A stretch of 64,000 nt of DNA from Zeimonas sediminis. GTDB lineage: Bacteria; Pseudomonadota; Gammaproteobacteria; Burkholderiales; Burkholderiaceae_E. The stretch is taken from contig NZ_JAMQYE010000001.1 of NCBI RefSeq assembly GCF_023721795.1, positions 1,550,001 to 1,614,000 of the forward strand, given 5' to 3'. The notes under the pieces are model-generated. The model did no database searches and was not told the origin of the DNA. It saw only the letters and a program-made list of their open reading frames with translations. Positions 1-64,000 of the stretch are shown one piece after another (position 1 is the first letter of the stretch; each line of letters starts with the position of its first letter). Both the position numbers and the translations under genes were made by a program.

Positions 1-1
1 C

Positions 2-295
2 GCGATCTTCTTCTGCCCCCACGGCCCGAATTCGGGCTGCGAGTGCCGCAAGCCGAGGCCCGGCCTGTTCCGCGAGGCCCTCGAGCGCTTCGGCGCCCAG
101 CCCGGCGAGACCTGGGCGATCGGCGACCAGCTTCGCGACCTGCAGGCGGCGCACGCGGCCGGCTGCCGGCCCATCCTCGTGCTGAGCGGCAAGGGACAGG
201 CCACGATGCAGCGCGGCGACCTGCCGCCGGGCACGATCGTCCGGGCCGACCTCGCGGCGGTGGCCACCGAGATCGCGGCGCGGGGCGCCGGCTGA
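2..295 (+). CDS. gmhB: D-glycero-beta-D-manno-heptose 1,7-bisphosphate 7-phosphatase, C-terminal part
   Basis: Partial gene; the 5' part lies outside the window. The frame opens with AIFFCPHGPNSGCECRKPRPG, the cysteine/histidine zinc-binding loop of the HAD-type heptose bisphosphate phosphatase GmhB. It is followed by the GDQLRDLQAA motif, the aspartate-containing HAD motif, and an AHAAGC segment. The enzyme removes the 7-phosphate during cytoplasmic synthesis of ADP-heptose for the LPS inner core. About 97 residues are visible, roughly half the usual 180-190. It is followed after 13 bases by an acyltransferase gene, so the two are probably co-transcribed. The family call is secure from the zinc loop. 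Confidence 0.88.
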   Translation, partial: AIFFCPHGPNSGCECRKPRPGLFREALERFGAQPGETWAIGDQLRDLQAAHAAGCRPILVLSGKGQATMQRGDLPPGTIVRADLAAVATEIAARGAG

Positions 296-308
296 CGAGC
301 GGGCGGCG

Positions 309-1070
309 ATGCAGGCGCTCCGCTCGGCGCTTTTCCTGCTGTTCCAGGTGGTCACGGTCGTGCCGTACGCGATCGGCTGCCTGCTGGTCGCGCCGCTGCC
401 GCGCCGCCTGCGCTATCGCTACACGGTCGGCTGGCCGAGGATCGTGATCTGGGCGGCGCGCGTGCTGGTCGGGATCCGCTGGCAGGTGACCGGCGCATCG
501 CGGCTTCCGGACGGCCCGGCCATCCTGCTCGCCAAGCACCAGTCCACCTGGGAGACGCTGTTCCTCGCGTCGTGGATGCCGCGCGAGCTCTGCTACGTGT
601 TCAAGCGCGAGCTGCTCTACCTGCCGTTCTTCGGCTGGGGCATCGCGCTGCTCGACATGATCCACATCGATCGCCGCCGCGGCGCCGACGCCTTCGAGCA
701 ACTGGTCTCGCAAGGCACCCGCAAGCTCGCCGAAGGCCGCTGGATCATCGTGTTCCCCGAGGGCACGCGCACCCCTGCCGGTTCGCAGGGCCGCTACAAG
801 ACCGGCGGCGCGCGGCTCGCGGTCCGCACCGGCGCGCCGGTGGTGCCGATCGCGGTCAACTCGGGCGAGTGCTGGCCGCGCAGGGCCTTCGTGCTGCGCC
901 CGGGCCTGATCACCGTGTCGATCGGCCCGACGATCCCGGTCGAGGGCCGCGGCGCCGATCAGGTGAACGCCGAGGCCGAAGGCTGGATAGAATCCGAGAT
1001 GCGCAGGCTCAGCCCGCACCTCTACCAAGACCCGCAGCCCGACGCCACCGGCCCGAAGACGACCGCCTGA
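309..1070 (+). CDS. plsC: 1-acyl-sn-glycerol-3-phosphate acyltransferase (PlsC family)
   Basis: 253 residues, the usual length for bacterial lysophosphatidate acyltransferases. An N-terminal hydrophobic segment (about residues 5-30) would anchor it to the inner membrane. The catalytic block reads KHQSTWET, the HX4D-type motif with E in place of D. The glycerol-3-phosphate-binding motif FPEGTR appears about 70 residues later, followed by a VVPIAVNSG block. The likely reaction is acyl transfer to lysophosphatidate in phospholipid synthesis. The position between gmhB and a metallopeptidase gene is common in betaproteobacteria. The H-x4-E variant occurs in one PlsC subfamily, so another lysophospholipid acceptor is possible. 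Confidence 0.85.
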   Translation: MQALRSALFLLFQVVTVVPYAIGCLLVAPLPRRLRYRYTVGWPRIVIWAARVLVGIRWQVTGASRLPDGPAILLAKHQSTWETLFLASWMPRELCYVFKRELLYLPFFGWGIALLDMIHIDRRRGADAFEQLVSQGTRKLAEGRWIIVFPEGTRTPAGSQGRYKTGGARLAVRTGAPVVPIAVNSGECWPRRAFVLRPGLITVSIGPTIPVEGRGADQVNAEAEGWIESEMRRLSPHLYQDPQPDATGPKTTA

Positions 1071-1936
1071 TGCCGAAAGGAGACCGCGCCCTCGATTCGG
1101 GCCAGCTATCGCTGTTCGACGCGCTCGATTCGCTCGGCGGGCTCGACCTTTCGCTCCGGCCACCGACCGCGCACCCGGACGCGCCTCGCGCGGCGGGCCC
1201 GGGCGCGACGCAGGCCCCCGGGGCCGGCACGCGCCGCGTGATGCTGAAGGGTCATCCGGTCGCCTGGGAGCTGCGGCGCGCCCGGCGGCGCACGATCGGC
1301 TTCATGATCGACCACCGCGGCCTGCGCGTGAGCGCGCCGCGCTGGGTCACGCTCGCCGAGATCGAGCGCGCGCTCGCCGACAAGGCCGACTGGGTGCTGC
1401 GCAAGCTCGCCGAGTGGCGCGAGCACGCGGCGCGGCGCGAGCGGCTCGCCCCGCGCTGGGAAGACGGCGCGCCGATCCGCCTGCTCGGCCGCACGCTGAC
1501 GATGCGGATCGACGCAGGCGCGGACCGCGTAGGCCTGGTCGGCGAGGAGCTTCGCGTCGGCCTGCCGGCAGGTGCCGGCGCCGAGCAGCTCAGGGACAGC
1601 GTGCAGGCCTGGCTGCAGCAGCACGCGAAGCTGGTGTTCGCGGAGCGCATCGCGGTGTTCGCCGAGCGCCTCGGCCGCGCGCCCAGCCGCTGGTCGCTGT
1701 CTTCGGCGCGCACGCGCTGGGGCAGCTGCTCGGCCGACGGCTCGGTCCGGCTGAACTGGCGGCTGGTCCACTTCCCGATGGACATCGTCGACTACGTGAT
1801 CGCGCACGAGCTCGCGCACCTGCACGAGATGAACCACGGGCCGCGCTTCTGGTCCACGGTCGGCTCGCTGTTCCCCGAGTTCGAGCGCGCCCGCGAGTGG
1901 CTCAGGCAGATCCCCGACGAGCCCCGGCCGCTCTGA
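1070..1936 (+). CDS. YgjP/SprT-like zinc metallopeptidase (M48-type, DUF45)
   Basis: 288 residues from an ATG whose A is the last base of the plsC stop codon (TGATG), which indicates translational coupling. The C-terminal half carries the metallopeptidase helix HELAHLHEMNH, with HExxH and a third His downstream, followed by GPRFW. The preceding RWGSCSADGSVRLNWRL block is diagnostic of the YgjP (DUF45) family. The first 55 residues are poorly conserved and polar. The family is predicted to be a cytoplasmic zinc-dependent peptidase; in E. coli YgjP is linked to nucleotide metabolism, but the substrate is not settled. Family assignment is strong and function is unknown. Confidence 0.85.
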   Translation: MPKGDRALDSGQLSLFDALDSLGGLDLSLRPPTAHPDAPRAAGPGATQAPGAGTRRVMLKGHPVAWELRRARRRTIGFMIDHRGLRVSAPRWVTLAEIERALADKADWVLRKLAEWREHAARRERLAPRWEDGAPIRLLGRTLTMRIDAGADRVGLVGEELRVGLPAGAGAEQLRDSVQAWLQQHAKLVFAERIAVFAERLGRAPSRWSLSSARTRWGSCSADGSVRLNWRLVHFPMDIVDYVIAHELAHLHEMNHGPRFWSTVGSLFPEFERAREWLRQIPDEPRPL

Positions 1937-1999
1937 GCGCCGCGCCGCCGGCGCGATGCCCCCTTCGAACGAACCCGCATCCGCAACAGGAGATAGACG

Positions 2000-2398
2000 A
2001 TGAGGATCCTTCACACGATGCTGCGCGTGGGCGACATGCAGCGCTCGATCGACTTCTACACGAAGGTGCTCGGCATGAACCTGCTGCGCACGACCGAGCG
2101 ACCCGAACAGAAGTACTCGCTGGCCTTCGTCGCCTTCGGCAAGGGCAATGCCGAGGGCCAGGCCGAGATCGAGCTGACGCACAACCACGGCATCGATTCG
2201 TACGAGATGGGTGGCGCCTACGGCCACATCGCGATCGAGGTGCCCGACGCCTACGCGGCCTGCGAACGGATCAAGGCGGCGGGCGGCAACGTCACCCGCG
2301 AGGCCGGCCCGGTCAAGGGCGGATCGACGGTCATCGCCTTCGTGCAGGACCCTGACGGCTACAAGATCGAGCTGATCCAGGCCGGCACCCGGGGCTGA
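2000..2398 (+). CDS. gloA: Lactoylglutathione lyase (glyoxalase I)
   Basis: 132 residues, the normal single-domain glyoxalase I length. It starts [20 protein letters not shown], where the first His is a metal ligand, and it keeps [20 protein letters not shown] and the C-terminal [11 protein letters not shown] block with the catalytic/metal Glu. It converts the methylglyoxal-glutathione hemithioacetal to S-lactoylglutathione in the cytoplasm. The length matches the Ni-type bacterial enzymes. A good ribosome site (aggaga) sits 8-9 bases upstream. It is the last gene of the forward run and meets ksgA convergently over a hairpin. Confidence 0.93.
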
Positions 2399-2403
2399 CG
2401 GAA

Positions 2404-2424
2404 CGGCGGCCGATCAGGCCGCCG
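2404..2424. terminator. GC hairpin between convergent gloA and ksgA
   Basis: Perfect 8-bp stem CGGCGGCC/GGCCGCCG with a 5-base loop (gatca) that contains the ksgA stop codon. It sits exactly where gloA (plus) and ksgA (minus) meet. There is no T tract on either side, so it is at most a weak or bidirectional terminator or a 3'-end stabiliser. Confidence 0.4.
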
Positions 2425-3220
2425 CCAGCCGCGCCGCCAGCGTCCGCCAGGTCTCGACGTCGATTTCCTCGGCGCGGGCGGTCGGCTCGATGCCGGCCGG
2501 GTCGACGCCGCGCTGCGCCAGCCACGGCAGCAGCGTGCCGCGCAGCATCTTCCGGCGCTGCCCGAAGGCCACCGCGAGCAGCTGCTGCAGCGGCGCCGGG
2601 TCTTCGCCGACGCGGTCCCGCCGCACCGTCATCCGGACCACTGCCGAATCGACGCGCGGCGGCGGATCGAAGGCGCCGGGCGGCACGTCGAACAGGCTGT
2701 CGCAGTGATGGTAGGCCTGCATCAGCACCGACAGCCGGCCGTAGTCGGCCCCGCCCGGCGCCGCGACGATCCGGTCGACGACCTCCTTCTGCAGCATGAA
2801 GTGCTGGTCCTCGACGATCGCGCGGAAATCGAGCAGCCTGACCAGCAGCGGGCTCGAGATGTTGTAGGGCAGGTTGCCCACGATGCGAAGCCGCTGGCCG
2901 GCATCGGCCGCGCCTTGCGGCAAGGCGGCCGCGAAGTCGAAGGCCAGCGCGTCGGCCTCGTGCAGCACGAGCCTGTCGGGCGAATGGCGCCTGCGCAGGC
3001 GGGCAGCGAGGTCGCGGTCGATCTCTACCGCCTGGATCGCGTCGACGCGCTCGAGCAGCGCGTCGGTCAGCGCCGCGAGCCCGGGGCCGATCTCGACGAT
3101 GTGCTGGCCGTCCTTGGGAGCGATCGCGTCGACGATCGCGCGCACGACGCCGGCGTCGGCCAGGAAGTGCTGTCCGAAGCGCTTGCGCGCCCGGTGGCCG
3201 GAGGCGGCGTGTCCCGGCAA
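2414..3220 (-). CDS. rsmA/ksgA: 16S rRNA (adenine1518-N6/adenine1519-N6)-dimethyltransferase
   Basis: 268 residues. The start is a TTG two bases after the surA stop. It is the only start codon ahead of the conserved [11 protein letters not shown]-terminus, so the TTG is well supported. The SAM-binding motif I reads [11 protein letters not shown] (about residues 42-52) and the catalytic NLPYN is at 116-120. The enzyme dimethylates two adjacent adenines in helix 45 during late 30S assembly, and its loss gives kasugamycin resistance. It is the last gene of lptD-surA-ksgA, a classical arrangement in which pdxA sometimes intervenes; pdxA is absent here. Confidence 0.95.
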
Positions 3221-3221
3221 C

Positions 3222-4694
3222 TCAGTTTCCGTCGAGCTTGTACTCGACGTAGGTGCTGTCGCGCAACTGCCTCAGCCAGTCCTGGTAGCGCTCCTCGATG
3301 CGGCGCGCGCGAAGGATCTCGCGCACCCGCTGCCTGAGGCGCTCGGGAGAGGCCTCGTCGCTGCGCCGCTCGAGCACCTGGATCAGGTGGACGCCGAAGG
3401 GGGTGCGCACCGGCTCGCCGACCTGGCCCGGCGCGAGCGCGTTCATCGCCCGCTCGAACTCGGGAACCGTGTCGCCCGGATAGATCCAGCCGAGGTCGCC
3501 GCCGCGGCCCGCGCTGCCGTCGGCCGAATACTGGCGCGCCATTTCGGCGAAGTCCGCGGTGCCCGCCTGGACGCGCTCGCGGATCTCGCGCAGGCGCCTG
3601 AAGGCCTCGTCCTCGCTGATCACCTCGTTGGGGCGGATCAGGATGTGGCGCGCCCGGGTCTGGGTGACCGGCTCGGACTGCAGCGAACTGCCCCCGCTGT
3701 CTCGCCGTTCGACGAGCTGAAGCAGGTGAAAGCCCGCCGGGCTTCGAAGCAGTCCGGAGATCTCCCCCTCTTTCATCGGGGCGAGCGCCTGCGCGAACAG
3801 CTCGGGCAGCCTCTCGGGCTTGCGCCAGCCGAGCATGCCGCCGCTCAGCGCGTCGGGCGCGTCGGAGAAGGCGGCGGCCAGCCTCGCGAAGCTCTCGCCG
3901 CCTTCGAGCTGCTTGCGGATCTCCTCGCCTCGCAGCCGCTGCCGCTCGATCTGCTCGGGGCTCGCGCCCTCGGGCACCCGCAGCAGGATCTGCGCGACCC
4001 GGTACTCGGCGCTCCCGGGCTGGCTTTCCTGCGAGGCGAGATAGGCGTCGATGTCGGCCTCGCTGACCTGCACCTTCGAGTCGACCTCGCGCTCGCGCAG
4101 CCGGGCCCTCAGGATCTCGCCGCGGATGTCCTCGCGAAAGCGCGCGAAACTCTGCCCCTCGCGCTCGACGCGCTCGCGCAGCTGCGCCACGCTCAGCTTG
4201 TTCTCCTGTGCGATGCCCGCGATCGCCCGGTCGAGCTGCTGCTCGTCGACGCGGATGCCGTAGTCGCGCGCGAGCTGCAGCTGCGCCCGGTCGACGATCA
4301 TCCGCTCGAGCAGCTGGCGAAGCAGCACGTCGCGCGGCGGCAGCTCGGTGCCCTGGCGCCGAAGCTGGGCCGAGACCAGCTCGGCGCGCCGTTCGAGCTC
4401 GCGCAGCGTGATGACGTCGTCGTTGACCACCGCGACGACCCGGTCGAGCTCGCGGATCCCGCCCGCCCCGCCATTGCCGGGTGCGGGCGATGCCTGCCCG
4501 GCCGCGCCAGGGGAAGACGTGGCCGCCGGGGAAGGCGCCGCCGGCGATTGCGAAGCCGCGCCGGGCAGGCGCAGGCCGGAGCCGCCCTCGGTCGGCGCGC
4601 GCAGCTGCGCGCTCGCCGCGGACGCGAGCATCGCGAAAGCGAGGGCCGCGATGACCGGGCGCAAGGCACCCGGCAGGGACAGGCGATGTTTCAT
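3222..4694 (-). CDS. surA: Periplasmic peptidyl-prolyl isomerase / outer-membrane protein chaperone SurA
   Basis: 490 residues. An N-terminal signal peptide (MKHRL...AMLASAASA) is followed by an unusually long Ala/Pro/Gly/Ser linker (about residues 33-70). The SurA N-terminal domain comes next, starting [19 protein letters not shown], and then two parvulin domains with [13 protein letters not shown] and [12 protein letters not shown]. The protein escorts unfolded beta-barrel proteins, LptD among them, to the Bam complex. The ATG overlaps the lptD stop codon by four bases (ATGA), so the two are translationally coupled. The open frame continues far upstream antisense to other genes; that extension is not coding. 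Confidence 0.95.
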
Positions 4695-7021
4695 TCGTAT
4701 CCGAAGTAGCGCGAGGTCGCGCCCGGCGTCACGTCCGGCACGCGGAAACCGGGAATGTTCCGGCGCAGTATATCGAAGGGGTCGGAGCCGATCCTGCCCA
4801 GGCCCTTGAGCTCGAGCTGGAAGAAGAGCGCGGTGGTGGCCGTGTCCACGCCGGTCGTGTAGCGCTGCAGGACCACCCGGGAAATCCAGCAGCAGGCGTC
4901 GTACTCCACCCCCAGCACGCTCTCGACGATGCCGCGCTGGTTCGGGATGCGACTGACCGGGTCGACGCCGCGGTCGAGGAAGGAGTAGTTGAGCCGGCCC
5001 ATCGACATCCATCGCCCCGACAGCGGCCAGCGCCAGGAGGTGTCGAACTGCCCGATCTCCTCGCGCCGATAGCGGGTGCCCACGTTGAGCACCTGCCCCT
5101 CCTTGGGCAGCCATCTCCAGACCGCGCTGAACCTGGGCACCCTCGAGCTCTCGACGCTGTACTGCAGGCCGGTGTCGAAGCTCATCCCCGGGGCCAGCTG
5201 ACCGCCGGCGGCGAGCAGGATGTCCGAACGGCCGTCGGTCAGCGGCACGCCGCCGGGAAGGGTCACGCGCTGGTCCGAGAAATAGACGCGCTGGCCGACC
5301 GCGAAGCGCAGCCGCTCGGCGCCGGTCGCGGGCTCGACCAGCCTGGAAACGGCCGCCGCGGTCAGCTGGTTCACGTCGGCGATCCGGTCGTGGCCGACGA
5401 AGGTGTTCTCGGAGAACAGCTGCGCGAAGCTGAAATCGGTGGTCGCCGCATCGAACACCGGGAACTCGGTCTGGTCGCGGTACGGCGTGCGCGCGTAGAA
5501 CAGCCGCGGCTCGAGCGTCTGCGTGACCTCGCGGTCGAAGAACCGGGTGCTTCGCTCGAAGACCAGCCCGGCATCGACCGAGAAGGTCGGCACGACGCGG
5601 GTCAGCGACGTGTCGAACACGCCGTTGCGATCGAGCTGGTACGCGCTCGCGTGCAGCGACACCTTCGGCACGATCGACCAGCCCGGCCTCACGATCGGCC
5701 AGCTCACCTGCGGGTTCGCGAAGAAGCGCCAGCCCTGCGCGCCGGTCGGCGTGGGCGCGGCGAACTGCGTGGCCTCGATCGTCGTGTCCACGTCGAATCC
5801 GGCGACGTCGCGCTTCACCTGTCGAAGCTGCACGCGGGGCACCCGCTCGTACGGGCCGGGCCTCGCGTCGAGGATGGGCTGCCACTTCTGCACGTCGAAC
5901 AGCATCGACCAGTCGGCCCCGAGGCTGCGCGAGGCGAAGAAGTGCTGCGGCAGCACCCGGTCGGCGGAGGTCAGGATCGATCGCGAGTAGTCGACGAAAT
6001 AGTTGTCGTCGGACACGCCGCGCACGTTCCAGCCGCCGCTCCAGCCGGCATAGCCCGAGAAGCCGTGGCGCAACCCGTAGTAATGCCGCGATTCGCCGGT
6101 GACCAGGTCGTTCGGGTTCACCTCGAAGTCGATCTGGCCGCTGTAGCGCCGCTCGAGGTACCTGAACTCTCCGCCGATCTGCGCGCCGCGCTTCGTGCTC
6201 AGGCGCGGATAGAGGGTGAAGTCGCGGTTCGGCGCGATGTTCCAGTAGTAGGGCGCCACGACGTCGAAGCCGGTGCGCGAATTGATCGACAGCGTCGGCG
6301 GCAGGAACCCGCTCTTGCGCTCGTCGCCCAGCGGGAAGGCGAACACCGGCAACGCGAGGATCTTCATGCCCATGAAGCTCAGACTCGCCGACCGGCCGGT
6401 GCCCTCGCCCTCGGCCTCGTCGAGGGTCAGCGTGCGGGCCTGCAGGATCCAGTCGGGATCGTCGGGCTCGCAGGTGGTGTAGCTGGCCCCGATGAAGCGG
6501 GTCCGGTCGGGCCCCAGGAATTCGATCAGGTCGGCGCGCCCGCGGCCCCGGTACTGCGGCAGGTAGTAGGCCGGCGACGCGAAGCTGCCCTCGTTCGTGT
6601 CGAGCTTCAGCCTGAGCTGCGGCCCCGCGAAGACGTTGCCGTCCCGGGTGATCCTCACGTTGCCGACCGCGAACACCTCCTCGTCGGCGTCGTACCAGGT
6701 GATCCGGTCGGCGCGCAGCACGGTGCCGGCCTGCCGGAGCTCGGCATCGCCCTCGATCGTGGTGTCGCGGCCGGTGCGGCCGGTCAGGCGCTCGCCGCTG
6801 CCGTAGACCGGGCGGCCCTCGCGGACCGCGGCGCGCGATTCGTCGAGCCGGCTCTCGAACTGCAGGCGCAAGGGCCGATCGGCAGCGCCGGCCCCGGCGG
6901 CTTGCGCGTGCGAAGCGGGCGGAATCGCGACGACGAAAGCGCCCGCCAGGCCGGCCGCGCCGAGCAGGCGGGCCGACGGCATGCGGCGTTTTCGGGGGGC
7001 AGGCTTCTGTCGGCGACCCAT
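4691..7021 (-). CDS. lptD: LPS-assembly outer membrane protein LptD
   Basis: 776 residues from the ATG at 7021 (MGRRQKPAPRKRR). A second ATG at 6982 (MPSARLLG) would give a tighter signal peptide ending PPASHAQA. The periplasmic OstA/LptA-like domain contains GDAELRQAGTVLRADRITWY, followed by the long beta-barrel. LptD with LptE inserts LPS into the outer leaflet. The barrel keeps the adjacent CC pair (VEYDACCW), equivalent to the two C-terminal cysteines of E. coli LptD. The N-terminal domain shows a single Cys (TTCEPDD) instead of two. First gene of the lptD-surA-ksgA operon, divergent from amgK. Confidence 0.95.
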   Translation of the reverse strand: MGRRQKPAPRKRRMPSARLLGAAGLAGAFVVAIPPASHAQAAGAGAADRPLRLQFESRLDESRAAVREGRPVYGSGERLTGRTGRDTTIEGDAELRQAGTVLRADRITWYDADEEVFAVGNVRITRDGNVFAGPQLRLKLDTNEGSFASPAYYLPQYRGRGRADLIEFLGPDRTRFIGASYTTCEPDDPDWILQARTLTLDEAEGEGTGRSASLSFMGMKILALPVFAFPLGDERKSGFLPPTLSINSRTGFDVVAPYYWNIAPNRDFTLYPRLSTKRGAQIGGEFRYLERRYSGQIDFEVNPNDLVTGESRHYYGLRHGFSGYAGWSGGWNVRGVSDDNYFVDYSRSILTSADRVLPQHFFASRSLGADWSMLFDVQKWQPILDARPGPYERVPRVQLRQVKRDVAGFDVDTTIEATQFAAPTPTGAQGWRFFANPQVSWPIVRPGWSIVPKVSLHASAYQLDRNGVFDTSLTRVVPTFSVDAGLVFERSTRFFDREVTQTLEPRLFYARTPYRDQTEFPVFDAATTDFSFAQLFSENTFVGHDRIADVNQLTAAAVSRLVEPATGAERLRFAVGQRVYFSDQRVTLPGGVPLTDGRSDILLAAGGQLAPGMSFDTGLQYSVESSRVPRFSAVWRWLPKEGQVLNVGTRYRREEIGQFDTSWRWPLSGRWMSMGRLNYSFLDRGVDPVSRIPNQRGIVESVLGVEYDACCWISRVVLQRYTTGVDTATTALFFQLELKGLGRIGSDPFDILRRNIPGFRVPDVTPGATSRYFGYE

Positions 7022-7088
7022 TCGGAAGGAAGGCGCCTGACGGAGTACGGCGCGCGACCCCGCCGCGGTGCAGGCAGCGGGTCGTCTT

Positions 7089-7094
7089 ATTATA
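7089..7094 (-). promoter_or_regulatory. Candidate -10 box of the lptD operon
   Basis: On the minus strand this reads TATAAT, a perfect sigma-70 -10 hexamer in an otherwise very GC-rich divergent region. It lies about 70 bases before the lptD ATG. No convincing -35 is visible 16-18 bases upstream. On the plus strand the same AT patch (TATTATACG) lies just before the amgK start and may serve that gene as well. Confidence 0.4.
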
Positions 7095-7103
7095 CGGATC
7101 ACG

Positions 7104-8177
7104 ATGAATTCCCGAGCCGCCTCCACCTCTGCCGAAACCGGGCAGGACGCCCGCCTCGACCTGCTGCGCGAGTGGCTCGCCGGCATGGCCGGCCGCCGCG
7201 ACCTCGCACTGGACTCGATCCGGCCCGCGTCGAACGATGCGAGCTTTCGCCGCTACTTCCGCGTCGATGCCGGCGCCGGCAGCCTGATCGCGATGGACGC
7301 GCCGCCGCCCCAGGAAGACTGCCGGCCCTTCGTGCACGCCGCGCGCGTGTTCGGAGAGGCCGGCCTGCGCGTGCCGGCGGTGCTCGAGGCCGACCTCGAG
7401 CGCGGCTTCCTGCTGCTCGAGGACTTCGGCGGCGAAACGCTGCTCGACCGGCTGCAGGGCCCGACCGCACCCGACGAAGCGCAGATCGACAGGCTCTATC
7501 GCGGCGCCACGGGTGCGCTGCTCGACATGCAGGCGGCCAGCCGGCCCGGCGTCTTTCCGGACTACGACCGCGCGCTGCTCGAGCGCGAGCTGATGCTGTA
7601 CCCCGACTGGTACCTCGCCCGGCACCGGGAGGCGACGCTGTCCGACTCCGACCGGAACACGCTGCGCGCCGCCTTCGATGCGCTGCTCGCCAACAACCTG
7701 GCGCAGCCGCGCGTCTACGTGCACCGCGACTACCACTCGCGCAACCTGATGGTCCTTCCCGGCGACGAGGCGGCCACGCCCGGCATCCTCGACTTCCAGG
7801 ACGCGGTGTACGGGCCGGTCACCTACGACCTGGTCTCGCTGCTGCGCGACGCCTACGTGGCCTGGCCCGAGGAGCGGCAGCTCGACTGGGCGGTCCGCTG
7901 GTGGGAGAGCGCGCGCAAGCGCGGCCTGCCGGTGCCCGGCGACTTCGGCGGTTTCTGGCGCGACCTCGAGTGGATGGGCCTGCAGCGGCACCTGAAGGTG
8001 CTCGGCATCTTCGCGCGCCTGCACCATCGCGACGGCAAGGACCGCTACCTGGCCGACATGCCGCGCGTGCTGGCCGCGGCGATCGAGGTGGCGGGCCGCT
8101 ACGACGCCTTCGGCCCGCTGGCGCGCCTGATCGACCGGGTCGAGAACCGCGCGCTTCGCGCCGGCTACACCTTCTGA
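7104..8177 (+). CDS. amgK: Anomeric N-acetylmuramate/N-acetylglucosamine kinase (AmgK)
   Basis: 357 residues of the aminoglycoside-phosphotransferase fold. The Brenner motif is HRDYHSRNLM (catalytic Asp, Asn) and the metal-binding motif is GILDFQDAVYGPVTYDL. In Pseudomonas and relatives AmgK phosphorylates the anomeric hydroxyl of recycled MurNAc or GlcNAc. The murU nucleotidyltransferase follows at once and makes UDP-MurNAc, so the pair bypasses MurA, the fosfomycin target. The ATG at 7104 was chosen because the upstream in-frame start lies in promoter sequence. The gene is divergent from lptD, a conserved neighbour pair in beta- and gammaproteobacteria. Confidence 0.88.
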   Translation: MNSRAASTSAETGQDARLDLLREWLAGMAGRRDLALDSIRPASNDASFRRYFRVDAGAGSLIAMDAPPPQEDCRPFVHAARVFGEAGLRVPAVLEADLERGFLLLEDFGGETLLDRLQGPTAPDEAQIDRLYRGATGALLDMQAASRPGVFPDYDRALLERELMLYPDWYLARHREATLSDSDRNTLRAAFDALLANNLAQPRVYVHRDYHSRNLMVLPGDEAATPGILDFQDAVYGPVTYDLVSLLRDAYVAWPEERQLDWAVRWWESARKRGLPVPGDFGGFWRDLEWMGLQRHLKVLGIFARLHHRDGKDRYLADMPRVLAAAIEVAGRYDAFGPLARLIDRVENRALRAGYTF

Positions 8178-8188
8178 GACCCGCCGCG

Positions 8189-8869
8189 ATGCGCGCGATG
8201 ATCCTTGCCGCCGGCCGCGGCGAGCGGATGCGCCCGCTCACCGACGACTGCCCGAAGCCGCTGCTGCGGGCCGGCGGCAAGCCGCTGATCGTGTGGCACC
8301 TCGAAGCGCTCGCCGCGGCCGGCTTTCGCGAGGTCGTCGTCAACCACGCCCACCTGGGCGCGATGATCGAACAGGCGCTCGGCGACGGCGCCCGCTGGGG
8401 CCTGCGGATCGCCTGGTCGCCCGAGAGCCCGGCGCTCGAGACGGCCGGCGGCATCGCCCGGGCCCTGCCGCTGCTCGGCAAGGACCCGTTCCTGGTGATC
8501 AACGGCGACGTCTTCTGCGACTTCCCGCTGCGGCGCGCGCGCACGATCGCCGCGCAGATGCACGCGGCGGGCCTGCTCGCCTGGTGCGTGCTGGTGCCGA
8601 ACCCGCCCCAGCACCCGGAAGGCGACTTCGCGCTGGCCGACGGCCTGCTCGACGCGGGCCGCAAGGGGCTGACCTTCTCGGGCATCGGCGTGTACGACCC
8701 GGCCCTCTTCCGGGGGCTCGATCCGGACGCGCCGGCCAGGCTGGCGCCGCTGCTGCGCGAGGCCGCGGGCCGGCGCCGCGTCGGCGCCGAACTGCACGAA
8801 GGCCGGTGGATCGACGTGGGCACGCCGCAGCGGCTCGCCGCGCTCGATGCACAATTGCGTCCTCGATGA
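8189..8869 (+). CDS. murU: N-acetylmuramate alpha-1-phosphate uridylyltransferase (MurU)
   Basis: 226 residues of the sugar-nucleotidyltransferase family. The N-terminal signature is MILAAGRGERMRPLTDDCPKP (G-x-G-x-R and the KP pair). VINGDVFCDFPL holds the metal-binding Asp and WIDVGTPQRL is near the end. It transfers UMP from UTP to MurNAc-1-phosphate produced by AmgK, completing the MurNAc salvage route to UDP-MurNAc. The start ATG (MRAMILAAG) is 11 bases after the amgK stop. Its TGA overlaps the pepP ATG (ATGA). The short length and the amgK neighbour favour MurU over mannose-1-phosphate guanylyltransferases. Confidence 0.87.
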   Translation: MRAMILAAGRGERMRPLTDDCPKPLLRAGGKPLIVWHLEALAAAGFREVVVNHAHLGAMIEQALGDGARWGLRIAWSPESPALETAGGIARALPLLGKDPFLVINGDVFCDFPLRRARTIAAQMHAAGLLAWCVLVPNPPQHPEGDFALADGLLDAGRKGLTFSGIGVYDPALFRGLDPDAPARLAPLLREAAGRRRVGAELHEGRWIDVGTPQRLAALDAQLRPR

Positions 8870-10212
8870 CGCAGGAGCCCCCGATGCAGCCTCACGCTTC
8901 CCGACGTTCCAGGCTCGCGGCCGCGATGCGAGCGCAGGGCGGCGGCGTGGCCGTGCTCTTCACCGCGCCGGAGAAGACCCGCAACCGCGACGCGCACTTC
9001 CCCTACCGCTGGGACAGCCACTTCTACTGGCTGACCGGCTTTCCCGAGCCCGAGGCCGTGGTGGTCGTCGTCGCCGACGCGGACCGCGAGGAATCGATCC
9101 TGTTCTGCCGGGACAAGCACGAGGAGCGCGAGATCTGGGACGGCTGGCGGCACGGCCCGGACCTGGCGCGCGAGCGCTTCGGCTTCGATCGCAGCTTCAC
9201 GATCGACAAGCTCGACGAGGAGATGCCGAAGCTGCTGGCCGACCGGCCCGCGATCTGGCACGCGATGGGCAGCGACGCCGGGCTCGACGCGCGGCTGCGC
9301 GGTTGGCTCGACGCGGTGCGCGCGCAGGCCCGCGCCGGCGTGACCGCGCCCGGACGCGCCTTCGATGTGCTGCACGTGCTCGACGAGATGCGGCTGGTCA
9401 AGGACGGGCACGAGCTCGACCTGATGCGGCGCGCGGCGAAGATCTCGGCGGCCGCCCACGTGCGCGCGATGCGCGCGGCGCGACCCGGTCGCCGCGAGTA
9501 CGAGATCGAGGCCGAACTGCTGCACGAGTTCCGCGCCGCGGGCTCGCAGTACCCGGCCTACGGCTCGATCGTCGCGGCAGGCCGCAACGCCTGCGTGCTG
9601 CACTACGTTTCGAACGACGCGCTGATGGCCGACGGCGACCTGCTGCTGATCGACGCCGGCTGCGAGCTCGACGGCTACGCCTCCGACATCACCCGCACCT
9701 TCCCGGTCAACGGACGCTTCAGCGGCCCTCAGCGCACCCTCTACGACATCGTGCTCGCGGCCCAGCAGGCGGCGATAAGCGCCACGAGGCCGGGCGCGCG
9801 CTTCACCGACCCGCACGACGCCGCGGTGCGGGTGCTCGCGCAGGGCATGGTCGACTGCGGGCTGGTCGAAGGCAGCGTCGACGCCGCGATCGAGTCCGGC
9901 GCCTACCGCCGCTTCTACATGCACCGCACCGGCCACTGGCTCGGCATGGACGTCCACGACTGCGGCGACTACCGCGAGCCCGGCGAGCCCGCCGGCGAGG
10001 GCGGCAGGCCCTGGCGCGTGCTGCGCCCCGGCATGGTGCTCACCGTCGAGCCCGGCATCTACGTGCGGGCGGCCGACGACGTGCCCCAGGCCTTCCACGA
10101 CATCGGCATCCGCATCGAGGACGACGCAGTGGTCACCGAGGGCGGCTGCGAGATCATCACCGGCGACGTGCCCAAGGCGGCCGGCGAGATCGAAGCGCTG
10201 ATGCGGAGCTGA
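8866..10212 (+). CDS. pepP: Xaa-Pro aminopeptidase
   Basis: 448 residues; a start six codons later (8884) is also possible. The N-terminal creatinase-like domain includes NRDAHFPYRWDSHFYWLTGF, typical of AMP_N aminopeptidase P. The C-terminal pita-bread domain carries the dimetal ligands: LLIDAGCELDGYASDITRTF (two Asp), HRTGHWLGMDVHDCG (His), TVEPGIY (Glu) and GIRIEDD (Glu). The enzyme removes N-terminal residues that precede proline. Coupled by ATGA to murU. In many proteobacteria pepP lies upstream of ubiH, and a UbiH-like gene indeed follows. Confidence 0.93.
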   Translation: MTQEPPMQPHASRRSRLAAAMRAQGGGVAVLFTAPEKTRNRDAHFPYRWDSHFYWLTGFPEPEAVVVVVADADREESILFCRDKHEEREIWDGWRHGPDLARERFGFDRSFTIDKLDEEMPKLLADRPAIWHAMGSDAGLDARLRGWLDAVRAQARAGVTAPGRAFDVLHVLDEMRLVKDGHELDLMRRAAKISAAAHVRAMRAARPGRREYEIEAELLHEFRAAGSQYPAYGSIVAAGRNACVLHYVSNDALMADGDLLLIDAGCELDGYASDITRTFPVNGRFSGPQRTLYDIVLAAQQAAISATRPGARFTDPHDAAVRVLAQGMVDCGLVEGSVDAAIESGAYRRFYMHRTGHWLGMDVHDCGDYREPGEPAGEGGRPWRVLRPGMVLTVEPGIYVRAADDVPQAFHDIGIRIEDDAVVTEGGCEIITGDVPKAAGEIEALMRS

Positions 10213-10302
10213 TCGAACGATGGCGCGCGCTGCCCGATCCCTGCGACGACGAGCGCTGGCGTGGCGATCGGCGATGGTGCGGCGATCGGCGGCGGCGAGG
10301 CG

Positions 10303-11439
10303 ATGACCGGCAGCGCGCCGATCCGCATCGTCGGCGGCGGCCCGGTGTCGCTGCTGCTGCGCGGCCTGCTCGTTCGCCAGGGCTTCGCATCCGCCGAGCT
10401 CGCCTGCGACCCGGTTCCGGAGACCCTGCCGCCCTGGCTCGCGCAGCGTGCGATCGCACTGTCGCTCGGCAGCTGGCAGCTGCTGACCCGGATCGCGCAT
10501 CCGCCGCCGTCCGCCCCGATCACCACCGTCGAGGTCACGCTGCGAGGCGCGGCCGGTCGCACCCGGCTCACCGCCGAAGAGCTGAGCGCCCCCGCGCTCG
10601 GCCACGTCGTCCGCTACGAAGCCCTTCATCGCGCGCTGCGCGAGGGCCTGGACCGAATCGCCCCTCCCACCCCCTCCGTCCCGTCGGCTCCGTCCACCCC
10701 TTCTCCCTTCCCCCTTCCCCCTTCACTTCCCGAACCCCTTCCCCCTTCCCCTCCCTCGATCACCGTGATCGCCGACGGCAACCCCGGCGAGGACGGCCGC
10801 TCGCGCGACTTCGACCAGGCGGCGCTGCTGGCCACGGTCAGGGTCTCGCGCCCGCAGGAGGGCGTGGCCTTCGAGCGCTTCACCGACGAGGGACCGCTCG
10901 CCCTGCTGCCGCTTCCCGAGTCCGGCCTGTGGTCGCTGGTCTGGTGCGCCCCGACCGCGGTGTCGATGAAGCGACTGGCAATGCCCGCGCCGGCGCTCGC
11001 GGCCCTGCTCCGGGAGCGCTTCGGCCCGTCGCTCGGCGAGCTCGACCTTGCCGACGCGCCGCAGCTCGCGCCGCTTCATCGCAGGCTGCGCGCGAAGGTC
11101 GCCGGCGACACCGAGGTCGCGATCGGCAACGCGGCGCAGGCGCTGCACCCGGTCGCCGGGCAGGGCATGAATCTCGGCTTTCGAGACGCCTTCGCGCTCG
11201 CGCAGCGGCTCGGCGACGCGCGTGCGCGCGGCGAGCCGCCGGCGGCCGCGCTGCGCGGCTTCGCCGGCGCGCGGCGCGCCGACCGCTTCGCCACGGTTGC
11301 GGTGACCGACGCGCTCGCCACGATCTTCACCGCGCCGCTGCTGCATCCGCTCGAGTCGGTCGCGCTCGGCGCGCTGGACCTCGCCGGTCCGGCGCGCCGG
11401 ACCCTCGCGCGCGCCTTCATGTTCGGCCTTCGCGCCTGA
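10303..11439 (+). CDS. UbiH/UbiF-family FAD-dependent monooxygenase with low-complexity insertion
   Basis: 378 residues from the ATG at 10303; an in-frame GTG at 10261 would add 14. The N-terminal dinucleotide fold reads IRIVGGGPVSLLLRGLL. The C-terminal FAD signature is very clear: GNAAQALHPVAGQGMNLGFRD, as in ubiquinone-ring hydroxylases. Between them, residues about 119-152 are a Pro/Ser run encoded by a pyrimidine-rich tract. It stands where the family normally has roughly 55 structured residues, and it leads to VIADGNPGEDG in place of the usual DG-x-x-S motif. Position after pepP fits ubiH of ubiquinone synthesis. It could be a functional variant, a degenerating copy, or a gene with an alternative hydroxylation role. 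Confidence 0.72.
   Translation: MTGSAPIRIVGGGPVSLLLRGLLVRQGFASAELACDPVPETLPPWLAQRAIALSLGSWQLLTRIAHPPPSAPITTVEVTLRGAAGRTRLTAEELSAPALGHVVRYEALHRALREGLDRIAPPTPSVPSAPSTPSPFPLPPSLPEPLPPSPPSITVIADGNPGEDGRSRDFDQAALLATVRVSRPQEGVAFERFTDEGPLALLPLPESGLWSLVWCAPTAVSMKRLAMPAPALAALLRERFGPSLGELDLADAPQLAPLHRRLRAKVAGDTEVAIGNAAQALHPVAGQGMNLGFRDAFALAQRLGDARARGEPPAAALRGFAGARRADRFATVAVTDALATIFTAPLLHPLESVALGALDLAGPARRTLARAFMFGLRA
10661..10758 (+). repeat. Polypyrimidine low-complexity tract inside the UbiH-like gene
   Basis: About 98 bases almost wholly C and T, with repeated cccctt/ccttcccc units such as ttcccccttcccccttc. The reading frame stays open and gives a Pro/Ser/Leu peptide. The composition differs from all neighbouring coding sequence. 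Such a tract is prone to slippage and to triplex formation. Confidence 0.8.
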
Positions 11440-11542
11440 GCCGGGAGGCTCGGGCGGGCCCGGCGCCCGATCGTCCGCCGCGGGCCGGGCGCGCTCGCGC
11501 TCATATTGCGATGCACAGTTTTTAGGCAGCGCGATATGGCGT

Positions 11543-11548
11543 TAGAAT
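11543..11548 (+). promoter_or_regulatory. Candidate -10 box for dusB-fis
   Basis: TAGAAT in the 157-base gap before dusB, next to an AT-rich patch (cacagttttta) that could hold a weak -35 about 17 bases upstream. In other bacteria dusB-fis is under strong growth-rate control. Judged by eye only. Confidence 0.4.
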
Positions 11549-11596
11549 CGCCGTCCCGCCGGCCTTCGCGCCCGTCCCCGTCCACCCCGCCGACAG

Positions 11597-12709
11597 ATGC
11601 CCTCAGCGATGCGAATCGGTCCCTTCGCCCTGCGCAACAACGTCTTCGTTGCGCCGATGGCAGGCGTGACCGACCGGCCCTACCGTCAGCTTTGCAAGCG
11701 GCTCGGCGCGGGCTACGCGGTCTCCGAGATGGCGGCGTCGAACCCGCGGCTGTGGGCCAGCGTCAAGACCTCGCGGCGCATCGACCACGCGGGCGAGATG
11801 GAGCCGAAGGCGGTGCAACTCGCCGGCGCCGACCCCGCGATGATGGCCGAGGCCGCGCGCTTCAACGTCGATCGCGGCGCGCAGATCATCGACATCAACA
11901 TGGGCTGCCCGGTCAAGAAGGTCTGCAACGCCTGGTCGGGCTCGGCGCTGATGGCCGACGAGCCGCTCGCGCGAGCGATCGTCGAGGCGGTGGCTTCGGC
12001 GGTCGGCGTGCCGGTCACCGTCAAGATGCGCACCGGCCCCACGCCCGGCTCGCGCAACGCGGTCGCGCTCGCGCGGGACTTCGAACGGGCCGGCGCGGCG
12101 ATGATCACGGTGCACGGCCGCACGCGCGCCTGCGGATACGGCGGCCACGCGGAGTACGACACGATCGCCGCGGTCAAGGCCGCGGTGTCGGTGCCGGTGG
12201 TCGCCAACGGCGACATCGACAGCCCGGCAAAGGCACGCGAGGTGCTGCGGCTGACAGGCGCCGACGCGGTGATGATCGGGCGCGCCGCGCAGGGCCGGCC
12301 CTGGATCTTCCGCGAGGTCGCGCATTTCCTCGAGACGGGCACCCTGCTCGCGCCGCCCGGCCCCGCCGAGCTGCGCGCGATGCTGCGCGAGCACCTGCTC
12401 GATCACTACGCCTTCCACGGCGAGTTCACCGGCGTGCGCACCGCCCGCAAGCACGTGGGCTGGTACCTGCGCGCTTTCGAGCGCGACAGCGCGCCCGGGC
12501 GCGACGACGCGGCCGCGCCGGGCCAGGACGCCGGCGCGCTGCGCGATTTCCTCGATCGCTTCAACCGGCTCGAAGAGCCGGCGCGCCAGCTCGACGCGAT
12601 CGACGCCTACCTCGACGAAACCGCGCCGGCCCGCGCGAAGGCCGCCCGCCGCATCGCCGACTGCGACGCGGCCAACGACAAGCAGTTCCGCTGGAGCCAC
12701 CTGGCATGA
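11597..12709 (+). CDS. dusB: tRNA-dihydrouridine synthase B
   Basis: 370 residues with a TIM-barrel FMN enzyme signature. [20 protein letters not shown] is the N-terminal family motif, and the catalytic Cys lies in [11 protein letters not shown] (about residue 110). ITVHGRTR and [13 protein letters not shown] bind FMN phosphate. It reduces uridine 17 in the tRNA D-loop, with NADPH as donor. A second ATG at 11609 (MRIGPF) is possible. A 25-residue polar insertion near the C-terminus ([16 protein letters not shown]) is unusual. The fis gene overlaps its stop (ATGA), the classical dusB-fis operon. Confidence 0.95.
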
Positions 12710-12942
12710 GCAGGCAACCGAGTCTCGACGAAGCCGTATCGAAGAGCCTGGAGCGCTATTTCCGCGACCTCGAAGGCACGCCCCCGAACGCGATCTACCA
12801 GATGGTCATCCAGGCGGTCGAGCGCCCGATGCTCGAGGTCGTGATGCGCGAGGCGCAGGGCAACCAGCTTCGCGCGAGCGAGATGCTCGGCATCAACCGG
12901 AACACGCTGCGCAAGAAGCTGCAGATGCACGGAATGCTCTGA
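12706..12942 (+). CDS. fis: DNA-binding protein Fis
   Basis: 78 residues, close to betaproteobacterial Fis. The C-terminal helix-turn-helix reads [21 protein letters not shown], nearly identical to the Fis/NtrC-type HTH. The N-terminal part ([18 protein letters not shown]) forms the dimerisation helix; the beta-hairpin arm of E. coli Fis (98 residues) is shortened. Fis bends DNA and modulates rRNA promoters, recombination and replication. The ATG overlaps the dusB stop codon, so translation is coupled. purH starts 20 bases after its stop. Confidence 0.93.
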
Positions 12943-12962
12943 ACGCAAACCCTCGAGAATCC

Positions 12963-14591
12963 ATGACCCAGACCGACACCTCCGACAAGACGGCATCGAC
13001 GATCCCGGTCCGCCGCGCGCTGATCAGCGTTTCCGACAAGACCGGCGTCGTCGAGCTCGCGCGCGCGCTCGCCTCGCTGGGCGTGGCCATCCTCTCGACC
13101 GGCGGCACCGCGAAGCTGCTGGCCGACAGCGGCGTCGCGGTCACCGAGGTCTCCGCGCACACCGGCTTTCCCGAGATGCTCGACGGCCGCGTCAAGACGC
13201 TGCACCCGAAGATCCACGGCGGCCTGCTCGCGCGGCGCGACGCGGACTCGCACATGGCGGCGATCGCCGAGCACGGCATCCCGACGATCGACCTGCTGGT
13301 GGTGAACCTCTATCCGTTCGAGGCCACCGTCGCGAAGCCCGACTGCACGCTCGAGGACGCGATCGAGAACATCGACATCGGCGGCCCGGCCATGGTCCGC
13401 TCGGGCGCCAAGAACTGGCGCGGCGTCGGCGTGCTGACATCGGCCTCGCAGTACGAGGCGGCGCTGGCCGAGATCCGCGACACCGGCGGCCTGTCCGACG
13501 CCACCCGCTTCGCGCTGGCGGTGGCCGCCTTCAACGCGATCTCCAACTACGACGGCGCGATCAGCGACTGGCTGTCGTCGCTGAACCCGGACGGCACGCG
13601 AAGCGCCTTCCCCGCGCAGAGCAACGGCCGCTTCGTCAAGCTGCAGGACCTGCGCTACGGCGAGAACCCCCACCAGGCCGCCGCGTTCTACCGCGACCTT
13701 CACCCCGCCCCGGGTTCGCTGGTCACCGCGAGCCAGTTGCAGGGCAAGGAGCTGTCGTACAACAACATCGCCGATGCCGACGCTGCCTGGGAGTGCGTGA
13801 AGAGCTTCGACGCGCCCGCCTGCGTGATCGTCAAGCATGCCAACCCCTGCGGCGTGGCCGTGGGCAAGGACTCGGCCGACGCCTACGCGCGGGCCTTCCG
13901 CACCGATCCCACTTCCGCCTTCGGCGGCATCATCGCGTTCAACCGGCCGGTCGACGGCGAGGCCGCGCGCGCGGTCTCGAAGCAGTTCGTCGAGGTGCTG
14001 CTGGCGCCCGCCTACACCGACGAGGCCCGGCAGGTGCTGTCGGCCAAGGCCAACGCGCGCGTGCTCGAGATCCCGCTCGACGGCGTGAAGCCCGACGGCG
14101 CGACAGACTGGGAGCGCGGCCGCAACTCGCACGACGTCAAGCGGATCGGCTCGGGCCTGCTGATCCAGACCGCCGACAACCGCGAGGTCGGCGCCGGCGA
14201 GCTGAAGGTCGTCACGAAGAAGGCGCCCTCGCAGGCCCAGCTCGCCGACCTGCTGTTCGCGTGGCGGGTCGCCAAGTACGTGAAGTCCAACGCGATCGTG
14301 TTCTGCGGCGACGGCGCCACGCTGGGCGTCGGCGCCGGCCAGATGAGCCGCATCGACTCGGCGCGCATCGCGTCGATCAAGGCGCAGAACGCCGGCCTCA
14401 CGCTGGCCGGCTCGGTGGTCGCGTCCGACGCGTTCTTCCCGTTCCGCGACGGCCTCGACGTGGTCGTCGACGCGGGCGCGGTCGCGGTGATCCAGCCCGG
14501 CGGCTCGGTTCGCGACGACGAGGTCATCGCGGCCGCCGACGAGCGCGGCATCGCGATGGTGCTCACCGGCGTGCGGCACTTCCGGCATTGA
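12963..14591 (+). CDS. purH: Bifunctional AICAR formyltransferase / IMP cyclohydrolase
   Basis: 542 residues. After an 18-residue polar leader the N-terminal MGS-like domain begins ([20 protein letters not shown]), with [20 protein letters not shown]. The C-terminal AICAR transformylase domain contains the catalytic KHANPCG (Lys291-His292) and ends [11 protein letters not shown]. It catalyses the last two steps of purine synthesis, AICAR to FAICAR to IMP, in the cytosol. It sits between fis and ruvC, the usual betaproteobacterial order. Its stop codon overlaps the TTG start of ruvC. Confidence 0.97.
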
Positions 14592-15142
14592 TCCGCATCC
14601 TCGGCATCGACCCCGGGCTGCGCGTCACCGGCTTCGGGGTCGTCGACGCCGACGGGCCGCGGCTTCGCTACGTCGCCAGCGGCGTGATCCGCATCGGCGG
14701 CGGCGCGCTGCCGCCGCGTCTCAAGACCGTCCACGACGGGCTGGCCGAGGTGATCCGCGAGTACCGGCCGCAGGTCGCGGCGGTCGAGATCGTCTTCGTA
14801 AACGCCAATCCGCAGTCGACGCTGCTGCTAGGCCAGGCGCGGGGGGCGGCGATCACCACCGCGGTCGTCCACGAGCTGCCGGTCAGCGAGTACACCGCGA
14901 TGCAGGTCAAGCAGGCGGTGGCCGGCTACGGTCGCGCGGCCAAGGCGCAGGTCCAGGCGATGGTGCAGCGCCTGCTCGCGTTGCCCGGGCTGCCGTCCAC
15001 CGACGCGGCCGACGCGCTGGCCTGCGCGATCTGCCACGCGAACGCGGCAACGATGACCGCGGCGGCGGCCGCGCAGATGGCGCCGGTGCCGCGCGGCCGG
15101 TCCGGGCGCGGCCTGAGGATGCGCGCGGGGCGGCTGCGCTGA
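14588..15142 (+). CDS. ruvC: Crossover junction endodeoxyribonuclease RuvC
   Basis: 184 residues. The start is TTG overlapping the purH stop (TTGA). No ATG exists before the catalytic block IRILGIDPG, so TTG is required for a normal N-terminus. The four acidic residues are in place: Asp8 (GIDPG), Glu67 (AVEIVF), Asp139 and Asp142 (STDAADALA). It resolves Holliday junctions in complex with RuvAB, whose genes follow. The C-terminus has an Arg-rich tail ([16 protein letters not shown]). The start codon choice is the only uncertainty. Confidence 0.94.
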
Positions 15143-15198
15143 TCCCGCCTGCGCCGGGCCCGTCCGCCGTCGCCCGGCGCGGCGCCTCCGGCTTCGGC

Positions 15199-15204
15199 TA
15201 AACT
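15199..15204 (+). promoter_or_regulatory. -10-like box immediately before ruvA
   Basis: TAAACT, ending 6 bases before the ruvA ATG. If it is used, transcription would start at or next to the A of the start codon (a leaderless mRNA). No -35 is apparent in the GC-rich sequence upstream. Confidence 0.35.
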
Positions 15205-15210
15205 GCATCG

Positions 15211-15792
15211 ATGATCGGTCGCCTGTCCGGAATCCTGCTCGAGAAGAACCCGCCGATGGTGCTGGTCGACGCCGGCGGCGTCGGCTACGAGGTCGACGTG
15301 CCGATGAGCACCTTCTACGACCTGCCGGCCGTCGGCCAGAAGGTCGTGCTGCTGGTCCAGCAGGTGGTGCGCGAGGACGCCCACCTGCTCTACGGCTTCC
15401 TCACCGCCGGCGAACGCGACGCCTTCCGCGAGCTGATCAAGGTGGCCGGCGTCGGCCCGCGCACCGCGCTGGCGGTTCTCTCGGGCATGTCGGTCGGCGA
15501 CCTCGCCCGCGCGGTGGCCGCCCAGGAGAGCGCACGGCTGGTCAAGGTGCCCGGCATCGGCAAGAAGACCGCCGAGCGGCTGCTGCTCGAGCTCAAGGGC
15601 AGGCTCGCGCCCGAACTGCCCGGGGCGGCGGGCCGGGGCCCGGTCGACGAGGCCGGCGCCGACGTGCTGCGCGCGCTGCTCGCGCTCGGCTACTCCGAGC
15701 GCGAGGCGACGGCGGCGGTCAAGCAACTGCCCGCCGACGTCGCGGTGTCCGAGGGCATCCGGCAGGCGCTGCGCAACCTGGCCAAGCCATGA
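15211..15792 (+). CDS. ruvA: Holliday junction branch migration protein RuvA
   Basis: 193 residues. It starts [20 protein letters not shown], the OB-fold domain I. Two helix-hairpin-helix motifs follow ([21 protein letters not shown] and [21 protein letters not shown]). The C-terminal domain III that binds RuvB is present ([21 protein letters not shown]). The RuvA tetramer holds the four-way junction while RuvB motors pump DNA. No clear ribosome site precedes the ATG, and the -10-like TAAACT lies 6 bases upstream. The stop overlaps the ruvB ATG (ATGA). Confidence 0.96.
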
Positions 15793-16841
15793 TCGAGCAC
15801 GACCGGCTGATCGCGCCGTCGGCGGCCACGCCCGCCGAAGAGGCGGTCGAGCGCGCGCTGCGCCCCAAGCGGCTCGCCGACTACGTGGGGCAGCCGCGCA
15901 TCCGCGAGCAGCTCGAGATCTTCATCGGCGCCGCGCGCGCGCGCGCCGAGGCGCTCGACCACGTCCTGCTGTTCGGCCCCCCGGGCCTGGGCAAGACCAC
16001 GCTCGCGCACATCATCGCCGCGGAAATGGGCGTGGGCCTGCGCCAGACCTCGGGCCCGGTGCTGGAGAAGCCCGGCGACCTGGCCGCGCTGCTCACGAAC
16101 CTCGAGAAGAACGACGTGCTCTTCATCGACGAGATCCACCGGCTGAGCCCGGTCGTCGAGGAGATCCTGTACCCGGCTCTCGAGGACTACCAGATCGACA
16201 TCATGATCGGCGAGGGCCCGGCCGCCCGCTCGATCAAGCTCGACCTGCAGCCCTTCACGCTGGTCGGCGCCACCACGCGCGCCGGCATGCTCACGAACCC
16301 GCTGCGCGACCGCTTCGGCATCATCGCGCGGCTCGAGTTCTACGAAGTGGCCGACCTCGCGCTGATCGTCGCCCGTTCCGCCCAGCTGCTCGGCGCGCAG
16401 GTCACCGACGACGGCGCGCTCGAGATCGCCAGGCGCTCGCGCGGCACGCCGCGGATCGCCAACCGGCTGCTTCGCCGGGTGCGCGACTACGCCGAGGTGA
16501 AGGCCCGGGGCCTGATCGACGCGAAGGTCGCGGATGCGGCGCTTTCCATGCTCGAGGTCGACGCCGCCGGCTTCGACCTGATGGACCGCAAGCTGCTCGA
16601 GGCGATCGTCCACCGCTTCGGCGGCGGGCCGGTCGGCCTCGACAACCTCGCCGCGGCGATCGGCGAGGAGCGCGACACGATCGAGGACGTGCTCGAGCCC
16701 TACCTGATCCAGCAGGGCTACCTGCAGCGCACGCCGCGCGGCCGCGTCGCCAGCGCCGCCGCCTGGCGCCACCTTGGGCTGGCCGCGCCCGGGCGCGCCG
16801 AACCCGGGCTCTGGGCCGACGACGCGCCGCAGGCCGGATGA
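15789..16841 (+). CDS. ruvB: Holliday junction branch migration DNA helicase RuvB
   Basis: 350 residues of the AAA+ family. Walker A is GPPGLGKTT (residues 63-71), Walker B is FIDEIH (about 113-117), sensor 1 is in GATTRAGML and the arginine-finger region follows PLRDRFG. The C-terminal winged helix ends [20 protein letters not shown]. Hexamers on either side of RuvA translocate the DNA arms. It completes ruvCAB in one operon. The ATG overlaps ruvA by four bases, and the stop overlaps the rhomboid gene start in the same way. Confidence 0.97.
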
Positions 16842-17563
16842 TCGATCCGTTTCTCCACCGGCTCAGGCAGGCCACGCCGCACGCCCGGGTCACCGGCACG
16901 CTGATCGCGCTGAACCTGCTGGTCTGGCTGGCGAACCTCGCCGACGGCCTGAACCCGGTGCTGCCCGACGCTCGCGAGCTGCTCGCCTGGGGCGGAAACC
17001 TGCTGCCGCTGACGCAACGCGAGCCCTGGCGGCTGGTCAGCGCGATGTTCCTGCACGCGGGCATCATCCACCTGGCCTTCAACATGTGGGCCCTGTGGAA
17101 CGTCGGCAGCATCTCCGAGCGCTTCTACGGCAACACGCAATTCGCGCTGATCTACCTGCTCTCCGGCCTGTTCGGCTCGCTGGCCAGCCTGTTCTTCGCG
17201 GCGCGCACCGCCGTGTCGGTCGGCGCGTCGGGCGCGATCTTCGGGATCACCGGCGCGCTGCTGGCGGCCATCCTGCTCAAGCGCGACAAGCTGCCGGGGC
17301 CGCTGGTGGCCTCGATGCGCTCGTCGCTGTTCATGTTCGTCGGCTACTCGCTGTTCCTCGGCTTCACGTCGGGGGTCGTCGACAACGCGGCGCACGTGGG
17401 CGGGCTGGTCTCGGGCTTCCTGCTCGCCTGGATCATGGCCGAGAAGTTCGACTGGGCCGAGTACCGGCGGCACGCGGTCTCGCGCGCGCTGCTGGCGGTG
17501 GGCGCGGCGCTGGCCGCCGCCTTCACCCTCTGGCAGCTGCTGCCCGCGCGGCCAGCGCTGTGA
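16838..17563 (+). CDS. Rhomboid-family intramembrane serine protease
   Basis: 241 residues with about six or seven hydrophobic segments. The catalytic Ser131 lies in VGASGAIFG and the partner His186 in [14 protein letters not shown]. The oxyanion helpers His78 and Asn82 are in [14 protein letters not shown]. Rhomboids cut transmembrane helices inside the bilayer; the substrate here is unknown. The gene is coupled to ruvB by ATGA, which looks like operon hitch-hiking and gives no functional hint. The last 41 bases overlap the 3' end of eda on the other strand. Confidence 0.88.
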
Positions 17564-18233
17564 TCCGGGCCCAGTCCCGGGCGGACAGCGCATCGGCCGG
17601 CGTCAGCCAAGAACCGCCCACCGCGAACACGTTCGGAAGCGCCAGGTACTGGGCCAGGTTGTCCTGCGTGACGCCGCCGGTCGGGCAGAAGCGCAGGTCG
17701 GGGAAAGGGCCGGCAAGCGCCTTGAGCATCGGCACGCCCCCCGCCACCGAAGCCGGGAAGAGCTTCAGCTCCCGATGGCCCCGATTGGCGGCGGCCATCG
17801 CCTCCGACGGGGTCATCACGCCCGGGACGAACGCGATGCCCTCGTCGCGGGCGGCCTCGGAGAGTTCGGGCGCCCAGCCAGGCGACAGCGCGAAGCGCGC
17901 GCCGGCCTCGCGCACCGCCCGCATCTCGGCGGGCCGGGTCACCGTGCCGGCGCCGACCAGCGCCCCGGGCACTTCCGCCGCGATCCGCCGGATCGACTCC
18001 AGTCCGGCGGGCGTTCGCAGCGTGACCTCCAGGGCGTTCACCCCGCCGGCCAGCAGCGCGCGCGCCAGCGGCACCGCGTCGTCGGCGTCCGCCACGACGA
18101 TGACCGGAATCACCGGGCAAGCAAGCAGGCCGGCCAGCGAAGCGTTCGCGCCGACAGGATCGGCGGGGCGCGACGACCGAGCCGAATCGGCTGGCGACGG
18201 GACGGGATCGGGGCGAACTTCGGGACGATTCAT
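17523..18233 (-). CDS. eda: 2-dehydro-3-deoxy-phosphogluconate (KDPG) aldolase
   Basis: 236 residues, with about 30 extra polar residues at the N-terminus compared with E. coli Eda. Catalytic Glu69 is in LEVTLRT, the Schiff-base Lys157 in ELKLFPAS, and phosphate binding is by [11 protein letters not shown]. It cleaves KDPG to pyruvate and glyceraldehyde-3-phosphate, the last step of the Entner-Doudoroff route. It is divergent from a KDG kinase gene, so together they take 2-keto-3-deoxygluconate to central metabolism. The 3' end overlaps the convergent rhomboid gene by 41 bases. The true start may lie further in. Confidence 0.9.
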
Positions 18234-18326
18234 GGCGGACTCCGGAGCCGGCCTCGCGCGCCCGACGGGGGCCGCGCCGAAACCGGCACAATAGAAAGAT
18301 TCGCGCCCGCAACCTTACCGGAACCC

Positions 18327-19256
18327 ATGGCCGACATCGTCGCAATCGGCGAACCGCTCTTCGAGTTCAACCAGCTTCCCGGACAGAGCCTGTACCGCCA
18401 GGGTTTCGGCGGAGATACCTCGAACTTCGCGATCGCCGCGGCCCGCGCGGGCGCCTCCGTCGCCTACCTGACCCGGCTGGGCGACGAGGCCTTCGGGCGG
18501 CAGTTCCTCGAGCTCTGGGACCGCGAAGGCGTCGATCGGTCGGCGGTCACGCTCGATCCCGACGCGCCCACCGGCATCTACTTCGTCAGCCACGGCCCGG
18601 CCGGCCACGAGTTCACCTACCGGCGCGCCGGCTCGGCGGCCAGCCGCATGCGCTTCACCGACGCCTTCGCCGAGCGCATCGCCGGCGCGAAGTGGCTGCA
18701 CCTTTCCGGCATCACGCAGGCGATCGGGCCCGAGGCCTGCGACGCCGCCTTCGCCGCGCTCGCGCACGCCAGGGCGAGCGGGGTCCGCGTCAGCTACGAC
18801 CTGAATTTCCGTCCCCGGCTCTGGCCGGCCGCTCGCGCGGCCGCTATCGCGCAGGCCACGATCGCGGCCTGCGACCTGTTCCTGCCGTCGATCGACGAAG
18901 CCGCGATGCTGTTCGGCATCGAGGATCCGGCCCGGCTGATCGCGTTCGCGCACGGCCTCGGCGCGCGAATGGTGGCGGTCAAGCTCGGGGCGCGCGGCGC
19001 GCTGGTCTCCGACGGCGGCACTGTCCACGAGGTGCCCGCCTTCGCCGTCGAGCCGGTCGATGCGACCGGCGCAGGCGACTGCTTCGGCGGCGTCACGGTG
19101 GCCCGCCTCCTCGCGGGCGATTCGCTGCCCGAAGCGGCGCGGGCCGGCTGCGCGGCCGCCGCCCTGTCGACGACCGGCTACGGCGCGATCGATCCGCTGC
19201 CCGGTCGCGAGCGGATTCGCGAGGCGCTCGGAATTCCGCCCGGCGCCGATTGGTAG
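18327..19256 (+). CDS. kdgK: 2-dehydro-3-deoxygluconokinase (PfkB family sugar kinase)
   Basis: 309 residues. The N-terminal PfkB block is VAIGEPLFEFNQ...GGDTSNFAIAAARAG, and the C-terminal signature DATGAGDCFGG carries the catalytic Asp. YRRAGSAASRM resembles the substrate loop of KDG kinases. Likely reaction: ATP plus 2-keto-3-deoxygluconate to KDPG, which feeds the divergently encoded Eda aldolase. The 93-base divergent gap has an AT-rich patch (acaatagaaagat) about 30 bases before the ATG, a possible -10. Ketogluconate or fructose specificity cannot be excluded from the sequence, but the eda neighbour supports KDG. Confidence 0.84.
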   Translation: MADIVAIGEPLFEFNQLPGQSLYRQGFGGDTSNFAIAAARAGASVAYLTRLGDEAFGRQFLELWDREGVDRSAVTLDPDAPTGIYFVSHGPAGHEFTYRRAGSAASRMRFTDAFAERIAGAKWLHLSGITQAIGPEACDAAFAALAHARASGVRVSYDLNFRPRLWPAARAAAIAQATIAACDLFLPSIDEAAMLFGIEDPARLIAFAHGLGARMVAVKLGARGALVSDGGTVHEVPAFAVEPVDATGAGDCFGGVTVARLLAGDSLPEAARAGCAAAALSTTGYGAIDPLPGRERIREALGIPPGADW

Positions 19257-19259
19257 AAT
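19251..19259 (+). promoter_or_regulatory. Extended -10 element at the start of the tol-pal operon
   Basis: TGGTAGAAT, a TGn-extended -10 (TAGAAT), spans the kdgK stop codon and ends 7 bases before the ybgC GTG. Transcription would begin at the start codon, giving a leaderless or nearly leaderless mRNA. No -35 is needed for a TGn-extended promoter. Confidence 0.42.
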
Positions 19260-19266
19260 CCGCCCC

Positions 19267-19737
19267 GTGACTGCCGCTGCCAACGCCTCGAGGGCCGCCC
19301 CCGACTTCACGCTGCGGGTGCGCGTCTACTACGAGGACACCGACGCCGGGGGCATCGTCTACCACGCGAACTGGCTGCGCTGGTTCGAGCGCGCGCGCAC
19401 CGACTGGCTGCGCGCGCTCGGCGTCGAGCATTCCAGGATGCTCGCCGAGACCGGTGTCGGCTTCGTCGTGCGCGACATGTCCATCGATTACCGCCGTCCC
19501 GCCCGCCTCGACGAGGAACTGCTCGTCGACGTCAGGCTGGTCGATGCCAGGCGTGCCAGCTGGACGCTCGCGCAGCATGCCAGGCGCCCCGGCGAGACCG
19601 AGATGCTGGTAGGCGCCACGCTGCGGATCGCGGCGGTGCACCTGGCCAGCGGCCGGCCCACGGCCATTCCCCGAGACCTCGCCGAACGCGCGCTGGCGCG
19701 CGGCGCCCGACCCAACCTCCTGCCGAACGACGAATGA
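19267..19737 (+). CDS. ybgC: Tol-Pal-associated acyl-CoA thioesterase YbgC
   Basis: 156 residues from a GTG start. It is a hot-dog-fold 4-hydroxybenzoyl-CoA thioesterase family protein. The catalytic block is VYYEDTDAGGIVYHANWLRWFERART, with the active-site Asp in DTDAGG. It hydrolyses short or acyl-carrier-protein-linked acyl thioesters in the cytoplasm and is encoded with tol-pal across proteobacteria, possibly linking phospholipid synthesis to envelope constriction. The stop overlaps the tolQ ATG. A 17-residue leader precedes the conserved FTLRVRVYYED. Confidence 0.93.
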   Translation: MTAAANASRAAPDFTLRVRVYYEDTDAGGIVYHANWLRWFERARTDWLRALGVEHSRMLAETGVGFVVRDMSIDYRRPARLDEELLVDVRLVDARRASWTLAQHARRPGETEMLVGATLRIAAVHLASGRPTAIPRDLAERALARGARPNLLPNDE

Positions 19738-20405
19738 ACGCCGAACTCTCGATCCTGTCGCTGGTCATGCAGGCCAGCCTGCTGGTCCAACTGGTGATGG
19801 CCGGCCTGGTGACGATCTCGATCGGCTCCTGGACGATCATCTTCCGCAAGTCGTTCACGATCCGCGCCGCCCGCCGGGCGACCGACTCGTTCGAGGACGA
19901 CTTCTGGAGCGACCGCGACCTCGGGTCGCTTTACCAGCAGGTGCGGCACGACTCGGCCGATCGCGGCGCCATGGCGAGGATCTTCGAGGCCGGCATGAGC
20001 GAGTTCCTGAAGACGCGCCAGCAGAAGCCCGGCGACGTGCAGGCGATGCTCGACGGCTCGCGCCGGGCGATGCGGGCGACCTTCCAGCGCGAGATGGACG
20101 CGCTCGAATCGAGCCTCGCCTTCCTGGCCTCGGCCGGCTCGGTCAGCCCCTACATCGGCCTGTTCGGCACGGTCTGGGGGATCATGAACTCGTTCCGCGG
20201 CCTGGCGAACGTGCAGCAGGCCACGCTGGCGGCAGTCGCCCCCGGCATCGCCGAGGCGCTGGTGGCCACCGCGATCGGCCTGTTCGCGGCGATCCCTGCG
20301 GTGGTCGCCTACAACCGGTTCGCTCACGACCTCGACCGGCTGTCGAGCCGCTTCGACAGCTTCATCGAGGAGTTCTCGAACATCCTGCAACGACAGGCCA
20401 AGTAA
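19734..20405 (+). CDS. tolQ: Tol-Pal system proton-channel subunit TolQ
   Basis: 223 residues of the MotA/TolQ/ExbB family. The first TM helix is at about residues 15-38. The long cytoplasmic loop contains EMDALESSLAFLASAGSVSPYIGLFGTVWGIM, which leads into TM2 with the conserved G-L-x-G-T-V-W-G motif. TM3 is at about 165-190 (GIAEALVATAIGLFAAIPAVVAYN). With TolR it forms the inner-membrane proton-driven motor that energises TolA. Overlaps ybgC by four bases; tolR follows after three bases. Confidence 0.96.
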   Translation: MNAELSILSLVMQASLLVQLVMAGLVTISIGSWTIIFRKSFTIRAARRATDSFEDDFWSDRDLGSLYQQVRHDSADRGAMARIFEAGMSEFLKTRQQKPGDVQAMLDGSRRAMRATFQREMDALESSLAFLASAGSVSPYIGLFGTVWGIMNSFRGLANVQQATLAAVAPGIAEALVATAIGLFAAIPAVVAYNRFAHDLDRLSSRFDSFIEEFSNILQRQAK

Positions 20406-20408
20406 GCC

Positions 20409-20852
20409 ATGCCCGCCCTCGCTTCCCGTTCGCGCGGCGGCCGCAACCGCCGGATGGTCAACGACATCAACGTCGTGCCCTACATCGACGTGATGCTGGT
20501 GCTGCTGGTGATCTTCATGGTCACCGCGCCGCTGGTGCCGCCCGGGGCGATCGACCTGCCGCGCGCCGGTCGAAGCGCGGCCAAGACCGACAAGTACATC
20601 GAGGTGCAGGTCTTCGCGGACGGCACGATGCGCGTGCGCACCGGCAACACCGGCGACCCGTCCGAGCGACAGGTGGCGCGCGCCGATCTCGAGTCCTCGG
20701 TGCGGGCGCTGCTCGCGGAGCACGGCGAGGCGATGCCGGTCGTCATCAGCGGCGACCGGGCGGTCCGCTACGAGCGGGTGATCGAGGTCCTCGGCGACCT
20801 GCAACGGATGAACATCGCGCGGGTCGCGCTGATGGTCAAGCCGGGCAACTGA
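20409..20852 (+). CDS. tolR: Tol-Pal system protein TolR
   Basis: 147 residues. The short cytoplasmic N-terminus contains [25 protein letters not shown]. The TM helix carries the essential Asp (YIDVML), the proton-path residue of TolR/ExbD. The periplasmic domain includes [20 protein letters not shown] and MVKPGN at the end. It works with TolQ as stator/rotor and binds peptidoglycan. Standard length and position in the operon. Confidence 0.96.
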
Positions 20853-20880
20853 CGCGGTTCGCGCAGCGTCGCAGTCGTCC

Positions 20881-22089
20881 ATGAGATTCGGCAACAAGCT
20901 CGTCCGCCCTCGCCCCCCTGCCAGGCGCAAGCCGCCGACCGCTCGCGGCCGGCTGCGGGCATTCGCGCTGGCGCTGGCGATGCACGGGCTGCTGTTCGCC
21001 ATGCTCTTCGTCGGCATCCGCTGGCAGACGCAGTCGCCGCCGGCAGTCTCGGCCGAATTGTGGGTGCCCCCGCCGCCTCAGCAGGTCGCCAAGGTAGAGC
21101 CCAAGCCGGTTCCCGAGCCCAAGCTGGTGCCCCAGCCCACGCCGCCCGAGCCCACGCCACCGCCCCCGCCACCGCCTCCGCCGCCCCCGCCGCCGGTCAA
21201 GGCGCCCGAGGCGCCGGATCCGGAGATCGCGCTCGAGAAGAAGCGCGAGGAAGAGCGCAAGCGCGAGCAGGAGCGACTCGCCGAGGAGGCGCGCCTGGCC
21301 GAGCAGAAGCGCCTGGCCGAGCAGAAGCGCCTGGAGGAAGAGAAGCGCCTGGCCGAGGAGAAGGCGAAGCGCGACGCCGAGGAAAAGGCGAAGCGGGAAG
21401 CCGAGGCGAAAGCGAAACGCGAGGCCGAGGAGAAGGCGAAACGGGAAGCCGAAGCCAAGGCGAAGCGCGAGGCCGAGGAAAAGGCAAAGCGGGAAGCCGA
21501 GGCGAAAGCGAAGCGCGAGGCCGAGGAGAAGGCGAAGCGCGAGGCCGAAGCCAAGGCGAAACGCGAAGCCGAAGCGAAGGCGAAGCGCGAGGCCGAAGCC
21601 AAGGCGAAGCGCGAAGCCGAGGAGAAGGCGAAGCGCGAGGCCGAAGCCAAGGCGAAGCGCGAAGCCGAGGAGAAGGCGAAACGCGAGGCCGCCGCCGAGA
21701 AGCGCCGGCAGGAGTACCTGGACAGCCTGATGGCCAAGGCCGGCGGCACCGAAGGCAGCGCCTCGGGCACGGCGGGCTCCGGCGCGGCGGCCGGCGGCGG
21801 AGGCGGCACCGACTCCGGCTACGTGGCGCGATTGTCGTCGATGCTGCGCTCGAACACGACCTACCAGGTCCCGCCCGACCTGCAAGGCAACCCGAAGGCG
21901 GTGTTCGTCGTGACGGTGGGCGCCGACTGCACGATCACCTCGGTCAAGCTGAAGCGCTCGAGCGGCGTGCCGGCCTGGGATGCCGCCGCGCAGCGCGGCA
22001 TCGAGCGCACCAGTCCGCTGCCGAAGCAGGCCGACGGCAGCTGCCCGAAGGAGCTCGAGATTTCCCGCGGCCCACGCGACGATCGCTGA
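20881..22089 (+). CDS. tolA: Tol-Pal system protein TolA
   Basis: 402 residues. A single TM helix at about residues 22-44 ([19 protein letters not shown]) is followed by a Pro-rich stretch with a run of 12 prolines. Domain II, a long Lys/Glu/Ala helix of about 160 residues, is built of 14 near-identical 8-residue units. The C-terminal TolA/TonB-like domain starts near [20 protein letters not shown] and has two cysteines (ADCTI and GSCPKE), probably a disulfide. TolA spans the periplasm and transmits the TolQR force to TolB-Pal. Start ATG at 20881, 28 bases after tolR. Confidence 0.94.
21364..21699 (+). repeat. Fourteen tandem 24-bp units in tolA
   Basis: Each unit is about gcgaagcgcgaggccgaggagaag and encodes AKREAE(E/A)K. 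The first unit has D in place of E and the last ends AAAEK. Units alternate between the EEK and EAK versions, with synonymous variation (cgc/cgg, aag/aaa). The tract forms the TolA domain II helix and is likely to vary in copy number. Confidence 0.9.
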
Positions 22090-22094
22090 CCGTA

Positions 22095-22100
22095 TAGAAT
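22095..22100 (+). promoter_or_regulatory. Candidate internal -10 box before tolB
   Basis: TAGAAT inside tatagaat, in the 38-base gap between tolA and tolB and 28 bases before the tolB ATG. No strong -35 is visible in the end of tolA. Internal promoters before tolB are known in other bacteria. Confidence 0.33.
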
Positions 22101-22127
22101 CCTGATTCGCCCTTCACGAGGAGTTCC

Positions 22128-23393
22128 ATGAGGCATCTCGTCCTCGCGCTGCTTGGCGCACTGCTGCTTCCGTTCGCCGCATCGGCCCAGATGCGGATCG
22201 ACGTTTCCGGGGTCGGCGCGACGCAGTACCCGATCGCGATCGCCCGCTTCGCCACCGACGGCAGGGTTCCGCAAGACGTGTCCGAGGTCGTGCGCGGCGA
22301 CCTGCAGCGCAGCGGCGCGTTCCGCATCATCGAGCAGGCCGCCGCGATGTCCGACACCGCGCAGATCGACTTCGTCGACATGCGCCGGCGCGGCGCCGAC
22401 GCGGTGCTCACCGGCTCGGTCGCGCGGCTGGCCGACGGCCGCTACGACATCCGCTACCGGCTCAGCGACGCCGTGCGCCAGACCACGCTGGGCGGCGAAT
22501 CGCTGGTCGTGGCCGAGGCCGACCTGCGCTACGGCGCGCACCGTATCGCCGACTGGGTCTACGAGAAGCTCACCGGCGAGAAGGGCATCTTCTCCACGCG
22601 GATCGCGTTCGTGTCGAAGCAGGGCAGCCGCTACAAGCTGAGCATCGCCGACTGGGACGGCGAGAACGTGGTCACGCCGCTGAACTCGCCCGAGCCGATC
22701 ATCTCGCCGAGCTGGTCCCGCGACGGTTCCCGGCTCGCCTACGTGTCCTTCGAGAGCAAGAAGCCGGTCGTCTACGTGCACACGCTGGCCACCGGGCAGC
22801 GCAAGGCGGTCGCCAACTTCAAGGGCAGCAACAGCGCGCCGGCCTGGTCGCCCGACGGCCGCACGCTGGCGGTCGCGCTCACGATCGACGGCCTGTCGCA
22901 GATCTACCTGATCCCGTCCGACGGCAGCGCGCCGCCCAAGCGCCTGACCACGTCCACCAGCATCGACACCGAGCCGGTGTTCACGCCCGACGGCAGCGCG
23001 CTCTACTTCACCTCCGACCGCGGCGGTTCGCCGCAGATATACCGCATGCCTGTCAGCGGAGGCGATGCCTCGCGCGTTACCTTCAGCGCGACCTACAACG
23101 TCAGCCCTCGGATCAGCCCCGACGGCCGCTCGCTCGCCTACGTGTCGCGGCGCGACGGGAAGTTCCTCGTCGTGGTCCGCGACCTGGCGTCCGGCGCCGA
23201 AAGGGTGCTTTCCGAAGGCGGCCGCGAGGAGTCGCCGAGCTTCGCCCCCAACGGCAGATGGATCATGTACGCAACGCAGGCTGGCGGCCGGGACTCGCTG
23301 GTCGCGGCCAGTGTCGACGGCCGCGTGCGCCAGCGCCTGACGTCGAATGCCGGCGACATCCGCGAGCCGACCTGGGGTCCGTTCTCGAACTGA
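22128..23393 (+). CDS. tolB: Tol-Pal system periplasmic beta-propeller protein TolB
   Basis: 421 residues. The signal peptide is MRHLVLALLGALLLPFAASA. The N-terminal alpha/beta domain is about residues 22-150. The six-bladed propeller carries repeated WSPDG / SPSWSRDGSRLAYVS / FTPDGSALYFTSDRGG motifs. TolB docks on Pal and is released by TolA pulling during envelope constriction. A strong ribosome site (acgaggag) precedes the ATG. It ends 47 bases before pal. Confidence 0.96.
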   Translation: MRHLVLALLGALLLPFAASAQMRIDVSGVGATQYPIAIARFATDGRVPQDVSEVVRGDLQRSGAFRIIEQAAAMSDTAQIDFVDMRRRGADAVLTGSVARLADGRYDIRYRLSDAVRQTTLGGESLVVAEADLRYGAHRIADWVYEKLTGEKGIFSTRIAFVSKQGSRYKLSIADWDGENVVTPLNSPEPIISPSWSRDGSRLAYVSFESKKPVVYVHTLATGQRKAVANFKGSNSAPAWSPDGRTLAVALTIDGLSQIYLIPSDGSAPPKRLTTSTSIDTEPVFTPDGSALYFTSDRGGSPQIYRMPVSGGDASRVTFSATYNVSPRISPDGRSLAYVSRRDGKFLVVVRDLASGAERVLSEGGREESPSFAPNGRWIMYATQAGGRDSLVAASVDGRVRQRLTSNAGDIREPTWGPFSN

Positions 23394-23440
23394 ATGCGGC
23401 CGATCCGCCCACCCGATCACCACCGAACACCGAGGAAAAG

Positions 23441-24001
23441 ATGAACGCCACGACCAAGCTCCTTATCGCCGGCCTGACCGCCGCGCTCCTGTCCGCCTGC
23501 AGCTCGGGCGTCAAGCTCGAGGACACCGCCCAGGGAGCGGCGCCGGTCGAGAGCCGCACCGGAGATGCCGGCCAGGCCGGCACCGGAGCCGACGCCTCGG
23601 GCGCCGGCTCGCGCGGCGTGCAGCAGGTCACCCTCGGGGACAAGGACCCGCTGAACGATCCGGCCAGCCCGCTGTCCCGTCGCAGCATCTACTTCGACTT
23701 CGACAGCTTCGCGATCCGCGACGAATACCGCGGCACCATCGACGCGCACGCCCGCTACCTCACGTCGAACCAGGGCCGTCGGGTGCTGATCCAGGGCAAC
23801 ACCGACGAGCGCGGCAGCCGCGAGTACAACCTGGCGCTGGGCCAGAAGCGGGCCGAGGCCGTGCGACGGGCCCTCGCGGTTCTGGGGGTCTCCGAAGGCC
23901 AGATGGAAGCGGTGAGCCTGGGTGAGGAGCGCCCGCGCGCCACCGGCTCCGACGAAGCCTCGTGGGCCGAGAACCGCCGCGCCGACCTGGTGTACCAGTG
24001 A
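23441..24001 (+). CDS. pal: Peptidoglycan-associated lipoprotein Pal
   Basis: 186 residues. The lipoprotein signal is [20 protein letters not shown], with lipidated Cys20 in the lipobox LLSAC. A disordered Gly/Ala/Ser linker (about 21-75) follows. The OmpA-like domain starts at [15 protein letters not shown], with [20 protein letters not shown] binding meso-diaminopimelate of peptidoglycan. Pal tethers the outer membrane to the wall and is the target of Tol action. The last base of its stop codon is the A of the cpoB ATG. Confidence 0.96.
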
Positions 24002-24780
24002 TGAGGGCGGCCCTGGCCCAAGGCGCGCTGGCGCTGGCGTTGATCGCCGGCGCCTCGCCGGCGCACGCGCTGTTCGGCGACGACGAGGCCCGCAAGGCGA
24101 TCCTCGACCTGCGCGGCCGCGTCCAGCAGTACCAGGAGACGACCGACCAGCGGCTCGCCAAGATCGAGGCCCAGCTCGCCGACCTGGTGAGCCGCCTGTC
24201 CAACGCGCAGCTCGACAACCAGTCGCAGGCCGACCAGCTCAGGCAGGAGATCAGCAAGCTGCGCGGCCAGATCGAGGTGCAGGCGCACGAGCTCGCGGTC
24301 ACGCAGCGCCAGCTGCGCGAGCAGCTCGCCACCGTCGACAACCGGATCCGCCGCTTCGAGCCGGTCGAGGTCGAGATCGACGGCCGCAAGGCCACGGTCG
24401 ACCAGACCGAGCGGAAGGCCTTCGAGGCCGCGCTCGCGCTGTTCCGCGCCGGCGACTTCAAGTCGGCGCTGGTCGCGTTCAACCAGTTCCAGGGCCAGTA
24501 TCCCGACAGCGCCTACTCGCCAGCCGTCCATTTCTGGATCGGCAGCAGCCAGTTCGCGCTGAAGGACTACAAGGGGGCGATCGCCAGCCACGAGGCGCTG
24601 GTCTCCAAGTTCCCGCAGAACCCGCGGGTGCCCGACGCGCTGCTGAACATCGGCTATGCGCAGGCCGAGAGCGGCGACCGCGCGGGCGCCCGCAAGACGC
24701 TGCAGTCGCTGATCGACAGGCACCCGCAGAGCCCGGCCGCCCAGCTGGCCCGCGACCGGATCGCCACGCTGGGGCGCTGA
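24001..24780 (+). CDS. cpoB: Cell division coordinator CpoB (YbgF)
   Basis: 259 residues. The signal peptide is [24 protein letters not shown] coiled-coil trimerisation region covers about residues 35-110 ([21 protein letters not shown]). The C-terminal TPR repeats are [45 protein letters not shown] and [20 protein letters not shown]. CpoB links PBP1B activity and Tol constriction in the periplasm. The ATG chosen shares its A with the pal stop; an upstream in-frame start would lie inside pal. Last gene of tol-pal; queC follows with the same one-base overlap. Confidence 0.94.
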
Positions 24781-25499
24781 TGGAAGCCTCCCGGACGAGC
24801 GGCGCTGCGCGCGCGGTCGTGCTGCTGTCCGGCGGGCTGGACTCCGCGACCGTGCTGGCGATCGCCCGCTCGCGCGGCTTCGAGTGCTACGCGCTGTCGG
24901 TCGACTACGGCCAGCGGCACCGGGCCGAGCTCGACGCCGCCGTCCGCGTGGCCGGCATGCTCGGCGCAACGCGCCACGTGATCGCCGAGGTCGACCTGTC
25001 CCGCTTCGGTGGCTCGGCCCTAACCGACGCCTCGATCCCGGTGCCCGAGGCCGACGCGCCCGCACCGTCCGGCCCGACCGCGTCGATCCCGGTCACCTAC
25101 GTGCCGGCCCGCAACACGATCATGCTGTCGATCGCGCTGGGCTGGGCCGAGGTGCTCGGCGCCGACGACATCTTCTTCGGCGCCAACGCGGTCGACTACT
25201 CCGGCTACCCGGACTGCAGGCCCGAATACGTCGAGGCCTTCGAGCGCATGGCCAACCTGGCCACCAAGTCCGCGGTCGAGGGCCGCGCGCTGCACGTGCA
25301 CGCGCCGATCATCCGGTTGTCCAAGGCCGAGATCATCCGGCAGGGCGCGCTGCTCGGCGTGGATTTCTCGCAGACGGTCAGCTGCTACCAGGCCGACCAT
25401 GCCGGCCGGGCCTGCGGACGCTGCGATTCCTGCCGGATCCGACGCGAGGGTTTCGCGGCGGCCGGCCTTCCCGACCCCACCCGTTACCAGCCGGGCTGA
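24780..25499 (+). CDS. queC: 7-cyano-7-deazaguanine (preQ0) synthase
   Basis: 239 residues. The N-type ATP pyrophosphatase P-loop is [10 protein letters not shown], followed by [29 protein letters not shown] is family-specific. The C-terminal zinc site has four cysteines in [22 protein letters not shown]. It converts 7-carboxy-7-deazaguanine and ammonia to preQ0 for queuosine tRNA modification. The tight overlap after cpoB is common in proteobacteria. queD and queE are not in this window. Confidence 0.95.
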
Positions 25500-25516
25500 G
25501 AGGCCCGTCGCCCGCC

Positions 25517-26632
25517 ATGCCCGACATCGACATCGCCGCCGTGCAGAGCACCGTGGTCTGGGCCACCTTCGCGCTCGCCCTGCTGCTCGGCGCGCTCATG
25601 AACCGCAGCAACTTCTGCACGATGGGCGCGGTCGCCGACATCGTGAACATGGGCGACTGGACCCGGATGCGAATGTGGGCGGCCGCGATCGGCGTGTCCA
25701 TCCTGGGCCTGCAGTTGCTGGCCGTCGCCGGGCTCGTCGACCCGGCCAAGACCATCTACACCGGCTCCAGCTTCACCTGGCTGTCCTACGCCGTCGGCGG
25801 CCTGCTGTTCGGCTTCGGCATGGTGCTGGCCTCGGGCTGCGGCAGCAAGACGCTGGTCCGGATCGGCGGCGGCTCGCTGAAGTCGCTGGTCGTTTTCCTG
25901 GCGATGGGGCTGGCGGCCTACATGACGCTGCGCGGCCTGACCGGCGTTTGGCGGGTCAACCTGCTGGACCCGGTGGCCGTCGCGATCGCGCCGGGCCAGG
26001 ACCTGCCCCGGCTGCTGTCGGGCGGCAACGCAGGCATGCTCGATACGCTGAGGATCGCGCTGGCCGCGGTCATCGGCGGGGGCCTGGTCGCCTGGAGCCT
26101 GGCCAGCCGCGAGGCGCGCGAGCCCGATGCGCTGATCGGCGGCTTCGGCACCGGCCTGGCCGTGGTCGGCCTGTGGTACGTGTCCGGTCACCTGGGCTAC
26201 GTGGCAGAGCACCCCGACACCCTCCAGGAGGCATTCGTCGCCACCAACACCGGCCGCGCCGAATCCTTCACCTTCGTCGCGCCGATCGCGTTCAGCCTGG
26301 AGTTGCTGCTGTTCTGGAGCGACACGAGCCGGATCGTGACCGTGGGCATCGCCGCGGTGGCCGGCATGATCGCCGGCTCCTGCCTGTGGGCGCTGCTCAC
26401 ACGCCAGTTCCGCTGGGAAGGCTTCCGCGGCACCGAGGACACCGCGAACCACCTGGTCGGCGGCCTGCTGATGGGCGCGGGCGGGGTCACCGCGCTGGGC
26501 TGCACCGTCGGCCAGGGCATCAGCGGCCTGTCGACGCTGGCGCTCGGCTCCTTCGTGGCCGTGGCCGCGATCGTGGCCGGCGCGGTGGTCGGGCTGAAGT
26601 ACCAGATGTGGCGAATCGAAAGGATGGGCTGA
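25517..26632 (+). CDS. YeeE/YedE (TsuA-like) sulfur-compound transporter
   Basis: 371 residues with about nine or ten hydrophobic segments, all inner membrane. The family cysteines are present in SNFCTMGAVADIV (N-terminal), LASGCGSKTLVRIGGGSLKS (centre) and LGCTVGQGISGLSTLALGS (C-terminal). In TsuA such cysteines pass thiosulfate through the membrane. The likely role is uptake of thiosulfate or a related sulfur compound; no tusA/yeeD partner is adjacent, so the substrate is unproven. 17 bases after queC; the pairing carries no obvious functional meaning. Confidence 0.82.
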   Translation: MPDIDIAAVQSTVVWATFALALLLGALMNRSNFCTMGAVADIVNMGDWTRMRMWAAAIGVSILGLQLLAVAGLVDPAKTIYTGSSFTWLSYAVGGLLFGFGMVLASGCGSKTLVRIGGGSLKSLVVFLAMGLAAYMTLRGLTGVWRVNLLDPVAVAIAPGQDLPRLLSGGNAGMLDTLRIALAAVIGGGLVAWSLASREAREPDALIGGFGTGLAVVGLWYVSGHLGYVAEHPDTLQEAFVATNTGRAESFTFVAPIAFSLELLLFWSDTSRIVTVGIAAVAGMIAGSCLWALLTRQFRWEGFRGTEDTANHLVGGLLMGAGGVTALGCTVGQGISGLSTLALGSFVAVAAIVAGAVVGLKYQMWRIERMG

Positions 26633-26641
26633 GCCCTCGAT

Positions 26642-26670
26642 TTGACCGCCCCTGGAACAGGAGATAGAAT
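26642..26670 (+). promoter_or_regulatory. Sigma-70 promoter of tRNA-Lys
   Basis: TTGACC (26642-26647), a 17-base spacer and TAGAAT (26665-26670). This is the best consensus promoter on the plus strand of the window. Transcription would start near 26677, about 42 bases before the mature tRNA, leaving a short 5' leader for RNase P. Confidence 0.75.
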
Positions 26671-26718
26671 CGCGAGCTTTCCTGATGACGCGCCGCAGAG
26701 CGCGCCGAACGGAAAACC

Positions 26719-26794
26719 GGGTCGTTAGCTCAGCTGGTAGAGCAGCGGACTTTTAATCCGTTGGTCGCAGGTTCGAATCCTGCACGACCCACCA
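26719..26794 (+). tRNA. tRNA-Lys (anticodon TTT)
   Basis: 76 bases including an encoded CCA end. Acceptor stem GGGTCGT/ACGACCC, D-loop AGCTCAGCTGGTAGAGC, anticodon arm CGGACTTTTAATCCG with TTT, and T-arm GCAGGTTCGAATCCTGC. It is nearly identical to E. coli tRNA-Lys outside the anticodon stem. A promoter lies upstream and a terminator hairpin directly downstream, so it is a single-gene unit. Confidence 0.98.
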
Positions 26795-26800
26795 AATTTC

Positions 26801-26831
26801 AAGGGCTCGGCCGCAAGGTCGGGCCCTTTTT
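26801..26831 (+). terminator. Rho-independent terminator after tRNA-Lys
   Basis: aagggctcggcc - gcaa - ggtcgggccctt gives a 12-bp stem (two G-U pairs), followed by a run of five T. It starts 6 bases after the tRNA CCA end. Confidence 0.8.
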
Positions 26832-26909
26832 GTTCATCCGCGCTCTTTGTTCGCGCGCCCTTGCCTGACGCGGTGATCGGCGGCCTGCGCGTGGCCGGAT
26901 CCGGCCCGC

Positions 26910-28262
26910 TCAATTCCTGGGCGACACCACCCGGAACACCTTGCCGGTGCTCCCGTACGGCCCGAAGGTCTCGTTCGTCAGCAGGTAGAGTTCGCCGCTC
27001 CGATCCTCGGCCAGGCCGATGATCCGGCTGTCGATCACCTGCAGGCGCCGGTAGGGCCACGGCTTTCCCTTCCCGTCGCCGGGCTGCGCGACGAAGACCT
27101 GCCCGCTCGGCTTGCGGAAATCGGCGCTCCAGTCGGTGAACAGCAACCTGCCCCTCAGCTCCGGGATTGCGCTCCCCCGGTAGATGCGCGCCCCGGTGAT
27201 CGCGGTGCCCACGCCGCGGATCCCGAGCTTCGTGTCCGGGTGCGAGGCCTGCATGTTCGGGTACTCGAGCACCGGCATCAGGATCGGCCGGCCGCTCGCG
27301 TCGCGCGACGGGCACGATTGCGGCGGCTGCCGGGGCTTCAAGCGATCGACGCAGTGGGTGCCTTCCATCAGCGGCCAGCCGAAGTTGCCCGGCCCCTCGA
27401 CGCGATACGCGGCCTCCCACAGGGTTTCCGCGACCGCGGTCACGTAGAAGCTGCCGTCCCCGCGATCGAAGGCGATCCGGTACGGGTTGCGAAAGCCCCA
27501 GGCCCAGATCTCCGGCCGTCCTCCGCCCTTCGCGAACGGATTGCCGGCCGGAATCGCGTAGCCCGGGAACCCCCGGTCGACGTCGATGCGCAGGATCTTG
27601 CCGTACAGCGATTCGGTGTCCTGCGCCAGATGGTCCCATGTCAGGGCCTCGCGGGGCACGTCGAAGGCCTGCCAGCGCACCTGCTTGCCGATCCCGTGCG
27701 AGGCGCCGCTGTCGCCCAGGCCGATGTAGAGCAGGCCGTCGGGGCCGAACGCGAGCCCGCCGCCGTTGTGCTTGCGGCTCGGCCAGTCGAGCTCCATCAG
27801 CACGCGCTCTGAAGCCGGATCGATGTGGGACAGATCGCCGGCAGGCGTGCTGAACTCGGAGACTCGCCGGGTGTGGTTCCAGTTGCGGGGCGCGCCGGCG
27901 CGCAGCGGCGCCGAATAGCTGACGAACACCCGGCCGTTGCGCCTGAATTCGGGATGCAGCGCGAAGCCCAGCAGCCCGCGTTCCTCGAAGTCCTGCTCGA
28001 GCTTCAGCATGGCCGGGCGCAGATCGAGGAAGGGCTCTGGCGCAAGCCGCCCGTCGCGCTGAAGCACCCGCACGACGCCGTCCTGCTGGACGATGAGCCT
28101 GCGCCCGCTTCCGTCGGCCGGCTCGACGAACTCGACCGGGGCGGTCAGGCCATCGGCGACCAACTCCAGCGCAAGATCCTCTGCCTGCGCGTGAATCGCG
28201 TGCGCGAGCAGGAACGCGAAGGCGAGCCCAGCCAAGCGGCGGCCGAGAAATCTGGAAGTCAT
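26910..28262 (-). CDS. Exported PQQ-dependent sugar dehydrogenase family protein (GSDH/sorbosone type)
   Basis: 450 residues from the ATG at 28262; another ATG at 28280 adds six residues. A signal peptide (RRLAGLAFAFLLAHAIHAQA) sends it to the periplasm. The six-bladed propeller of soluble glucose dehydrogenases is suggested by LLGFALHPEFRRNGRVFVSYS, RKHNGGGLAFGPDGLLYIGLGD, GKILRIDVD, WAWGFRNPYRIAFD and the final LAEDRSGELYLLTNE. HNGGGLAFGPDG is the typical active-site segment. The likely role is oxidation of a sugar or polyol with PQQ; the substrate is unknown. It stands alone on the minus strand downstream of the cyanophycinase-like gene. Confidence 0.8.
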   Translation of the reverse strand: MTSRFLGRRLAGLAFAFLLAHAIHAQAEDLALELVADGLTAPVEFVEPADGSGRRLIVQQDGVVRVLQRDGRLAPEPFLDLRPAMLKLEQDFEERGLLGFALHPEFRRNGRVFVSYSAPLRAGAPRNWNHTRRVSEFSTPAGDLSHIDPASERVLMELDWPSRKHNGGGLAFGPDGLLYIGLGDSGASHGIGKQVRWQAFDVPREALTWDHLAQDTESLYGKILRIDVDRGFPGYAIPAGNPFAKGGGRPEIWAWGFRNPYRIAFDRGDGSFYVTAVAETLWEAAYRVEGPGNFGWPLMEGTHCVDRLKPRQPPQSCPSRDASGRPILMPVLEYPNMQASHPDTKLGIRGVGTAITGARIYRGSAIPELRGRLLFTDWSADFRKPSGQVFVAQPGDGKGKPWPYRRLQVIDSRIIGLAEDRSGELYLLTNETFGPYGSTGKVFRVVSPRN

Positions 28263-28407
28263 CCGGAGCCCCCCTGTCATTCGCCCTGCCGGTCTCACTG
28301 TGGCGGCCCGCGGGCGACAAGCGCCGCGGCATCGAACCGCAACGTAGATGGTAGCAAGGCCCGCTATCCCGGCAAGGGCCGCTCCGCGGGACGGCCCGCC
28401 GGCGCAC

Positions 28408-29316
28408 TCAGCCGTCCGGGAAAGCCACCCTTCGTCGCTTAGGGTCGAAAGTGCTTCCGCCAGGCAGCACGTGCATCCGGATGTCGCTCGCCCTGGCCAT
28501 CGGGCCTTCGTCCTCGACGATGCGCGCCCTGCGGGCATCGAAGATCTTCACGTAGTAATTGCCCAGCACTTCCCACGTCCCGTCGGCGCGCACCAGCAAC
28601 GCGGTCTCCTCGTCGATGCCGACCCCGATCAATTGGGGATGATCGAGCACCGCGCTGATCAGGCGGTTGTACCGGGCGCGATGCATGAAGTGCTGGTCGA
28701 CGATCGCCCCCTTGAAGAAGCCGAAGCCCTTGGAAATCTCCTGCATGCCGCGGGCGATGTTGACGATCTCTTCCTCCTCCGGATTCCGCGGCTTTCGCCA
28801 ATTGCCCGTGAGCATCAGGCTCGTCATCACGGCGGCGCCCGCCGAGGTGCCTCCGACCACCGAACCCTGCTTGTAGCGCCGCTCGATGCTCGCGAGCGCC
28901 TTTGTCCCGAGCAGCAGGCCCGACAGGCGGGACTGGTCTCCGCCCGAAAACCAGTAGCCGCTGAACCCCTCCAGGAATCTCGCCGTCGAGTCGCTGTTCG
29001 CTTCGCCCGGCCCGAGGTCCACGAGTTGCGCCTCGGCACCGAGCCTTCGCAAGTCGTCGACGACTTCCCTGGCTTCTTCGTCGGACTTGAGGCTTGCCAT
29101 CGGGAGGACGGCGATCCGCGCCTGGCCCGGCCCACCAGCGAGCGCGACGAACCGCTGTTGCACCGTCATGGGCGTGTCGCCACCACCGACGATGATCAGG
29201 CTGCCGACCGGATCGGGCGCGAACAGGCTCGACTCCTGCGCGACGGCAGGCGCGCCGAGGATGAGCCAGGCGATGAGCAGGAACCAGGCCGGATGCCCCG
29301 GGGACGGAATTCGCAC
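28408..29316 (-). CDS. Exported cyanophycinase-like peptidase (S51 family)
   Basis: 302 residues with a GTG start at 29316, chosen because it gives a clean signal peptide (HPAWFLLIAWLILGAPAVAQ). The S51 fold is marked by GSLIIVGGGDTPM, YWFSGGDQSRL and the nucleophile Ser158 in VVGGTSAGAAVM. DQHFMHRARYNRLI and VGIDEETALLV complete the family pattern. Cyanophycinases cleave the beta-Asp-Arg polymer. An exported form could use external cyanophycin or another isopeptide. No cyanophycin synthetase is in the window. The open frame continues upstream without homology, so the longer reading was not used. Confidence 0.8.
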   Translation of the reverse strand: MRIPSPGHPAWFLLIAWLILGAPAVAQESSLFAPDPVGSLIIVGGGDTPMTVQQRFVALAGGPGQARIAVLPMASLKSDEEAREVVDDLRRLGAEAQLVDLGPGEANSDSTARFLEGFSGYWFSGGDQSRLSGLLLGTKALASIERRYKQGSVVGGTSAGAAVMTSLMLTGNWRKPRNPEEEEIVNIARGMQEISKGFGFFKGAIVDQHFMHRARYNRLISAVLDHPQLIGVGIDEETALLVRADGTWEVLGNYYVKIFDARRARIVEDEGPMARASDIRMHVLPGGSTFDPKRRRVAFPDG

Positions 29317-29484
29317 GACGAGTTCGGGGATGTTGCACGAGGGGGGGTCGAGGCGGGCACCGAGCCGCCGCGATGCGCACCCCGTCGCGGAAATCCTACA
29401 CGACGCGCGACCTCCCCGAGCCCCGATCGCCGGGCAGTCCACTATTGTCCGCCGCCGCGGTAAGCTTGCCCACCCCGCACGCCG

Positions 29485-29510
29485 CGCCCTGCCTTTCGCA
29501 GGGCGTTTCT
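29485..29510 (+). terminator. Hairpin with short T tract in the divergent 29317-29551 region
   Basis: A perfect 8-bp stem CGCCCTGC/GCAGGGCG with loop ctttc, then tttct. It points toward the acyltransferase gene starting 41 bases later. In a divergent region it would act as a leader attenuator or insulator; its function is uncertain. Nothing else clear was seen in this 235-base gap apart from a possible -10 (tattgt). Confidence 0.4.
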
Positions 29511-29551
29511 GCGTCCGGGGCCCGTTCTCGGCTTCCCCGGAGCGCACCCGA

Positions 29552-30640
29552 ATGGCCGCCTCGCGCCTGCCCCTGATCGACGCCATGAAGGCCCTTGGCT
29601 GCATCGCGATCGTGCTCCACCACCTGGCGGTCTACGGGCCGATGTCGGACGCGGTCGCCGGCGTGGCGCAGCCGCTTTTCGACTGGCTCTACGACCGTGC
29701 CCGGCTGGCGGTTCAGGTCTTCCTGGTGCTGGCTGGCTGGCTGGTCGCCGCGACGCTCGCGCCCGACGGCCGGCCCGCGGTCAGGGAGCCGCTGAGCCTG
29801 GCGTGGAAGCGCTATCGGCGGCTCGCGCCTCCGCTGGCCTTCGCGGTCGCGATCGCGGCGCTCGTCACGGCCCTCGTGCGGCCATGGTTCGGCCACGATT
29901 CCCTGTCGGCCCCGCCCACCCTGCCCCAGTTCGCGGCGCACGCCCTGCTGCTGCAGGACGTCCTCGGATTCGAGGCGCTGTCGGCGGGCGTCTGGTACGT
30001 GGCGATGGACTTCCAGCTCTTCGTGGCCACGGCCTTGCTGGCCGCACTGGCGGCGCGGCTGCCGGGCGCGACGGCTGCAGCCTTCCCGGCGGCCGTCGCG
30101 CTGCTCGCGGGCGCCTCGCTCTTCCTGTTCAACGGCAATCCCGCGTACGAGAACTACGCCGTCTATTTCTTCGGCGCCTACGGCCTGGGCATGCTCGCGT
30201 TCTGGGCCGCGCGTTCGCGGTTCCGCCGGCTCGCGCTCGCCGCGCTCGTCGTGCTCGGAGCCGCGGCGCTCTGGCAGGAATTCCGCAAGCCGATCGCGGT
30301 CGCGCTGGCTACCGCGCTGCTGGTCGCAGTCGCCGACCGCCGCGGCTGGCTGGCGAGCTGGCCGAGATGCGACGCGCTGGCCTGGCTCGGCCAGCGCTCC
30401 TATTCGATCTTCGTGATCCACTACGGCGTCCTGATCGCCTTCAACGCGACCTGGAGCCTGCTCTTTCCCGACGGCGTCTGGATCAACGCGCTCGGGATGC
30501 TGGGCGCGACGCTGGCATCGGTCGCGGCCGGTGCCGCCCTCTTCCGCACGGTGGAGAGCCGGCTCGCCCTTGGCCTGAACCGGGCGGCGGCCCTGCTCGC
30601 GACCATGCTGGCCGCCGCGCTGGCGCTCGAGGCCGCCTGA
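29552..30640 (+). CDS. Acyltransferase-3 family integral membrane protein
   Basis: 362 residues with about ten hydrophobic segments. The N-terminus reads LPLIDAMKALGCIAIVLHHLAVYG; the DAxxAL...HH motif, with histidines in the first helix, is the hallmark of OafA/YrhL-type acyltransferases. SYSIFVIHYGVLI in the second half is also typical. Such enzymes transfer acetyl or other acyl groups to sugars of exopolysaccharide, O-antigen or peptidoglycan. The acceptor cannot be told: neighbours are an exported peptidase and a DUF3237 gene, not a polysaccharide cluster. Confidence 0.8.
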   Translation: MAASRLPLIDAMKALGCIAIVLHHLAVYGPMSDAVAGVAQPLFDWLYDRARLAVQVFLVLAGWLVAATLAPDGRPAVREPLSLAWKRYRRLAPPLAFAVAIAALVTALVRPWFGHDSLSAPPTLPQFAAHALLLQDVLGFEALSAGVWYVAMDFQLFVATALLAALAARLPGATAAAFPAAVALLAGASLFLFNGNPAYENYAVYFFGAYGLGMLAFWAARSRFRRLALAALVVLGAAALWQEFRKPIAVALATALLVAVADRRGWLASWPRCDALAWLGQRSYSIFVIHYGVLIAFNATWSLLFPDGVWINALGMLGATLASVAAGAALFRTVESRLALGLNRAAALLATMLAAALALEAA

Positions 30641-30703
30641 AGCCGCGATCCTGTAAGCTCGGCCGGTTCCCGCCCTGCGGCGGCACTTCCGGCGAGCCCA
30701 CCG

Positions 30704-31159
30704 ATGATCGACACCCGTCCCCTTTTCGAGATCCGCATCCAGGTTCCCGAGATCCAGGATCTCGGCCAGACTCCGCTCGGCCGCCGGCGCATCGCGGTGG
30801 TTTCCGGCGGCAGCTTCGAGGGCGAGCGCCTGCGCGGCGAAGTGATCGGCGCGCCGGCCGGCGACTGGCTGCTGCAGCTGGCCGACGGCACCACGCTGCT
30901 CGACGTGCGGCTCACGCTGCGCACCGACGACGGCGCCTCGATCTACATGAGCTATCGCGGCCTGCGGCACGGCCCGGCCGACGTGATGGCGCGACTGGCC
31001 GCCGGCGAGGCAGTCGATCCGAAGCGCTACTACTTCCGCATCGCGCCCACGTTCGAGACCGCGTCCGAGAAGTACGGCTGGCTGAACCGGATCCTCGCGA
31101 TCGGCGTCGGCCGCCGCGAGCCCTCCGGGCCGGTCTACTCGGTGCACGAGGTGCTCTGA
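30704..31159 (+). CDS. DUF3237 family protein
   Basis: 151 residues, the typical DUF3237 size. Recognised by the pattern PLFEIRIQVPEIQDLGQTPLGRRRI...GGSFEGERLRGEVI...DWLLQLADGTTLLDVRLTLRTDDGASIYMSYRG...YYFRIAPTFETASEKYGWLNRI. It is a small predicted beta-barrel cytoplasmic protein of unknown function, often found near catabolic genes. 63 bases after the acyltransferase gene and 7 bases before yigZ, so probably one transcript. Confidence 0.82.
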   Translation: MIDTRPLFEIRIQVPEIQDLGQTPLGRRRIAVVSGGSFEGERLRGEVIGAPAGDWLLQLADGTTLLDVRLTLRTDDGASIYMSYRGLRHGPADVMARLAAGEAVDPKRYYFRIAPTFETASEKYGWLNRILAIGVGRREPSGPVYSVHEVL

Positions 31160-31166
31160 CGCCGGC

Positions 31167-31760
31167 ATGCCCGTCACCCTCGCCGCCCCGGCCCACAGCG
31201 AACTGATCGTCAGGAAGAGCCGCTTCATCGGCTGCGTGCAGCCGATGGCCGATCGCGCAGGCGCGCTGAAGGTCGTCGAGGCGCTGCGCGCCGGGCACCC
31301 GGGCGCGGCGCACGTCTGCTGGGCCTTGCTGGCGGCCGGCCATTCGGCGGCGGTCGACGACGGCGAGCCATCCGGCACCGCGGGCAGGCCGATGCTCGAC
31401 GTGCTGCGCCACCAGGACCTCGACGGCGTGCTGGCCACCGTGGTGCGCTACTTCGGCGGCGTGAAGCTCGGCGCGGGCGGGCTGGTTCGCGCCTATACCG
31501 ACACGGTCGCGCAGGCGCTGCTCGGCGCCACGAAGGTGCCGATCGTGCGCAGGCGGGCGCTTCGCTGCCGGGTGCCGTACGCGCTGGAAGGCATGGTGCG
31601 GCGCGAGCTGGAGCAGGCCGGTGCCTCGCTCGACGCGGTGCTGCACGGCGAGCTTGTGGAGCTGGAGTTCAGCCTGCCGGAGGACGCAGCCGCGCCTTTC
31701 GTTGCGCGCGTGAACGACCTGGCTCACGGCCGGGCGCTCTGGCCGAGCGACGAGAACTGA
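31167..31760 (+). CDS. YigZ/IMPACT (UPF0029) family protein
   Basis: 197 residues. The signature HSAAVDDGEPSGTAGRPMLDVL followed by VVRYFGGVKLGAGGLVRAYTDT is diagnostic of the YigZ/IMPACT N-terminal domain, and the C-terminal DUF1949-like ferredoxin fold follows. Eukaryotic IMPACT modulates GCN2; the bacterial proteins bind nucleic acid or ribosome-related partners, but the role is not established. The 3' end overlaps the convergent GntR gene by 92 bases. Confidence 0.85.
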   Translation: MPVTLAAPAHSELIVRKSRFIGCVQPMADRAGALKVVEALRAGHPGAAHVCWALLAAGHSAAVDDGEPSGTAGRPMLDVLRHQDLDGVLATVVRYFGGVKLGAGGLVRAYTDTVAQALLGATKVPIVRRRALRCRVPYALEGMVRRELEQAGASLDAVLHGELVELEFSLPEDAAAPFVARVNDLAHGRALWPSDEN

Positions 31761-32508
31761 GCGCGACGGGCTCTTCGCGCAGCAGCTCCCCGTACAACGC
31801 GTTCGCTCGCGCAAGGTGCCGGCGCATCGCGTCCTCGGCGGCCCGCGGGTCGCCGCTCGCGATCGCATCCCGGATCTCGTCGTGCTCGCGCAGCGTCAGC
31901 GACTCGGCGCCGGGCGCGCGCACCAGCGCGCGGTGGTGGCCACTGAGCCAGCGGAACATCGCGTCGACGATGGCAGGGAAGATCGGGTTGCCGGTCATCG
32001 CCGCGATCGCGACGTGGAACTCGCGATCGCCGTCGACGAAGCTCGCGGGGCCTTGGGCAAGGCGCCCTCGAACCTCCGCGAGACGGCGATGCGCGGCCAG
32101 GGCCTCGTCGAGCCGCGCGAGCGCGCTCGCATCGGCCCGCTGCGCGGCGATCCGCGCGATGCCCGTTTCCAGGAACTCGCGCACTTCCTTCAGGTGCTCG
32201 AGCGAGGCCGGATCCATTCGCAGCAAGTGCTGCGCGCCGGCGGCGACCTGCGCGACCAGCGACTCGGCCGTGGGCAGCACCACCCGGGCGCGTTCGCCGT
32301 GGCTCACCTCGACGATGCCGGCGCGCGCCAGCGCGAGCATCGCCTCGCGCACCGCCGAACGGCCCACGCCGTAGTGGTCCATCAGCTCGCGCTCCGAAGG
32401 CAGCTGCTCGCCGGGCAGGATCTCGCGCCTGCGGATCCGCTCGAGCAGGCGCTCGTAGACCTCCTGGTAGAGCTTGCGCCGCTGGATCGGCTCGGGCGCG
32501 GCCGTCAT
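31669..32508 (-). CDS. GntR-family (FadR/FCD type) transcriptional regulator
   Basis: 279 residues. The N-terminal winged helix reads LLERIRRREILPGEQLPSERELMDHYGVGRSAVREAMLALARAGIVEVSHG, typical GntR. The C-terminal FCD all-helical domain carries metal-ligand residues in DREFHVAIAAMTGN and LREHDEIRDAI. About 30 extra basic residues at the C-terminus lie in the overlap with yigZ. It is coupled to the ApnO-like gene: its ATG overlaps that stop codon (both at 32508). It probably represses the adjacent RuBisCO-like cassette by binding the palindrome at 33418-33430, with a sugar acid as inducer (inference). Confidence 0.87.
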   Translation of the reverse strand: MTAAPEPIQRRKLYQEVYERLLERIRRREILPGEQLPSERELMDHYGVGRSAVREAMLALARAGIVEVSHGERARVVLPTAESLVAQVAAGAQHLLRMDPASLEHLKEVREFLETGIARIAAQRADASALARLDEALAAHRRLAEVRGRLAQGPASFVDGDREFHVAIAAMTGNPIFPAIVDAMFRWLSGHHRALVRAPGAESLTLREHDEIRDAIASGDPRAAEDAMRRHLARANALYGELLREEPVALSSRRSARAPGREPGRSRAQRKARLRPPAG

Positions 32509-33341
32509 CAGGTGATGCGCCGGATGCTTTCGGCGATCTCGTCGCGCTCGAACACGCCCAGCCAGTCGTCGCGCAGCAGGCGCGGCTTGCCGAAGGTGAT
32601 CGCCTTGTTGCAGGCGTCGGAGAACGCGCCGGGGATCTCCTCGAAGATCACCGCGGCCAGGATGTTCATGTGCCCGAGCAGGAACTCGCGCGCCGCCTCC
32701 TTCGGCACGCCGCGCTTCACCACCTCGTCCATCGCATCGCGCATCGTGGCAAGCAGCGTGGCGACGACCGTTTCCGACAGGCCCGGCTCGAGCAGCGCCA
32801 TCTGCTCGACCGATACGCGGTAGGAATTCAGCACCGGCGCGTAGATCACCTTCGCGATCGCCTCGCCGACCGCGTAGTGCTCGTCGGGCCCCTGCATCAG
32901 CGCGTTCACGATCGACTGGCGCGCGGCCAGGCCGCCGAAGCGGTCGCGCCGCGCTTCCTCGCTCGCGTCGTCGTTGAAGATCGACGGATGGCACGGGTGC
33001 GTGACGAAGTAGACGAGATCCGGCCGGTCGGGCAGGTGTCCCGCGAACGGCGCGGCCGCGTCCAGCGTGACGACCATCGTGCCGGGCTTCAGCTTGGGCG
33101 AAATCGCCGCGGCGAGCTTGCCGATGATCGTGTCCGGCACCGCCAGGATGACGACCTGCGCGTCGGCCAGCGCGGCATCCTCGTCGACGCAGCGGACGCC
33201 CAGCTCGCGCTCCAGCCGCTCGCGTCCGGCAGGACTCGGCTCCACGTGCCGCACTTCGTACGACGATGCACGCAGGTTGCGCGACAGTCGATGGCCCATC
33301 TTTCCGCCCGCGCCGAACAGCGCGATCGTCGGTTCGTTCAT
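32508..33341 (-). CDS. ApnO-like NAD(P)-dependent oxidoisomerase (phosphogluconate-dehydrogenase-C family)
   Basis: 277 residues. The Rossmann motif is IALFGAGGKMGHRLSRNL (GAGGKMG at residues 10-16). The domain VYFVTHPCHPSIFNDDASEEARRDRFGG and VPKEAAREFLLGHMNILAAVIF match the PF16896-like C-terminal family that includes D-apionate oxidoisomerase ApnO. Known role in that family: oxidation and isomerisation of D-apionate to 3-oxo-isoapionate. Here it is divergent from a RuBisCO-like protein and a DUF1537 kinase, the same set of partners. The exact substrate (apionate or another branched or C4-C5 sugar acid) is inferred from context only. Confidence 0.78.
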   Translation of the reverse strand: MNEPTIALFGAGGKMGHRLSRNLRASSYEVRHVEPSPAGRERLERELGVRCVDEDAALADAQVVILAVPDTIIGKLAAAISPKLKPGTMVVTLDAAAPFAGHLPDRPDLVYFVTHPCHPSIFNDDASEEARRDRFGGLAARQSIVNALMQGPDEHYAVGEAIAKVIYAPVLNSYRVSVEQMALLEPGLSETVVATLLATMRDAMDEVVKRGVPKEAAREFLLGHMNILAAVIFEEIPGAFSDACNKAITFGKPRLLRDDWLGVFERDEIAESIRRIT

Positions 33342-33403
33342 CCGCTTGCTCCTGGTTGGCTCGCTGCGGCCGGTCGCCGGGCGTCGGTACCCGAACCGGC
33401 AGC

Positions 33404-33412
33404 TGCTATGAT
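33404..33412 (+). promoter_or_regulatory. Extended -10 promoter of the RuBisCO-like operon
   Basis: TGCTATGAT: TGn followed by TATGAT (five of six matches to TATAAT). The -35 region is weak, as is usual for extended -10 promoters. The predicted start near 33419 falls in the palindromic operator, so a bound repressor would block initiation directly. Confidence 0.55.
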
Positions 33413-33440
33413 GTCAGCTTATCAGACAAGTACATGACAT
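33411..33440. promoter_or_regulatory. GntR operator: nested palindromes in the divergent apnO-like / RLP region
   Basis: The core is CTTATCAGACAAG (33418-33430), a 13-bp palindrome with one mismatched pair, of the form CTTrTCnGAyAAG seen for FadR/FCD-type GntR proteins. It is flanked by ATGTCA (33411-33416) and TGACAT (33435-33440), a second perfect inverted repeat. It lies between the divergent genes, so one bound GntR dimer could control both directions. Confidence 0.6.
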
Positions 33441-33498
33441 TCAAACAGCGGTCCCGGCGGCAGACTCGCCGGCTCCCCTTCCGAAGACGCGAGAAACG

Positions 33499-34743
33499 AT
33501 GAGCGAACGCATCCACGCGACCTACTGGCTGGAGACCGGCGACGACCCCCGGCGCGCCGCCGACACGATCGCCGGCGAGCAGTCGAGCGGCACCTTCGTC
33601 GCGCTGCCGATGGAGACGCCCGAGCTGAAGGACCGCTCCGGCGCCCGCGTCGAGCGGCTCGAGCTGCTCGAACGGGTGCGCGAGCCGAGCCTGCCGACGC
33701 CGGTACGCGCGCCGCACTACACCCGCTGCCTGCTCGAGTTGTCGTGGCCGATCGAGAATTTCGGCGCTTCGCTGCCGATGCTGATGGCCACCGTGGCCGG
33801 CAACCTGTTCGAGCTGCGCGCGGTCACCGGCCTGCGGATCCTCGACTTGCGGCTGCCGCCGGCATTCGCCGACGCGTACCCGGGCCCGGCCTTCGGCGTG
33901 GCGGGCACCCGCAGGCTCGCCGGCGTGCCGCGCGGCCCGCTCGTCGGCACGATCGTCAAGCCCAGCGTGGGCCTTAGCCCGGAGCAGACCGCGGAGCAGG
34001 TGAAGGCGCTGGTCGAAGGCGGCATCGACTTCATCAAGGACGACGAGCTGCAGGCCGACGGGCCGCACTGCCCGTTCGAGGAACGGGTGAAGCGGGTCAT
34101 GGCGGTCGTGAACGACGCGGCCGAGCGCACCGGCCGCAAGGCCATGGTGGCGTTCAACCTGACCGGCGACCTGGACCAGATGCGCCGGCGCCACGACATC
34201 GTGCTGGCCGCCGGTGGCACCTGCGTGATGGCCTGCCTGAACTCGGTCGGCCTGGTCGGCCTGCACGAGCTGCGCCGCCATTCGCAGCTGCCGATCCACG
34301 CGCATCGCGCCGGCTGGGGCTCGCTGACCCGCTCGCCGGCGCTCGGCTGGGACTACGCGCCATGGCAGAAGCTCTGGCGGCTGGCCGGCGCCGACCACAT
34401 GCACGTGAACGGCCTGGCCAACAAGTTCAGCGAGCCCGACGACAGCGTGATCGCGGCAGCGCGCGCGGTGCTCGCGCCGCTGTGGGCGGACGCGGCGATG
34501 ACCGCGATGCCGGTGTTCAGCTCGGGCCAGACCGGCCTGCAGGCCGCCGACACCCATGCCGCGCTCGGCTGCGCCGACCTTATCCACGCCGCCGGCGGCG
34601 GCATCTTCGGCCATCCGCAAGGCGTTGCCGCCGGCGTCGAGGCGATGCGCGAGGCCTGGGAAGCGGCGATGAACGGCGAGGCGCTCGAGGCGCGCGCCGG
34701 CCGCAACGAGGCCTTGCGCGCCGCGCTGGGGTTCTGGAAGTGA
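33499..34743 (+). CDS. RuBisCO-like protein (form IV; 3-oxo-isoapionate-4-phosphate (trans)carboxylase/decarboxylase type)
   Basis: 414 residues, RuBisCO large-subunit fold. Active-site positions seen: Lys154 (TIVKPSVGLS), carbamate-type Lys180 with Asp182 and Glu183 (FIKDDE), His267/His269 and Arg270 (IHAHRAGWG), His300/His302 (DHMHVNG), loop-6 Lys309 (LANKF), Ser341/342 (FSSGQTG) and the phosphate loop GGGIFGHP (367-372). The lysine two residues after Lys154 in true RuBisCO is Ser156, so CO2 fixation is unlikely. The neighbours (ApnO-like, DUF1537 kinase) match OiaX/decarboxylase RLPs acting on a phosphorylated 3-oxo sugar acid. Overlaps the kinase gene by four bases. Confidence 0.83.
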   Translation: MSERIHATYWLETGDDPRRAADTIAGEQSSGTFVALPMETPELKDRSGARVERLELLERVREPSLPTPVRAPHYTRCLLELSWPIENFGASLPMLMATVAGNLFELRAVTGLRILDLRLPPAFADAYPGPAFGVAGTRRLAGVPRGPLVGTIVKPSVGLSPEQTAEQVKALVEGGIDFIKDDELQADGPHCPFEERVKRVMAVVNDAAERTGRKAMVAFNLTGDLDQMRRRHDIVLAAGGTCVMACLNSVGLVGLHELRRHSQLPIHAHRAGWGSLTRSPALGWDYAPWQKLWRLAGADHMHVNGLANKFSEPDDSVIAAARAVLAPLWADAAMTAMPVFSSGQTGLQAADTHAALGCADLIHAAGGGIFGHPQGVAAGVEAMREAWEAAMNGEALEARAGRNEALRAALGFWK

Positions 34744-36089
34744 GCCGCGACGGCCTGCTGCTCGCCTACTACGGCGACGACTTCACCGGCTCGACCGACG
34801 CGCTGGAGGCGATGACCGCCGCAGGCGTCCCCACGGTGCTGTTCCTCGAAGCGCCCACGCCGCAGGCGCTGGCGCGTTTTCCCGACGCGCGCTGCGTCGG
34901 TCTGGCCGGCTCCTCGCGCGGGCGCGACCCCGCCTGGATGGAAGCCGAGCTGCCCGCCGCCTTCGAGGCGCTCGCCCGGCTCGGCGCGCCGATCCTCCAG
35001 TACAAGGTCTGCTCGACCTTCGACTCCTCTCCGGCGATCGGCTCGATCGGCAAGGCGATCGATCTCGGCGTGGCTCGCATGCCTGGCGACTGGTCGCCCT
35101 GCGTGGTCGGAGCGCCCCGGCTCGGCCGCCTCCAGGTGTTCGGCAACCTGTTCGCGGTCGCCGGCGGCGTCGGGTACCGCCTCGACCGCCATCCGACGAT
35201 GTCGCGGCATCCGGTCACGCCGATGCACGAGGCCGACCTGACGCGCCACCTGGCCAGTCAGACGGCGCGGCCGATCGCGCTGATCGACATGCTCGAGCTG
35301 CGCCGCGGCGACGCGCGGCCGCCACGCGGCGCGGCGGGTGGCGAGGTTCCCGTTGTCTTCATCGACGTCGCCGACGAGCAGACGCTCGCCGAGGCCGGCC
35401 GCATCGTCTGGGAGAACCGCGGCGCGGGCCTCTTCAGCGCTTCGTCGTCGGGCCTGGACTATGCGCTGGCCGCCTGGTGGCGCGCGCGCGGCTGGCTGCC
35501 CGAGCCGCCGGGCCTGCCGCCCGCGAAGGCGGTGCCGGTCATCGGCGCGGTCAGCGGAAGCTGCTCGCCGGTCACCGCCAGCCAGCTGCGCTGGGCGCGC
35601 GCCCACGGCTTCCTGACCGAGCGGCTCGATCTCGGCCGGGCGCTGCCGGGCGCGACACGCGCGGCTGAGGTCGAGCGCGCGGCGCGCGCGGCCGCGAACG
35701 CAATCCGCGCCGGCCGCAGCGCGATCGTGTTCAGCGCCGAAGGCCCCGACGACCCCGCGGTCACCGGGTTCGACGAGACCGCGGCGCGCGCCGGCCTGTC
35801 CCGGGGCGACGCGGCCCGCGGGGTCGGCGAATGCCTGGCGGACGTGATGCGCGGCATCCTGGTCGAAGCCTCACCGAAGCGCATCGTCGTGGCCGGCGGC
35901 GACAGCTCGGGCGAAGTCGCCTCGGCGCTCGGCATCGAGGCGCTGACCGCGCAGGCCGCGATCGTGCCCGGAGCGCCGCTGTGCCGCGCCTGGAGCGCGG
36001 ACCCGTCCCGTGACGGCCTCGAGATCGTCCTGAAGGGCGGCCAGATGGGCGGCGAGGACTTCTTCGGCAAGGCGCTCGGGCAGGGCTGA
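34740..36089 (+). CDS. Four-carbon acid sugar kinase family (DUF1537), OiaK-like kinase
   Basis: 449 residues with a GTG start overlapping the RLP stop (GTGA). The N-terminal DUF1537 motif is LAYYGDDFTGSTDAL (residues 9-22), and VCSTFDSSPAIGSIGKAID gives the substrate loop. The C-terminal nucleotide-binding domain has SGSCSPVTASQLRWA, IVVAGGDSSGEVASALG and VLKGGQMGGEDFF. DUF1537 kinases phosphorylate sugar acids such as threonate, denbinobate and 3-oxo-isoapionate. In this cassette it would make the phosphorylated substrate used by the RLP. Specificity is inferred from neighbours. Confidence 0.82.
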   Translation: MSRDGLLLAYYGDDFTGSTDALEAMTAAGVPTVLFLEAPTPQALARFPDARCVGLAGSSRGRDPAWMEAELPAAFEALARLGAPILQYKVCSTFDSSPAIGSIGKAIDLGVARMPGDWSPCVVGAPRLGRLQVFGNLFAVAGGVGYRLDRHPTMSRHPVTPMHEADLTRHLASQTARPIALIDMLELRRGDARPPRGAAGGEVPVVFIDVADEQTLAEAGRIVWENRGAGLFSASSSGLDYALAAWWRARGWLPEPPGLPPAKAVPVIGAVSGSCSPVTASQLRWARAHGFLTERLDLGRALPGATRAAEVERAARAAANAIRAGRSAIVFSAEGPDDPAVTGFDETAARAGLSRGDAARGVGECLADVMRGILVEASPKRIVVAGGDSSGEVASALGIEALTAQAAIVPGAPLCRAWSADPSRDGLEIVLKGGQMGGEDFFGKALGQG

Positions 36090-36146
36090 GCGATACTGCC
36101 GCCGACGCGCTTCACTTCGACCACCGCTCCAGCGAACGAGACGACC

Positions 36147-36545
36147 ATGCAAGCCCTGATCGACCGCATCGACCACATCGTGCTGACCGTGACCGACATC
36201 GAGGCCACCACCGCGTTCTACGAGCGCGCCTTCGGCTTCGAGCGCGAGTTCTTCCGCGGGCCCGAGGGCCAGCCCCGCCACGCGGTGCGCATGGGCGGCT
36301 TCAAGATCAACCTGCAGGACTCGGCCACCGAGACGCCGACCAAGGCGCGCGTGCCCACGATCGGGTCCGGAGACTTCTGCATGATCGCCTCGGTGCCGCT
36401 CGACGACTTCATCGCGCACCTGAAGGCCGAGGGCATCCCGATCGACACCGGGCCGGTGTCGCGGCGCGGCGCGCTCGGGCCGATCCGCTCGGTCTACCTG
36501 CGCGACCCCGACGGCAACCTGGTCGAGGTCGCCGAGTACGTCTAG
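36147..36545 (+). CDS. VOC (glyoxalase/dioxygenase) family protein
   Basis: 132 residues, a single vicinal-oxygen-chelate domain: IDRIDHIVLTVTDIEATTAFYERAFGFE at the start (first metal His) and VYLRDPDGNLVEVAEY at the end (metal Glu). It resembles virulence-protein-like VOC enzymes. 57 bases after the kinase, so possibly the last gene of the RLP operon. A role in opening or isomerising a keto-sugar product is conceivable, but nothing in the sequence proves it. Its stop is 4 bases from the convergent SDR gene. Confidence 0.8.
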   Translation: MQALIDRIDHIVLTVTDIEATTAFYERAFGFEREFFRGPEGQPRHAVRMGGFKINLQDSATETPTKARVPTIGSGDFCMIASVPLDDFIAHLKAEGIPIDTGPVSRRGALGPIRSVYLRDPDGNLVEVAEYV

Positions 36546-36549
36546 AGGC

Positions 36550-37638
36550 TCAGCGCGGCGGCAGCCACTTGCGCTCCTGGAAGCGCCGGATCAGCCGCAC
36601 GAACATCTCCTCGGTGTCCACGCAGTCCTGGAAGCCCGCCTGGCGCGCCTTGATCGTGCTGGCGAGCGCCGGCACCGAGGCCAGCGCGTCGCCATAGGCG
36701 AAGTTCCGGTCGGCGTACTGGAAGGACAGCCCGACGAAGTCGCGCAGGCTCTCGGGGGACTGCAGGCCGTGCCTGCGGTGGATCGCGCTCCACTGCGCCT
36801 GACGCTTCGGCATCTCCTGCGCGAGCGACATCGGCGACGGATCGCCGACCTTCATGCCGAAGGCGTCGGCGATCGCCGGCCACACCGTGGCCCACTCGAA
36901 GGCCTCGCCGTTGTTGATGTTGAAGGTCTCGTTGCGGCAGGCGGGCGTGGTGGCCGCCCATGCGCAGGCGCGGGCCAGCAGGTCGGCGTCGACCGCCTGC
37001 ACGATGCGCCGCGCCCCGCCCGGGTAGGACAGCGGCTTGCCCTCTTCCTTCAGCAGCGCCGCGTACACGCCGATCGCCGGGATCGGGTTCATCGCGCTGC
37101 CGATCGACTCGCCGAAGACCACCTGCGGCCGCAGGATCGTGAAGTGCCAGCGACTGCCGGCCTGCTTCTCGCGCAGGTAGTCTTCCTGCAGCCAGTAGAA
37201 GTTCTCGTGCGGATGCCGCGGCCAGCGCTCGCGGGCCGGCACCGGCACCGGCTCGACGTGCACGCCGTAGGCCTTCGTGCCCTGCAGCAGCGTCACGTGC
37301 TCGAGCCGGGGCGCCGCCTGCAGCAGCGGATCGAGCAGGTTGCGCAGCATCGCGTCGTTGACGCGCATCTGCTCGGGGTCGCGCCAGCCGGCCACGAGTT
37401 CGTCCTTCTCGTACAGCGCCGCGTACAGCACGTGGGTGACGTCGGCCATCGCGCCGAAGACCTCGGCGCAGCGCGCCCGGTCGGTCAGGTCCACCGACAC
37501 CAGCGCCGCGTCGTCGAGGCCGGGTGGCCGGCGGCGCGACACGCCGACGACTTCCCAGTCGGGCAGGGAACCGAAATGGCGGATCGCGGCGAAGCCGACC
37601 AGGCCGGACGCACCGGCCACCAGCACCTTCCTCTTCAC
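36550..37638 (-). CDS. SDR-family enone reductase-like protein (PRISE / progesterone 5-beta-reductase type)
   Basis: 362 residues. The Rossmann motif is VLVAGASGLVGFAAIRHF (GASGLVG) and the TxxxKxYG-like block is LLQGTKAYGVH. The active-site Tyr lies in ENFYWLQEDYLREKQ, which matches the FYxxED pattern of PRISE enzymes. NNGEAFEWATVWPAIADAFG is also family-typical. PRISE proteins reduce activated C=C bonds of enones with NADPH. It starts 37 bases after livF on the same strand, so it is the last gene of the Liv transporter operon; the transported compound may be its substrate. Confidence 0.76.
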   Translation of the reverse strand: MKRKVLVAGASGLVGFAAIRHFGSLPDWEVVGVSRRRPPGLDDAALVSVDLTDRARCAEVFGAMADVTHVLYAALYEKDELVAGWRDPEQMRVNDAMLRNLLDPLLQAAPRLEHVTLLQGTKAYGVHVEPVPVPARERWPRHPHENFYWLQEDYLREKQAGSRWHFTILRPQVVFGESIGSAMNPIPAIGVYAALLKEEGKPLSYPGGARRIVQAVDADLLARACAWAATTPACRNETFNINNGEAFEWATVWPAIADAFGMKVGDPSPMSLAQEMPKRQAQWSAIHRRHGLQSPESLRDFVGLSFQYADRNFAYGDALASVPALASTIKARQAGFQDCVDTEEMFVRLIRRFQERKWLPPR

Positions 37639-37675
37639 TGTCGAATCCCCCTCGCCGCGCCGGCCCGCCCGGCGC

Positions 37676-38383
37676 TCAGAAAAGCTCCATCAGCCTGACG
37701 TGGTCGCCGAGCGGCGCGGGATCGCCGTCGTAGATCTTCTGCCCGGTCTTGAACACCGCGGCGCGGTGCGCGATCGGCAGGCTGGCCTTCACGTTCTGCT
37801 CGATGATCAGGATCGTGGTGCCCATCGTGCGGTTGATCTCGGCCACGCTCTGCATCACCTTGTCGACCAGGTTGGGGGCCAGGCCGATCGAGGGTTCGTC
37901 GAGAAGCATGAAGCGCGGCGCGTGCATCAGCGCGATGCCGATCGCGAGCATCTGCTGCTGGCCGCCCGACATGGTGCCGGCCAGCTGCGCGCGACGCTCG
38001 GCCAGGATCGGGAACATCGAGAACACCCGCTCGCGGCGCTCGTCGAGCTTCGAGCGATCGTGCTCGACGAAACCGCCGAGCTCCAGGTTGTCGGCCACGC
38101 TGAGCGTGCGGAACACCCCGTGCCCCTGCGGCACGAAGGCGAAGCCGTCGGCCACGTTGCGCGCCGGCGAGCGGCCGGTGATCTCCCGCTCGCCAAGCCA
38201 GACGCGGCCCGCCTGCGGCTGCAGCAGGCCGAACAGCGCGCGGGCGAAGGTGGTCTTGCCGGCGCCGTTGTGCCCGAGCAGCAGCACGATGCTGCCGGCC
38301 GGCACCTCCAGATCGATGCCGTCGACGACGCGCTTCTTGCCGTAGCCCGCCGCGAGCCCGCTGACCTTCAGGGACACGCTCAT
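37676..38383 (-). CDS. livF: Branched-chain-type ABC transporter ATPase LivF
   Basis: 235 residues, normal LivF length. Walker A is LLGHNGAGKTT, the signature is MSGGQQQMLAIGIALM, Walker B is FMLLDEPS, and the H-loop region is ILIIEQNV. It powers uptake with the fused LivMG protein. The ATG overlaps the livMG stop by four bases. The substrate is not necessarily an amino acid: Liv-type systems in catabolic clusters often import aromatic or other organic acids. Confidence 0.92.
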   Translation of the reverse strand: MSVSLKVSGLAAGYGKKRVVDGIDLEVPAGSIVLLLGHNGAGKTTFARALFGLLQPQAGRVWLGEREITGRSPARNVADGFAFVPQGHGVFRTLSVADNLELGGFVEHDRSKLDERRERVFSMFPILAERRAQLAGTMSGGQQQMLAIGIALMHAPRFMLLDEPSIGLAPNLVDKVMQSVAEINRTMGTTILIIEQNVKASLPIAHRAAVFKTGQKIYDGDPAPLGDHVRLMELF

Positions 38384-40050
38384 TTGAAGTACCGCTCCGA
38401 AAGCTCCGGGTCGCGCATCAGCTCCTCGGGCGTGCCCTCGGCGAGCTTGCGGCCCTCGTCGAGGAACACGACGTGGCTGCACAGCTCGCGGATCACGTCG
38501 AGGTTGTGCTCGATGATGCACAACGTGCGACCCGACTCGGCCAGCCTGCGGAAGATCGGCAGCACCCTGGCCAGCGCGTTGGGCGCGAGGCCCGACAGCG
38601 GCTCGTCGAAGAGCAGCGCCTCGGCGCCGGTGGCCAGCAGGCGCGCGACCACGAGCAGCTTCTCCTCGGCGTACGAGAGGTCGGACGCTAGCTCGCCCGC
38701 GCGTTCGCCCAGCCCCACGAACTCGAGGATCGCCATCGCGCGGGCCAGGTTCTCGCGCTCCTCGCGGCGGACCACCCACGGCATGAAGTAGACGTGGAAC
38801 AGCCTGTCGCCGCGCTGATCCGGCAGGGCCACCAGCACGTTCTCGAGCACGGTCAGGCCGGTGAACAGCTTGAGGTCCTGGAACGAGCGCGCCACGCCGG
38901 CGCGCACGATCTGGTGCGGCTTCAGGCCCTTCAGCGAACGGCCGCGATACGTGACCTCGCCCTCGTTCGGCTGCAGGAAACCGGTGAGCAGGTTGAACGC
39001 GGTGGTCTTGCCGGCGCCGTTCGGGCCGATCAGCCCGGTGATGCGGCCGGGCGGGATCGTGATGTCGACGCCGGACACCGCGACGATGCCGCCGAAGCGC
39101 TTGGCCAGCCCCTTGCCCTCGAGCGAGGCACCGGCCAGCTGGGTCGCCACCGGCGGGCGATCGGGCGGCGCACGATAGTGGCTGGCCGAGGCAGACTCGG
39201 GCAGCAGGCCCTGCGGCCTGAGCCGCAGCATCACGATCAGCAGCAGCCCGTACATCATCTGCCGGACCTTGTCGGCGATGTCCGAGGGCATGTCGACGAA
39301 CTTCAGCAGCTCGGGAAGCACCGCGAGCACCACGGCGCCGACCAGCGAGCCGGCCAGGTTGCCGGTGCCCCCGAGGATGACCATCGCGAGCAGGTAGATC
39401 GTGAGCTCGACCGTGAAGCTCTCCGCCGACACGAAGGTCACGTAGTGCGCGTACAGCGAGCCGGCCACCGAGGCGAGCGCCGCGGCGATCGCGAACACCC
39501 AGAGCTTCATCGCGACCACGTTCTTGCCGATCGCCTGCGTGGCCGCCTCGTTCTCGCGCATCGCCTTCAGCGCGCGACCGAAGGGGGAGGCGCCGAGCCG
39601 CCATGCGATCGCGTAGCAGGCCACCGCGAAGGCCACCGCGAGCGGCAGGAAGCTGCCCGGCGAATCGAGCGCGACGCCGAACAGCTCGATCCGCGGGATG
39701 GCCCGGATGCCGTCGGTGCCGCCGGTCATGTCGGTCCAGTTCAGCAGCACCGTGGTCACGATGATCTGCAGCGCCAGCGTGACGATGACCAGGTAGTCGC
39801 CGCCGATGCGCAGCGCCGGCAGCGCGATCAGCACGCCGAGCGCGGCGGTGACCAGGATCCCGGCGATCAGCGGCAGCGGAAACGGGATGCCGTAGGTGGC
39901 CGCGAGGATCGCGGTGGCGTAGGCGCCCACGCCGAAGAAGGCCGCGTGGGACAGCGCGAACAGCCCGGCGTAGCCGATCAGCAGGTTGAAGGAGCTGGCC
40001 AGGATCGCGTAGAGCGACACCATGACCGCGACGTGAAGGACGTAGTCCAT
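38380..40050 (-). CDS. Fused ABC transporter permease-ATPase LivM-LivG
   Basis: 556 residues in one frame. The N-terminal LivM permease covers about 1-282, with eight or more TM segments and the EAA-like ALKAMRENEAATQAIGKN loop. A short polar linker (284-305) follows, then the LivG ATPase (306-556). Walker A is GPNGAGKTT (342-350) and Walker B is LLFDEP (479-484). The ABC signature is SDLSYAEEKLLVVARLL, with SYAEE in place of SGGQQ, as in many LivG proteins but more diverged. Such fusions occur in several beta- and alphaproteobacterial Liv systems. No frameshift is needed to join them. Confidence 0.9.
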   Translation of the reverse strand: MDYVLHVAVMVSLYAILASSFNLLIGYAGLFALSHAAFFGVGAYATAILAATYGIPFPLPLIAGILVTAALGVLIALPALRIGGDYLVIVTLALQIIVTTVLLNWTDMTGGTDGIRAIPRIELFGVALDSPGSFLPLAVAFAVACYAIAWRLGASPFGRALKAMRENEAATQAIGKNVVAMKLWVFAIAAALASVAGSLYAHYVTFVSAESFTVELTIYLLAMVILGGTGNLAGSLVGAVVLAVLPELLKFVDMPSDIADKVRQMMYGLLLIVMLRLRPQGLLPESASASHYRAPPDRPPVATQLAGASLEGKGLAKRFGGIVAVSGVDITIPPGRITGLIGPNGAGKTTAFNLLTGFLQPNEGEVTYRGRSLKGLKPHQIVRAGVARSFQDLKLFTGLTVLENVLVALPDQRGDRLFHVYFMPWVVRREERENLARAMAILEFVGLGERAGELASDLSYAEEKLLVVARLLATGAEALLFDEPLSGLAPNALARVLPIFRRLAESGRTLCIIEHNLDVIRELCSHVVFLDEGRKLAEGTPEELMRDPELSERYFK

Positions 40051-40053
40051 GAA

Positions 40054-40914
40054 CTAGCGCCCTCCGAACAGGCCGCGCGGCCGGAACAGCAGCACGATGA
40101 ACAGCACGACGAAGGCGACCGAGCTCTGCCACTCGGTCGGAATCCTCACCATGCCGGTGCTCTCGATCAGGCCGAGCGCCAGCCCGCCGATGACCGCCCC
40201 GCGCAGCGAGCCGACGCCGCCGACCACGACCGCCACGAAGGCCATGAACACGGCCAGGAAGCCCATGTGCGCGGTGGCGCCGTCCTTCACCAGGATCAGC
40301 GTGGCCGGCACCGCGGCGATCGCGGAGCCCAGCGCGAAGGCGATCACAGAGACCCTGACCGTGTCGATGCCGATGATCCTAGCCATCTCGGCGTTGTCGG
40401 TCATCGCCAGCACCGCCTTGCCCATCCGCGTGCGGGTCAGGTAGACGCCGACCGCGGTGGCCACGATCGCCAGCGCCGCCACCTGCGCGAGCTGCACGCC
40501 GGTGACCACCAGCGGACCCCACAGGAAGATGCCGCCGGGCGGGGACGGCACCACCTTGGTGTCGGTGCCGAACACCACGCCGATCGCGTTCTCGAGCAGG
40601 ATGAACAGCCCAAGCGACGCGATCAGCACGACCAGCGAGGTGCTGCCCCGCTTCTCGAACGGCCGGTACACGACCAGGTAGGCCAGCACGCCGGCGATCG
40701 CGCCGGTGGCGACGCCGGCGACTCCCGACAGCCAGAGCGGCGCGCCCATCGACGCCGCCAGCCAGCTGCCGTAGGCCGACAGCGCGTAGACCGGGCCGTA
40801 GGCGAAGTGGACGACCCGGGTGGTGCCGAAGATCAGTCCGAAGCCCAGCGCGAGCAGCGCGTAATGGCTGCCGTTGACCAGGCCGTTGACCACCAGCTGG
40901 GCGAGCAGGTCCAA
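40054..40914 (-). CDS. livH: Branched-chain-type ABC transporter permease LivH
   Basis: 286 residues with about eight hydrophobic helices. The family motifs are LVNGLVNGSHYALLALGFGLIFGTTRVVHFAYGPVY at the N-terminus and GKAVLAMTDNAEMARIIGIDT, the cytoplasmic loop that contacts the ATPase. It pairs with the LivM half of the next gene to form the membrane channel. Spacing to livMG is 3 bases and to the binding-protein gene 49 bases. Confidence 0.93.
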   Translation of the reverse strand: MDLLAQLVVNGLVNGSHYALLALGFGLIFGTTRVVHFAYGPVYALSAYGSWLAASMGAPLWLSGVAGVATGAIAGVLAYLVVYRPFEKRGSTSLVVLIASLGLFILLENAIGVVFGTDTKVVPSPPGGIFLWGPLVVTGVQLAQVAALAIVATAVGVYLTRTRMGKAVLAMTDNAEMARIIGIDTVRVSVIAFALGSAIAAVPATLILVKDGATAHMGFLAVFMAFVAVVVGGVGSLRGAVIGGLALGLIESTGMVRIPTEWQSSVAFVVLFIVLLFRPRGLFGGR

Positions 40915-40963
40915 TCGGGTCTCCCGATGCCGTAGAGGGCGGCGCGTGTCGGTCCGGCTTCGA

Positions 40964-42118
40964 TCAGTCGGGCTTCACGAAGGACTGGAATTTCTTCTCC
41001 CCGCCCTCGACCTTGAACAGCCCCACCCGCTTCTGCGCGACGCCGTTCGGCTGGAACACCATCTGCCCGCCGTAGACGCTGTCGAACTTCGGGTCGTCGT
41101 ACAGCGCGGCCTTCATCACCTCCGCGTCCATGTAGTCGCCGCCCTTGGCCTTCGCGCGCTTCAGCAGCTCGGCGATCAGGTAGACGCCCTCGTAGTAGTT
41201 GGCCGCGTAGAAATCGGGCTTGGTGCCGTAGCGTTTCTCGTAGTCGGTGGCGAACTGCTTGGACCACGGCTGGTCGTCGGAGGGCTGGAAGTAGTCGTTG
41301 ATGAACAGGTAGCCCTCGCCCTGGGCGCCGGCGATCTTCGCGTCGTTCTGCGTGTACTCGACGCCGATGATCGGCTGCTTCATGCCGAAGTCGCGGATCC
41401 GCTTCACTGCCAGGCCCACCTCGGGCGTGAACATCCACAGCGCGATCGCATCGGGGTTGGCGGCGCGGATCTTCGCGATCTGCGTGTCCATGTTGGTGAC
41501 GCCCTGCGGCACCGCCTCGATCGCGACCACCGAACCGCCCGCCTTCTCCCAGTAAGGCCTGGTCGCGCGCACCACGCTGTCGCCGGCGTCGTTCTTCCAC
41601 TGCAGCATCGCGAGCTTCTTCGCGCCGGTCGACTTAAGGTGAGCGACCGCGGCCAGGCCGAGGTCGGCGGCCAGCGATCGGTTGTGGAACATGTACTTCG
41701 AGACGCCGACCAGGCTGTTCGACACGCCCCCGCCGTTCAGCAGGAAGATGTGGTGCTGGTCCGCCAGCGGTGCGACCGCCTGCGTGGGCGCCGAGAACGA
41801 GGTCATCACGATCTTGACCTTGTTGATCGTGATCAGGCGGTTCATCGCGGAGACCGCCTCCTGCGCGTTGCCCGACTTGTGGTCCTCGATCACCGCCTCG
41901 AGCTTGATGCCGTTGACGCCGCCCTTGGCGTTGATCTCGTCGACCGCCTGCTTGATGCCCTGGCTCATCACGGTGCCGTAGAAGCTGGCCTGCCCGCTCA
42001 TCGCGAGGATGGCGCCGATCTTGTAGGTCTGGGGATCCTGGGCCGATGCGGTGCCGAAGACCGAGGCCGCGGACAGCGCCGCGACGAGCACCGGAAGCCT
42101 GCGCTTGAGCTGGAACAT
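40964..42118 (-). CDS. Periplasmic substrate-binding protein (LivK-like)
   Basis: 384 residues. The ATG at 42118 gives a clean signal peptide (MFQLKRRLPVLVAALSAAS...TASA). The type I periplasmic-binding fold is seen in YKIGAILAMSGQASFYGTVMSQGIKQAVDEINAKGG, IEDHKSGNAQEAVSAMNRLI and VEYTQNDAKIAG. The first gene of the livK-livH-livMG-livF-SDR operon, with a consensus promoter and palindromic operator upstream. The ligand is unknown. The partner genes (two acyl-CoA ligases, an enone reductase) suggest a carboxylic acid. Confidence 0.88.
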   Translation of the reverse strand: MFQLKRRLPVLVAALSAASVFGTASAQDPQTYKIGAILAMSGQASFYGTVMSQGIKQAVDEINAKGGVNGIKLEAVIEDHKSGNAQEAVSAMNRLITINKVKIVMTSFSAPTQAVAPLADQHHIFLLNGGGVSNSLVGVSKYMFHNRSLAADLGLAAVAHLKSTGAKKLAMLQWKNDAGDSVVRATRPYWEKAGGSVVAIEAVPQGVTNMDTQIAKIRAANPDAIALWMFTPEVGLAVKRIRDFGMKQPIIGVEYTQNDAKIAGAQGEGYLFINDYFQPSDDQPWSKQFATDYEKRYGTKPDFYAANYYEGVYLIAELLKRAKAKGGDYMDAEVMKAALYDDPKFDSVYGGQMVFQPNGVAQKRVGLFKVEGGEKKFQSFVKPD

Positions 42119-42186
42119 GATCGTCTCCTCTTGTGGATGCCGGCACGGCGGCACCTGCGTGCGCCTTTTTCGGTCGCCGCGTTGAT

Positions 42187-42211
42187 GTTTCATTGAATGA
42201 AACAATGAAAC
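42187..42211. promoter_or_regulatory. IclR-type operator at the Liv operon promoter
   Basis: GTTTCATTGAATGAAAC (42187-42203) is a perfect 17-bp palindrome. A further direct half-site AATGAAAC follows at 42204-42211. It lies just downstream of the Liv promoter start point, a position suited to repression. The same core occurs in front of iclR. Confidence 0.7.
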
Positions 42212-42220
42212 TGCATTAGG

Positions 42221-42250
42221 ATTCTAAGCGCCAAATTCGGCAGTGGTCAA
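42221..42250 (-). promoter_or_regulatory. Sigma-70 promoter of the Liv transporter operon
   Basis: On the minus strand: TTGACC (42250-42245), an 18-base spacer and TAGAAT (42226-42221). Transcription would start near 42214, about 95 bases before the binding-protein ATG and at the edge of the palindromic operator. Confidence 0.65.
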
Positions 42251-42276
42251 TGCGCGGCCCGGATCCCGCCGAAGAC

Positions 42277-42291
42277 TTTCAATCGATGAAA
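42277..42291. promoter_or_regulatory. Second, diverged copy of the IclR-type operator
   Basis: TTTCAatcgaTGAAA: the same 15-base span and the same outer arms as the core of the Liv operator, with a changed centre. It lies on the ligase side of the divergent region, about 93 bases before the ligase start. Confidence 0.45.
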
Positions 42292-42383
42292 CCGCCCCGG
42301 ATTGGCGATCCGGAGTGCGGGCGCGCCGGCCGCCGCCGGCGCCCCGCGGCGCTGCCGGCCGCTCAAGACGGATGGAGACCAGG

Positions 42384-44003
42384 ATGGACCGAATCACCTT
42401 GTCCGCCATGCTCGCGCATCACCGGCCTCGCGAGCCCGGCGCACCGGTCCTGACCGACGATCGCCGGTCGCTGGACCTTGCGGCCTTCGAGGCGCTGGTC
42501 CGGCGCGCCGTGGCCTGGCTCCACGGGCAGGGAATCGGCCGCGGCGACCGCGTGGGCGTCTGGCTGCCGAACCGGGTCGAGTGGCTCGTCCTGCTGTTCG
42601 CGCTCGCGCGCCTTGGCGCGACGCTCGTGTCGATCAATACCCGTTATCGGGCCGCGGAGGTCGCATACCTGCTCGAGCGCTCGGGCGCGCGGCTGCTCGT
42701 GCTGCAGGGCGCCCTGCGCGGCGTCGACTTCCCGGCCGTGCTGGCGGGCATCGAACCGGGCACGGTGCCGGCGCTCGAGCGGATCGCGGTGCTCGCCGAC
42801 CCGGCCGCCCGGCCCGCGCACTTGCTCGGCAGGCCGACCCTGGGGTTCCACCTTGCCGACCTGCCGCCGGACCCGGGGCCCGACGACCCGGCCGCCGCGC
42901 ACTGCGGCGATCCCGAGTCGATCGCGATCCTGTTCACCACGTCGGGTACCACCCGCAGGCCCAAGCTGGTGATGCACACGCAGCACACGCTGGCCTGCCA
43001 CGCGGCGCACGTCGCGCGCGCCAACCGCCTGGACGCGCCCGGCGCCTGCCTGCTCGGCGCGCTGCCGCTGTGCGGCACCTTCGGGCTCACCGGCGTGCTC
43101 GCCGCGCTGTCAGCGGGCGCGCCGGTCGTGCTGGTCGAGTCCTTCGACGGCGCGAACGCCGCGCGGCTCGTGCGCGAGCGCGCCGTCACGCACGCGTACG
43201 GAAGCGACGAGATGTTCCGCAGGATGCTCGACGCCGCGCCCGGCCCCCGCCCCTTCCCTTCGGCGCGGGTGTTCGGGTTCGCGGCCTTCCAGCCCGGGGC
43301 CGCGGAGTTCGCGAAGGCCGCCGTGGCCCGCGACGTGCCGATGCTCGGACTCTACGGTTCGAGCGAGGTGCAGGCGCTGTTCGCGATACAGGATCCCGCC
43401 GAGGGCGTCGACGCCCGGGTCGAAGGCGGCGGCGTGCCGGCCGCCCCGGACGCATCGGTCCGGATACGCGACATGGAGACCGGCGAGCTCGTCGGCCCCG
43501 GGATCGACGGCGAGATCGAGATCCGCGCGCCGGGCAACTTCGTCGGCTACCTGAACGACGCGCAGGCCACCGCGTCGGCGATCGACCCCGAGGGCTTCTT
43601 CCGGACAGGCGACATCGGCCACCTGCGATCCGACGGCAGCTTCGTGTACCTGACGCGGCGCGGCGACGCGATCCGGCTGGGAGGCTTCCTGGTGAACCCG
43701 GGCGAGATCGAGGACGAGCTCGGCGCGCTCGCCGGCGTCGCCGGCGCGGCCGTGATCGCGGTCGAGATCGACGGCCGGGCGCGCTGCGTGGCCTTCGTCG
43801 TGCGCGAGGCCGGCGCGGCCATCGAGGAAGCGGCCCTGATCGAGGCAGCCAGGAACCGGATGGCCGGCTTCAAGGTCCCGGCCAGGGTCTGGTTCGTCGA
43901 CGCGCTGCCGGTCACCGCGAGCGCGAACGGCACCAAGGTGCAGCGCGCGCGGCTCCGCGAAATGGCGATGGAGCGGCTGGACGCCCCCGCGGGCGGCGAC
44001 TGA
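42384..44003 (+). CDS. AMP-forming acyl-CoA ligase (ANL superfamily)
   Basis: 539 residues from the ATG at 42384, which has a ggag ribosome site 6 bases upstream; an ATG at 42372 is less well placed. The P-loop reads TTSGTTRRPKLVMHT (185-199), with Arg and Leu where glycines are usual. YGSSEVQ is the A5 motif, FFRTGDIGHL and GGFLVNPGEIEDEL follow, and the catalytic Lys is in NGTKVQRARL near the end. It activates a carboxylic acid to its CoA thioester through an acyl-AMP. Divergent from the Liv transporter operon and upstream of iclR; shared palindromes suggest co-regulation. The acid is unknown. Confidence 0.86.
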   Translation: MDRITLSAMLAHHRPREPGAPVLTDDRRSLDLAAFEALVRRAVAWLHGQGIGRGDRVGVWLPNRVEWLVLLFALARLGATLVSINTRYRAAEVAYLLERSGARLLVLQGALRGVDFPAVLAGIEPGTVPALERIAVLADPAARPAHLLGRPTLGFHLADLPPDPGPDDPAAAHCGDPESIAILFTTSGTTRRPKLVMHTQHTLACHAAHVARANRLDAPGACLLGALPLCGTFGLTGVLAALSAGAPVVLVESFDGANAARLVRERAVTHAYGSDEMFRRMLDAAPGPRPFPSARVFGFAAFQPGAAEFAKAAVARDVPMLGLYGSSEVQALFAIQDPAEGVDARVEGGGVPAAPDASVRIRDMETGELVGPGIDGEIEIRAPGNFVGYLNDAQATASAIDPEGFFRTGDIGHLRSDGSFVYLTRRGDAIRLGGFLVNPGEIEDELGALAGVAGAAVIAVEIDGRARCVAFVVREAGAAIEEAALIEAARNRMAGFKVPARVWFVDALPVTASANGTKVQRARLREMAMERLDAPAGGD

Positions 44004-44083
44004 ACGTCATTTCGCTCTTCGAAACCTTCGAGGAACTCGATTGACGCGACTCGACGCGGCCCCTAGCATGAATCCGCGCATGG

Positions 44084-44105
44084 GTTCATTGAATGAAATT
44101 TCATT
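44084..44105. promoter_or_regulatory. IclR-type operators upstream of iclR
   Basis: Two overlapping palindromes: GTTCATTGAATGAAA (44084-44098, perfect except for the outermost pair) and AATGAAATTTCATT (44092-44105, perfect). They end 12 bases before the iclR ATG and share the core of the Liv-operon operator. This fits autorepression by the IclR protein. Confidence 0.65.
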
Positions 44106-44117
44106 CGAGGCATCGTG

Positions 44118-44945
44118 ATGAGCAGATCGCCCCGCGGCAGCGCCAGGCCCGCCCCGACCTCCTCGGTGCAGCGCGCTTGCCGGATCCTCCAGGTGCTTTC
44201 CGACACGCGCAACGGGAGGCTCACCGACATCGCCGCCGCCGCCGGGCAGGACAAGGCAACCGTGCTGCGGCTGCTCGACGTGCTGGCCGGCGAGGGCTTC
44301 GTCGTGCGCGACCCGGCCAGCAAGCGTTACTCGCTGGGCGCCGAGGTGTTCGTGCTGGGCGCCGCCGCCGCCGCCCGCTTCGATCCGCGGCCGATCGCCC
44401 GCCCGTCCCTGATCCGGCTGGCGAACGCGTTCCAGGACAGCACCATCCTGTCGATCGCGCGGGGCGCGGAGTCGGTCTGCGTCGACGTGGAGCTCGGCAG
44501 CTTCCCGATCCGAGCCACCTACCTCGAGGTCGGCAGCCGCAGGCCGCTCGGCGCCGGCGCGGGCAGCCTGGCGCTGCTCGCATGGATGCCGGACCCGGAG
44601 ATCGAGGCGCTGATGCCGTCGATCCTCGCGGGCCTGGGCCGCTATCCGCGAATCACGCAAAAGGCGCTCGAGCGCCACGTCGCGCAGTCGCGCAAGCGCG
44701 GCTACGCGGTCATGCTCGATCTGGTCGTCGACAAGATGGGCGGGATCGCGATGCCGATCCTCGGCGGCGACGGGCGGCCGGTCGCGGCGATCAGCATCGC
44801 GGCCCTGACCGAGCGGATCGTGTCGCGCGAGGCAGCGCTCGCCGAGGCGCTGAGGCGCGAAGTCGCGGCTTGCGAGGCGATCGGGGCCCTCGGCGCGGCG
44901 GCCCGCTCCACCGGCGCGACCAGGCACCGCGCGGACAGCGCGTGA
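44118..44945 (+). CDS. IclR-family transcriptional regulator
   Basis: 275 residues from the ATG at 44118; a GTG lies one codon earlier. The N-terminal winged helix reads SVQRACRILQVLSDTRNGRLTDIAAAAGQDKATVLRLLDVLAGEGFVVRD. The C-terminal effector domain includes ILSIARGAESVCVDVELGS and GIAMPILGGDGRPVAAISIAALTERI. It probably controls its own gene, the upstream acyl-CoA ligase and the divergent Liv operon through the palindromes described; the effector may be the acid or its CoA ester. It is followed after 48 bases by the NDP-forming ligase. Confidence 0.9.
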   Translation: MSRSPRGSARPAPTSSVQRACRILQVLSDTRNGRLTDIAAAAGQDKATVLRLLDVLAGEGFVVRDPASKRYSLGAEVFVLGAAAAARFDPRPIARPSLIRLANAFQDSTILSIARGAESVCVDVELGSFPIRATYLEVGSRRPLGAGAGSLALLAWMPDPEIEALMPSILAGLGRYPRITQKALERHVAQSRKRGYAVMLDLVVDKMGGIAMPILGGDGRPVAAISIAALTERIVSREAALAEALRREVAACEAIGALGAAARSTGATRHRADSA

Positions 44946-44993
44946 GCGCCGACCGCTGACTCCCACACACGCATCGACGCCGAGGCGACGACC

Positions 44994-47075
44994 ATGGACG
45001 ACACGCTGCAGTTCGCTCTTGCCCCCCGGTCGGTCGCCGTCATCGGCGCCTCGGACGACCCGAACAAGATCGGTGGACGCCCGATCCACTACATGCTGCG
45101 CCACGGCTTCGCCGGCCGGATCCTGCCGGTCAACCCCAGCCGGGCGAAGATCCAGGGGATAGCGGCCTTCGCGTCGCTGGCGGCCCTGCCCGAGACGCCC
45201 GAGCTGGCGGTGATCGCCGTGGCCGGAGAGGCCGCGGTCGAGGCGGTGGAAGCCTGCGCGAAGCGCGGCGTGAGGGTCGCGGTGATCATCGCGTCGGGCT
45301 TCGGCGAGACCGGCGCGGCGGGGCGCGCTATCCAGCAGGCGATGGTGACCAGCGCGCGTGCCCACGGCATGCGGCTGGTCGGCCCGAACACCCAGGGGAT
45401 CGCCAATTTCGGCAACGGCGCGATCGCCAACTTCTCGACCATGTTCGGCGAGCTGCCGCCCCTCGACGGACCGGTCGCGATCTGCAGCCAGAGCGGCGGC
45501 ATGAGCCAGGTGGTCTACGGCCTGGTCCGCAACCGCGGCATCGGCGTGCGGCACGTGCACGCGACCGGCAACGAGGCCGACCTGACGGTCGCGGACTTCG
45601 CGGTGGCCTGCGCCCTCGATCCGGACGTCCGGCTGATCCTCCTGTACCTGGAGTCGATCGCCGAGCCGGAGCGACTCGCCCGCGCGGCAGCGATCGCCCG
45701 CGAGCGCGACGTGCCGATCGTGGCGATCAAGGCGGGCCGCTCGGCGAGCGGCCAGCGCGCCGCCAGCTCGCACACCGGCGCGCTGGCCAACGAGGACCGC
45801 GTGGTCGACGCATTCCTGAGGCGCCATGGCATCTGGCGAGCGCGCGACCCGCATGCGCTGGCGCTCGCCGCCGAGGCCTACCTGAAGGGCTGGCGCCCCG
45901 AGGGCAGGCGGCTCGTGGTCATCAGCAACTCCGGCGCCAGCTGCGTTCTGGCCGCCGACGAAGCCGAGGCCCTGTCGCTGCCGCTCGCCGAGCTCGCGCC
46001 GGAAACGCGCGCGGCCGTCGCGGCGAAGCTGCCCGGCTTCGCCAGCGCCGCCAACCCGATCGACATCACCGCCGCGCTGCTGCAGAACAGCCGCCTGTTC
46101 GGCGACGTGCTGCCGGTGCTGGCCGGCGACCCGGCCGCCGACCTCTTCTTCATCGACATCCCGGTGGCGGGCGCAGGCTACGACGTCGACGCCTTCGCGC
46201 GCGACACCGCGGGCTTCGCGCAGGCCACCGGCAAGCCGGTCGTGGTCGCCGTCGCGCAGGAATCGATCCGCGACGTGTTCCGCGCGGCCGGCGTCGTCGC
46301 CTACGCGGACGGCACCGACGCGCTGAATGCGCTGGCCCAGCTGGCCTCGCACACCGAGTTGATGCGCGCTCCGGCTGCGGCCTGGCCGGGCCCCGAGCGG
46401 GTGTCGCTGCCCGAGGGCGCGGGCGGCTTCCTGGACGAAGCCGCGAGCCTCGCCGTCCTCGAAGCGCGCGGCCTTCCGGTGGTCGCCCACCGCCTGTGCC
46501 GCAGCGCCGACGAGGCGCGCGCGGCCTTCGCGGCGATCGGCGGGCCGGTGGCGGTGAAGGCCTGCTCGGCCGACGTGCCGCACAAGTCCGAGCACGGGCT
46601 GGTTGCGCTGGGCGTGGCCGACGAAGCCGCGGCGATCGCCGCTTTCGAGGCGCAGTCCGCGAAGCTCGACGCGATGCGCGCCAGCCGTCAGGGAGTCATC
46701 GTGGCCGAGATGCGCCGCGGCCGGCACGAGTTCATGGTCGGCGCGCGAATCGACCCGGTGTTCGGGCCCGTCGTGCTGGTGGGCGACGGCGGCCGCTACG
46801 TCGAAGCGCTGAAGGATTTCGCGATCCTGCTTCCGCCCTTCGATGCCGGCGAAGTGCTGCAGGCCCTGCACGGCCTGCGGATCGCCCCGCTTTTCGGCGG
46901 CCTGCGCGGCGAGCCGCCGATGGACCTCGAGGCGCTCGCGGCAATCGCGGTCGGCGTCGGCCGCCTGCTGCGCGATGCGCAGGGCAGCATCGCGTCGATC
47001 GACCTGAACCCGGTGATCGTCGGTGCGGCCGGCGAGGGCGCGGTGATCGTCGACGCGCTGGTCGAGCGGGGGTGA
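44994..47075 (+). CDS. NDP-forming acyl-CoA synthetase (acetate-CoA ligase ADP-forming family)
   Basis: 693 residues, alpha and beta parts fused. The CoA-binding domain begins RSVAVIGASDDPNKIGGRPIHY. The succinyl-CoA-ligase-like part has ICSQSGGMSQVVYGLVRNRGIG, and the phospho-His is His260 in SSHTGALANED. The C-terminal ATP-grasp domain (about 470-690) has GGPVAVKACSADVPHKSEHGLVALG. It makes acyl-CoA from acid, CoA and ATP with ADP and phosphate as products. Located after iclR, it is a second CoA ligase for the same putative pathway. The substrate is unknown; homologues act on acetate, pimelate or aromatic acids such as ferulate. Confidence 0.86.
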   Translation: MDDTLQFALAPRSVAVIGASDDPNKIGGRPIHYMLRHGFAGRILPVNPSRAKIQGIAAFASLAALPETPELAVIAVAGEAAVEAVEACAKRGVRVAVIIASGFGETGAAGRAIQQAMVTSARAHGMRLVGPNTQGIANFGNGAIANFSTMFGELPPLDGPVAICSQSGGMSQVVYGLVRNRGIGVRHVHATGNEADLTVADFAVACALDPDVRLILLYLESIAEPERLARAAAIARERDVPIVAIKAGRSASGQRAASSHTGALANEDRVVDAFLRRHGIWRARDPHALALAAEAYLKGWRPEGRRLVVISNSGASCVLAADEAEALSLPLAELAPETRAAVAAKLPGFASAANPIDITAALLQNSRLFGDVLPVLAGDPAADLFFIDIPVAGAGYDVDAFARDTAGFAQATGKPVVVAVAQESIRDVFRAAGVVAYADGTDALNALAQLASHTELMRAPAAAWPGPERVSLPEGAGGFLDEAASLAVLEARGLPVVAHRLCRSADEARAAFAAIGGPVAVKACSADVPHKSEHGLVALGVADEAAAIAAFEAQSAKLDAMRASRQGVIVAEMRRGRHEFMVGARIDPVFGPVVLVGDGGRYVEALKDFAILLPPFDAGEVLQALHGLRIAPLFGGLRGEPPMDLEALAAIAVGVGRLLRDAQGSIASIDLNPVIVGAAGEGAVIVDALVERG

Positions 47076-47214
47076 GGCGCCGGCTGGCTGTCCGCAGGAC
47101 GTGCCGTTTCCAGGCCGCGCAGGCGGGTCCCGCCCCGGCCGCATGGCATCATCCGGCAACCCGGACACTGGCCGCGCCCAGTGCCTTCGCCTCGCTCCTC
47201 CTGCCCCTGCCCGC

Positions 47215-47913
47215 ATGAATCCCGGTTACCGCCTCGGCGCCCGCGAGGCGCTCGGCACCCCCGCCGCGGTGCTCGCGGCCGGCTACGTCGGCTACGGCGC
47301 GCTGTCGTCCGACGTCGGTTTCTCCCTCTGGGCGACGCTGCTTTCGACCGCCGCGATCTGGGCGCTGCCCGGACAGCTGATCCTGGTCGAGATGTCGTCG
47401 TCGGGCGCGCCGCTGTTCGCGATCCTGCTGGCGGTCGCCTTCTCCGCGGTCCGCTTCCTGCCGATGACGGTCTCGCTGCTGCCCGCGCTTCGCGCGCCGG
47501 CGCACGGCCGCGCCAAGGAGTTCCTGGCAGCCCACCTGATCGCGATGACCGGCTGGATCATGGCGATGCGCCGCACGCCCGAGCTCCCGGTCGCCGACCG
47601 CCTGCCCTACTTCATCGGCTTCGCGCTGGCGCTCTGGCTCGTGTCGATCGCGGCCACCGGCGCCGGCTTCCTGATCGCCGGCAGCCTGCCGCCGGTCACC
47701 AAGAGCGCCTTCGTGTTCATGAACCCGGTCTACTTCCTGCTGCTGATGCTGTCCGACGCGCGCACCCGCGTGATGGCGTTGTCGCTGGCCGGCGGCGCCG
47801 TCTGCGGCCCGCTGATCTACCTGCTCGCGCCGCAGTGGAGCGTGCTGGGCGGCGGGCTGATCGGCGGCACCGCAGCGTTCGCGATTCACCGGTACGCGAG
47901 CCGCCATGACTGA
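47215..47913 (+). CDS. azlC: AzlC-family branched-chain amino acid exporter, large subunit
   Basis: 232 residues with about seven TM helices. The family pattern is EALGTPAAVLAAGYVGYGALSSDVGFSLW near the start and FAILLAVAFSAVRFLPMTVSLLP in the centre. With the small AzlD subunit it forms an exporter of branched-chain or related amino acids (BrnFE/YgaZH type). azlD overlaps its 3' end by 8 bases. Start ATG at 47215; the 139-base gap upstream shows no clear promoter. Confidence 0.86.
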   Translation: MNPGYRLGAREALGTPAAVLAAGYVGYGALSSDVGFSLWATLLSTAAIWALPGQLILVEMSSSGAPLFAILLAVAFSAVRFLPMTVSLLPALRAPAHGRAKEFLAAHLIAMTGWIMAMRRTPELPVADRLPYFIGFALALWLVSIAATGAGFLIAGSLPPVTKSAFVFMNPVYFLLLMLSDARTRVMALSLAGGAVCGPLIYLLAPQWSVLGGGLIGGTAAFAIHRYASRHD

Positions 47914-48232
47914 GTCGCTGCTTGTCGCGATCTGCGGGGCTGCCACCTACCTGTGGCGCGGGCTGGGTGTCGTGCTGTCCGGGCGCGTGCGCACCGAGAG
48001 CCCGGTCTTCACCTGGGTCGGCTGCGTGGCCTGGGCGATGATTGCCGGGCTCACGATGCGCATCCTTCTGATGCCCGCGGGCGTGCTGGCCGAAACCTCG
48101 CTGCTCGATCGCGCGATCGGCAGCGCGGTCGCGATGCTGCTCTACTTCGTACTGAGCCGGCGCAACCTTTTCCTCGGCGTCGGCTCGGCATTCGTCACGA
48201 TGATCGTGCTGTCGCTTCTGCAGCGCGCCTGA
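47906..48232 (+). CDS. azlD: AzlD-family small transporter subunit
   Basis: 108 residues, the usual AzlD size, with four hydrophobic segments: SLLVAICGAATYLWRGLGVVLSG, VGCVAWAMIAGLTMRILLM, AIGSAVAMLLYFVLSRR and FLGVGSAFVTMIVLSLL. The obligate partner of AzlC, encoded with an 8-base overlap. Confidence 0.87.
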   Translation: MTESLLVAICGAATYLWRGLGVVLSGRVRTESPVFTWVGCVAWAMIAGLTMRILLMPAGVLAETSLLDRAIGSAVAMLLYFVLSRRNLFLGVGSAFVTMIVLSLLQRA

Positions 48233-48248
48233 TTGCGAGGGAACCCAC

Positions 48249-48662
48249 GTGAATCCGATCTCCAGCTTCGACGACCTGCTGCAGGCGGCACGCCAGCAGC
48301 CCGAGCCCCAGCGCCTGCTCTTCGTGTTCGCCAACGTCGAGCTGCCCGACAAGCCCACTCGCGAGCAGCGCGCCGAGTTCGACGCGGGCCGCGGCGGAAC
48401 GCTGGCGCCGGTCATGTGCGTGGACAAGGCGGCCGACGAGCTGCCGGACTTCGCCGCGCTGGTCGGCGAGTCGGAGCAGTTCGGGCAGCCGTGGGCGGTC
48501 GTCTTCGCGGGCGCGCTGTCGGGCCGCGACGGCCGCGCGCCGGCCGAGACCGAAGTCGAGAAGGCGCTCGAGCGCATGATCGAATCGATCAAGGGCGGCG
48601 CGATCGGGTCGATGATCCCGTTCGACAGGAAGGGGCGGATCCTGGCGCTCAGCGGCGGCTGA
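48249..48662 (+). CDS. Conserved hypothetical protein (often mislabelled ribonucleotide reductase alpha subunit)
   Basis: 137 residues from a GTG. Soluble and acidic. Recognisable parts are SFDDLLQAARQQPEPQRLLFVFANVELP, GTLAPVMCVDKAADELPDF and IKGGAIGSMIPFDRKGRILALSGG. Similar proteins are widespread in Burkholderiales; databases sometimes name them after ribonucleotide reductase, but no catalytic feature of that enzyme is present. It follows azlCD by 16 bases and may share the transcript. Function unknown. Confidence 0.72.
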   Translation: MNPISSFDDLLQAARQQPEPQRLLFVFANVELPDKPTREQRAEFDAGRGGTLAPVMCVDKAADELPDFAALVGESEQFGQPWAVVFAGALSGRDGRAPAETEVEKALERMIESIKGGAIGSMIPFDRKGRILALSGG

Positions 48663-48752
48663 CGGCGGCTCGCCCTGCGGCCGAGGCGGCAGGCCTGGCG
48701 CTGTTGCTGCAGGCGGCGCCGCTCTTCGACCTGCGAGGGCGCCTAGGCAAGG

Positions 48753-48760
48753 TGTAAAGT
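48753..48760 (+). promoter_or_regulatory. -10-like box immediately before the EamA gene
   Basis: tgTAAAGT: the TAAAGT hexamer ends 7 bases before the ATG at 48768, so transcription would begin at the start codon. No ribosome site is visible between hexamer and ATG. Confidence 0.38.
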
Positions 48761-48767
48761 CCGGCGC

Positions 48768-49700
48768 ATGCCAGGCTCTCCTTCCAGCGCCGGCGGGACG
48801 CTTCCCCGCTGGCTGGGCGTCGTCGCCCTGCTCGCGATCGCAAGCACCTTCGGCGCCAACCACGTTGCGGCGCGGCTGGCGTTCGATCACGGCGTCAGCG
48901 TGACCACCGCGGTATCGGTGCGCTCGGTGGGCACCGTGCTGTTCGTGCTGGCCCTGCTGCGGCTGTCCCGGGTGCCGCTGCGGGTTCCGGCACCCACGCT
49001 TCGCCGCGGGCTGGCGATCGGCTTGCTGGTGGCGGTGCAAAGCTGGTGCATCTACTCGGCGGTGGCGCGCATTCCAGTTGCGCTGGCGCTGCTGGTCTTC
49101 AATACCTTCCCGATCATGCTGGGGCTGGTTTCCTGGGTCGCCGGCGGCGAGCGCCCGGCGCCTCGCACGCTGGTCGCGATGCCGGTCGCCCTGCTCGGGC
49201 TGGCGATCGCGCTCGACGTGGCCGGCGTCGCGGACGCGGCCACGGCGGAAGGCGGGCGATCGGCCTTCGCAACCATGCTGCCAGGCGTGGGCTTCGCGCT
49301 CGGCGCATCGGTCGCGTTCGGGGTCGCGCTGTACCTGACCGGCCGCTGGCTGCCGGCGATCGACGGCCGGCTGCGCACGCTGATGTTCATGACCACGGTG
49401 GGAATCGTGTCGATTGCGGCGGGTGCCGCGGGCACCGGCTTCGGCTGGCCGCAGGACGCTCCAGGCTGGGTCGGGCTGGCGCTGCTGACCGTGCTCTACG
49501 GCTCTGCGATCACCGCGCTGTTCGTCGTGCTGCCGAGGCTGGGCGCGGTCAACAACGCGGCGATCATGAACATCGAGCCGGTCGCGGCGCTGGTGCTCGC
49601 CTGGCTGCTTCTCGGACAGACCGTGTCGCCGGTCCAGTTGCTCGGCGGCGCGATCGTGATCGGCGCGATCGTGTTCCTGAGCACCGGACGGCGCCCCTGA
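48768..49700 (+). CDS. EamA/DMT-family transporter
   Basis: 310 residues with ten hydrophobic segments in two EamA repeats: WLGVVALLAIASTFGANHVAARLAF begins the first, and GVGFALGASVAFGVALYLTGRWL the second. The last helices contain MNIEPVAALVLAWLLLGQTVSPVQLLGGAIVIGAIV, the classical EamA ending. An inner-membrane exporter of metabolites; substrate unknown. The last codons are the first copy of a 20-bp tandem repeat that runs on past the stop. Confidence 0.87.
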   Translation: MPGSPSSAGGTLPRWLGVVALLAIASTFGANHVAARLAFDHGVSVTTAVSVRSVGTVLFVLALLRLSRVPLRVPAPTLRRGLAIGLLVAVQSWCIYSAVARIPVALALLVFNTFPIMLGLVSWVAGGERPAPRTLVAMPVALLGLAIALDVAGVADAATAEGGRSAFATMLPGVGFALGASVAFGVALYLTGRWLPAIDGRLRTLMFMTTVGIVSIAAGAAGTGFGWPQDAPGWVGLALLTVLYGSAITALFVVLPRLGAVNNAAIMNIEPVAALVLAWLLLGQTVSPVQLLGGAIVIGAIVFLSTGRRP

Positions 49701-49751
49701 GCACCGGTCGGCGACCCTGAGCGCCGGTCGGCGACCCTGAGCGCCGCACGG
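49672..49751 (+). repeat. Four 20-bp tandem repeats over the 3' end of the EamA gene
   Basis: Unit: cg(a/c)ccctgagc(g/a)ccggtcgg. Copies end at 49691 (diverged, in the coding sequence), 49711, 49731 and 49751. The stop codon TGA is in the second copy, and the later copies carry the same TGA in the same position relative to the unit. The remainder of the gap to fpr shows no gene. Confidence 0.75.
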
Positions 49752-49870
49752 CCACGCTGGAAGCGGGACCGCGGCCCCGCGCGCCGAGCGGCGGCGGTCG
49801 ACCCGCGTCGCGGATCCGGGGCCCGAAAGGCGCGAGAATCGCGACTTTCCCGCACCGCAAGCAGATCCTC

Positions 49871-50647
49871 GTGTCCGCCTTCAACACCGAAACCGTGACC
49901 CAGGTCCGTCACTGGGACGACCGCCTCTTCAGCTTCCGCACCACCCGCGACCGCAGCCTGCGCTTCCACAACGGGCATTTCGTGATGCTCGGCCTGGAGG
50001 TCGACGGCCGGCCGCTGATGCGGGCCTACAGCATCGCCAGCGCGAACCACGAGGACTTCCTCGAGTTCCTCAGCATCGAGGTGCCCAACGGGCCGCTGAC
50101 CTCGCGCCTGCAGCACCTGCAGGTCGGCGACAAGGTACTGGTCAGCCGCAAGCCGACCGGCACGCTGGTCGCGTCCGACCTGCTGTCCGGCAAGCGGCTC
50201 TGGCTGCTCGCCACCGGCACCGGGCTCGCGCCCTTCATGAGCATCGTCAAGGACCCCGAGGTCTACGAGCGCTTCGAGAAGGTGATCCTGGTGCACGGCG
50301 TGCGACGCGTCAGCGAACTCGCCTACGCCGACTACATCGAGAAGGAACTGCCGCAGGACGAATTCCTCGGCGAGATGATCCGCGAGAAGCTGCTGTACTA
50401 CCCCACGGTCACCCGCGAGCCCTTCCGCAACCAGGGGCGGATCACCGCTCTGCTGGAGTCGGGCAAGCTCGAGGCCGACCTCGGCCTGCCGCCGATCGCG
50501 CCGGCCGAGGATCGCTTCATGCTGTGCGGCAGCGTGGCGATGCTCGCCGACCTGCGCGCGCTGCTCGACGCCAGGGGCTTCCGGCTCTCGCCACAGACCG
50601 GCCACGCCGGCGACTACGTGATCGAGAAGTCGTTCGCCGAGAAGTGA
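49871..50647 (+). CDS. fpr: Ferredoxin-NADP(+) reductase
   Basis: 258 residues from a GTG. The FAD-binding domain has GHFVMLGLEVDGRPLMRAYSIAS (RxYS motif), and the NADP domain has LLATGTGLAPFMSIVKDPEVYERF. The C-terminus VIEKSFAEK is typical of bacterial subclass II FPRs, which lack the aromatic end of plastid enzymes. It passes electrons between NADPH and ferredoxin or flavodoxin. It is followed by a strong terminator and stands alone. Confidence 0.93.
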   Translation: MSAFNTETVTQVRHWDDRLFSFRTTRDRSLRFHNGHFVMLGLEVDGRPLMRAYSIASANHEDFLEFLSIEVPNGPLTSRLQHLQVGDKVLVSRKPTGTLVASDLLSGKRLWLLATGTGLAPFMSIVKDPEVYERFEKVILVHGVRRVSELAYADYIEKELPQDEFLGEMIREKLLYYPTVTREPFRNQGRITALLESGKLEADLGLPPIAPAEDRFMLCGSVAMLADLRALLDARGFRLSPQTGHAGDYVIEKSFAEK

Positions 50648-50683
50648 GGTGAGCGCGGCGGCGCAAGCGTCGCCGCCGTGGCG

Positions 50684-50715
50684 AGGGGCCGGCCTGGAGC
50701 CGGCCCTTCCTTTTT
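50684..50715 (+). terminator. Rho-independent terminator after fpr
   Basis: Stem GGGCCGGC/GCCGGCCC (50686-50693 with 50699-50706), loop ctgga, then ttccttttt. An additional GC hairpin (gcggcggcgcaagcgtcgccgc) lies just before it. Confidence 0.85.
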
Positions 50716-50811
50716 GCCGCCCATCCCCTTCCACCCCCTCTCCCTGCCAAAAAATAACGAAAGATCACGCCATTTTTGAAGAGGATAAAGACAGATTGCA
50801 GACGACTACAT

Positions 50812-50840
50812 TTGCATAAATACAACATACCTGCGATAAT
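50812..50840 (+). promoter_or_regulatory. Promoter of the NAGGN osmolyte operon
   Basis: TTGCAT (50812-50817), a 17-base spacer and GATAAT (50835-50840) preceded by TGC, an extended -10. It lies in a strikingly AT-rich island (about 50750-50845) in this GC-rich genome, ending 41 bases before the asnO ATG. The AT-rich island may also hold regulator or H-NS-like sites. Confidence 0.5.
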
Positions 50841-50881
50841 CCTCAGGCTCCACCCACCAGACACAGCGAGGCAATCCACTC

Positions 50882-52654
50882 ATGTGCGGATTTGCGGGTG
50901 AAGCCCGCTTCGACTCTTCTGCTGCCGATATCGGCACCGTCGCCCGGATGGGCGAGGTCCTGCAACCCCGCGGTCCCGACGCCTCCGGCGCCTTCCAGCA
51001 GGGCGGCATCGCGCTCGCCCACCGCCGGCTGCGGATCATCGACCTGTCCGAGAACGCGCAGCAGCCGATGACCGACCCCTCGCTCGGGCTCACGGTCGCC
51101 TTCAACGGCTGCATCTACAACTACCGGGAACTGAGACGCGAGCTGGAGGCCCTCGACTACCGCTTCTTCTCCGATGGCGACACGGAAGTGGTGCTCAAGA
51201 GCTTTCACGCCTGGGGGCGCGACTGCGTCAGCCGGTTCCACGGCATGTTCGCGTTCGCGATGTTCGAGCGCGACAGCGGCCGGCTCACGCTGGCACGCGA
51301 CCGCTTCGGCATCAAGCCGCTCTACCTGGCCGAACGCGCGGGGCGGCTGCGCTTCGCTTCGTCGCTGCCGGCGCTGCTGGCGGGGGGCGAGGTCGACACC
51401 GCGATCGACCCGGCCGCGCTGCACCACTACATGAGCTGGCACGCGGTCGTGCCGCCGCCGATGACCATCCTGGCCGGCATTCGCAAGCTGCCGCCCGCCA
51501 CCGTGGCCACCTGGGACGCCGAGGGCCGGTGCGAGACGAACCGCTTCTGGGGGCTGAAGGTGCAGGCCGACCCGGCGCTGGCCGCGCTGCCCGCCGAAGA
51601 GCGCGAGCGGCTCACCGAAGACGCGCTGCGCACCGCGGTGCGCCGCCGCATGGTGGCCGACGTCCCGGTCGGCGTGCTGCTGTCGGGCGGCGTCGACTCC
51701 AGCCTGATCGTCGCGCTGCTGGCCGAGGCCGGCCAGCACGACCTGCGCACCTTCTCGATCGGCTTCGAGGCCGCCGGCGGCGAATCGGGCGACGAGTTCG
51801 TCTACTCCGACATGGTCGCGAAGCGCTTCGCCACGAAGCACACGCAGATCCGGATCCCGACCTCCGAGCTGATGGGCGCACTGCCGGGAACCATCGCCGC
51901 GATGAGCGAGCCGATGGTCAGCTACGACAACGTCGCGTTCTACCTGCTGTCGCGCGAGGTCTCGAAGCACCTGAAGGTGGTGCAGAGCGGCCAGGGCGCG
52001 GACGAGGTCTTCGCCGGGTACCACTGGTACCCGAAGCTGGCGGCCAGCACCGAGCCGACCGCCGACTACGCGCGCGCCTTCTTCGACCGCGACCACGCCG
52101 AGTACCTGGCCACCGTGGGCGAGGCCTTCGCCACCGACGACCACAGCCGGGCCTTCCTCGAACGCGAGTTCGCCGCCGGCCACGGCGGCAGCGCGGTCGA
52201 GAAGGCGCTGCACCTGGACACCACCGTGATGCTGGCCGACGACCCGGTCAAGCGCGTCGACAACATGACGATGGCCTGGGGCCTCGAGGCCCGGGTGCCC
52301 TTCCTGGACCACGAACTGGTCGAGCTGGCCGGCCGGCTGCCTGCGGCGGACAAGCTCGGCGACGGCGGCAAGGGCGTGCTGAAATCGATCGCGCGCCGGC
52401 TGGTGCCGCGCGAGGTCGTCGACCGGCCGAAGGGCTATTTCCCGGTGCCCATCCTCAAGTACATCGACGGGCCGGTGCTCGAAATGGTGCGCGACGCGCT
52501 CGGCAGCCGCGCCGCCCGCGAGCGCGGCCTGTTCCGGCCCGACGCGGTCGCGAAGCTGCTGGCCGCGCCGTCGGACCACATCACCCCGCTGCGCGGCTCC
52601 AAGCTCTGGCAGGTCGCGCTGCTCGAACTCTGGCTGCAGGCCCGCGGCCTGTGA
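50882..52654 (+). CDS. asnO: N-acetylglutaminylglutamine amidotransferase (AsnB-like)
   Basis: 590 residues. Class II glutamine amidotransferase: Cys2 nucleophile (MCGFAGEARF), AFNGCIYNYRELR and FHGMFAFAMF. The C-terminal synthetase domain has the P-loop VLLSGGVDSSL and VVQSGQGADEVFAGYHWYPKLA, the latter as in the NAGGN subfamily. It amidates N-acetylglutaminylglutamine to the neutral osmolyte NAGGN using glutamine and ATP. The two following genes encode the dipeptide synthetase and an associated peptidase, so the assignment is secure by context. A GAGG ribosome site lies about 10 bases upstream. Confidence 0.92.
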   Translation: MCGFAGEARFDSSAADIGTVARMGEVLQPRGPDASGAFQQGGIALAHRRLRIIDLSENAQQPMTDPSLGLTVAFNGCIYNYRELRRELEALDYRFFSDGDTEVVLKSFHAWGRDCVSRFHGMFAFAMFERDSGRLTLARDRFGIKPLYLAERAGRLRFASSLPALLAGGEVDTAIDPAALHHYMSWHAVVPPPMTILAGIRKLPPATVATWDAEGRCETNRFWGLKVQADPALAALPAEERERLTEDALRTAVRRRMVADVPVGVLLSGGVDSSLIVALLAEAGQHDLRTFSIGFEAAGGESGDEFVYSDMVAKRFATKHTQIRIPTSELMGALPGTIAAMSEPMVSYDNVAFYLLSREVSKHLKVVQSGQGADEVFAGYHWYPKLAASTEPTADYARAFFDRDHAEYLATVGEAFATDDHSRAFLEREFAAGHGGSAVEKALHLDTTVMLADDPVKRVDNMTMAWGLEARVPFLDHELVELAGRLPAADKLGDGGKGVLKSIARRLVPREVVDRPKGYFPVPILKYIDGPVLEMVRDALGSRAARERGLFRPDAVAKLLAAPSDHITPLRGSKLWQVALLELWLQARGL

Positions 52655-52692
52655 GCCCGAACGGCCGCGGCCCACGCGGCAAGGAGAGACCG

Positions 52693-54438
52693 ATGACACG
52701 CACTGCCAGCGTCGACGATCGCGACCCGATGGACCCGGTCCGGATGGCCTCGCTGAAGCACTGGGGCGAGTTGCCCGCGGGCACCGGCGAGCGGATGACC
52801 GACGAAGCCACGGTCGACTGCGGCTGGGGCCGGCTGATCTTCGGCCAGACCTTCGCATCGCCCGAGCGGCTGGCCGACGAGATCCGCCGCGAGGAGCCCG
52901 GCCGGCGCGACGTCGCGCTGTACATCCGCGACCCGCACGTCGTGATCGCGCTGGCCCCGCAGCAGCTCTTCCTGGACCCCTCGCACACCTTCAGGCTTGC
53001 GCTGCGCGGGGCGGAGATCGACGCCAGCCCCGTGCCGGGCGTCGCGATCCGCGAGGCCCGGCCCGACGACGAAGCGCAGGTCAACAGGATCTACCTGTCG
53101 CGCTCGATGGTGCCGGTTCGCGAGGGCTTCCTGGCCCGCGCGAAGGACGATCCCGCGGTGCTGCTGCTGGTGGCCGAGGACACCGACAGCGGCGCGATCC
53201 TCGGCGCCGTAACCGGCGTGGACCACGTCGCCGCCTGCAACGACCCTGACGGCGGCTCCAGCCTGTGGTCGCTGGCGGTCGACTCCCAGGGCACGCGGCC
53301 CGGCGTCGGCGAGGCGCTGGTGCGCGCGCTCGCGGCGCGCTTTCGCGAGCGCGGCCGCACCTGCATGGACCTGTCGGTGATGCACGACAACGCCGAGGCG
53401 ATCGCGCTCTACGAGAAGATCGGCTTCGAGCGGGTGCCGGTCTACTGCGTGAAGAACAAGAACCCGATCAACGAGAAGCTGTTCGTCGGGCCGGACAGTT
53501 TCGCCGGACTCAACGTGTACGCGCGAATCCTGGTCGACGAGGCCCGCCGCCGGGGCATCGGCGTCGAGGTGCTCGACGCCGAGCACGGCTATTTCCGGCT
53601 CTCGCACGGCGGCCGCACCGTCACCTGCCGGGAATCCCTGTCCGAGCTGACCACCGCGATCGCGATGAGTCGCTGCGACGACAAGCGCGTCACCCGCAAC
53701 GTTCTGACCGGCGCAGGCCTGCGGATGCCCGACCAGATCATCGCCGGCGACGACGAGTCGCTGCGCGCCTTCCTGGCGCGCCACGGCCGGGTCGTGGTCA
53801 AGCCGGCGCGGGGCGAGCAGGGCCACGGCGTGAAGGTCGACCTGCGCAGTCTCGACGAGGTGAAGGCCGCGGTCGACGAGGCGCGCCAGTACTGCGAGGA
53901 GGTCATCGTCGAGGAGCTCGTGCCGGGCGACGACCTGCGGATCGTGGTCATCGACTACCGCGTCGTCGCGGCGGCCACCCGCAAGCCGGCGCAGGTAGTC
54001 GGCGACGGCGAGAACACCGTGCGCACGCTGATCGAGAAGCAGAGCCGCCGCCGCCAGGCGGCCACCGGCGGCGAAAGCTCGATCCCGCTCGACGCCGAGA
54101 CCGAGCGCTGCGTGGTGGCCGGCGGCAGGACCATGGCCTCGGTGCTGGCGCCGGGCGAGGCCCTCGTCGTCCGCAAGACCGCCAACCTGCACACCGGCGG
54201 CACGATCCACGACGTGACCGGCGAGCTGAACCCCAGGCTCGCCGACGTCGCGGTGCGGGCGGCGCGCGCGCTGGACATCCCGGTCGTCGGCTTCGACTTC
54301 ATGGTGCCCGACGTGGCGGGCGACGAGTACGCGATCATCGAGGCGAACGAGCGGCCGGGCCTGGCCAATCACGAGCCGCAGCCCACCGCCGAGCGCTTCG
54401 TCGACCTGCTGTTTCCCCAGACCAGGACCGAACAATGA
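52693..54438 (+). CDS. ngs: N-acetylglutaminylglutamine synthetase (GNAT plus ATP-grasp)
   Basis: 581 residues. A GNAT acetyltransferase domain (about 115-265) has IREARPDDEAQVNRIYLSRS and VDSQGTRPGVGEALVRALAARF. The ATP-grasp ligase domain (about 285-575) has HGRVVVKPARGEQGHGVKVDL and ends FDFMVPDVAGDEYAIIEANERPGL. It acetylates glutamine and joins it to a second glutamine at the cost of ATP. A strong ribosome site (aaggaga) precedes the ATG at 52693. The central gene of the NAGGN operon, coupled by ATGA to the peptidase gene. Confidence 0.92.
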   Translation: MTRTASVDDRDPMDPVRMASLKHWGELPAGTGERMTDEATVDCGWGRLIFGQTFASPERLADEIRREEPGRRDVALYIRDPHVVIALAPQQLFLDPSHTFRLALRGAEIDASPVPGVAIREARPDDEAQVNRIYLSRSMVPVREGFLARAKDDPAVLLLVAEDTDSGAILGAVTGVDHVAACNDPDGGSSLWSLAVDSQGTRPGVGEALVRALAARFRERGRTCMDLSVMHDNAEAIALYEKIGFERVPVYCVKNKNPINEKLFVGPDSFAGLNVYARILVDEARRRGIGVEVLDAEHGYFRLSHGGRTVTCRESLSELTTAIAMSRCDDKRVTRNVLTGAGLRMPDQIIAGDDESLRAFLARHGRVVVKPARGEQGHGVKVDLRSLDEVKAAVDEARQYCEEVIVEELVPGDDLRIVVIDYRVVAAATRKPAQVVGDGENTVRTLIEKQSRRRQAATGGESSIPLDAETERCVVAGGRTMASVLAPGEALVVRKTANLHTGGTIHDVTGELNPRLADVAVRAARALDIPVVGFDFMVPDVAGDEYAIIEANERPGLANHEPQPTAERFVDLLFPQTRTEQ

Positions 54439-55649
54439 CGAAGAATCCCCCCGAGACCCGCTCGGCGATCGACCGGGCCTACATGCTGGACATCCTGGGC
54501 AGGTTGCTCGCCACGCCGAGCCCCTCGGGCATGACCGACCAGATCGTGCTCACCGCCTGCCAGGAACTGGAGAAGCTCGGCATCCCGTACAGCCTGACCC
54601 GGCGCGGCGCGATCCGCGCCGACCTGGAGGGCGCGCGGCACAGCCCGGACCGGGCGATCGTCGCGCACCTCGACACGCTGGGCGCGATGGTCAAGCAGCT
54701 CAAGCCGAACGGCCGGCTCGAGATCGTGCCGATCGGCCACTGGTCGGCGCGCTTCGCCGAGGGCGCGCGCGTGACCGTCTACGGCGACGAAGGCCGCCAT
54801 TTCCGCGGAACGATCCTGCCGCTGAAGGCCTCGGGCCACACCTACAACGAGGGGATCGACACGCAGCCGGTCGGCTGGGAGCACGTGGAACTGCGGCTCG
54901 ACGAGCGCAGCCACTGCATCGACGACCTCGTGAATCTCGGCGTGAACATCGGCGACACGATCTCGATCGACGCGCAACCCGAGTTCTGCGACAACGGCTT
55001 CATCAACTCGCGCCACATCGACGACAAGGCCGGCGTGGCCGCGCTGCTGGCGGTCGCCAAGGCCTGCCGCGACAACGAGGCGCGGCTGCCGGTCGATTGC
55101 CACCTGCTGTTCACGATCTCTGAAGAGACCGGGGTGGGCGCCTCGCACATCCTGCACGGCGACGTTGCCGAGCTGGTGTCGATCGACAACGGCACGATCG
55201 CCCCGGGCCAGAACACCTGCGAATACGGCGTCACGATCTCGATGCAGGACTCGTCCGGCCCCTTCGACTGGCACCTGACGCGCCACCTGCTGGGGCTGGC
55301 CCGCGAGAACCGGATCGAGCACAGCCGCGACGTGTTCCGCTACTACCGCAGCGACGCGGCGGCCGCGGTCGAGGCCGGCAACGACATCCGCACCGCGCTG
55401 GTCTGCTTCGCGCTCGACGCCTCGCACGGCTACGAGCGCACGCACGTCGACTCGCTGATGGCGCTGGCCGACCTGCTCTACGCCTACGTGACCAGCGAGC
55501 CCCTGTTCCGGCGCGACGCGCTGCGCCTGGGCCCGGTGGCAGACTTCCCGACGCCGCCGCCGCCGCCCGAGCGGCCGTCGGACGACCCGGCAGTGGCCGA
55601 CCAGGCGCCGCCGCGCCAGCCTGGTTCGGAGTTCCTGCCCAAGGGCTGA
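54435..55649 (+). CDS. NAGGN-system M42-family metallopeptidase
   Basis: 404 residues. Zinc ligands and catalytic residues of M42 aminopeptidases: AHLDTLG (His78, Asp80), RHIDDKAGV, SEETGVG with the general-base Glu, SIDNG and a late His (DASHGYERTH). The third gene of the NAGGN operon, probably hydrolysing NAGGN or its dipeptide when osmotic stress is relieved (inference from context). The C-terminal 40 residues are a Pro-rich tail (TPPPPPPERPSDDPAVAD...) not needed for catalysis. Confidence 0.9.
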   Translation: MTKNPPETRSAIDRAYMLDILGRLLATPSPSGMTDQIVLTACQELEKLGIPYSLTRRGAIRADLEGARHSPDRAIVAHLDTLGAMVKQLKPNGRLEIVPIGHWSARFAEGARVTVYGDEGRHFRGTILPLKASGHTYNEGIDTQPVGWEHVELRLDERSHCIDDLVNLGVNIGDTISIDAQPEFCDNGFINSRHIDDKAGVAALLAVAKACRDNEARLPVDCHLLFTISEETGVGASHILHGDVAELVSIDNGTIAPGQNTCEYGVTISMQDSSGPFDWHLTRHLLGLARENRIEHSRDVFRYYRSDAAAAVEAGNDIRTALVCFALDASHGYERTHVDSLMALADLLYAYVTSEPLFRRDALRLGPVADFPTPPPPPERPSDDPAVADQAPPRQPGSEFLPKG

Positions 55650-55710
55650 CGAACGGAACGGCGCCTGGAACCTCGCCGCGCCACGCGGGGCTGGCCGGCG
55701 TCCACCGCGT

Positions 55711-56379
55711 TCAGCCGCCTCGCGCCTGCTCGAACGCGGAAACGAGCGCGTCCGCGCCCTGCGCGCCGCTCACCCCGAGCTTGCCGTCGATGACGAAGAA
55801 GGGCACGCCGCTCACGCCCAGCCGGCGCGCCTCGGTGTCGCCGAGTGCCGCTTGCTGCGCCCCTTCACCGTCGAGCGCCTCACGGATGGCCTCGTCCGAC
55901 AATCCGGCCTCGCGCGCGAGAGCCTCGAGCGTGTCGCGCGCGGTCAGGTCGGCGCCCTCCATGAAGTAGGCGCGGAACAGCCGCTCCACGACCGCCTGCT
56001 GCGCCTCGCCATGCGCCGCACCGACCAGCGCGTGCGCGCGCAGCGTGTTCGGCTGCCGCGCGATCTTCTCGAATTCGGGCGCGAGCCCGACCGCCCGGGC
56101 CGCCGCGCCGACCCGCTGGTAGATCGACGACGGATCCGGCGTGCCGAACTTCATCCGCAGGTAGTCGGCGCGCGCGACCCCCTCCTCGGGGAGGTCGGGA
56201 TTCAGCTGGAACGGGTGCCAGCGCACCAGCGGCTCGGGCGCGCCCGGGTGCGCCTCGCGCCAGCGCGCGAGCGCCGCCTCGAGCTGGCGCTTGCCCACGT
56301 AGCACCACGGGCAGACGACGTCGGAAATCACGTCGACCCGCAGCGCCTCGCCGGCAGGTTCGAGTATCGGGTTGTCCAT
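55711..56379 (-). CDS. DsbA-family oxidoreductase (FrnE-like)
   Basis: 222 residues and no signal peptide, so cytoplasmic. The thioredoxin-fold active site is ISDVVCPWCYVGKRQL with Cys23-Pro-Trp-Cys26. The inserted helical domain has RMKFGTPDPSSIYQRVG and FRAYFMEGADLTARDTL, and cis-Pro lies in GVSGVPFFVI. FrnE-type proteins are linked to disulfide exchange, polyketide tailoring or oxidative stress; the partner is unknown. The last gene of a three-gene minus operon (DUF2062, TRIC, DsbA). Confidence 0.88.
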   Translation of the reverse strand: MDNPILEPAGEALRVDVISDVVCPWCYVGKRQLEAALARWREAHPGAPEPLVRWHPFQLNPDLPEEGVARADYLRMKFGTPDPSSIYQRVGAAARAVGLAPEFEKIARQPNTLRAHALVGAAHGEAQQAVVERLFRAYFMEGADLTARDTLEALAREAGLSDEAIREALDGEGAQQAALGDTEARRLGVSGVPFFVIDGKLGVSGAQGADALVSAFEQARGG

Positions 56380-56393
56380 CGCCTTCTCCTTGT

Positions 56394-57035
56394 TCAGCTG
56401 CGTTCGGCCCAGCCTGGCACCCGCCAGCCGCGCGCGAGCGCGAACAGCCGCAGGCCGGCAGTGACCACGATGCCGACCGACAGGGCCGGCCAGCCGGGGC
56501 CCGTGACCGACGCCACCGCCAGGAATGCCCAGGCGCCGGCGAAGGAACAGACCGCGTAGGGCCGATGATCGCTGAAGATCGCCGGCACCTCGTTGCACAG
56601 CACGTCGCGCATCACCCCGCCGAACACGCCGGTGACCACCCCCATCAGCGCGCAGACGATGGCCGGCTGCCCCATCTCCCACGCCAGGCCGGCGCCCGAG
56701 GCGCTGAACAGGCCGAGTCCGAGCGCGTCGGCCCACAGCATCGGCCGGGCCGACGGCGAAAGGTGCGTCGCCCGCAAGCCGGCCAGGCCCGCCGCGACCA
56801 GCGCGAGGACCGCCCACACGTATTCGCTGTGCTGCACCCAGAAGAAGGGCCGGCGGTCGAGGAGGATGTCGCGCAGCGTGCCGCCGCCGAAGGCGGCGAA
56901 GAAGGTGACCGCGGCCACGCCGACCACGTCCATGCGCTTGCGCGCGGCCTCGATGAAGCCCGACAGCGCGAAGGCCAGCGTGCCGGCGACCTCGATCGCG
57001 GTCAGGACCCAGTCGACCCTGACGGCCGGCGTCAC
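56394..57035 (-). CDS. Trimeric intracellular cation (TRIC)-like channel family protein (UPF0126, YicG type)
   Basis: 213 residues with seven hydrophobic segments. Two tandem copies of the family motif are visible: FFAAFGGGTLRDILLDRRPFFW and VTGVFGGVMRDVLCNEVPAIF, the GGxxRD hallmark of bacterial TRIC proteins. The start is a GTG at 57035 that overlaps the stop of the upstream gene (GTGA), so translation is coupled. Prokaryotic TRIC homologues conduct K+ and possibly other cations; some family members are linked to glycine transport (inferred from the family). Confidence 0.84.
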   Translation of the reverse strand: MTPAVRVDWVLTAIEVAGTLAFALSGFIEAARKRMDVVGVAAVTFFAAFGGGTLRDILLDRRPFFWVQHSEYVWAVLALVAAGLAGLRATHLSPSARPMLWADALGLGLFSASGAGLAWEMGQPAIVCALMGVVTGVFGGVMRDVLCNEVPAIFSDHRPYAVCSFAGAWAFLAVASVTGPGWPALSVGIVVTAGLRLFALARGWRVPGWAERS

Positions 57036-57601
57036 GCGCCGGCCCGCAACCGCTGCGGACGCCGCCGCTTGATGAGGACGGCCATTCGCCAGACGAACAG
57101 CGTGCCGAAGTAGGAGACGATCGACAGCGTGACGGCCATGATGCCCAGGCCCAGGAACAGCGGCTTGCCGTAGGCGGCCATCTGCGTCCAGACATCGGAC
57201 AGCCAGGCGCCGATGCCCGACGCAGCGTGCTCCAGCGCCGGCGTGACTGCGTGCACCAGCGCGGGATCGAGGTCCGCCGCGGTGGCCGGCCCGGCGTGCC
57301 CGAGCAGGAAACCGCCCAACCGGTAGGCAGCGTAGTAGATCGGCGCGTAGGTGAACGGGTTGGACACCAGTGTGGCGATCGCCGACACGAGCAGGTTGGC
57401 CCGCGCGAAGAAGGCGCCGATCGCCGCGGCCGGAATCTGCGCGACCGGGATCATGAAGCCGAAGAAGACCCCGATCGCCACGCCGCGCGCCACCGCGCGC
57501 CGGTTCAGGTGCCAGAGGCCGGGCTCGTGCAGGCGCGGCCCGAGCCAGCGCAAGAACCTGTTGGCCTTGATGCTTTCCTCGGTAGGCAGGAACCTGCGCA
57601 A
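57032..57601 (-). CDS. DUF2062 membrane protein
   Basis: 189 residues if it begins at the TTG at 57601, which gives LRRFLPTEESIKANRFLRWLGPRLHEP, the usual N-terminus of this family. A GTG at 57739 would add about 46 unconserved residues. RRAVARGVAIGVFFGFMIPVAQIPAAAIGAFF followed by LVSAIATLVSNPFTYAPIYYAAYRLG is the DUF2062 core, and another TM helix is near the C-terminus. Function unknown. It is divergent from phhA and heads the operon. Confidence 0.75.
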   Translation of the reverse strand: MRRFLPTEESIKANRFLRWLGPRLHEPGLWHLNRRAVARGVAIGVFFGFMIPVAQIPAAAIGAFFARANLLVSAIATLVSNPFTYAPIYYAAYRLGGFLLGHAGPATAADLDPALVHAVTPALEHAASGIGAWLSDVWTQMAAYGKPLFLGLGIMAVTLSIVSYFGTLFVWRMAVLIKRRRPQRLRAGA

Positions 57602-57827
57602 GATGTTTCTCTCGGGTGTCTCGGGTCGCCGCGGCCGGGCTCCGGGCCAGGGGCGCCGGCTGCCCGCACGCCGCTGCGGGGGGAATCGGATCGTACAACT
57701 TTTCGTCGTGATTTCCCTGTGCGAAATGACAGGCGGCACGGTTTCGGGCGGTAGCCGGGCTGCGGCAGAATCGGGGCAGGCTCCCTGCCCGCGCCCGGCG
57801 CAGGTGCCCCGACTCGAGGAGCTGCCG

Positions 57828-58685
57828 ATGAACGAACCCGAGGATCCAGCGTCGCCCGCGGTCGACCGGTCCGGCTTCCTGGCCGACGTGGCCGCCCGGT
57901 CCACGCACGGGCTGCGCGGCGATTATTCCCGGATGCGCGCCGACTACACGGTCGAGCAGCGCTATGAGCTCTACACGCCTGCCCACCAGGACGTCTGGCG
58001 CCGGCTCTACGCCCGCCAGCACGAGCTGCTGCCCGGCAGGGCCTGCGAGGCCTTCGCCTCGGCGCTGGCTAGGCTGGACTTCGCCGACGCGATCCCGCGC
58101 TTCGACTCGGTCAACCAGCGCCTGCACGCCGCGACCCGCTGGCGGCTGGTGCCGGTGCCGGGCCTGCTGCCCGACGACGTCTTCTTCGGCCACCTCGCGA
58201 AGCGCCAGTTCCCCGTGACGGTCTGGATCCGCGAGCCCGAGGAATTCGACTACATCGTCGAGCCGGACATCTTCCACGACTTCTTCGGCCACGTGCCGAT
58301 GCTGTTCGACCCGCAGATCGCCGACTACCTTCAGGCCTACGGTCTGGGCGGCCTGAAGGCGCAGCGGCTGGGCGGCCTGAAGTACCTGGCCCGGCTCTAC
58401 TGGTACACGATCGAGTTCGGACTGGTCGCCGAGGCCGGCGGCGTGCGCGCCTACGGTGCCGGCATCCTGTCCTCGCCGGGCGAGATCCGCCACGCGGTCG
58501 ACGCGCCGGAGGTCCACCGCGAACGCTTCGACCTGATCCGGGTCATGCAGACGAAGTACCTGATCGACGACTTCCAGAAGGTCTACTTCGTGGTGGACTC
58601 CTTCGGCCAGCTGTTCGACGAGACCGCGCCCGATTTCTCGCTGTTGTATCGTGCGCTCGAGCGACTGCCGGAGCTCGAGCCCTGA
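57828..58685 (+). CDS. phhA: Phenylalanine 4-monooxygenase
   Basis: 285 residues. The single-domain bacterial aromatic amino acid hydroxylase. Iron ligands: His150 and His155 (IFHDFFGHVPML) and Glu196 (YTIEFGL). Pterin contacts lie around residues 115-130 (LPDDVFFGHLAKRQFPVT). It converts phenylalanine to tyrosine with tetrahydropterin and O2. No phhB (pterin carbinolamine dehydratase) is adjacent. The 227-base gap to the DUF2062 start holds no clear gene. The next gene is 81 bases downstream. Confidence 0.94.
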   Translation: MNEPEDPASPAVDRSGFLADVAARSTHGLRGDYSRMRADYTVEQRYELYTPAHQDVWRRLYARQHELLPGRACEAFASALARLDFADAIPRFDSVNQRLHAATRWRLVPVPGLLPDDVFFGHLAKRQFPVTVWIREPEEFDYIVEPDIFHDFFGHVPMLFDPQIADYLQAYGLGGLKAQRLGGLKYLARLYWYTIEFGLVAEAGGVRAYGAGILSSPGEIRHAVDAPEVHRERFDLIRVMQTKYLIDDFQKVYFVVDSFGQLFDETAPDFSLLYRALERLPELEP

Positions 58686-58766
58686 GCGGCGCGGGCCGCG
58701 CTGCGACAGCCTGCCCGCCCCCTGCCCCTCCTGCATCCACGGTCCCGACTTCCCCCCCCCGATGCC

Positions 58767-59714
58767 ATGCCGCTGAAAGTCCTCGACGCCGAAGCCACCG
58801 CCGCCGCGCTGCCCTGGGGCGGCCTCATCGACGCGCTGCGCGACATGCTCGCGCGCCGGCGCGCCGGTCGCACCCAATCGCCCGAACGGCTCGCGGTGCC
58901 GATCGCCGGGGGCACGCTGCTGGCGATGCCGGCCACCGACGGGGAATACGCTTCGACGAAGCTGGTGACCGTCTGCGCGGACAACGCAGCGCGCGGGCTG
59001 CCCACGTTGCTGGGCGAGGTGATCCTGATGCGCGCCGACACCGGCGAGCGGCTGCTGATGCTCGACGGGCCCACCGTCACCGCCCGGCGCACCGCGGCGA
59101 TGTCCGCGCTCGCGGCGATCGAGCTCGGTGCGGCCAGTCTTGCGGCGCCAGGCGACGGACCGGCGGGTGCTGCGCGTGACGACGGCCCCTCGATGCTGAT
59201 CGTGGGCAGCGGCGTGCAGGCGCAGGGACACCTCGAGGTGTTCACGCAGACGCTCGGCGTGAAGCGGGTGCGCGTGTCCTCGCGCACGCCGGAGAACGCG
59301 CGGGCCTTCGCCGCGCGCGCCCGCGCCGCCGGAATCGACTGCGAGGCGATCGCGAACCCGGGGCAGGCGCTGCGCGACGCTGACATCGTCGTCACCGGCA
59401 CGACTAGCCTCGCCCCGCTGTTCGACGACGATCCGGACTTCGGCGGTTTCGTGGCCGCGGTCGGCGCCTTCCGGCCCGAGATGTGCGAACTGCCGGCCGC
59501 GCTGGTGCGCCGTGCGCGCCTTTACATCGACGACAAGCCGGGCGGCCTGCACGAGGCCGGCGACTTCATCCAGGCGAAGATCGACTGGAAGCGCCTGACG
59601 GCGCTCGAGGACGCGATCGCCGACGGCGAGAAACCTGCCGGCGGGCCGGTGGTCTTCAAGAGCGTGGGCCAGGCGCTGTGGGACCTGGCGGCCTGCCGGC
59701 TTGCGATCGAGTAA
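58767..59714 (+). CDS. Ornithine cyclodeaminase / mu-crystallin family protein (possible delta1-pyrroline-2-carboxylate reductase)
   Basis: 315 residues. The Rossmann motif is MLIVGSGVQAQGHLEVFTQTLGVKRVRV (GSGVQAQGH), and the substrate region has ASTKLVTVCADNAARGLPTLLGEVILMRADTGERLLMLDG. The family includes ornithine cyclodeaminase, ketimine reductases and Delta1-pyrroline-2-carboxylate reductases. The branch with this short N-terminus more often reduces cyclic imines. The stop lies in the loop of a perfect 13-bp inverted repeat. Confidence 0.82.
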   Translation: MPLKVLDAEATAAALPWGGLIDALRDMLARRRAGRTQSPERLAVPIAGGTLLAMPATDGEYASTKLVTVCADNAARGLPTLLGEVILMRADTGERLLMLDGPTVTARRTAAMSALAAIELGAASLAAPGDGPAGAARDDGPSMLIVGSGVQAQGHLEVFTQTLGVKRVRVSSRTPENARAFAARARAAGIDCEAIANPGQALRDADIVVTGTTSLAPLFDDDPDFGGFVAAVGAFRPEMCELPAALVRRARLYIDDKPGGLHEAGDFIQAKIDWKRLTALEDAIADGEKPAGGPVVFKSVGQALWDLAACRLAIE

Positions 59715-59728
59715 TTCGATCGCAAGCC
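59698..59728. promoter_or_regulatory. 31-bp inverted repeat with an Ada-box match upstream of ada
   Basis: Perfect 13-bp arms GGCTTGCGATCGA and TCGATCGCAAGCC around gtaat. The stretch 59713-59725 is AAT-N6-GCAA, an exact match to the E. coli Ada box. It lies 74 bases before the ada ATG and also spans the end of the upstream gene, so it could instead be a terminator-like stem. A possible -10 (tagatt) lies at about 59756. Confidence 0.45.
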
Positions 59729-59798
59729 CCGGAGTGAAGCCGCGCGGGGGCTCGAATAGATTCTGTCCGTCGATCCATCGAATCCGGGAGGGACGGAA

Positions 59799-60926
59799 AT
59801 GAACATGAGCACGAAGAGGGAGCTTCTCGCCGCAGCCACGGTGGCCGATCCCCGCTGGGCCGCCGTCGTGGCGCGCGACCCGGAGGCCGACGGCCGTTTC
59901 GTCTATTCGGTCGCCACCACCGGCGTCTACTGCCGGCCCTCGTGCGCCGCGCGCAGGCCCCGGCCCGAGAACGTCGCCTTCCACGCCGGTCCGGCCGATG
60001 CCGAGCGCGCGGGCTTCCGGCCCTGCAAGCGCTGCCGGCCCGACCGGCCGTCGCTCGCCGAGGCCCACGCCACGATGGTCGCCCGGCTCTGCCGGACGAT
60101 CGAGGGCTCCGGGCAGGCGCCGACCCTCGAGGCGCTGGCGCGCGAGGCCGGCATGAGCCCGCACCACCTGCAGCGGGTGTTCAAGGCTATCGTCGGCCTG
60201 TCGCCCCGGCAATACGCGGCGGCGCATCGCGCGCAGCGCGCGCGAGAGCGGCTCGGCGCCTCGGGATCGGTCACCGACGCGCTCTACGACGCCGGCTTCG
60301 GGTCGAGCGGCCGCTTCTACGAGAACTCGAACGAGCTGCTGGGCATGACCCCGACCGCCTGGCGCGCCGGCGGCGCGAACACCGAGATCCGCTTCGCGAT
60401 CGGCCAGTGCTCGCTCGGCGCGATCCTGGTGGCGGCCACCGGGCGCGGCGTCTGCGCGATCCTGATCGGCGACGATCCCGACGAGCTGGCCCGCGACCTG
60501 CAGGACCGCTTCCCGCGCGCCACGCTGGTCGGCGGCGACGCTGCGTTCGAGAAGACCGTCGCGACCGTCGTCGGCTTCGTCGAGGCGCCGCGGCTCGGTC
60601 TCGACCTGCCGCTCGACGTGCGCGGCACCGCCTTCCAGCAGCGAGTCTGGCAAGCGCTGCGCGAGATCCCGCCCGGCAGCACTGCCAGCTACACCGAGAT
60701 CGCCGCGCGGATCGGTGCGCCGAAGTCGGTGCGCGCGGTGGCCGGCGCCTGCGCGGCGAACGCGCTGGCGGTCGCTATCCCCTGCCACCGGGTCGTGCGA
60801 AACGACGGCGGCCTGGCCGGCTATCGCTGGGGCGTGGCGCGCAAGCGCGCGCTGCTCGAGCGGGAAGCAGGCGGCACACGCCGGGCATCATCTTCCACGA
60901 CGCGGCCTGAGCAAGCTCGCCGATGA
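59799..60926 (+). CDS. ada: Bifunctional Ada protein: methylphosphotriester sensor/activator and O6-alkylguanine-DNA alkyltransferase
   Basis: 375 residues. The N-terminal zinc domain has Cys45, Cys49, Cys76 and Cys79 (VYCRPSC and PCKRC); the first accepts methyl from phosphotriesters. The AraC-type HTH follows (LARCRT-like region and LEALAREAGMSPHHLQRVFKAIVGLSPRQY). The C-terminal MGMT domain has AFQQRVWQALREIPPGSTASYTEIA and the active-site Cys in PCHRVV. It repairs O6-methylguanine and activates the adaptive response. It overlaps alkB by four bases, the E. coli ada-alkB arrangement. A palindrome with an Ada-box match lies upstream. Confidence 0.95.
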   Translation: MNMSTKRELLAAATVADPRWAAVVARDPEADGRFVYSVATTGVYCRPSCAARRPRPENVAFHAGPADAERAGFRPCKRCRPDRPSLAEAHATMVARLCRTIEGSGQAPTLEALAREAGMSPHHLQRVFKAIVGLSPRQYAAAHRAQRARERLGASGSVTDALYDAGFGSSGRFYENSNELLGMTPTAWRAGGANTEIRFAIGQCSLGAILVAATGRGVCAILIGDDPDELARDLQDRFPRATLVGGDAAFEKTVATVVGFVEAPRLGLDLPLDVRGTAFQQRVWQALREIPPGSTASYTEIAARIGAPKSVRAVAGACAANALAVAIPCHRVVRNDGGLAGYRWGVARKRALLEREAGGTRRASSSTTRPEQARR

Positions 60927-61585
60927 CGCCCGACCTCTTCGATTCGATCGATGCGGCCCGCCCGGACGAAGCGCTCGCGGAGCAGCTCGCCGACGGGGCA
61001 GTCGTGCTGCGCGGCTTCGCGCTGCCCGCCCAGGCCGCATTGCTGGACGGCCTGCGGCAGGTCGTCGCGCAGGCGCCGCTGCGGCACATGGTCACTCCGG
61101 GCGGATTCACTATGTCGGTCGCGATGACCAACTGCGGCGCGCTCGGCTGGGTGTCGAATCGCCGCGGCTATCGCTACGCGCCGCTGGATCCCGACGGCAC
61201 CCTGCCCTGGCCGGCGATGCCGCGGGACTTCGAACGGCTCGCCGCGGAGGCGGCCTCGCGGGCGGGCTTCCCGGGCTTCGTGCCCGACGCCTGCCTGGTC
61301 AATCGCTACGAGCCGGGCGCGCGCCTGGCCCTGCACCAGGACCGCAACGAGCGCGACTTCGACGCGCCGATCGTGTCGGTGTCGCTGGGCCTGCCGGCAG
61401 TCTTCCTTTTCGGTGGCCAGTCACGCGCGGACAAGGCGATGCGCGTCCCGCTGGTCCACGGCGACGTCGCGGTCTGGGGCGGACCGGCCAGGCTGCGCTA
61501 CCACGGCGTGATGCCGCTGAAGGACGGCGAGCATCCGTTGCTGGGCCGTTGCCGCATCAACCTGACCTTCCGCAAGGCCGGCTGA
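60923..61585 (+). CDS. alkB: DNA oxidative demethylase AlkB
   Basis: 220 residues. Iron ligands: His138 and Asp140 (LALHQDRNE) and His194 (RYHGVMP). 2-oxoglutarate-binding Arg211 and Arg217 are in CRINLTFRKAG. Substrate-side motifs include GGFTMSVAMTNCGALGWV. It removes methyl from 1-methyladenine and 3-methylcytosine by oxidation. The ATG overlaps the ada stop, so the two repair genes form one unit. Confidence 0.96.
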   Translation: MTPDLFDSIDAARPDEALAEQLADGAVVLRGFALPAQAALLDGLRQVVAQAPLRHMVTPGGFTMSVAMTNCGALGWVSNRRGYRYAPLDPDGTLPWPAMPRDFERLAAEAASRAGFPGFVPDACLVNRYEPGARLALHQDRNERDFDAPIVSVSLGLPAVFLFGGQSRADKAMRVPLVHGDVAVWGGPARLRYHGVMPLKDGEHPLLGRCRINLTFRKAG

Positions 61586-61637
61586 AGGCCGCGCCGTGCC
61601 GGCGCGCCGCGAGCACGCCTGCCGTCGCAGCGATCGG

Positions 61638-62381
61638 TCAGCCGCCGAACACCTTCTTGAGCAGCTCGGTCGTGCGCGCGCCCGGGTTGCTGCGGATGCT
61701 CTTCTCCTCCTCGCCGACCATGTAGAACAGGCCGTCGAGCGCCTTTCCGGTCACGTAGTCGTCCAGGTCGAGCGACTGGCTGCCGACCAGCGGCACCTTC
61801 TCGTAGCGGCCCATCATGTCCTTGTAGGCGCGGGTCGTGCCGACCTCGTCGACCTTCTTCGACACGACCGGCTTGAAGGCCGCGAACAGCTTGTCCTGCG
61901 TCTTGCCCCGGAAGAACTCGGTGGCGGCGGTGTCGCCGCCGGTGAGGATCGCGCGCGCGTCGTCGAGCGTCATCGCACGGATCGCGTCGGCGAAGAAGCG
62001 GCTCGCCATCGGCACCGCCGCCTCGGCCGCCCGGTTCATGCTCAGCACGAACTCGTCGACCTGCTTCTGGTAGCCGGCCATCCGGGCGACGTCGGCCACC
62101 TTCTGGATCGACGAGGGCATCAGGATCTTCACCGCCTGGTTGCCGAAGTAGCCGTCGCGCCTGGCGAGGTTCGCGACCGCGCGCTCGGTGCCCACGGCCA
62201 GCGCCTCCTTGATGCCGGCGACGTCGGTCTGCGCGTCGCCGCTGCCGACGCTCCCGGAGGACAGGCCGGGGAGCGCGGCGCCGCCCTTCTTCAGGAGGTC
62301 GTCGAGCCGGGGCAGCTGCGCGCGCGCGGTGCCGCAGGCCAGCAGTGCGGCCAGCGCCGCCAGGGTCGTTCGCCGGTTCAT
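61638..62381 (-). CDS. DUF4197 exported protein
   Basis: 247 residues from the ATG at 62381; an upstream start at 62411 would disturb the signal peptide ([21 protein letters not shown]). The family pattern is seen in [65 protein letters not shown] and the end [21 protein letters not shown]4197 proteins are helical and periplasmic, with unknown function. It is convergent with alkB and divergent from marR. Confidence 0.86.
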
Positions 62382-62478
62382 GCTCGGGCTCCATGCATCG
62401 TCGGACACCATGCTTGCTTTCTTGCCATCCTAGCCGATGCGGGTCGACCGTAGCTTGCCGTGACCAATCTATTGCATC

Positions 62479-62491
62479 TACAATTGTTGTA
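62479..62491. promoter_or_regulatory. Candidate MarR operator
   Basis: TACAATTGTTGTA: perfect 5-bp arms TACAA/TTGTA in an AT-rich patch (62461-62502) with the repeated word ATCTACA at 62476-62482 and 62491-62497. A weak -35/-10 pair (TTGCAT at 62472, TACATT at 62494) overlaps it. 26 bases before the marR ATG, a typical place for autorepression. Confidence 0.45.
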
Positions 62492-62516
62492 TCTACATTT
62501 TCACGTCCGGCCTGCG

Positions 62517-62975
62517 ATGACGACACCCACTTCCCGGCCCTCCAGGGCCTGCACCAACTTCCGGCTTCGCCAGTTGACCCGCCGCGTCACCCAGTTCTAC
62601 GACGCCGAGCTGGGGAAGGCCGGCATCAGGACGACCCAGTACGCTCTGCTCTCGCACGTGCTGAAGCTCGGCCCGGTGCGCCCTGGCGAGCTGGCCCGGG
62701 CAATGACGATGGACGCGTCCACACTGACCCGCAACCTCAGGCCCCTGGTCGAAGCCGGCTGGATCGAAATCTCGGCCGGGCCCGACGCGCGTTCCCGCAT
62801 GGTCACGATCACCGAGGCCGGACGGGCCCGGCGCGAGGCCGCCCGCGATGACTGGCAGCGCGCCCAGACCGGCCTCGAGGCACGCCTCGGTCGGTCCCGG
62901 GTGCTCGCCTTGCACGCGCTGATCGACGAATCCCTGGCGCTGCTCGATGCGCCAGCCGACGGAGACATCGAATGA
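62517..62975 (+). CDS. MarR-family transcriptional regulator
   Basis: 152 residues from the ATG at 62517; an in-frame upstream start would run through the AT-rich operator. The winged helix is GIRTTQYALLSHVLKLGPVRPGELARAMTMDASTLTRNLRPLVEAGWIE, followed by the wing SAGPDARSRMVTITEAGRARREAA. It probably represses itself and the MFS transporter gene, whose ATG overlaps its stop codon. The ligand is unknown, likely a phenolic or lipophilic compound as in other MarR proteins. Confidence 0.9.
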   Translation: MTTPTSRPSRACTNFRLRQLTRRVTQFYDAELGKAGIRTTQYALLSHVLKLGPVRPGELARAMTMDASTLTRNLRPLVEAGWIEISAGPDARSRMVTITEAGRARREAARDDWQRAQTGLEARLGRSRVLALHALIDESLALLDAPADGDIE

Positions 62976-64000
62976 GCCAGTCCCCAGGCGGATCCGGGCG
63001 ATCCCCGGGCGCTACCACCGCCGCCGCGCCGGCCCCCGCGCAGATCGCCGTCTGGCTGGTGCTGCTGGCCGCCGCCGGCACCTTCGCGCTCACGATGGGC
63101 ACCCGCCAGACCATGGGCCTGTTCCTGAGCCCGCTGAACAGCGCGACAGGGCTCGGGCTCGGCAGCATCAGCCTGGCCTTCGCCTTCGGCCAGCTCTGGT
63201 GGGGGCTCACGCAGCCCTTCGCCGGCGCGATCGCCGACCGGATCGGCGCCGGCCGGGTGTTGCTGGCCGGCGTCATGCTGGTGGCGCTGGGCACTGCGCT
63301 CACCCCCTTCATGACGACCACCTCGGGCCTGGTGCTGGCGATCGGCGTGCTGGCGGCGGGCGGCGCCGGCATGGCCGGCCCTGCCGTGCTGATGGCCGCG
63401 ACGATGCGGCTGCTGCCGCAACGGATGCGCGGCATGGCGACCGGCATCGTCAACGCAGGCGGCTCGTTCGGCCAGTTCGCGATGGCGCCGATCGCCGGCG
63501 CGCTGATGGTCGGCTACGGCTGGTCGATCGCGATGCAGGTGCTGGGCGCGATCGTGCTGCTTGCGCTGCCGGCGGCCTTCCTGCTGCGAGGCAACGGGCA
63601 GGCGGCGCAGCCGGCTTCCGCGCCGCCCGCGGGACCGGCTACCCCCGCTGCTGCGGTTGCCCCCCGGCCCGCCGGCGCCCGCGCCGCGCTCGCCGAAGCC
63701 GCGCGCGACCCGAGCTACCGGATGCTCGCCGCCGGCTTCTTCGTCTGCGGCTTCCACGTCGCCTTCCTGGCCACCCACCTGCCGGGCGTGATCGCCACCT
63801 GCGGGCTGCCGGTCCAGTTCGGCGCCTGGTCGCTGGCCATGCTGGGCCTGTTCAACATCGTCGGCAGCGTGGCCATGGGCTGGGCGGTCGGTCGCTGGCG
63901 GATGAAATCGCTGCTGTCGCTGGTCTACGCGACCCGCGCGCTGGCGGTACTGGCCTTCCTGCTGGCTCCCAAGACCGGTTTCACGGTGCTGGCCTTCTCG
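62972..64000 (+). CDS. MFS transporter, 3' end outside window
   Basis: Partial; 343 residues visible. After a polar N-terminus, TM helices begin with IAVWLVLLAAAGTFALTMGTRQTMGLFLSPL. The motif A region is FAGAIADRIGAGRVLLAG (D-x-x-G-x-R type). A polar Ala/Pro-rich central loop (about residues 208-240) separates the two six-helix halves. It resembles the OxlT/CynX-like branch of organic anion transporters. Coupled to marR by ATGA, so it is probably the gene that MarR controls. The substrate is unknown. Confidence 0.86.
   Translation, partial: MSQSPGGSGRSPGATTAAAPAPAQIAVWLVLLAAAGTFALTMGTRQTMGLFLSPLNSATGLGLGSISLAFAFGQLWWGLTQPFAGAIADRIGAGRVLLAGVMLVALGTALTPFMTTTSGLVLAIGVLAAGGAGMAGPAVLMAATMRLLPQRMRGMATGIVNAGGSFGQFAMAPIAGALMVGYGWSIAMQVLGAIVLLALPAAFLLRGNGQAAQPASAPPAGPATPAAAVAPRPAGARAALAEAARDPSYRMLAAGFFVCGFHVAFLATHLPGVIATCGLPVQFGAWSLAMLGLFNIVGSVAMGWAVGRWRMKSLLSLVYATRALAVLAFLLAPKTGFTVLAFS

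Follow-up and report, generated by a model that had tools for sequence, protein, structure and literature searches.

Gene content and layout of the cassette

The window, i.e., the whole stretch of 64,000 nucleotides that was analysed (C1:1550001-1614000), belongs to a Zeimonas (Burkholderiaceae) genome of 3.86 Mb. Five genes, originally predicted to form one catabolic cassette, were confirmed at 31669-36545, all as open frames with clear family matches. The minus-strand arm comprises an ApnO-like gene followed by a GntR/FCD regulator, and the plus-strand arm carries genes for a Rubisco-like protein (RLP), a kinase, and a VOC protein:

31669-32508, minus strand: GntR/FCD regulator, NCBIfam NanR subfamily (PF00392 + PF07729; NF003011, 274.2 bits, cut-off 260)
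32508-33341, minus strand: ApnO-like gene, putative D-apionate oxidoisomerase (PF16896 (PGDH_C), 233.9 bits)
33342-33498, no strand: divergent intergenic region of 157 bp, common to both arms
33499-34743, plus strand: form IV Rubisco-like protein, predicted OiaT type, not OiaX (PF00016/PF02788)
34740-36089, plus strand: predicted OiaK, 3-oxo-isoapionate 4-kinase of the DUF1537 family (NF042436, 774.9 bits, cut-off 700)
36147-36545, plus strand: VOC (glyoxalase-fold) protein (PF00903, 51.3 bits)

The ApnO stop and the ATG start of the GntR/FCD gene overlap in TGATG, and the GTG start of the kinase overlaps the RLP stop as GTGA. The mechanical open reading frame for the kinase begins earlier, at 34362. 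OiaT, ApsD, and ApnL are used here as what we take to be the names of the respective proteins.

The kinase scored above the cut-off of the OiaK model. The ApnO-like protein matched no NCBIfam model and was aligned to PDB 5t57 with 453.8 bits. Its identity was 72% to the copy of Xanthobacter G073 (which we take to be the assayed X. autotrophicus strain, Py2), 70-74% to the copies in the apiose-type clusters of P. sprentiae (74%), P. kirstenboschensis, and R. etli (70%), and 54% to that of Microvirga. Judged by sequence, it is predicted to act as a D-apionate oxidoisomerase. The regulator passed the NanR model, and NanR was read as a subfamily label, as PGAP names the regulators of apiose-type clusters likewise. 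It is a probable repressor of both arms. Within the intergenic region, a block at 33407-33438 was identical in Zeimonas arvi and contains CTTATCAGACAAG, a putative candidate operator. A regulator site common across the lineage was considered and dismissed (two occurrences of the pattern in 86 loci versus 2 in shuffles). Among the genes checked, the pattern was found upstream only of ApnO and RLP of Z. arvi, as one shared site, and no conservation of it was found outside Zeimonas.

Lineage and active-site residues of the Rubisco-like protein

The best NCBIfam model for the RLP was that of OiaX (NF042437), at 445.9 bits below the cut-off of 700. Neither model for the methionine-salvage enolase MtnW was passed (TIGR03332, 157.9 bits versus a cut-off of 513.6; NF007095, 192.3 versus 409). 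Phylogenies were calculated from 35 RLPs (careful tree) and from 61 rows including Rubisco and one MtnW-like row (quick tree). In the 35-RLP tree, the window RLP formed a clade of 12 rows (100/100) with that of Z. arvi, four from Xanthobacter, and six other rows, and the five OiaX sequences formed another clade (100/100). A tree constrained to one clade of window, Z. arvi, and the five OiaX sequences was rejected (AU p 1.3e-4), as was one joining window and Z. arvi with five rows of a sister clade (p 6e-10). The quick tree agreed, and there the window RLP was not grouped with the MtnW-like row, which scored below its own cut-off and whose placing is unsure because of its long branch. The comparison with OiaX and MtnW proposed in the original prediction accordingly put the RLP with those of Xanthobacter and apart from OiaX, and the grouping with MtnW named there as speaking against the prediction was not recovered. 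That the RLP is a methionine-salvage enolase, with which it shares the superfamily and weak matches to both models, is hardly credible given these scores, its separate position, and its sugar-acid neighbours.

The same division was seen in genome-wide scores. In the family of genome G121, 26 of 151 genomes held an RLP above the OiaX cut-off (731-797 bits), the other full-length RLPs of such kind in these genomes reached 380-454 bits, and true Rubiscos scored lower. Four of 14 Xanthobacter genomes contained such an RLP (421-431 bits), none above the OiaX cut-off; the remaining Xanthobacter matches (127-138 bits) were taken for Rubisco. A review (PMC6302742) names decarboxylation and transcarboxylation/hydrolysis as the reactions of two RLPs, from A. 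radiobacter K84 and from X. autotrophicus ATCC BAA-1158, the latter reaction being assigned to X. autotrophicus. No transcarboxylase/hydrolase model was matched in NCBIfam scans of the window and Xanthobacter RLPs. Sequence comparison supports the assignment of the window RLP to the Xanthobacter transcarboxylase/hydrolase (OiaT) RLPs and not to OiaX. The nearest solved RLP, PDB 3nwr ("a rubisco-like protein", 377.9 bits), whose listing gives no function, carries the IIKPN motif of a sister clade, unlike the window RLP.

Of the Rubisco residues compared in a 28-row alignment, the window RLP kept E60, N123, K175, K201, D203, E204, H294, R295, H327, and K334, and K177 was replaced by S. The roles of E60, N123, H327, and others are general Rubisco knowledge. 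These three positions were compared in 144 distinct RLPs, i.e., the window and 143 loci (three of 146 loci were without an RLP over 150 bits). The triad was E/N/H in the window and in 112 of 112 others, all below the OiaX cut-off where scored (34 scored, 78 unscored), and D/G/Q in 31 of 31 OiaX-type RLPs (27 scored over the cut-off, four named OiaX in their records). As the 31 OiaX-type RLPs form one clade, the change to D/G/Q was probably a single ancestral event. The split fits the presumed chemistries of OiaX and OiaT, in that OiaX would have changed three residues used by Rubisco, whereas the window RLP did not.

Gene neighbourhoods of related loci

Gene context was evaluated for a FastTree clade of 46 RLPs including that of the window (support 0.93), i.e., for 45 other loci with varying and partly short flanks, because of which absences in these loci are not proof. 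The kinase was present in all 45, directly adjacent to the RLP in 44, and was joined by ApnO in 39, a NanR-type regulator in 37, and an MFS transporter in 22. The cassette is more than a chance gathering, since its partners recur in these loci at such frequencies. ApsD (apiose dehydrogenase) and ApnL (apionolactonase), which we take the Gfo/Idh/MocA and the 653-aa protein of P. sprentiae, respectively, to be, occurred in the same nine loci, all of which also show ribose-type ABC genes. The other 36 were without apiose-side genes in the flanks examined, some of them short; such loci are frequent in this RLP lineage. TIM and RpiB were found in none of the 45, and the window-type VOC gene in one.

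The locus nearest to that of the window is the one of Z. arvi (91% RLP identity), whose RLP is identical to that of G007, a genome marked as being of the same genus; the window is assigned to Zeimonas on these grounds. Matches between the window and the Z. arvi locus extended over 24028-26635, 26710-28284, 31167-36539, 47213-48233, and 48258-48666. For 36540-47213, a block with a PRISE-type SDR, LIV-type ABC genes, and CoA ligases, a counterpart was absent at the syntenic place in Z. arvi. The SDR and LIV-type ABC genes (36550-42205) had been considered as cassette parts and were left out for this reason; queries with PRISE and the LIV binding protein matched none of the 45 clade loci. One clade locus has LIV-type permease and ATPase genes at 33-42%. 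Downstream of the VOC gene, Z. arvi carries an LldD-type FMN dehydrogenase and a TRAP binding protein. The RLP was found in two of 18 Zeimonas genomes and the junction of kinase and VOC gene in three of 18 (the window, Z. arvi, and G006), with the VOC gene following the kinase in all three. In genome G006, which is 68% complete, no RLP was matched; one of its contigs begins inside a kinase 86% identical to that of the window and continues like Z. arvi.

As a marker of the pathway the VOC gene was rejected, the window type being present only in Z. arvi among the 45 clade loci. Homologues of about 50% identity or less occur in many relatives, and a copy of 79% in genome G052 sits in 15 kb without a match to the other queries of that search. 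The nearest solved relatives are STM3117 (3hnq, 119.3 bits) and GLOD5 (3zw5, 110.7 bits), for neither of which we know of a settled reaction.

Across the wider set, TIM and RpiB were found in five of 31 OiaX-type loci versus 0 of 112 others (Fisher p 3.7e-4, the rows not being independent). That the window RLP is a divergent OiaX, only decarboxylating 3-oxo-isoapionate-4-phosphate, is improbable. OiaX is its best NCBIfam model, and ApnO and the kinase are partners common to OiaX clusters, but its score, its separate clade, and its E/N/H instead of D/G/Q triad argue against this, as does the lack of TIM and RpiB in all 45 clade loci, which says little by itself because 26 of the 31 OiaX-type flanks lack them as well.

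Partner genes varied among the loci with an E/N/H RLP. In the 104 of K177S type, ApnO was found alone in 64, together with an SDR in 12, and replaced by an SDR in 13, with neither in 15; an SDR without ApnO was also seen in four of the eight K177N-type loci. With an SDR in the place of ApnO at some E/N/H loci, the residue pattern does not fix the substrate. A pyk gene was detected in 5/104 K177S-type, 0/8 K177N-type, and 0/31 OiaX-type loci, and eno together with ppc in one locus. Glycolate-oxidation genes were tried as a pathway marker and discarded, as they were not enriched near RLPs: LldD-type genes occurred in 2/104, 0/8, and 1/31 loci of the three types, respectively, and the GlcD query matched one E/N/H locus and one OiaX-type locus.

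Substrate, proposed pathway, and known systems

The apiose-side genes had been described as not adjacent to the cassette, and this was corroborated by searching the whole genome. The ApnL query gave no match (SMP-30-type lactonases were outside this search), and the ApsD query gave a 34% match over residues 17-161 of 364 only (145 residues). This was one search without a positive-control genome; the same query matches clade loci at 34-69%. The pair of dehydrogenase and apionolactonase by which D-apiose itself would be recognised as the growth substrate was thus not found in the genome. For the usual MFS transporter, only a partial match of 24% and no near relative were obtained genome-wide. 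Given the lack of a lactonase match and the merely partial dehydrogenase match, the compound taken up by the cell is probably apionate itself or another precursor, uptake of apionate being the simplest reading.

The cassette probably serves the catabolism of D-apionate, an unusual branched acid derived from a plant sugar, via the transcarboxylase/hydrolase branch, with ApnO, OiaK, and an OiaT-type RLP yielding 3-phosphoglycerate and glycolate and the GntR regulator repressing both arms; we put the probability of this reading, in its substrate, reactions, and repression, at roughly three in four. The original proposal of D-apionate as the substrate gained support from the OiaK score, the identity of ApnO to the copies of apiose-type clusters, and the occurrence of RLP relatives in complete clusters of this type, and the proposed order of oxidation and isomerisation, phosphorylation, and cleavage is backed by the same genes. 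In general, ApnO converts D-apionate to 3-oxo-isoapionate, and OiaK makes the 4-phosphate of the latter. OiaX decarboxylates this phosphate, whereas OiaT returns the released CO2 to the adjacent carbon and then cleaves the product hydrolytically, with 3-phosphoglycerate and glycolate as the end products. In the window, ApnO would oxidise D-apionate and move its carboxyl group, giving 3-oxo-isoapionate, and OiaK would phosphorylate this at position 4. The RLP would decarboxylate the phosphate to an enediol, add CO2 again on the neighbouring carbon as in Rubisco carboxylation, and hydrolyse the product as in the hydrolysis step of Rubisco, yielding 3-phosphoglycerate and glycolate. Neither triose-phosphate isomerase nor RpiB, which accompany OiaX in some clusters, would be needed for these products to enter central metabolism. 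GlcD-like genes elsewhere in the genome (best 505.8 bits, below the cut-off of 567.9) could take the glycolate, and the GntR/FCD regulator would repress both arms from the 157-bp region. The basis in hand consists of the genes, their order, the lineage, the residue pattern, and the neighbours of relatives.

Alternatively, the substrate of this chemistry might be a branched sugar acid other than D-apionate, such as D-hamamelonate or a homologue, and the VOC protein would then adapt the route; we regard this as rather unlikely. Such a reading would agree with the apiose-side genes not found in the genome and with related E/N/H RLPs whose neighbours differ (SDR, alpha/beta hydrolase, TRAP, pyk; L021, L017, L142). 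PMC8914248 reports that an Ochrobactrum RLP takes part in the assimilation of hamamelose and connects it with 3-phosphoglycerate and glycolate. The reading is opposed by the kinase passing the OiaK cut-off, by ApnO and not an SDR being the redox partner, and by the nine close relatives in apiose-type clusters. Moreover, queries for an SDR and a lactonase-type hydrolase, which we infer to be the defining genes of the hamamelose pathway, gave no kept match in 24001-52000 (SDR_G1DH and ABhyd).

The most useful and potentially new point is the three-residue split. Carter et al. 2018 reportedly described a D-apionate pathway with the RLP transcarboxylase/hydrolase of Xanthobacter autotrophicus. The triad may separate two versions of the Rubisco-like enzyme. 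Tentatively, and with somewhat more doubt than confidence, the window RLP could be seen as part of a large catabolic group in which Rubisco carboxylation and hydrolysis are still run, with the CO2 coming from the enzyme's own active site and the triad as the switch (kept in the window RLP, jointly altered to D/G/Q in the sister decarboxylase OiaX). If so, a transcarboxylase/hydrolase should become a plain decarboxylase when its triad is swapped, and the exchange should reveal the Rubisco residues needed for CO2 addition and cleavage only, providing a direct test of residues for these steps versus enolisation. Annotated plasmid records mostly name such RLPs "ribulose-bisphosphate carboxylase large subunit family protein"; clade, context, and triad together would allow naming them and prevent counting them as CO2 fixers.

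Literature searches for apionate together with RuBisCO-like gave no match, and the listed matches for isoapionate, OiaX, and OiaT have unrelated titles; the parts of PMC8920986, PMC6404388, PMC12999727, and PMC8319343 that were available contain nothing on the RLP enzyme. The D-hamamelose RLP of Ochrobactrum anthropi (Kim et al. 2018) is reported to be linked to 3-phosphoglycerate and glycolate, as proposed for the window RLP; the title of that paper calls it an oxygenase, and neither an SDR nor a hydrolase as inferred for the hamamelose pathway was found near the window RLP. The OiaX cluster of R. etli (L024, L220) resembles the window in ApnO (70%), the NanR-type regulator (46%), the RLP (45%), and the DUF1537 kinase (43%), but its RLP passes the OiaX model (785 bits) with D/G/Q, and TIM, RpiB, ribose-type ABC, and Gfo/Idh/MocA genes adjoin. 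Closest is the OiaT pathway of X. autotrophicus, with the three enzymes side by side in the G073 locus and window identities of 72% (ApnO), 72% (RLP), and 67% (kinase). There, an MFS gene adjoins ApnO, whereas the window block is without MFS and has the GntR/FCD and VOC genes. Overall, the cassette is of a known kind and largely ordinary, with its RLP assigned to the OiaT lineage rather than to OiaX.

Relatives of the window RLP

A sister clade of RLPs, in which K177 (Rubisco numbering) is replaced by N, was represented by eight loci (L023, L025, L140, L210-L213, and L022). In seven of these, a VOC gene encoding about 180 amino acids lay near the RLP gene; in L023, L025, and L140, the three loci with annotated records, it immediately preceded the RLP gene. 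TRAP-type genes accompanied the RLP in loci of this type, and ApnO was absent. The IIKPN motif was common to the RLPs of this clade and PDB 3nwr. On a plasmid of the haloarchaeon Natronosalvus rutilus (L022:8605-12695), the RLP gene was paired with a kinase gene, and a VOC gene was located two genes upstream.

In Zeimonas arvi (L026:11273-13505) and a further Zeimonas genome (G006, L218), the VOC gene was followed by genes for an FMN hydroxyacid dehydrogenase of the LldD type and for a TRAP binding protein, which could have roles in glycolate oxidation and uptake.

Other genes in the window and its genome

Features outside the cassette.
Window, 36540-47213: PRISE-type SDR, LIV-type ABC transporter, AMP-binding and ATP-grasp CoA ligase genes
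L122:4628-5884 (minus strand; genome C1:2698627-2699883): second RLP-like gene, MtnW model, 138.2 bits
L126:6913-8816, about 90 kb before the window: OtnK- and OtnC-like genes, 57% and 65% identity

The block at 36540-47213, which has no counterpart in the corresponding syntenic region of Z. arvi, is perhaps a separate catabolic module. The second RLP-like gene scored below the MtnW model cut-off of 409 bits, carried KDDH in place of KDDE, and was close to a GSDH-type gene and an enoyl-CoA hydratase gene. The OtnK- and OtnC-like genes would belong to a 3-oxo-tetronate route separate from the window cassette.

Comparison with known RLP systems

RHE_RS26630 was annotated as OiaX within an apiose-type cluster containing TIM and RpiB (L220, Rhizobium etli CFN 42 p42f; L221, CIAT 652). 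In PMC8914248, it is reported as a biotin-independent carboxylase-like RLP; the CO2-uptake counts there are higher for the CIAT652 mutant than for its wild type, yet the text calls uptake diminished. RLP-kinase pairs were accompanied by SDR genes in five loci (L017, L020, L021, L142, and L143), some of which also contained an alpha/beta hydrolase, TRAP transporter, and pyruvate kinase; these loci perhaps represent hamamelose-type pathways.
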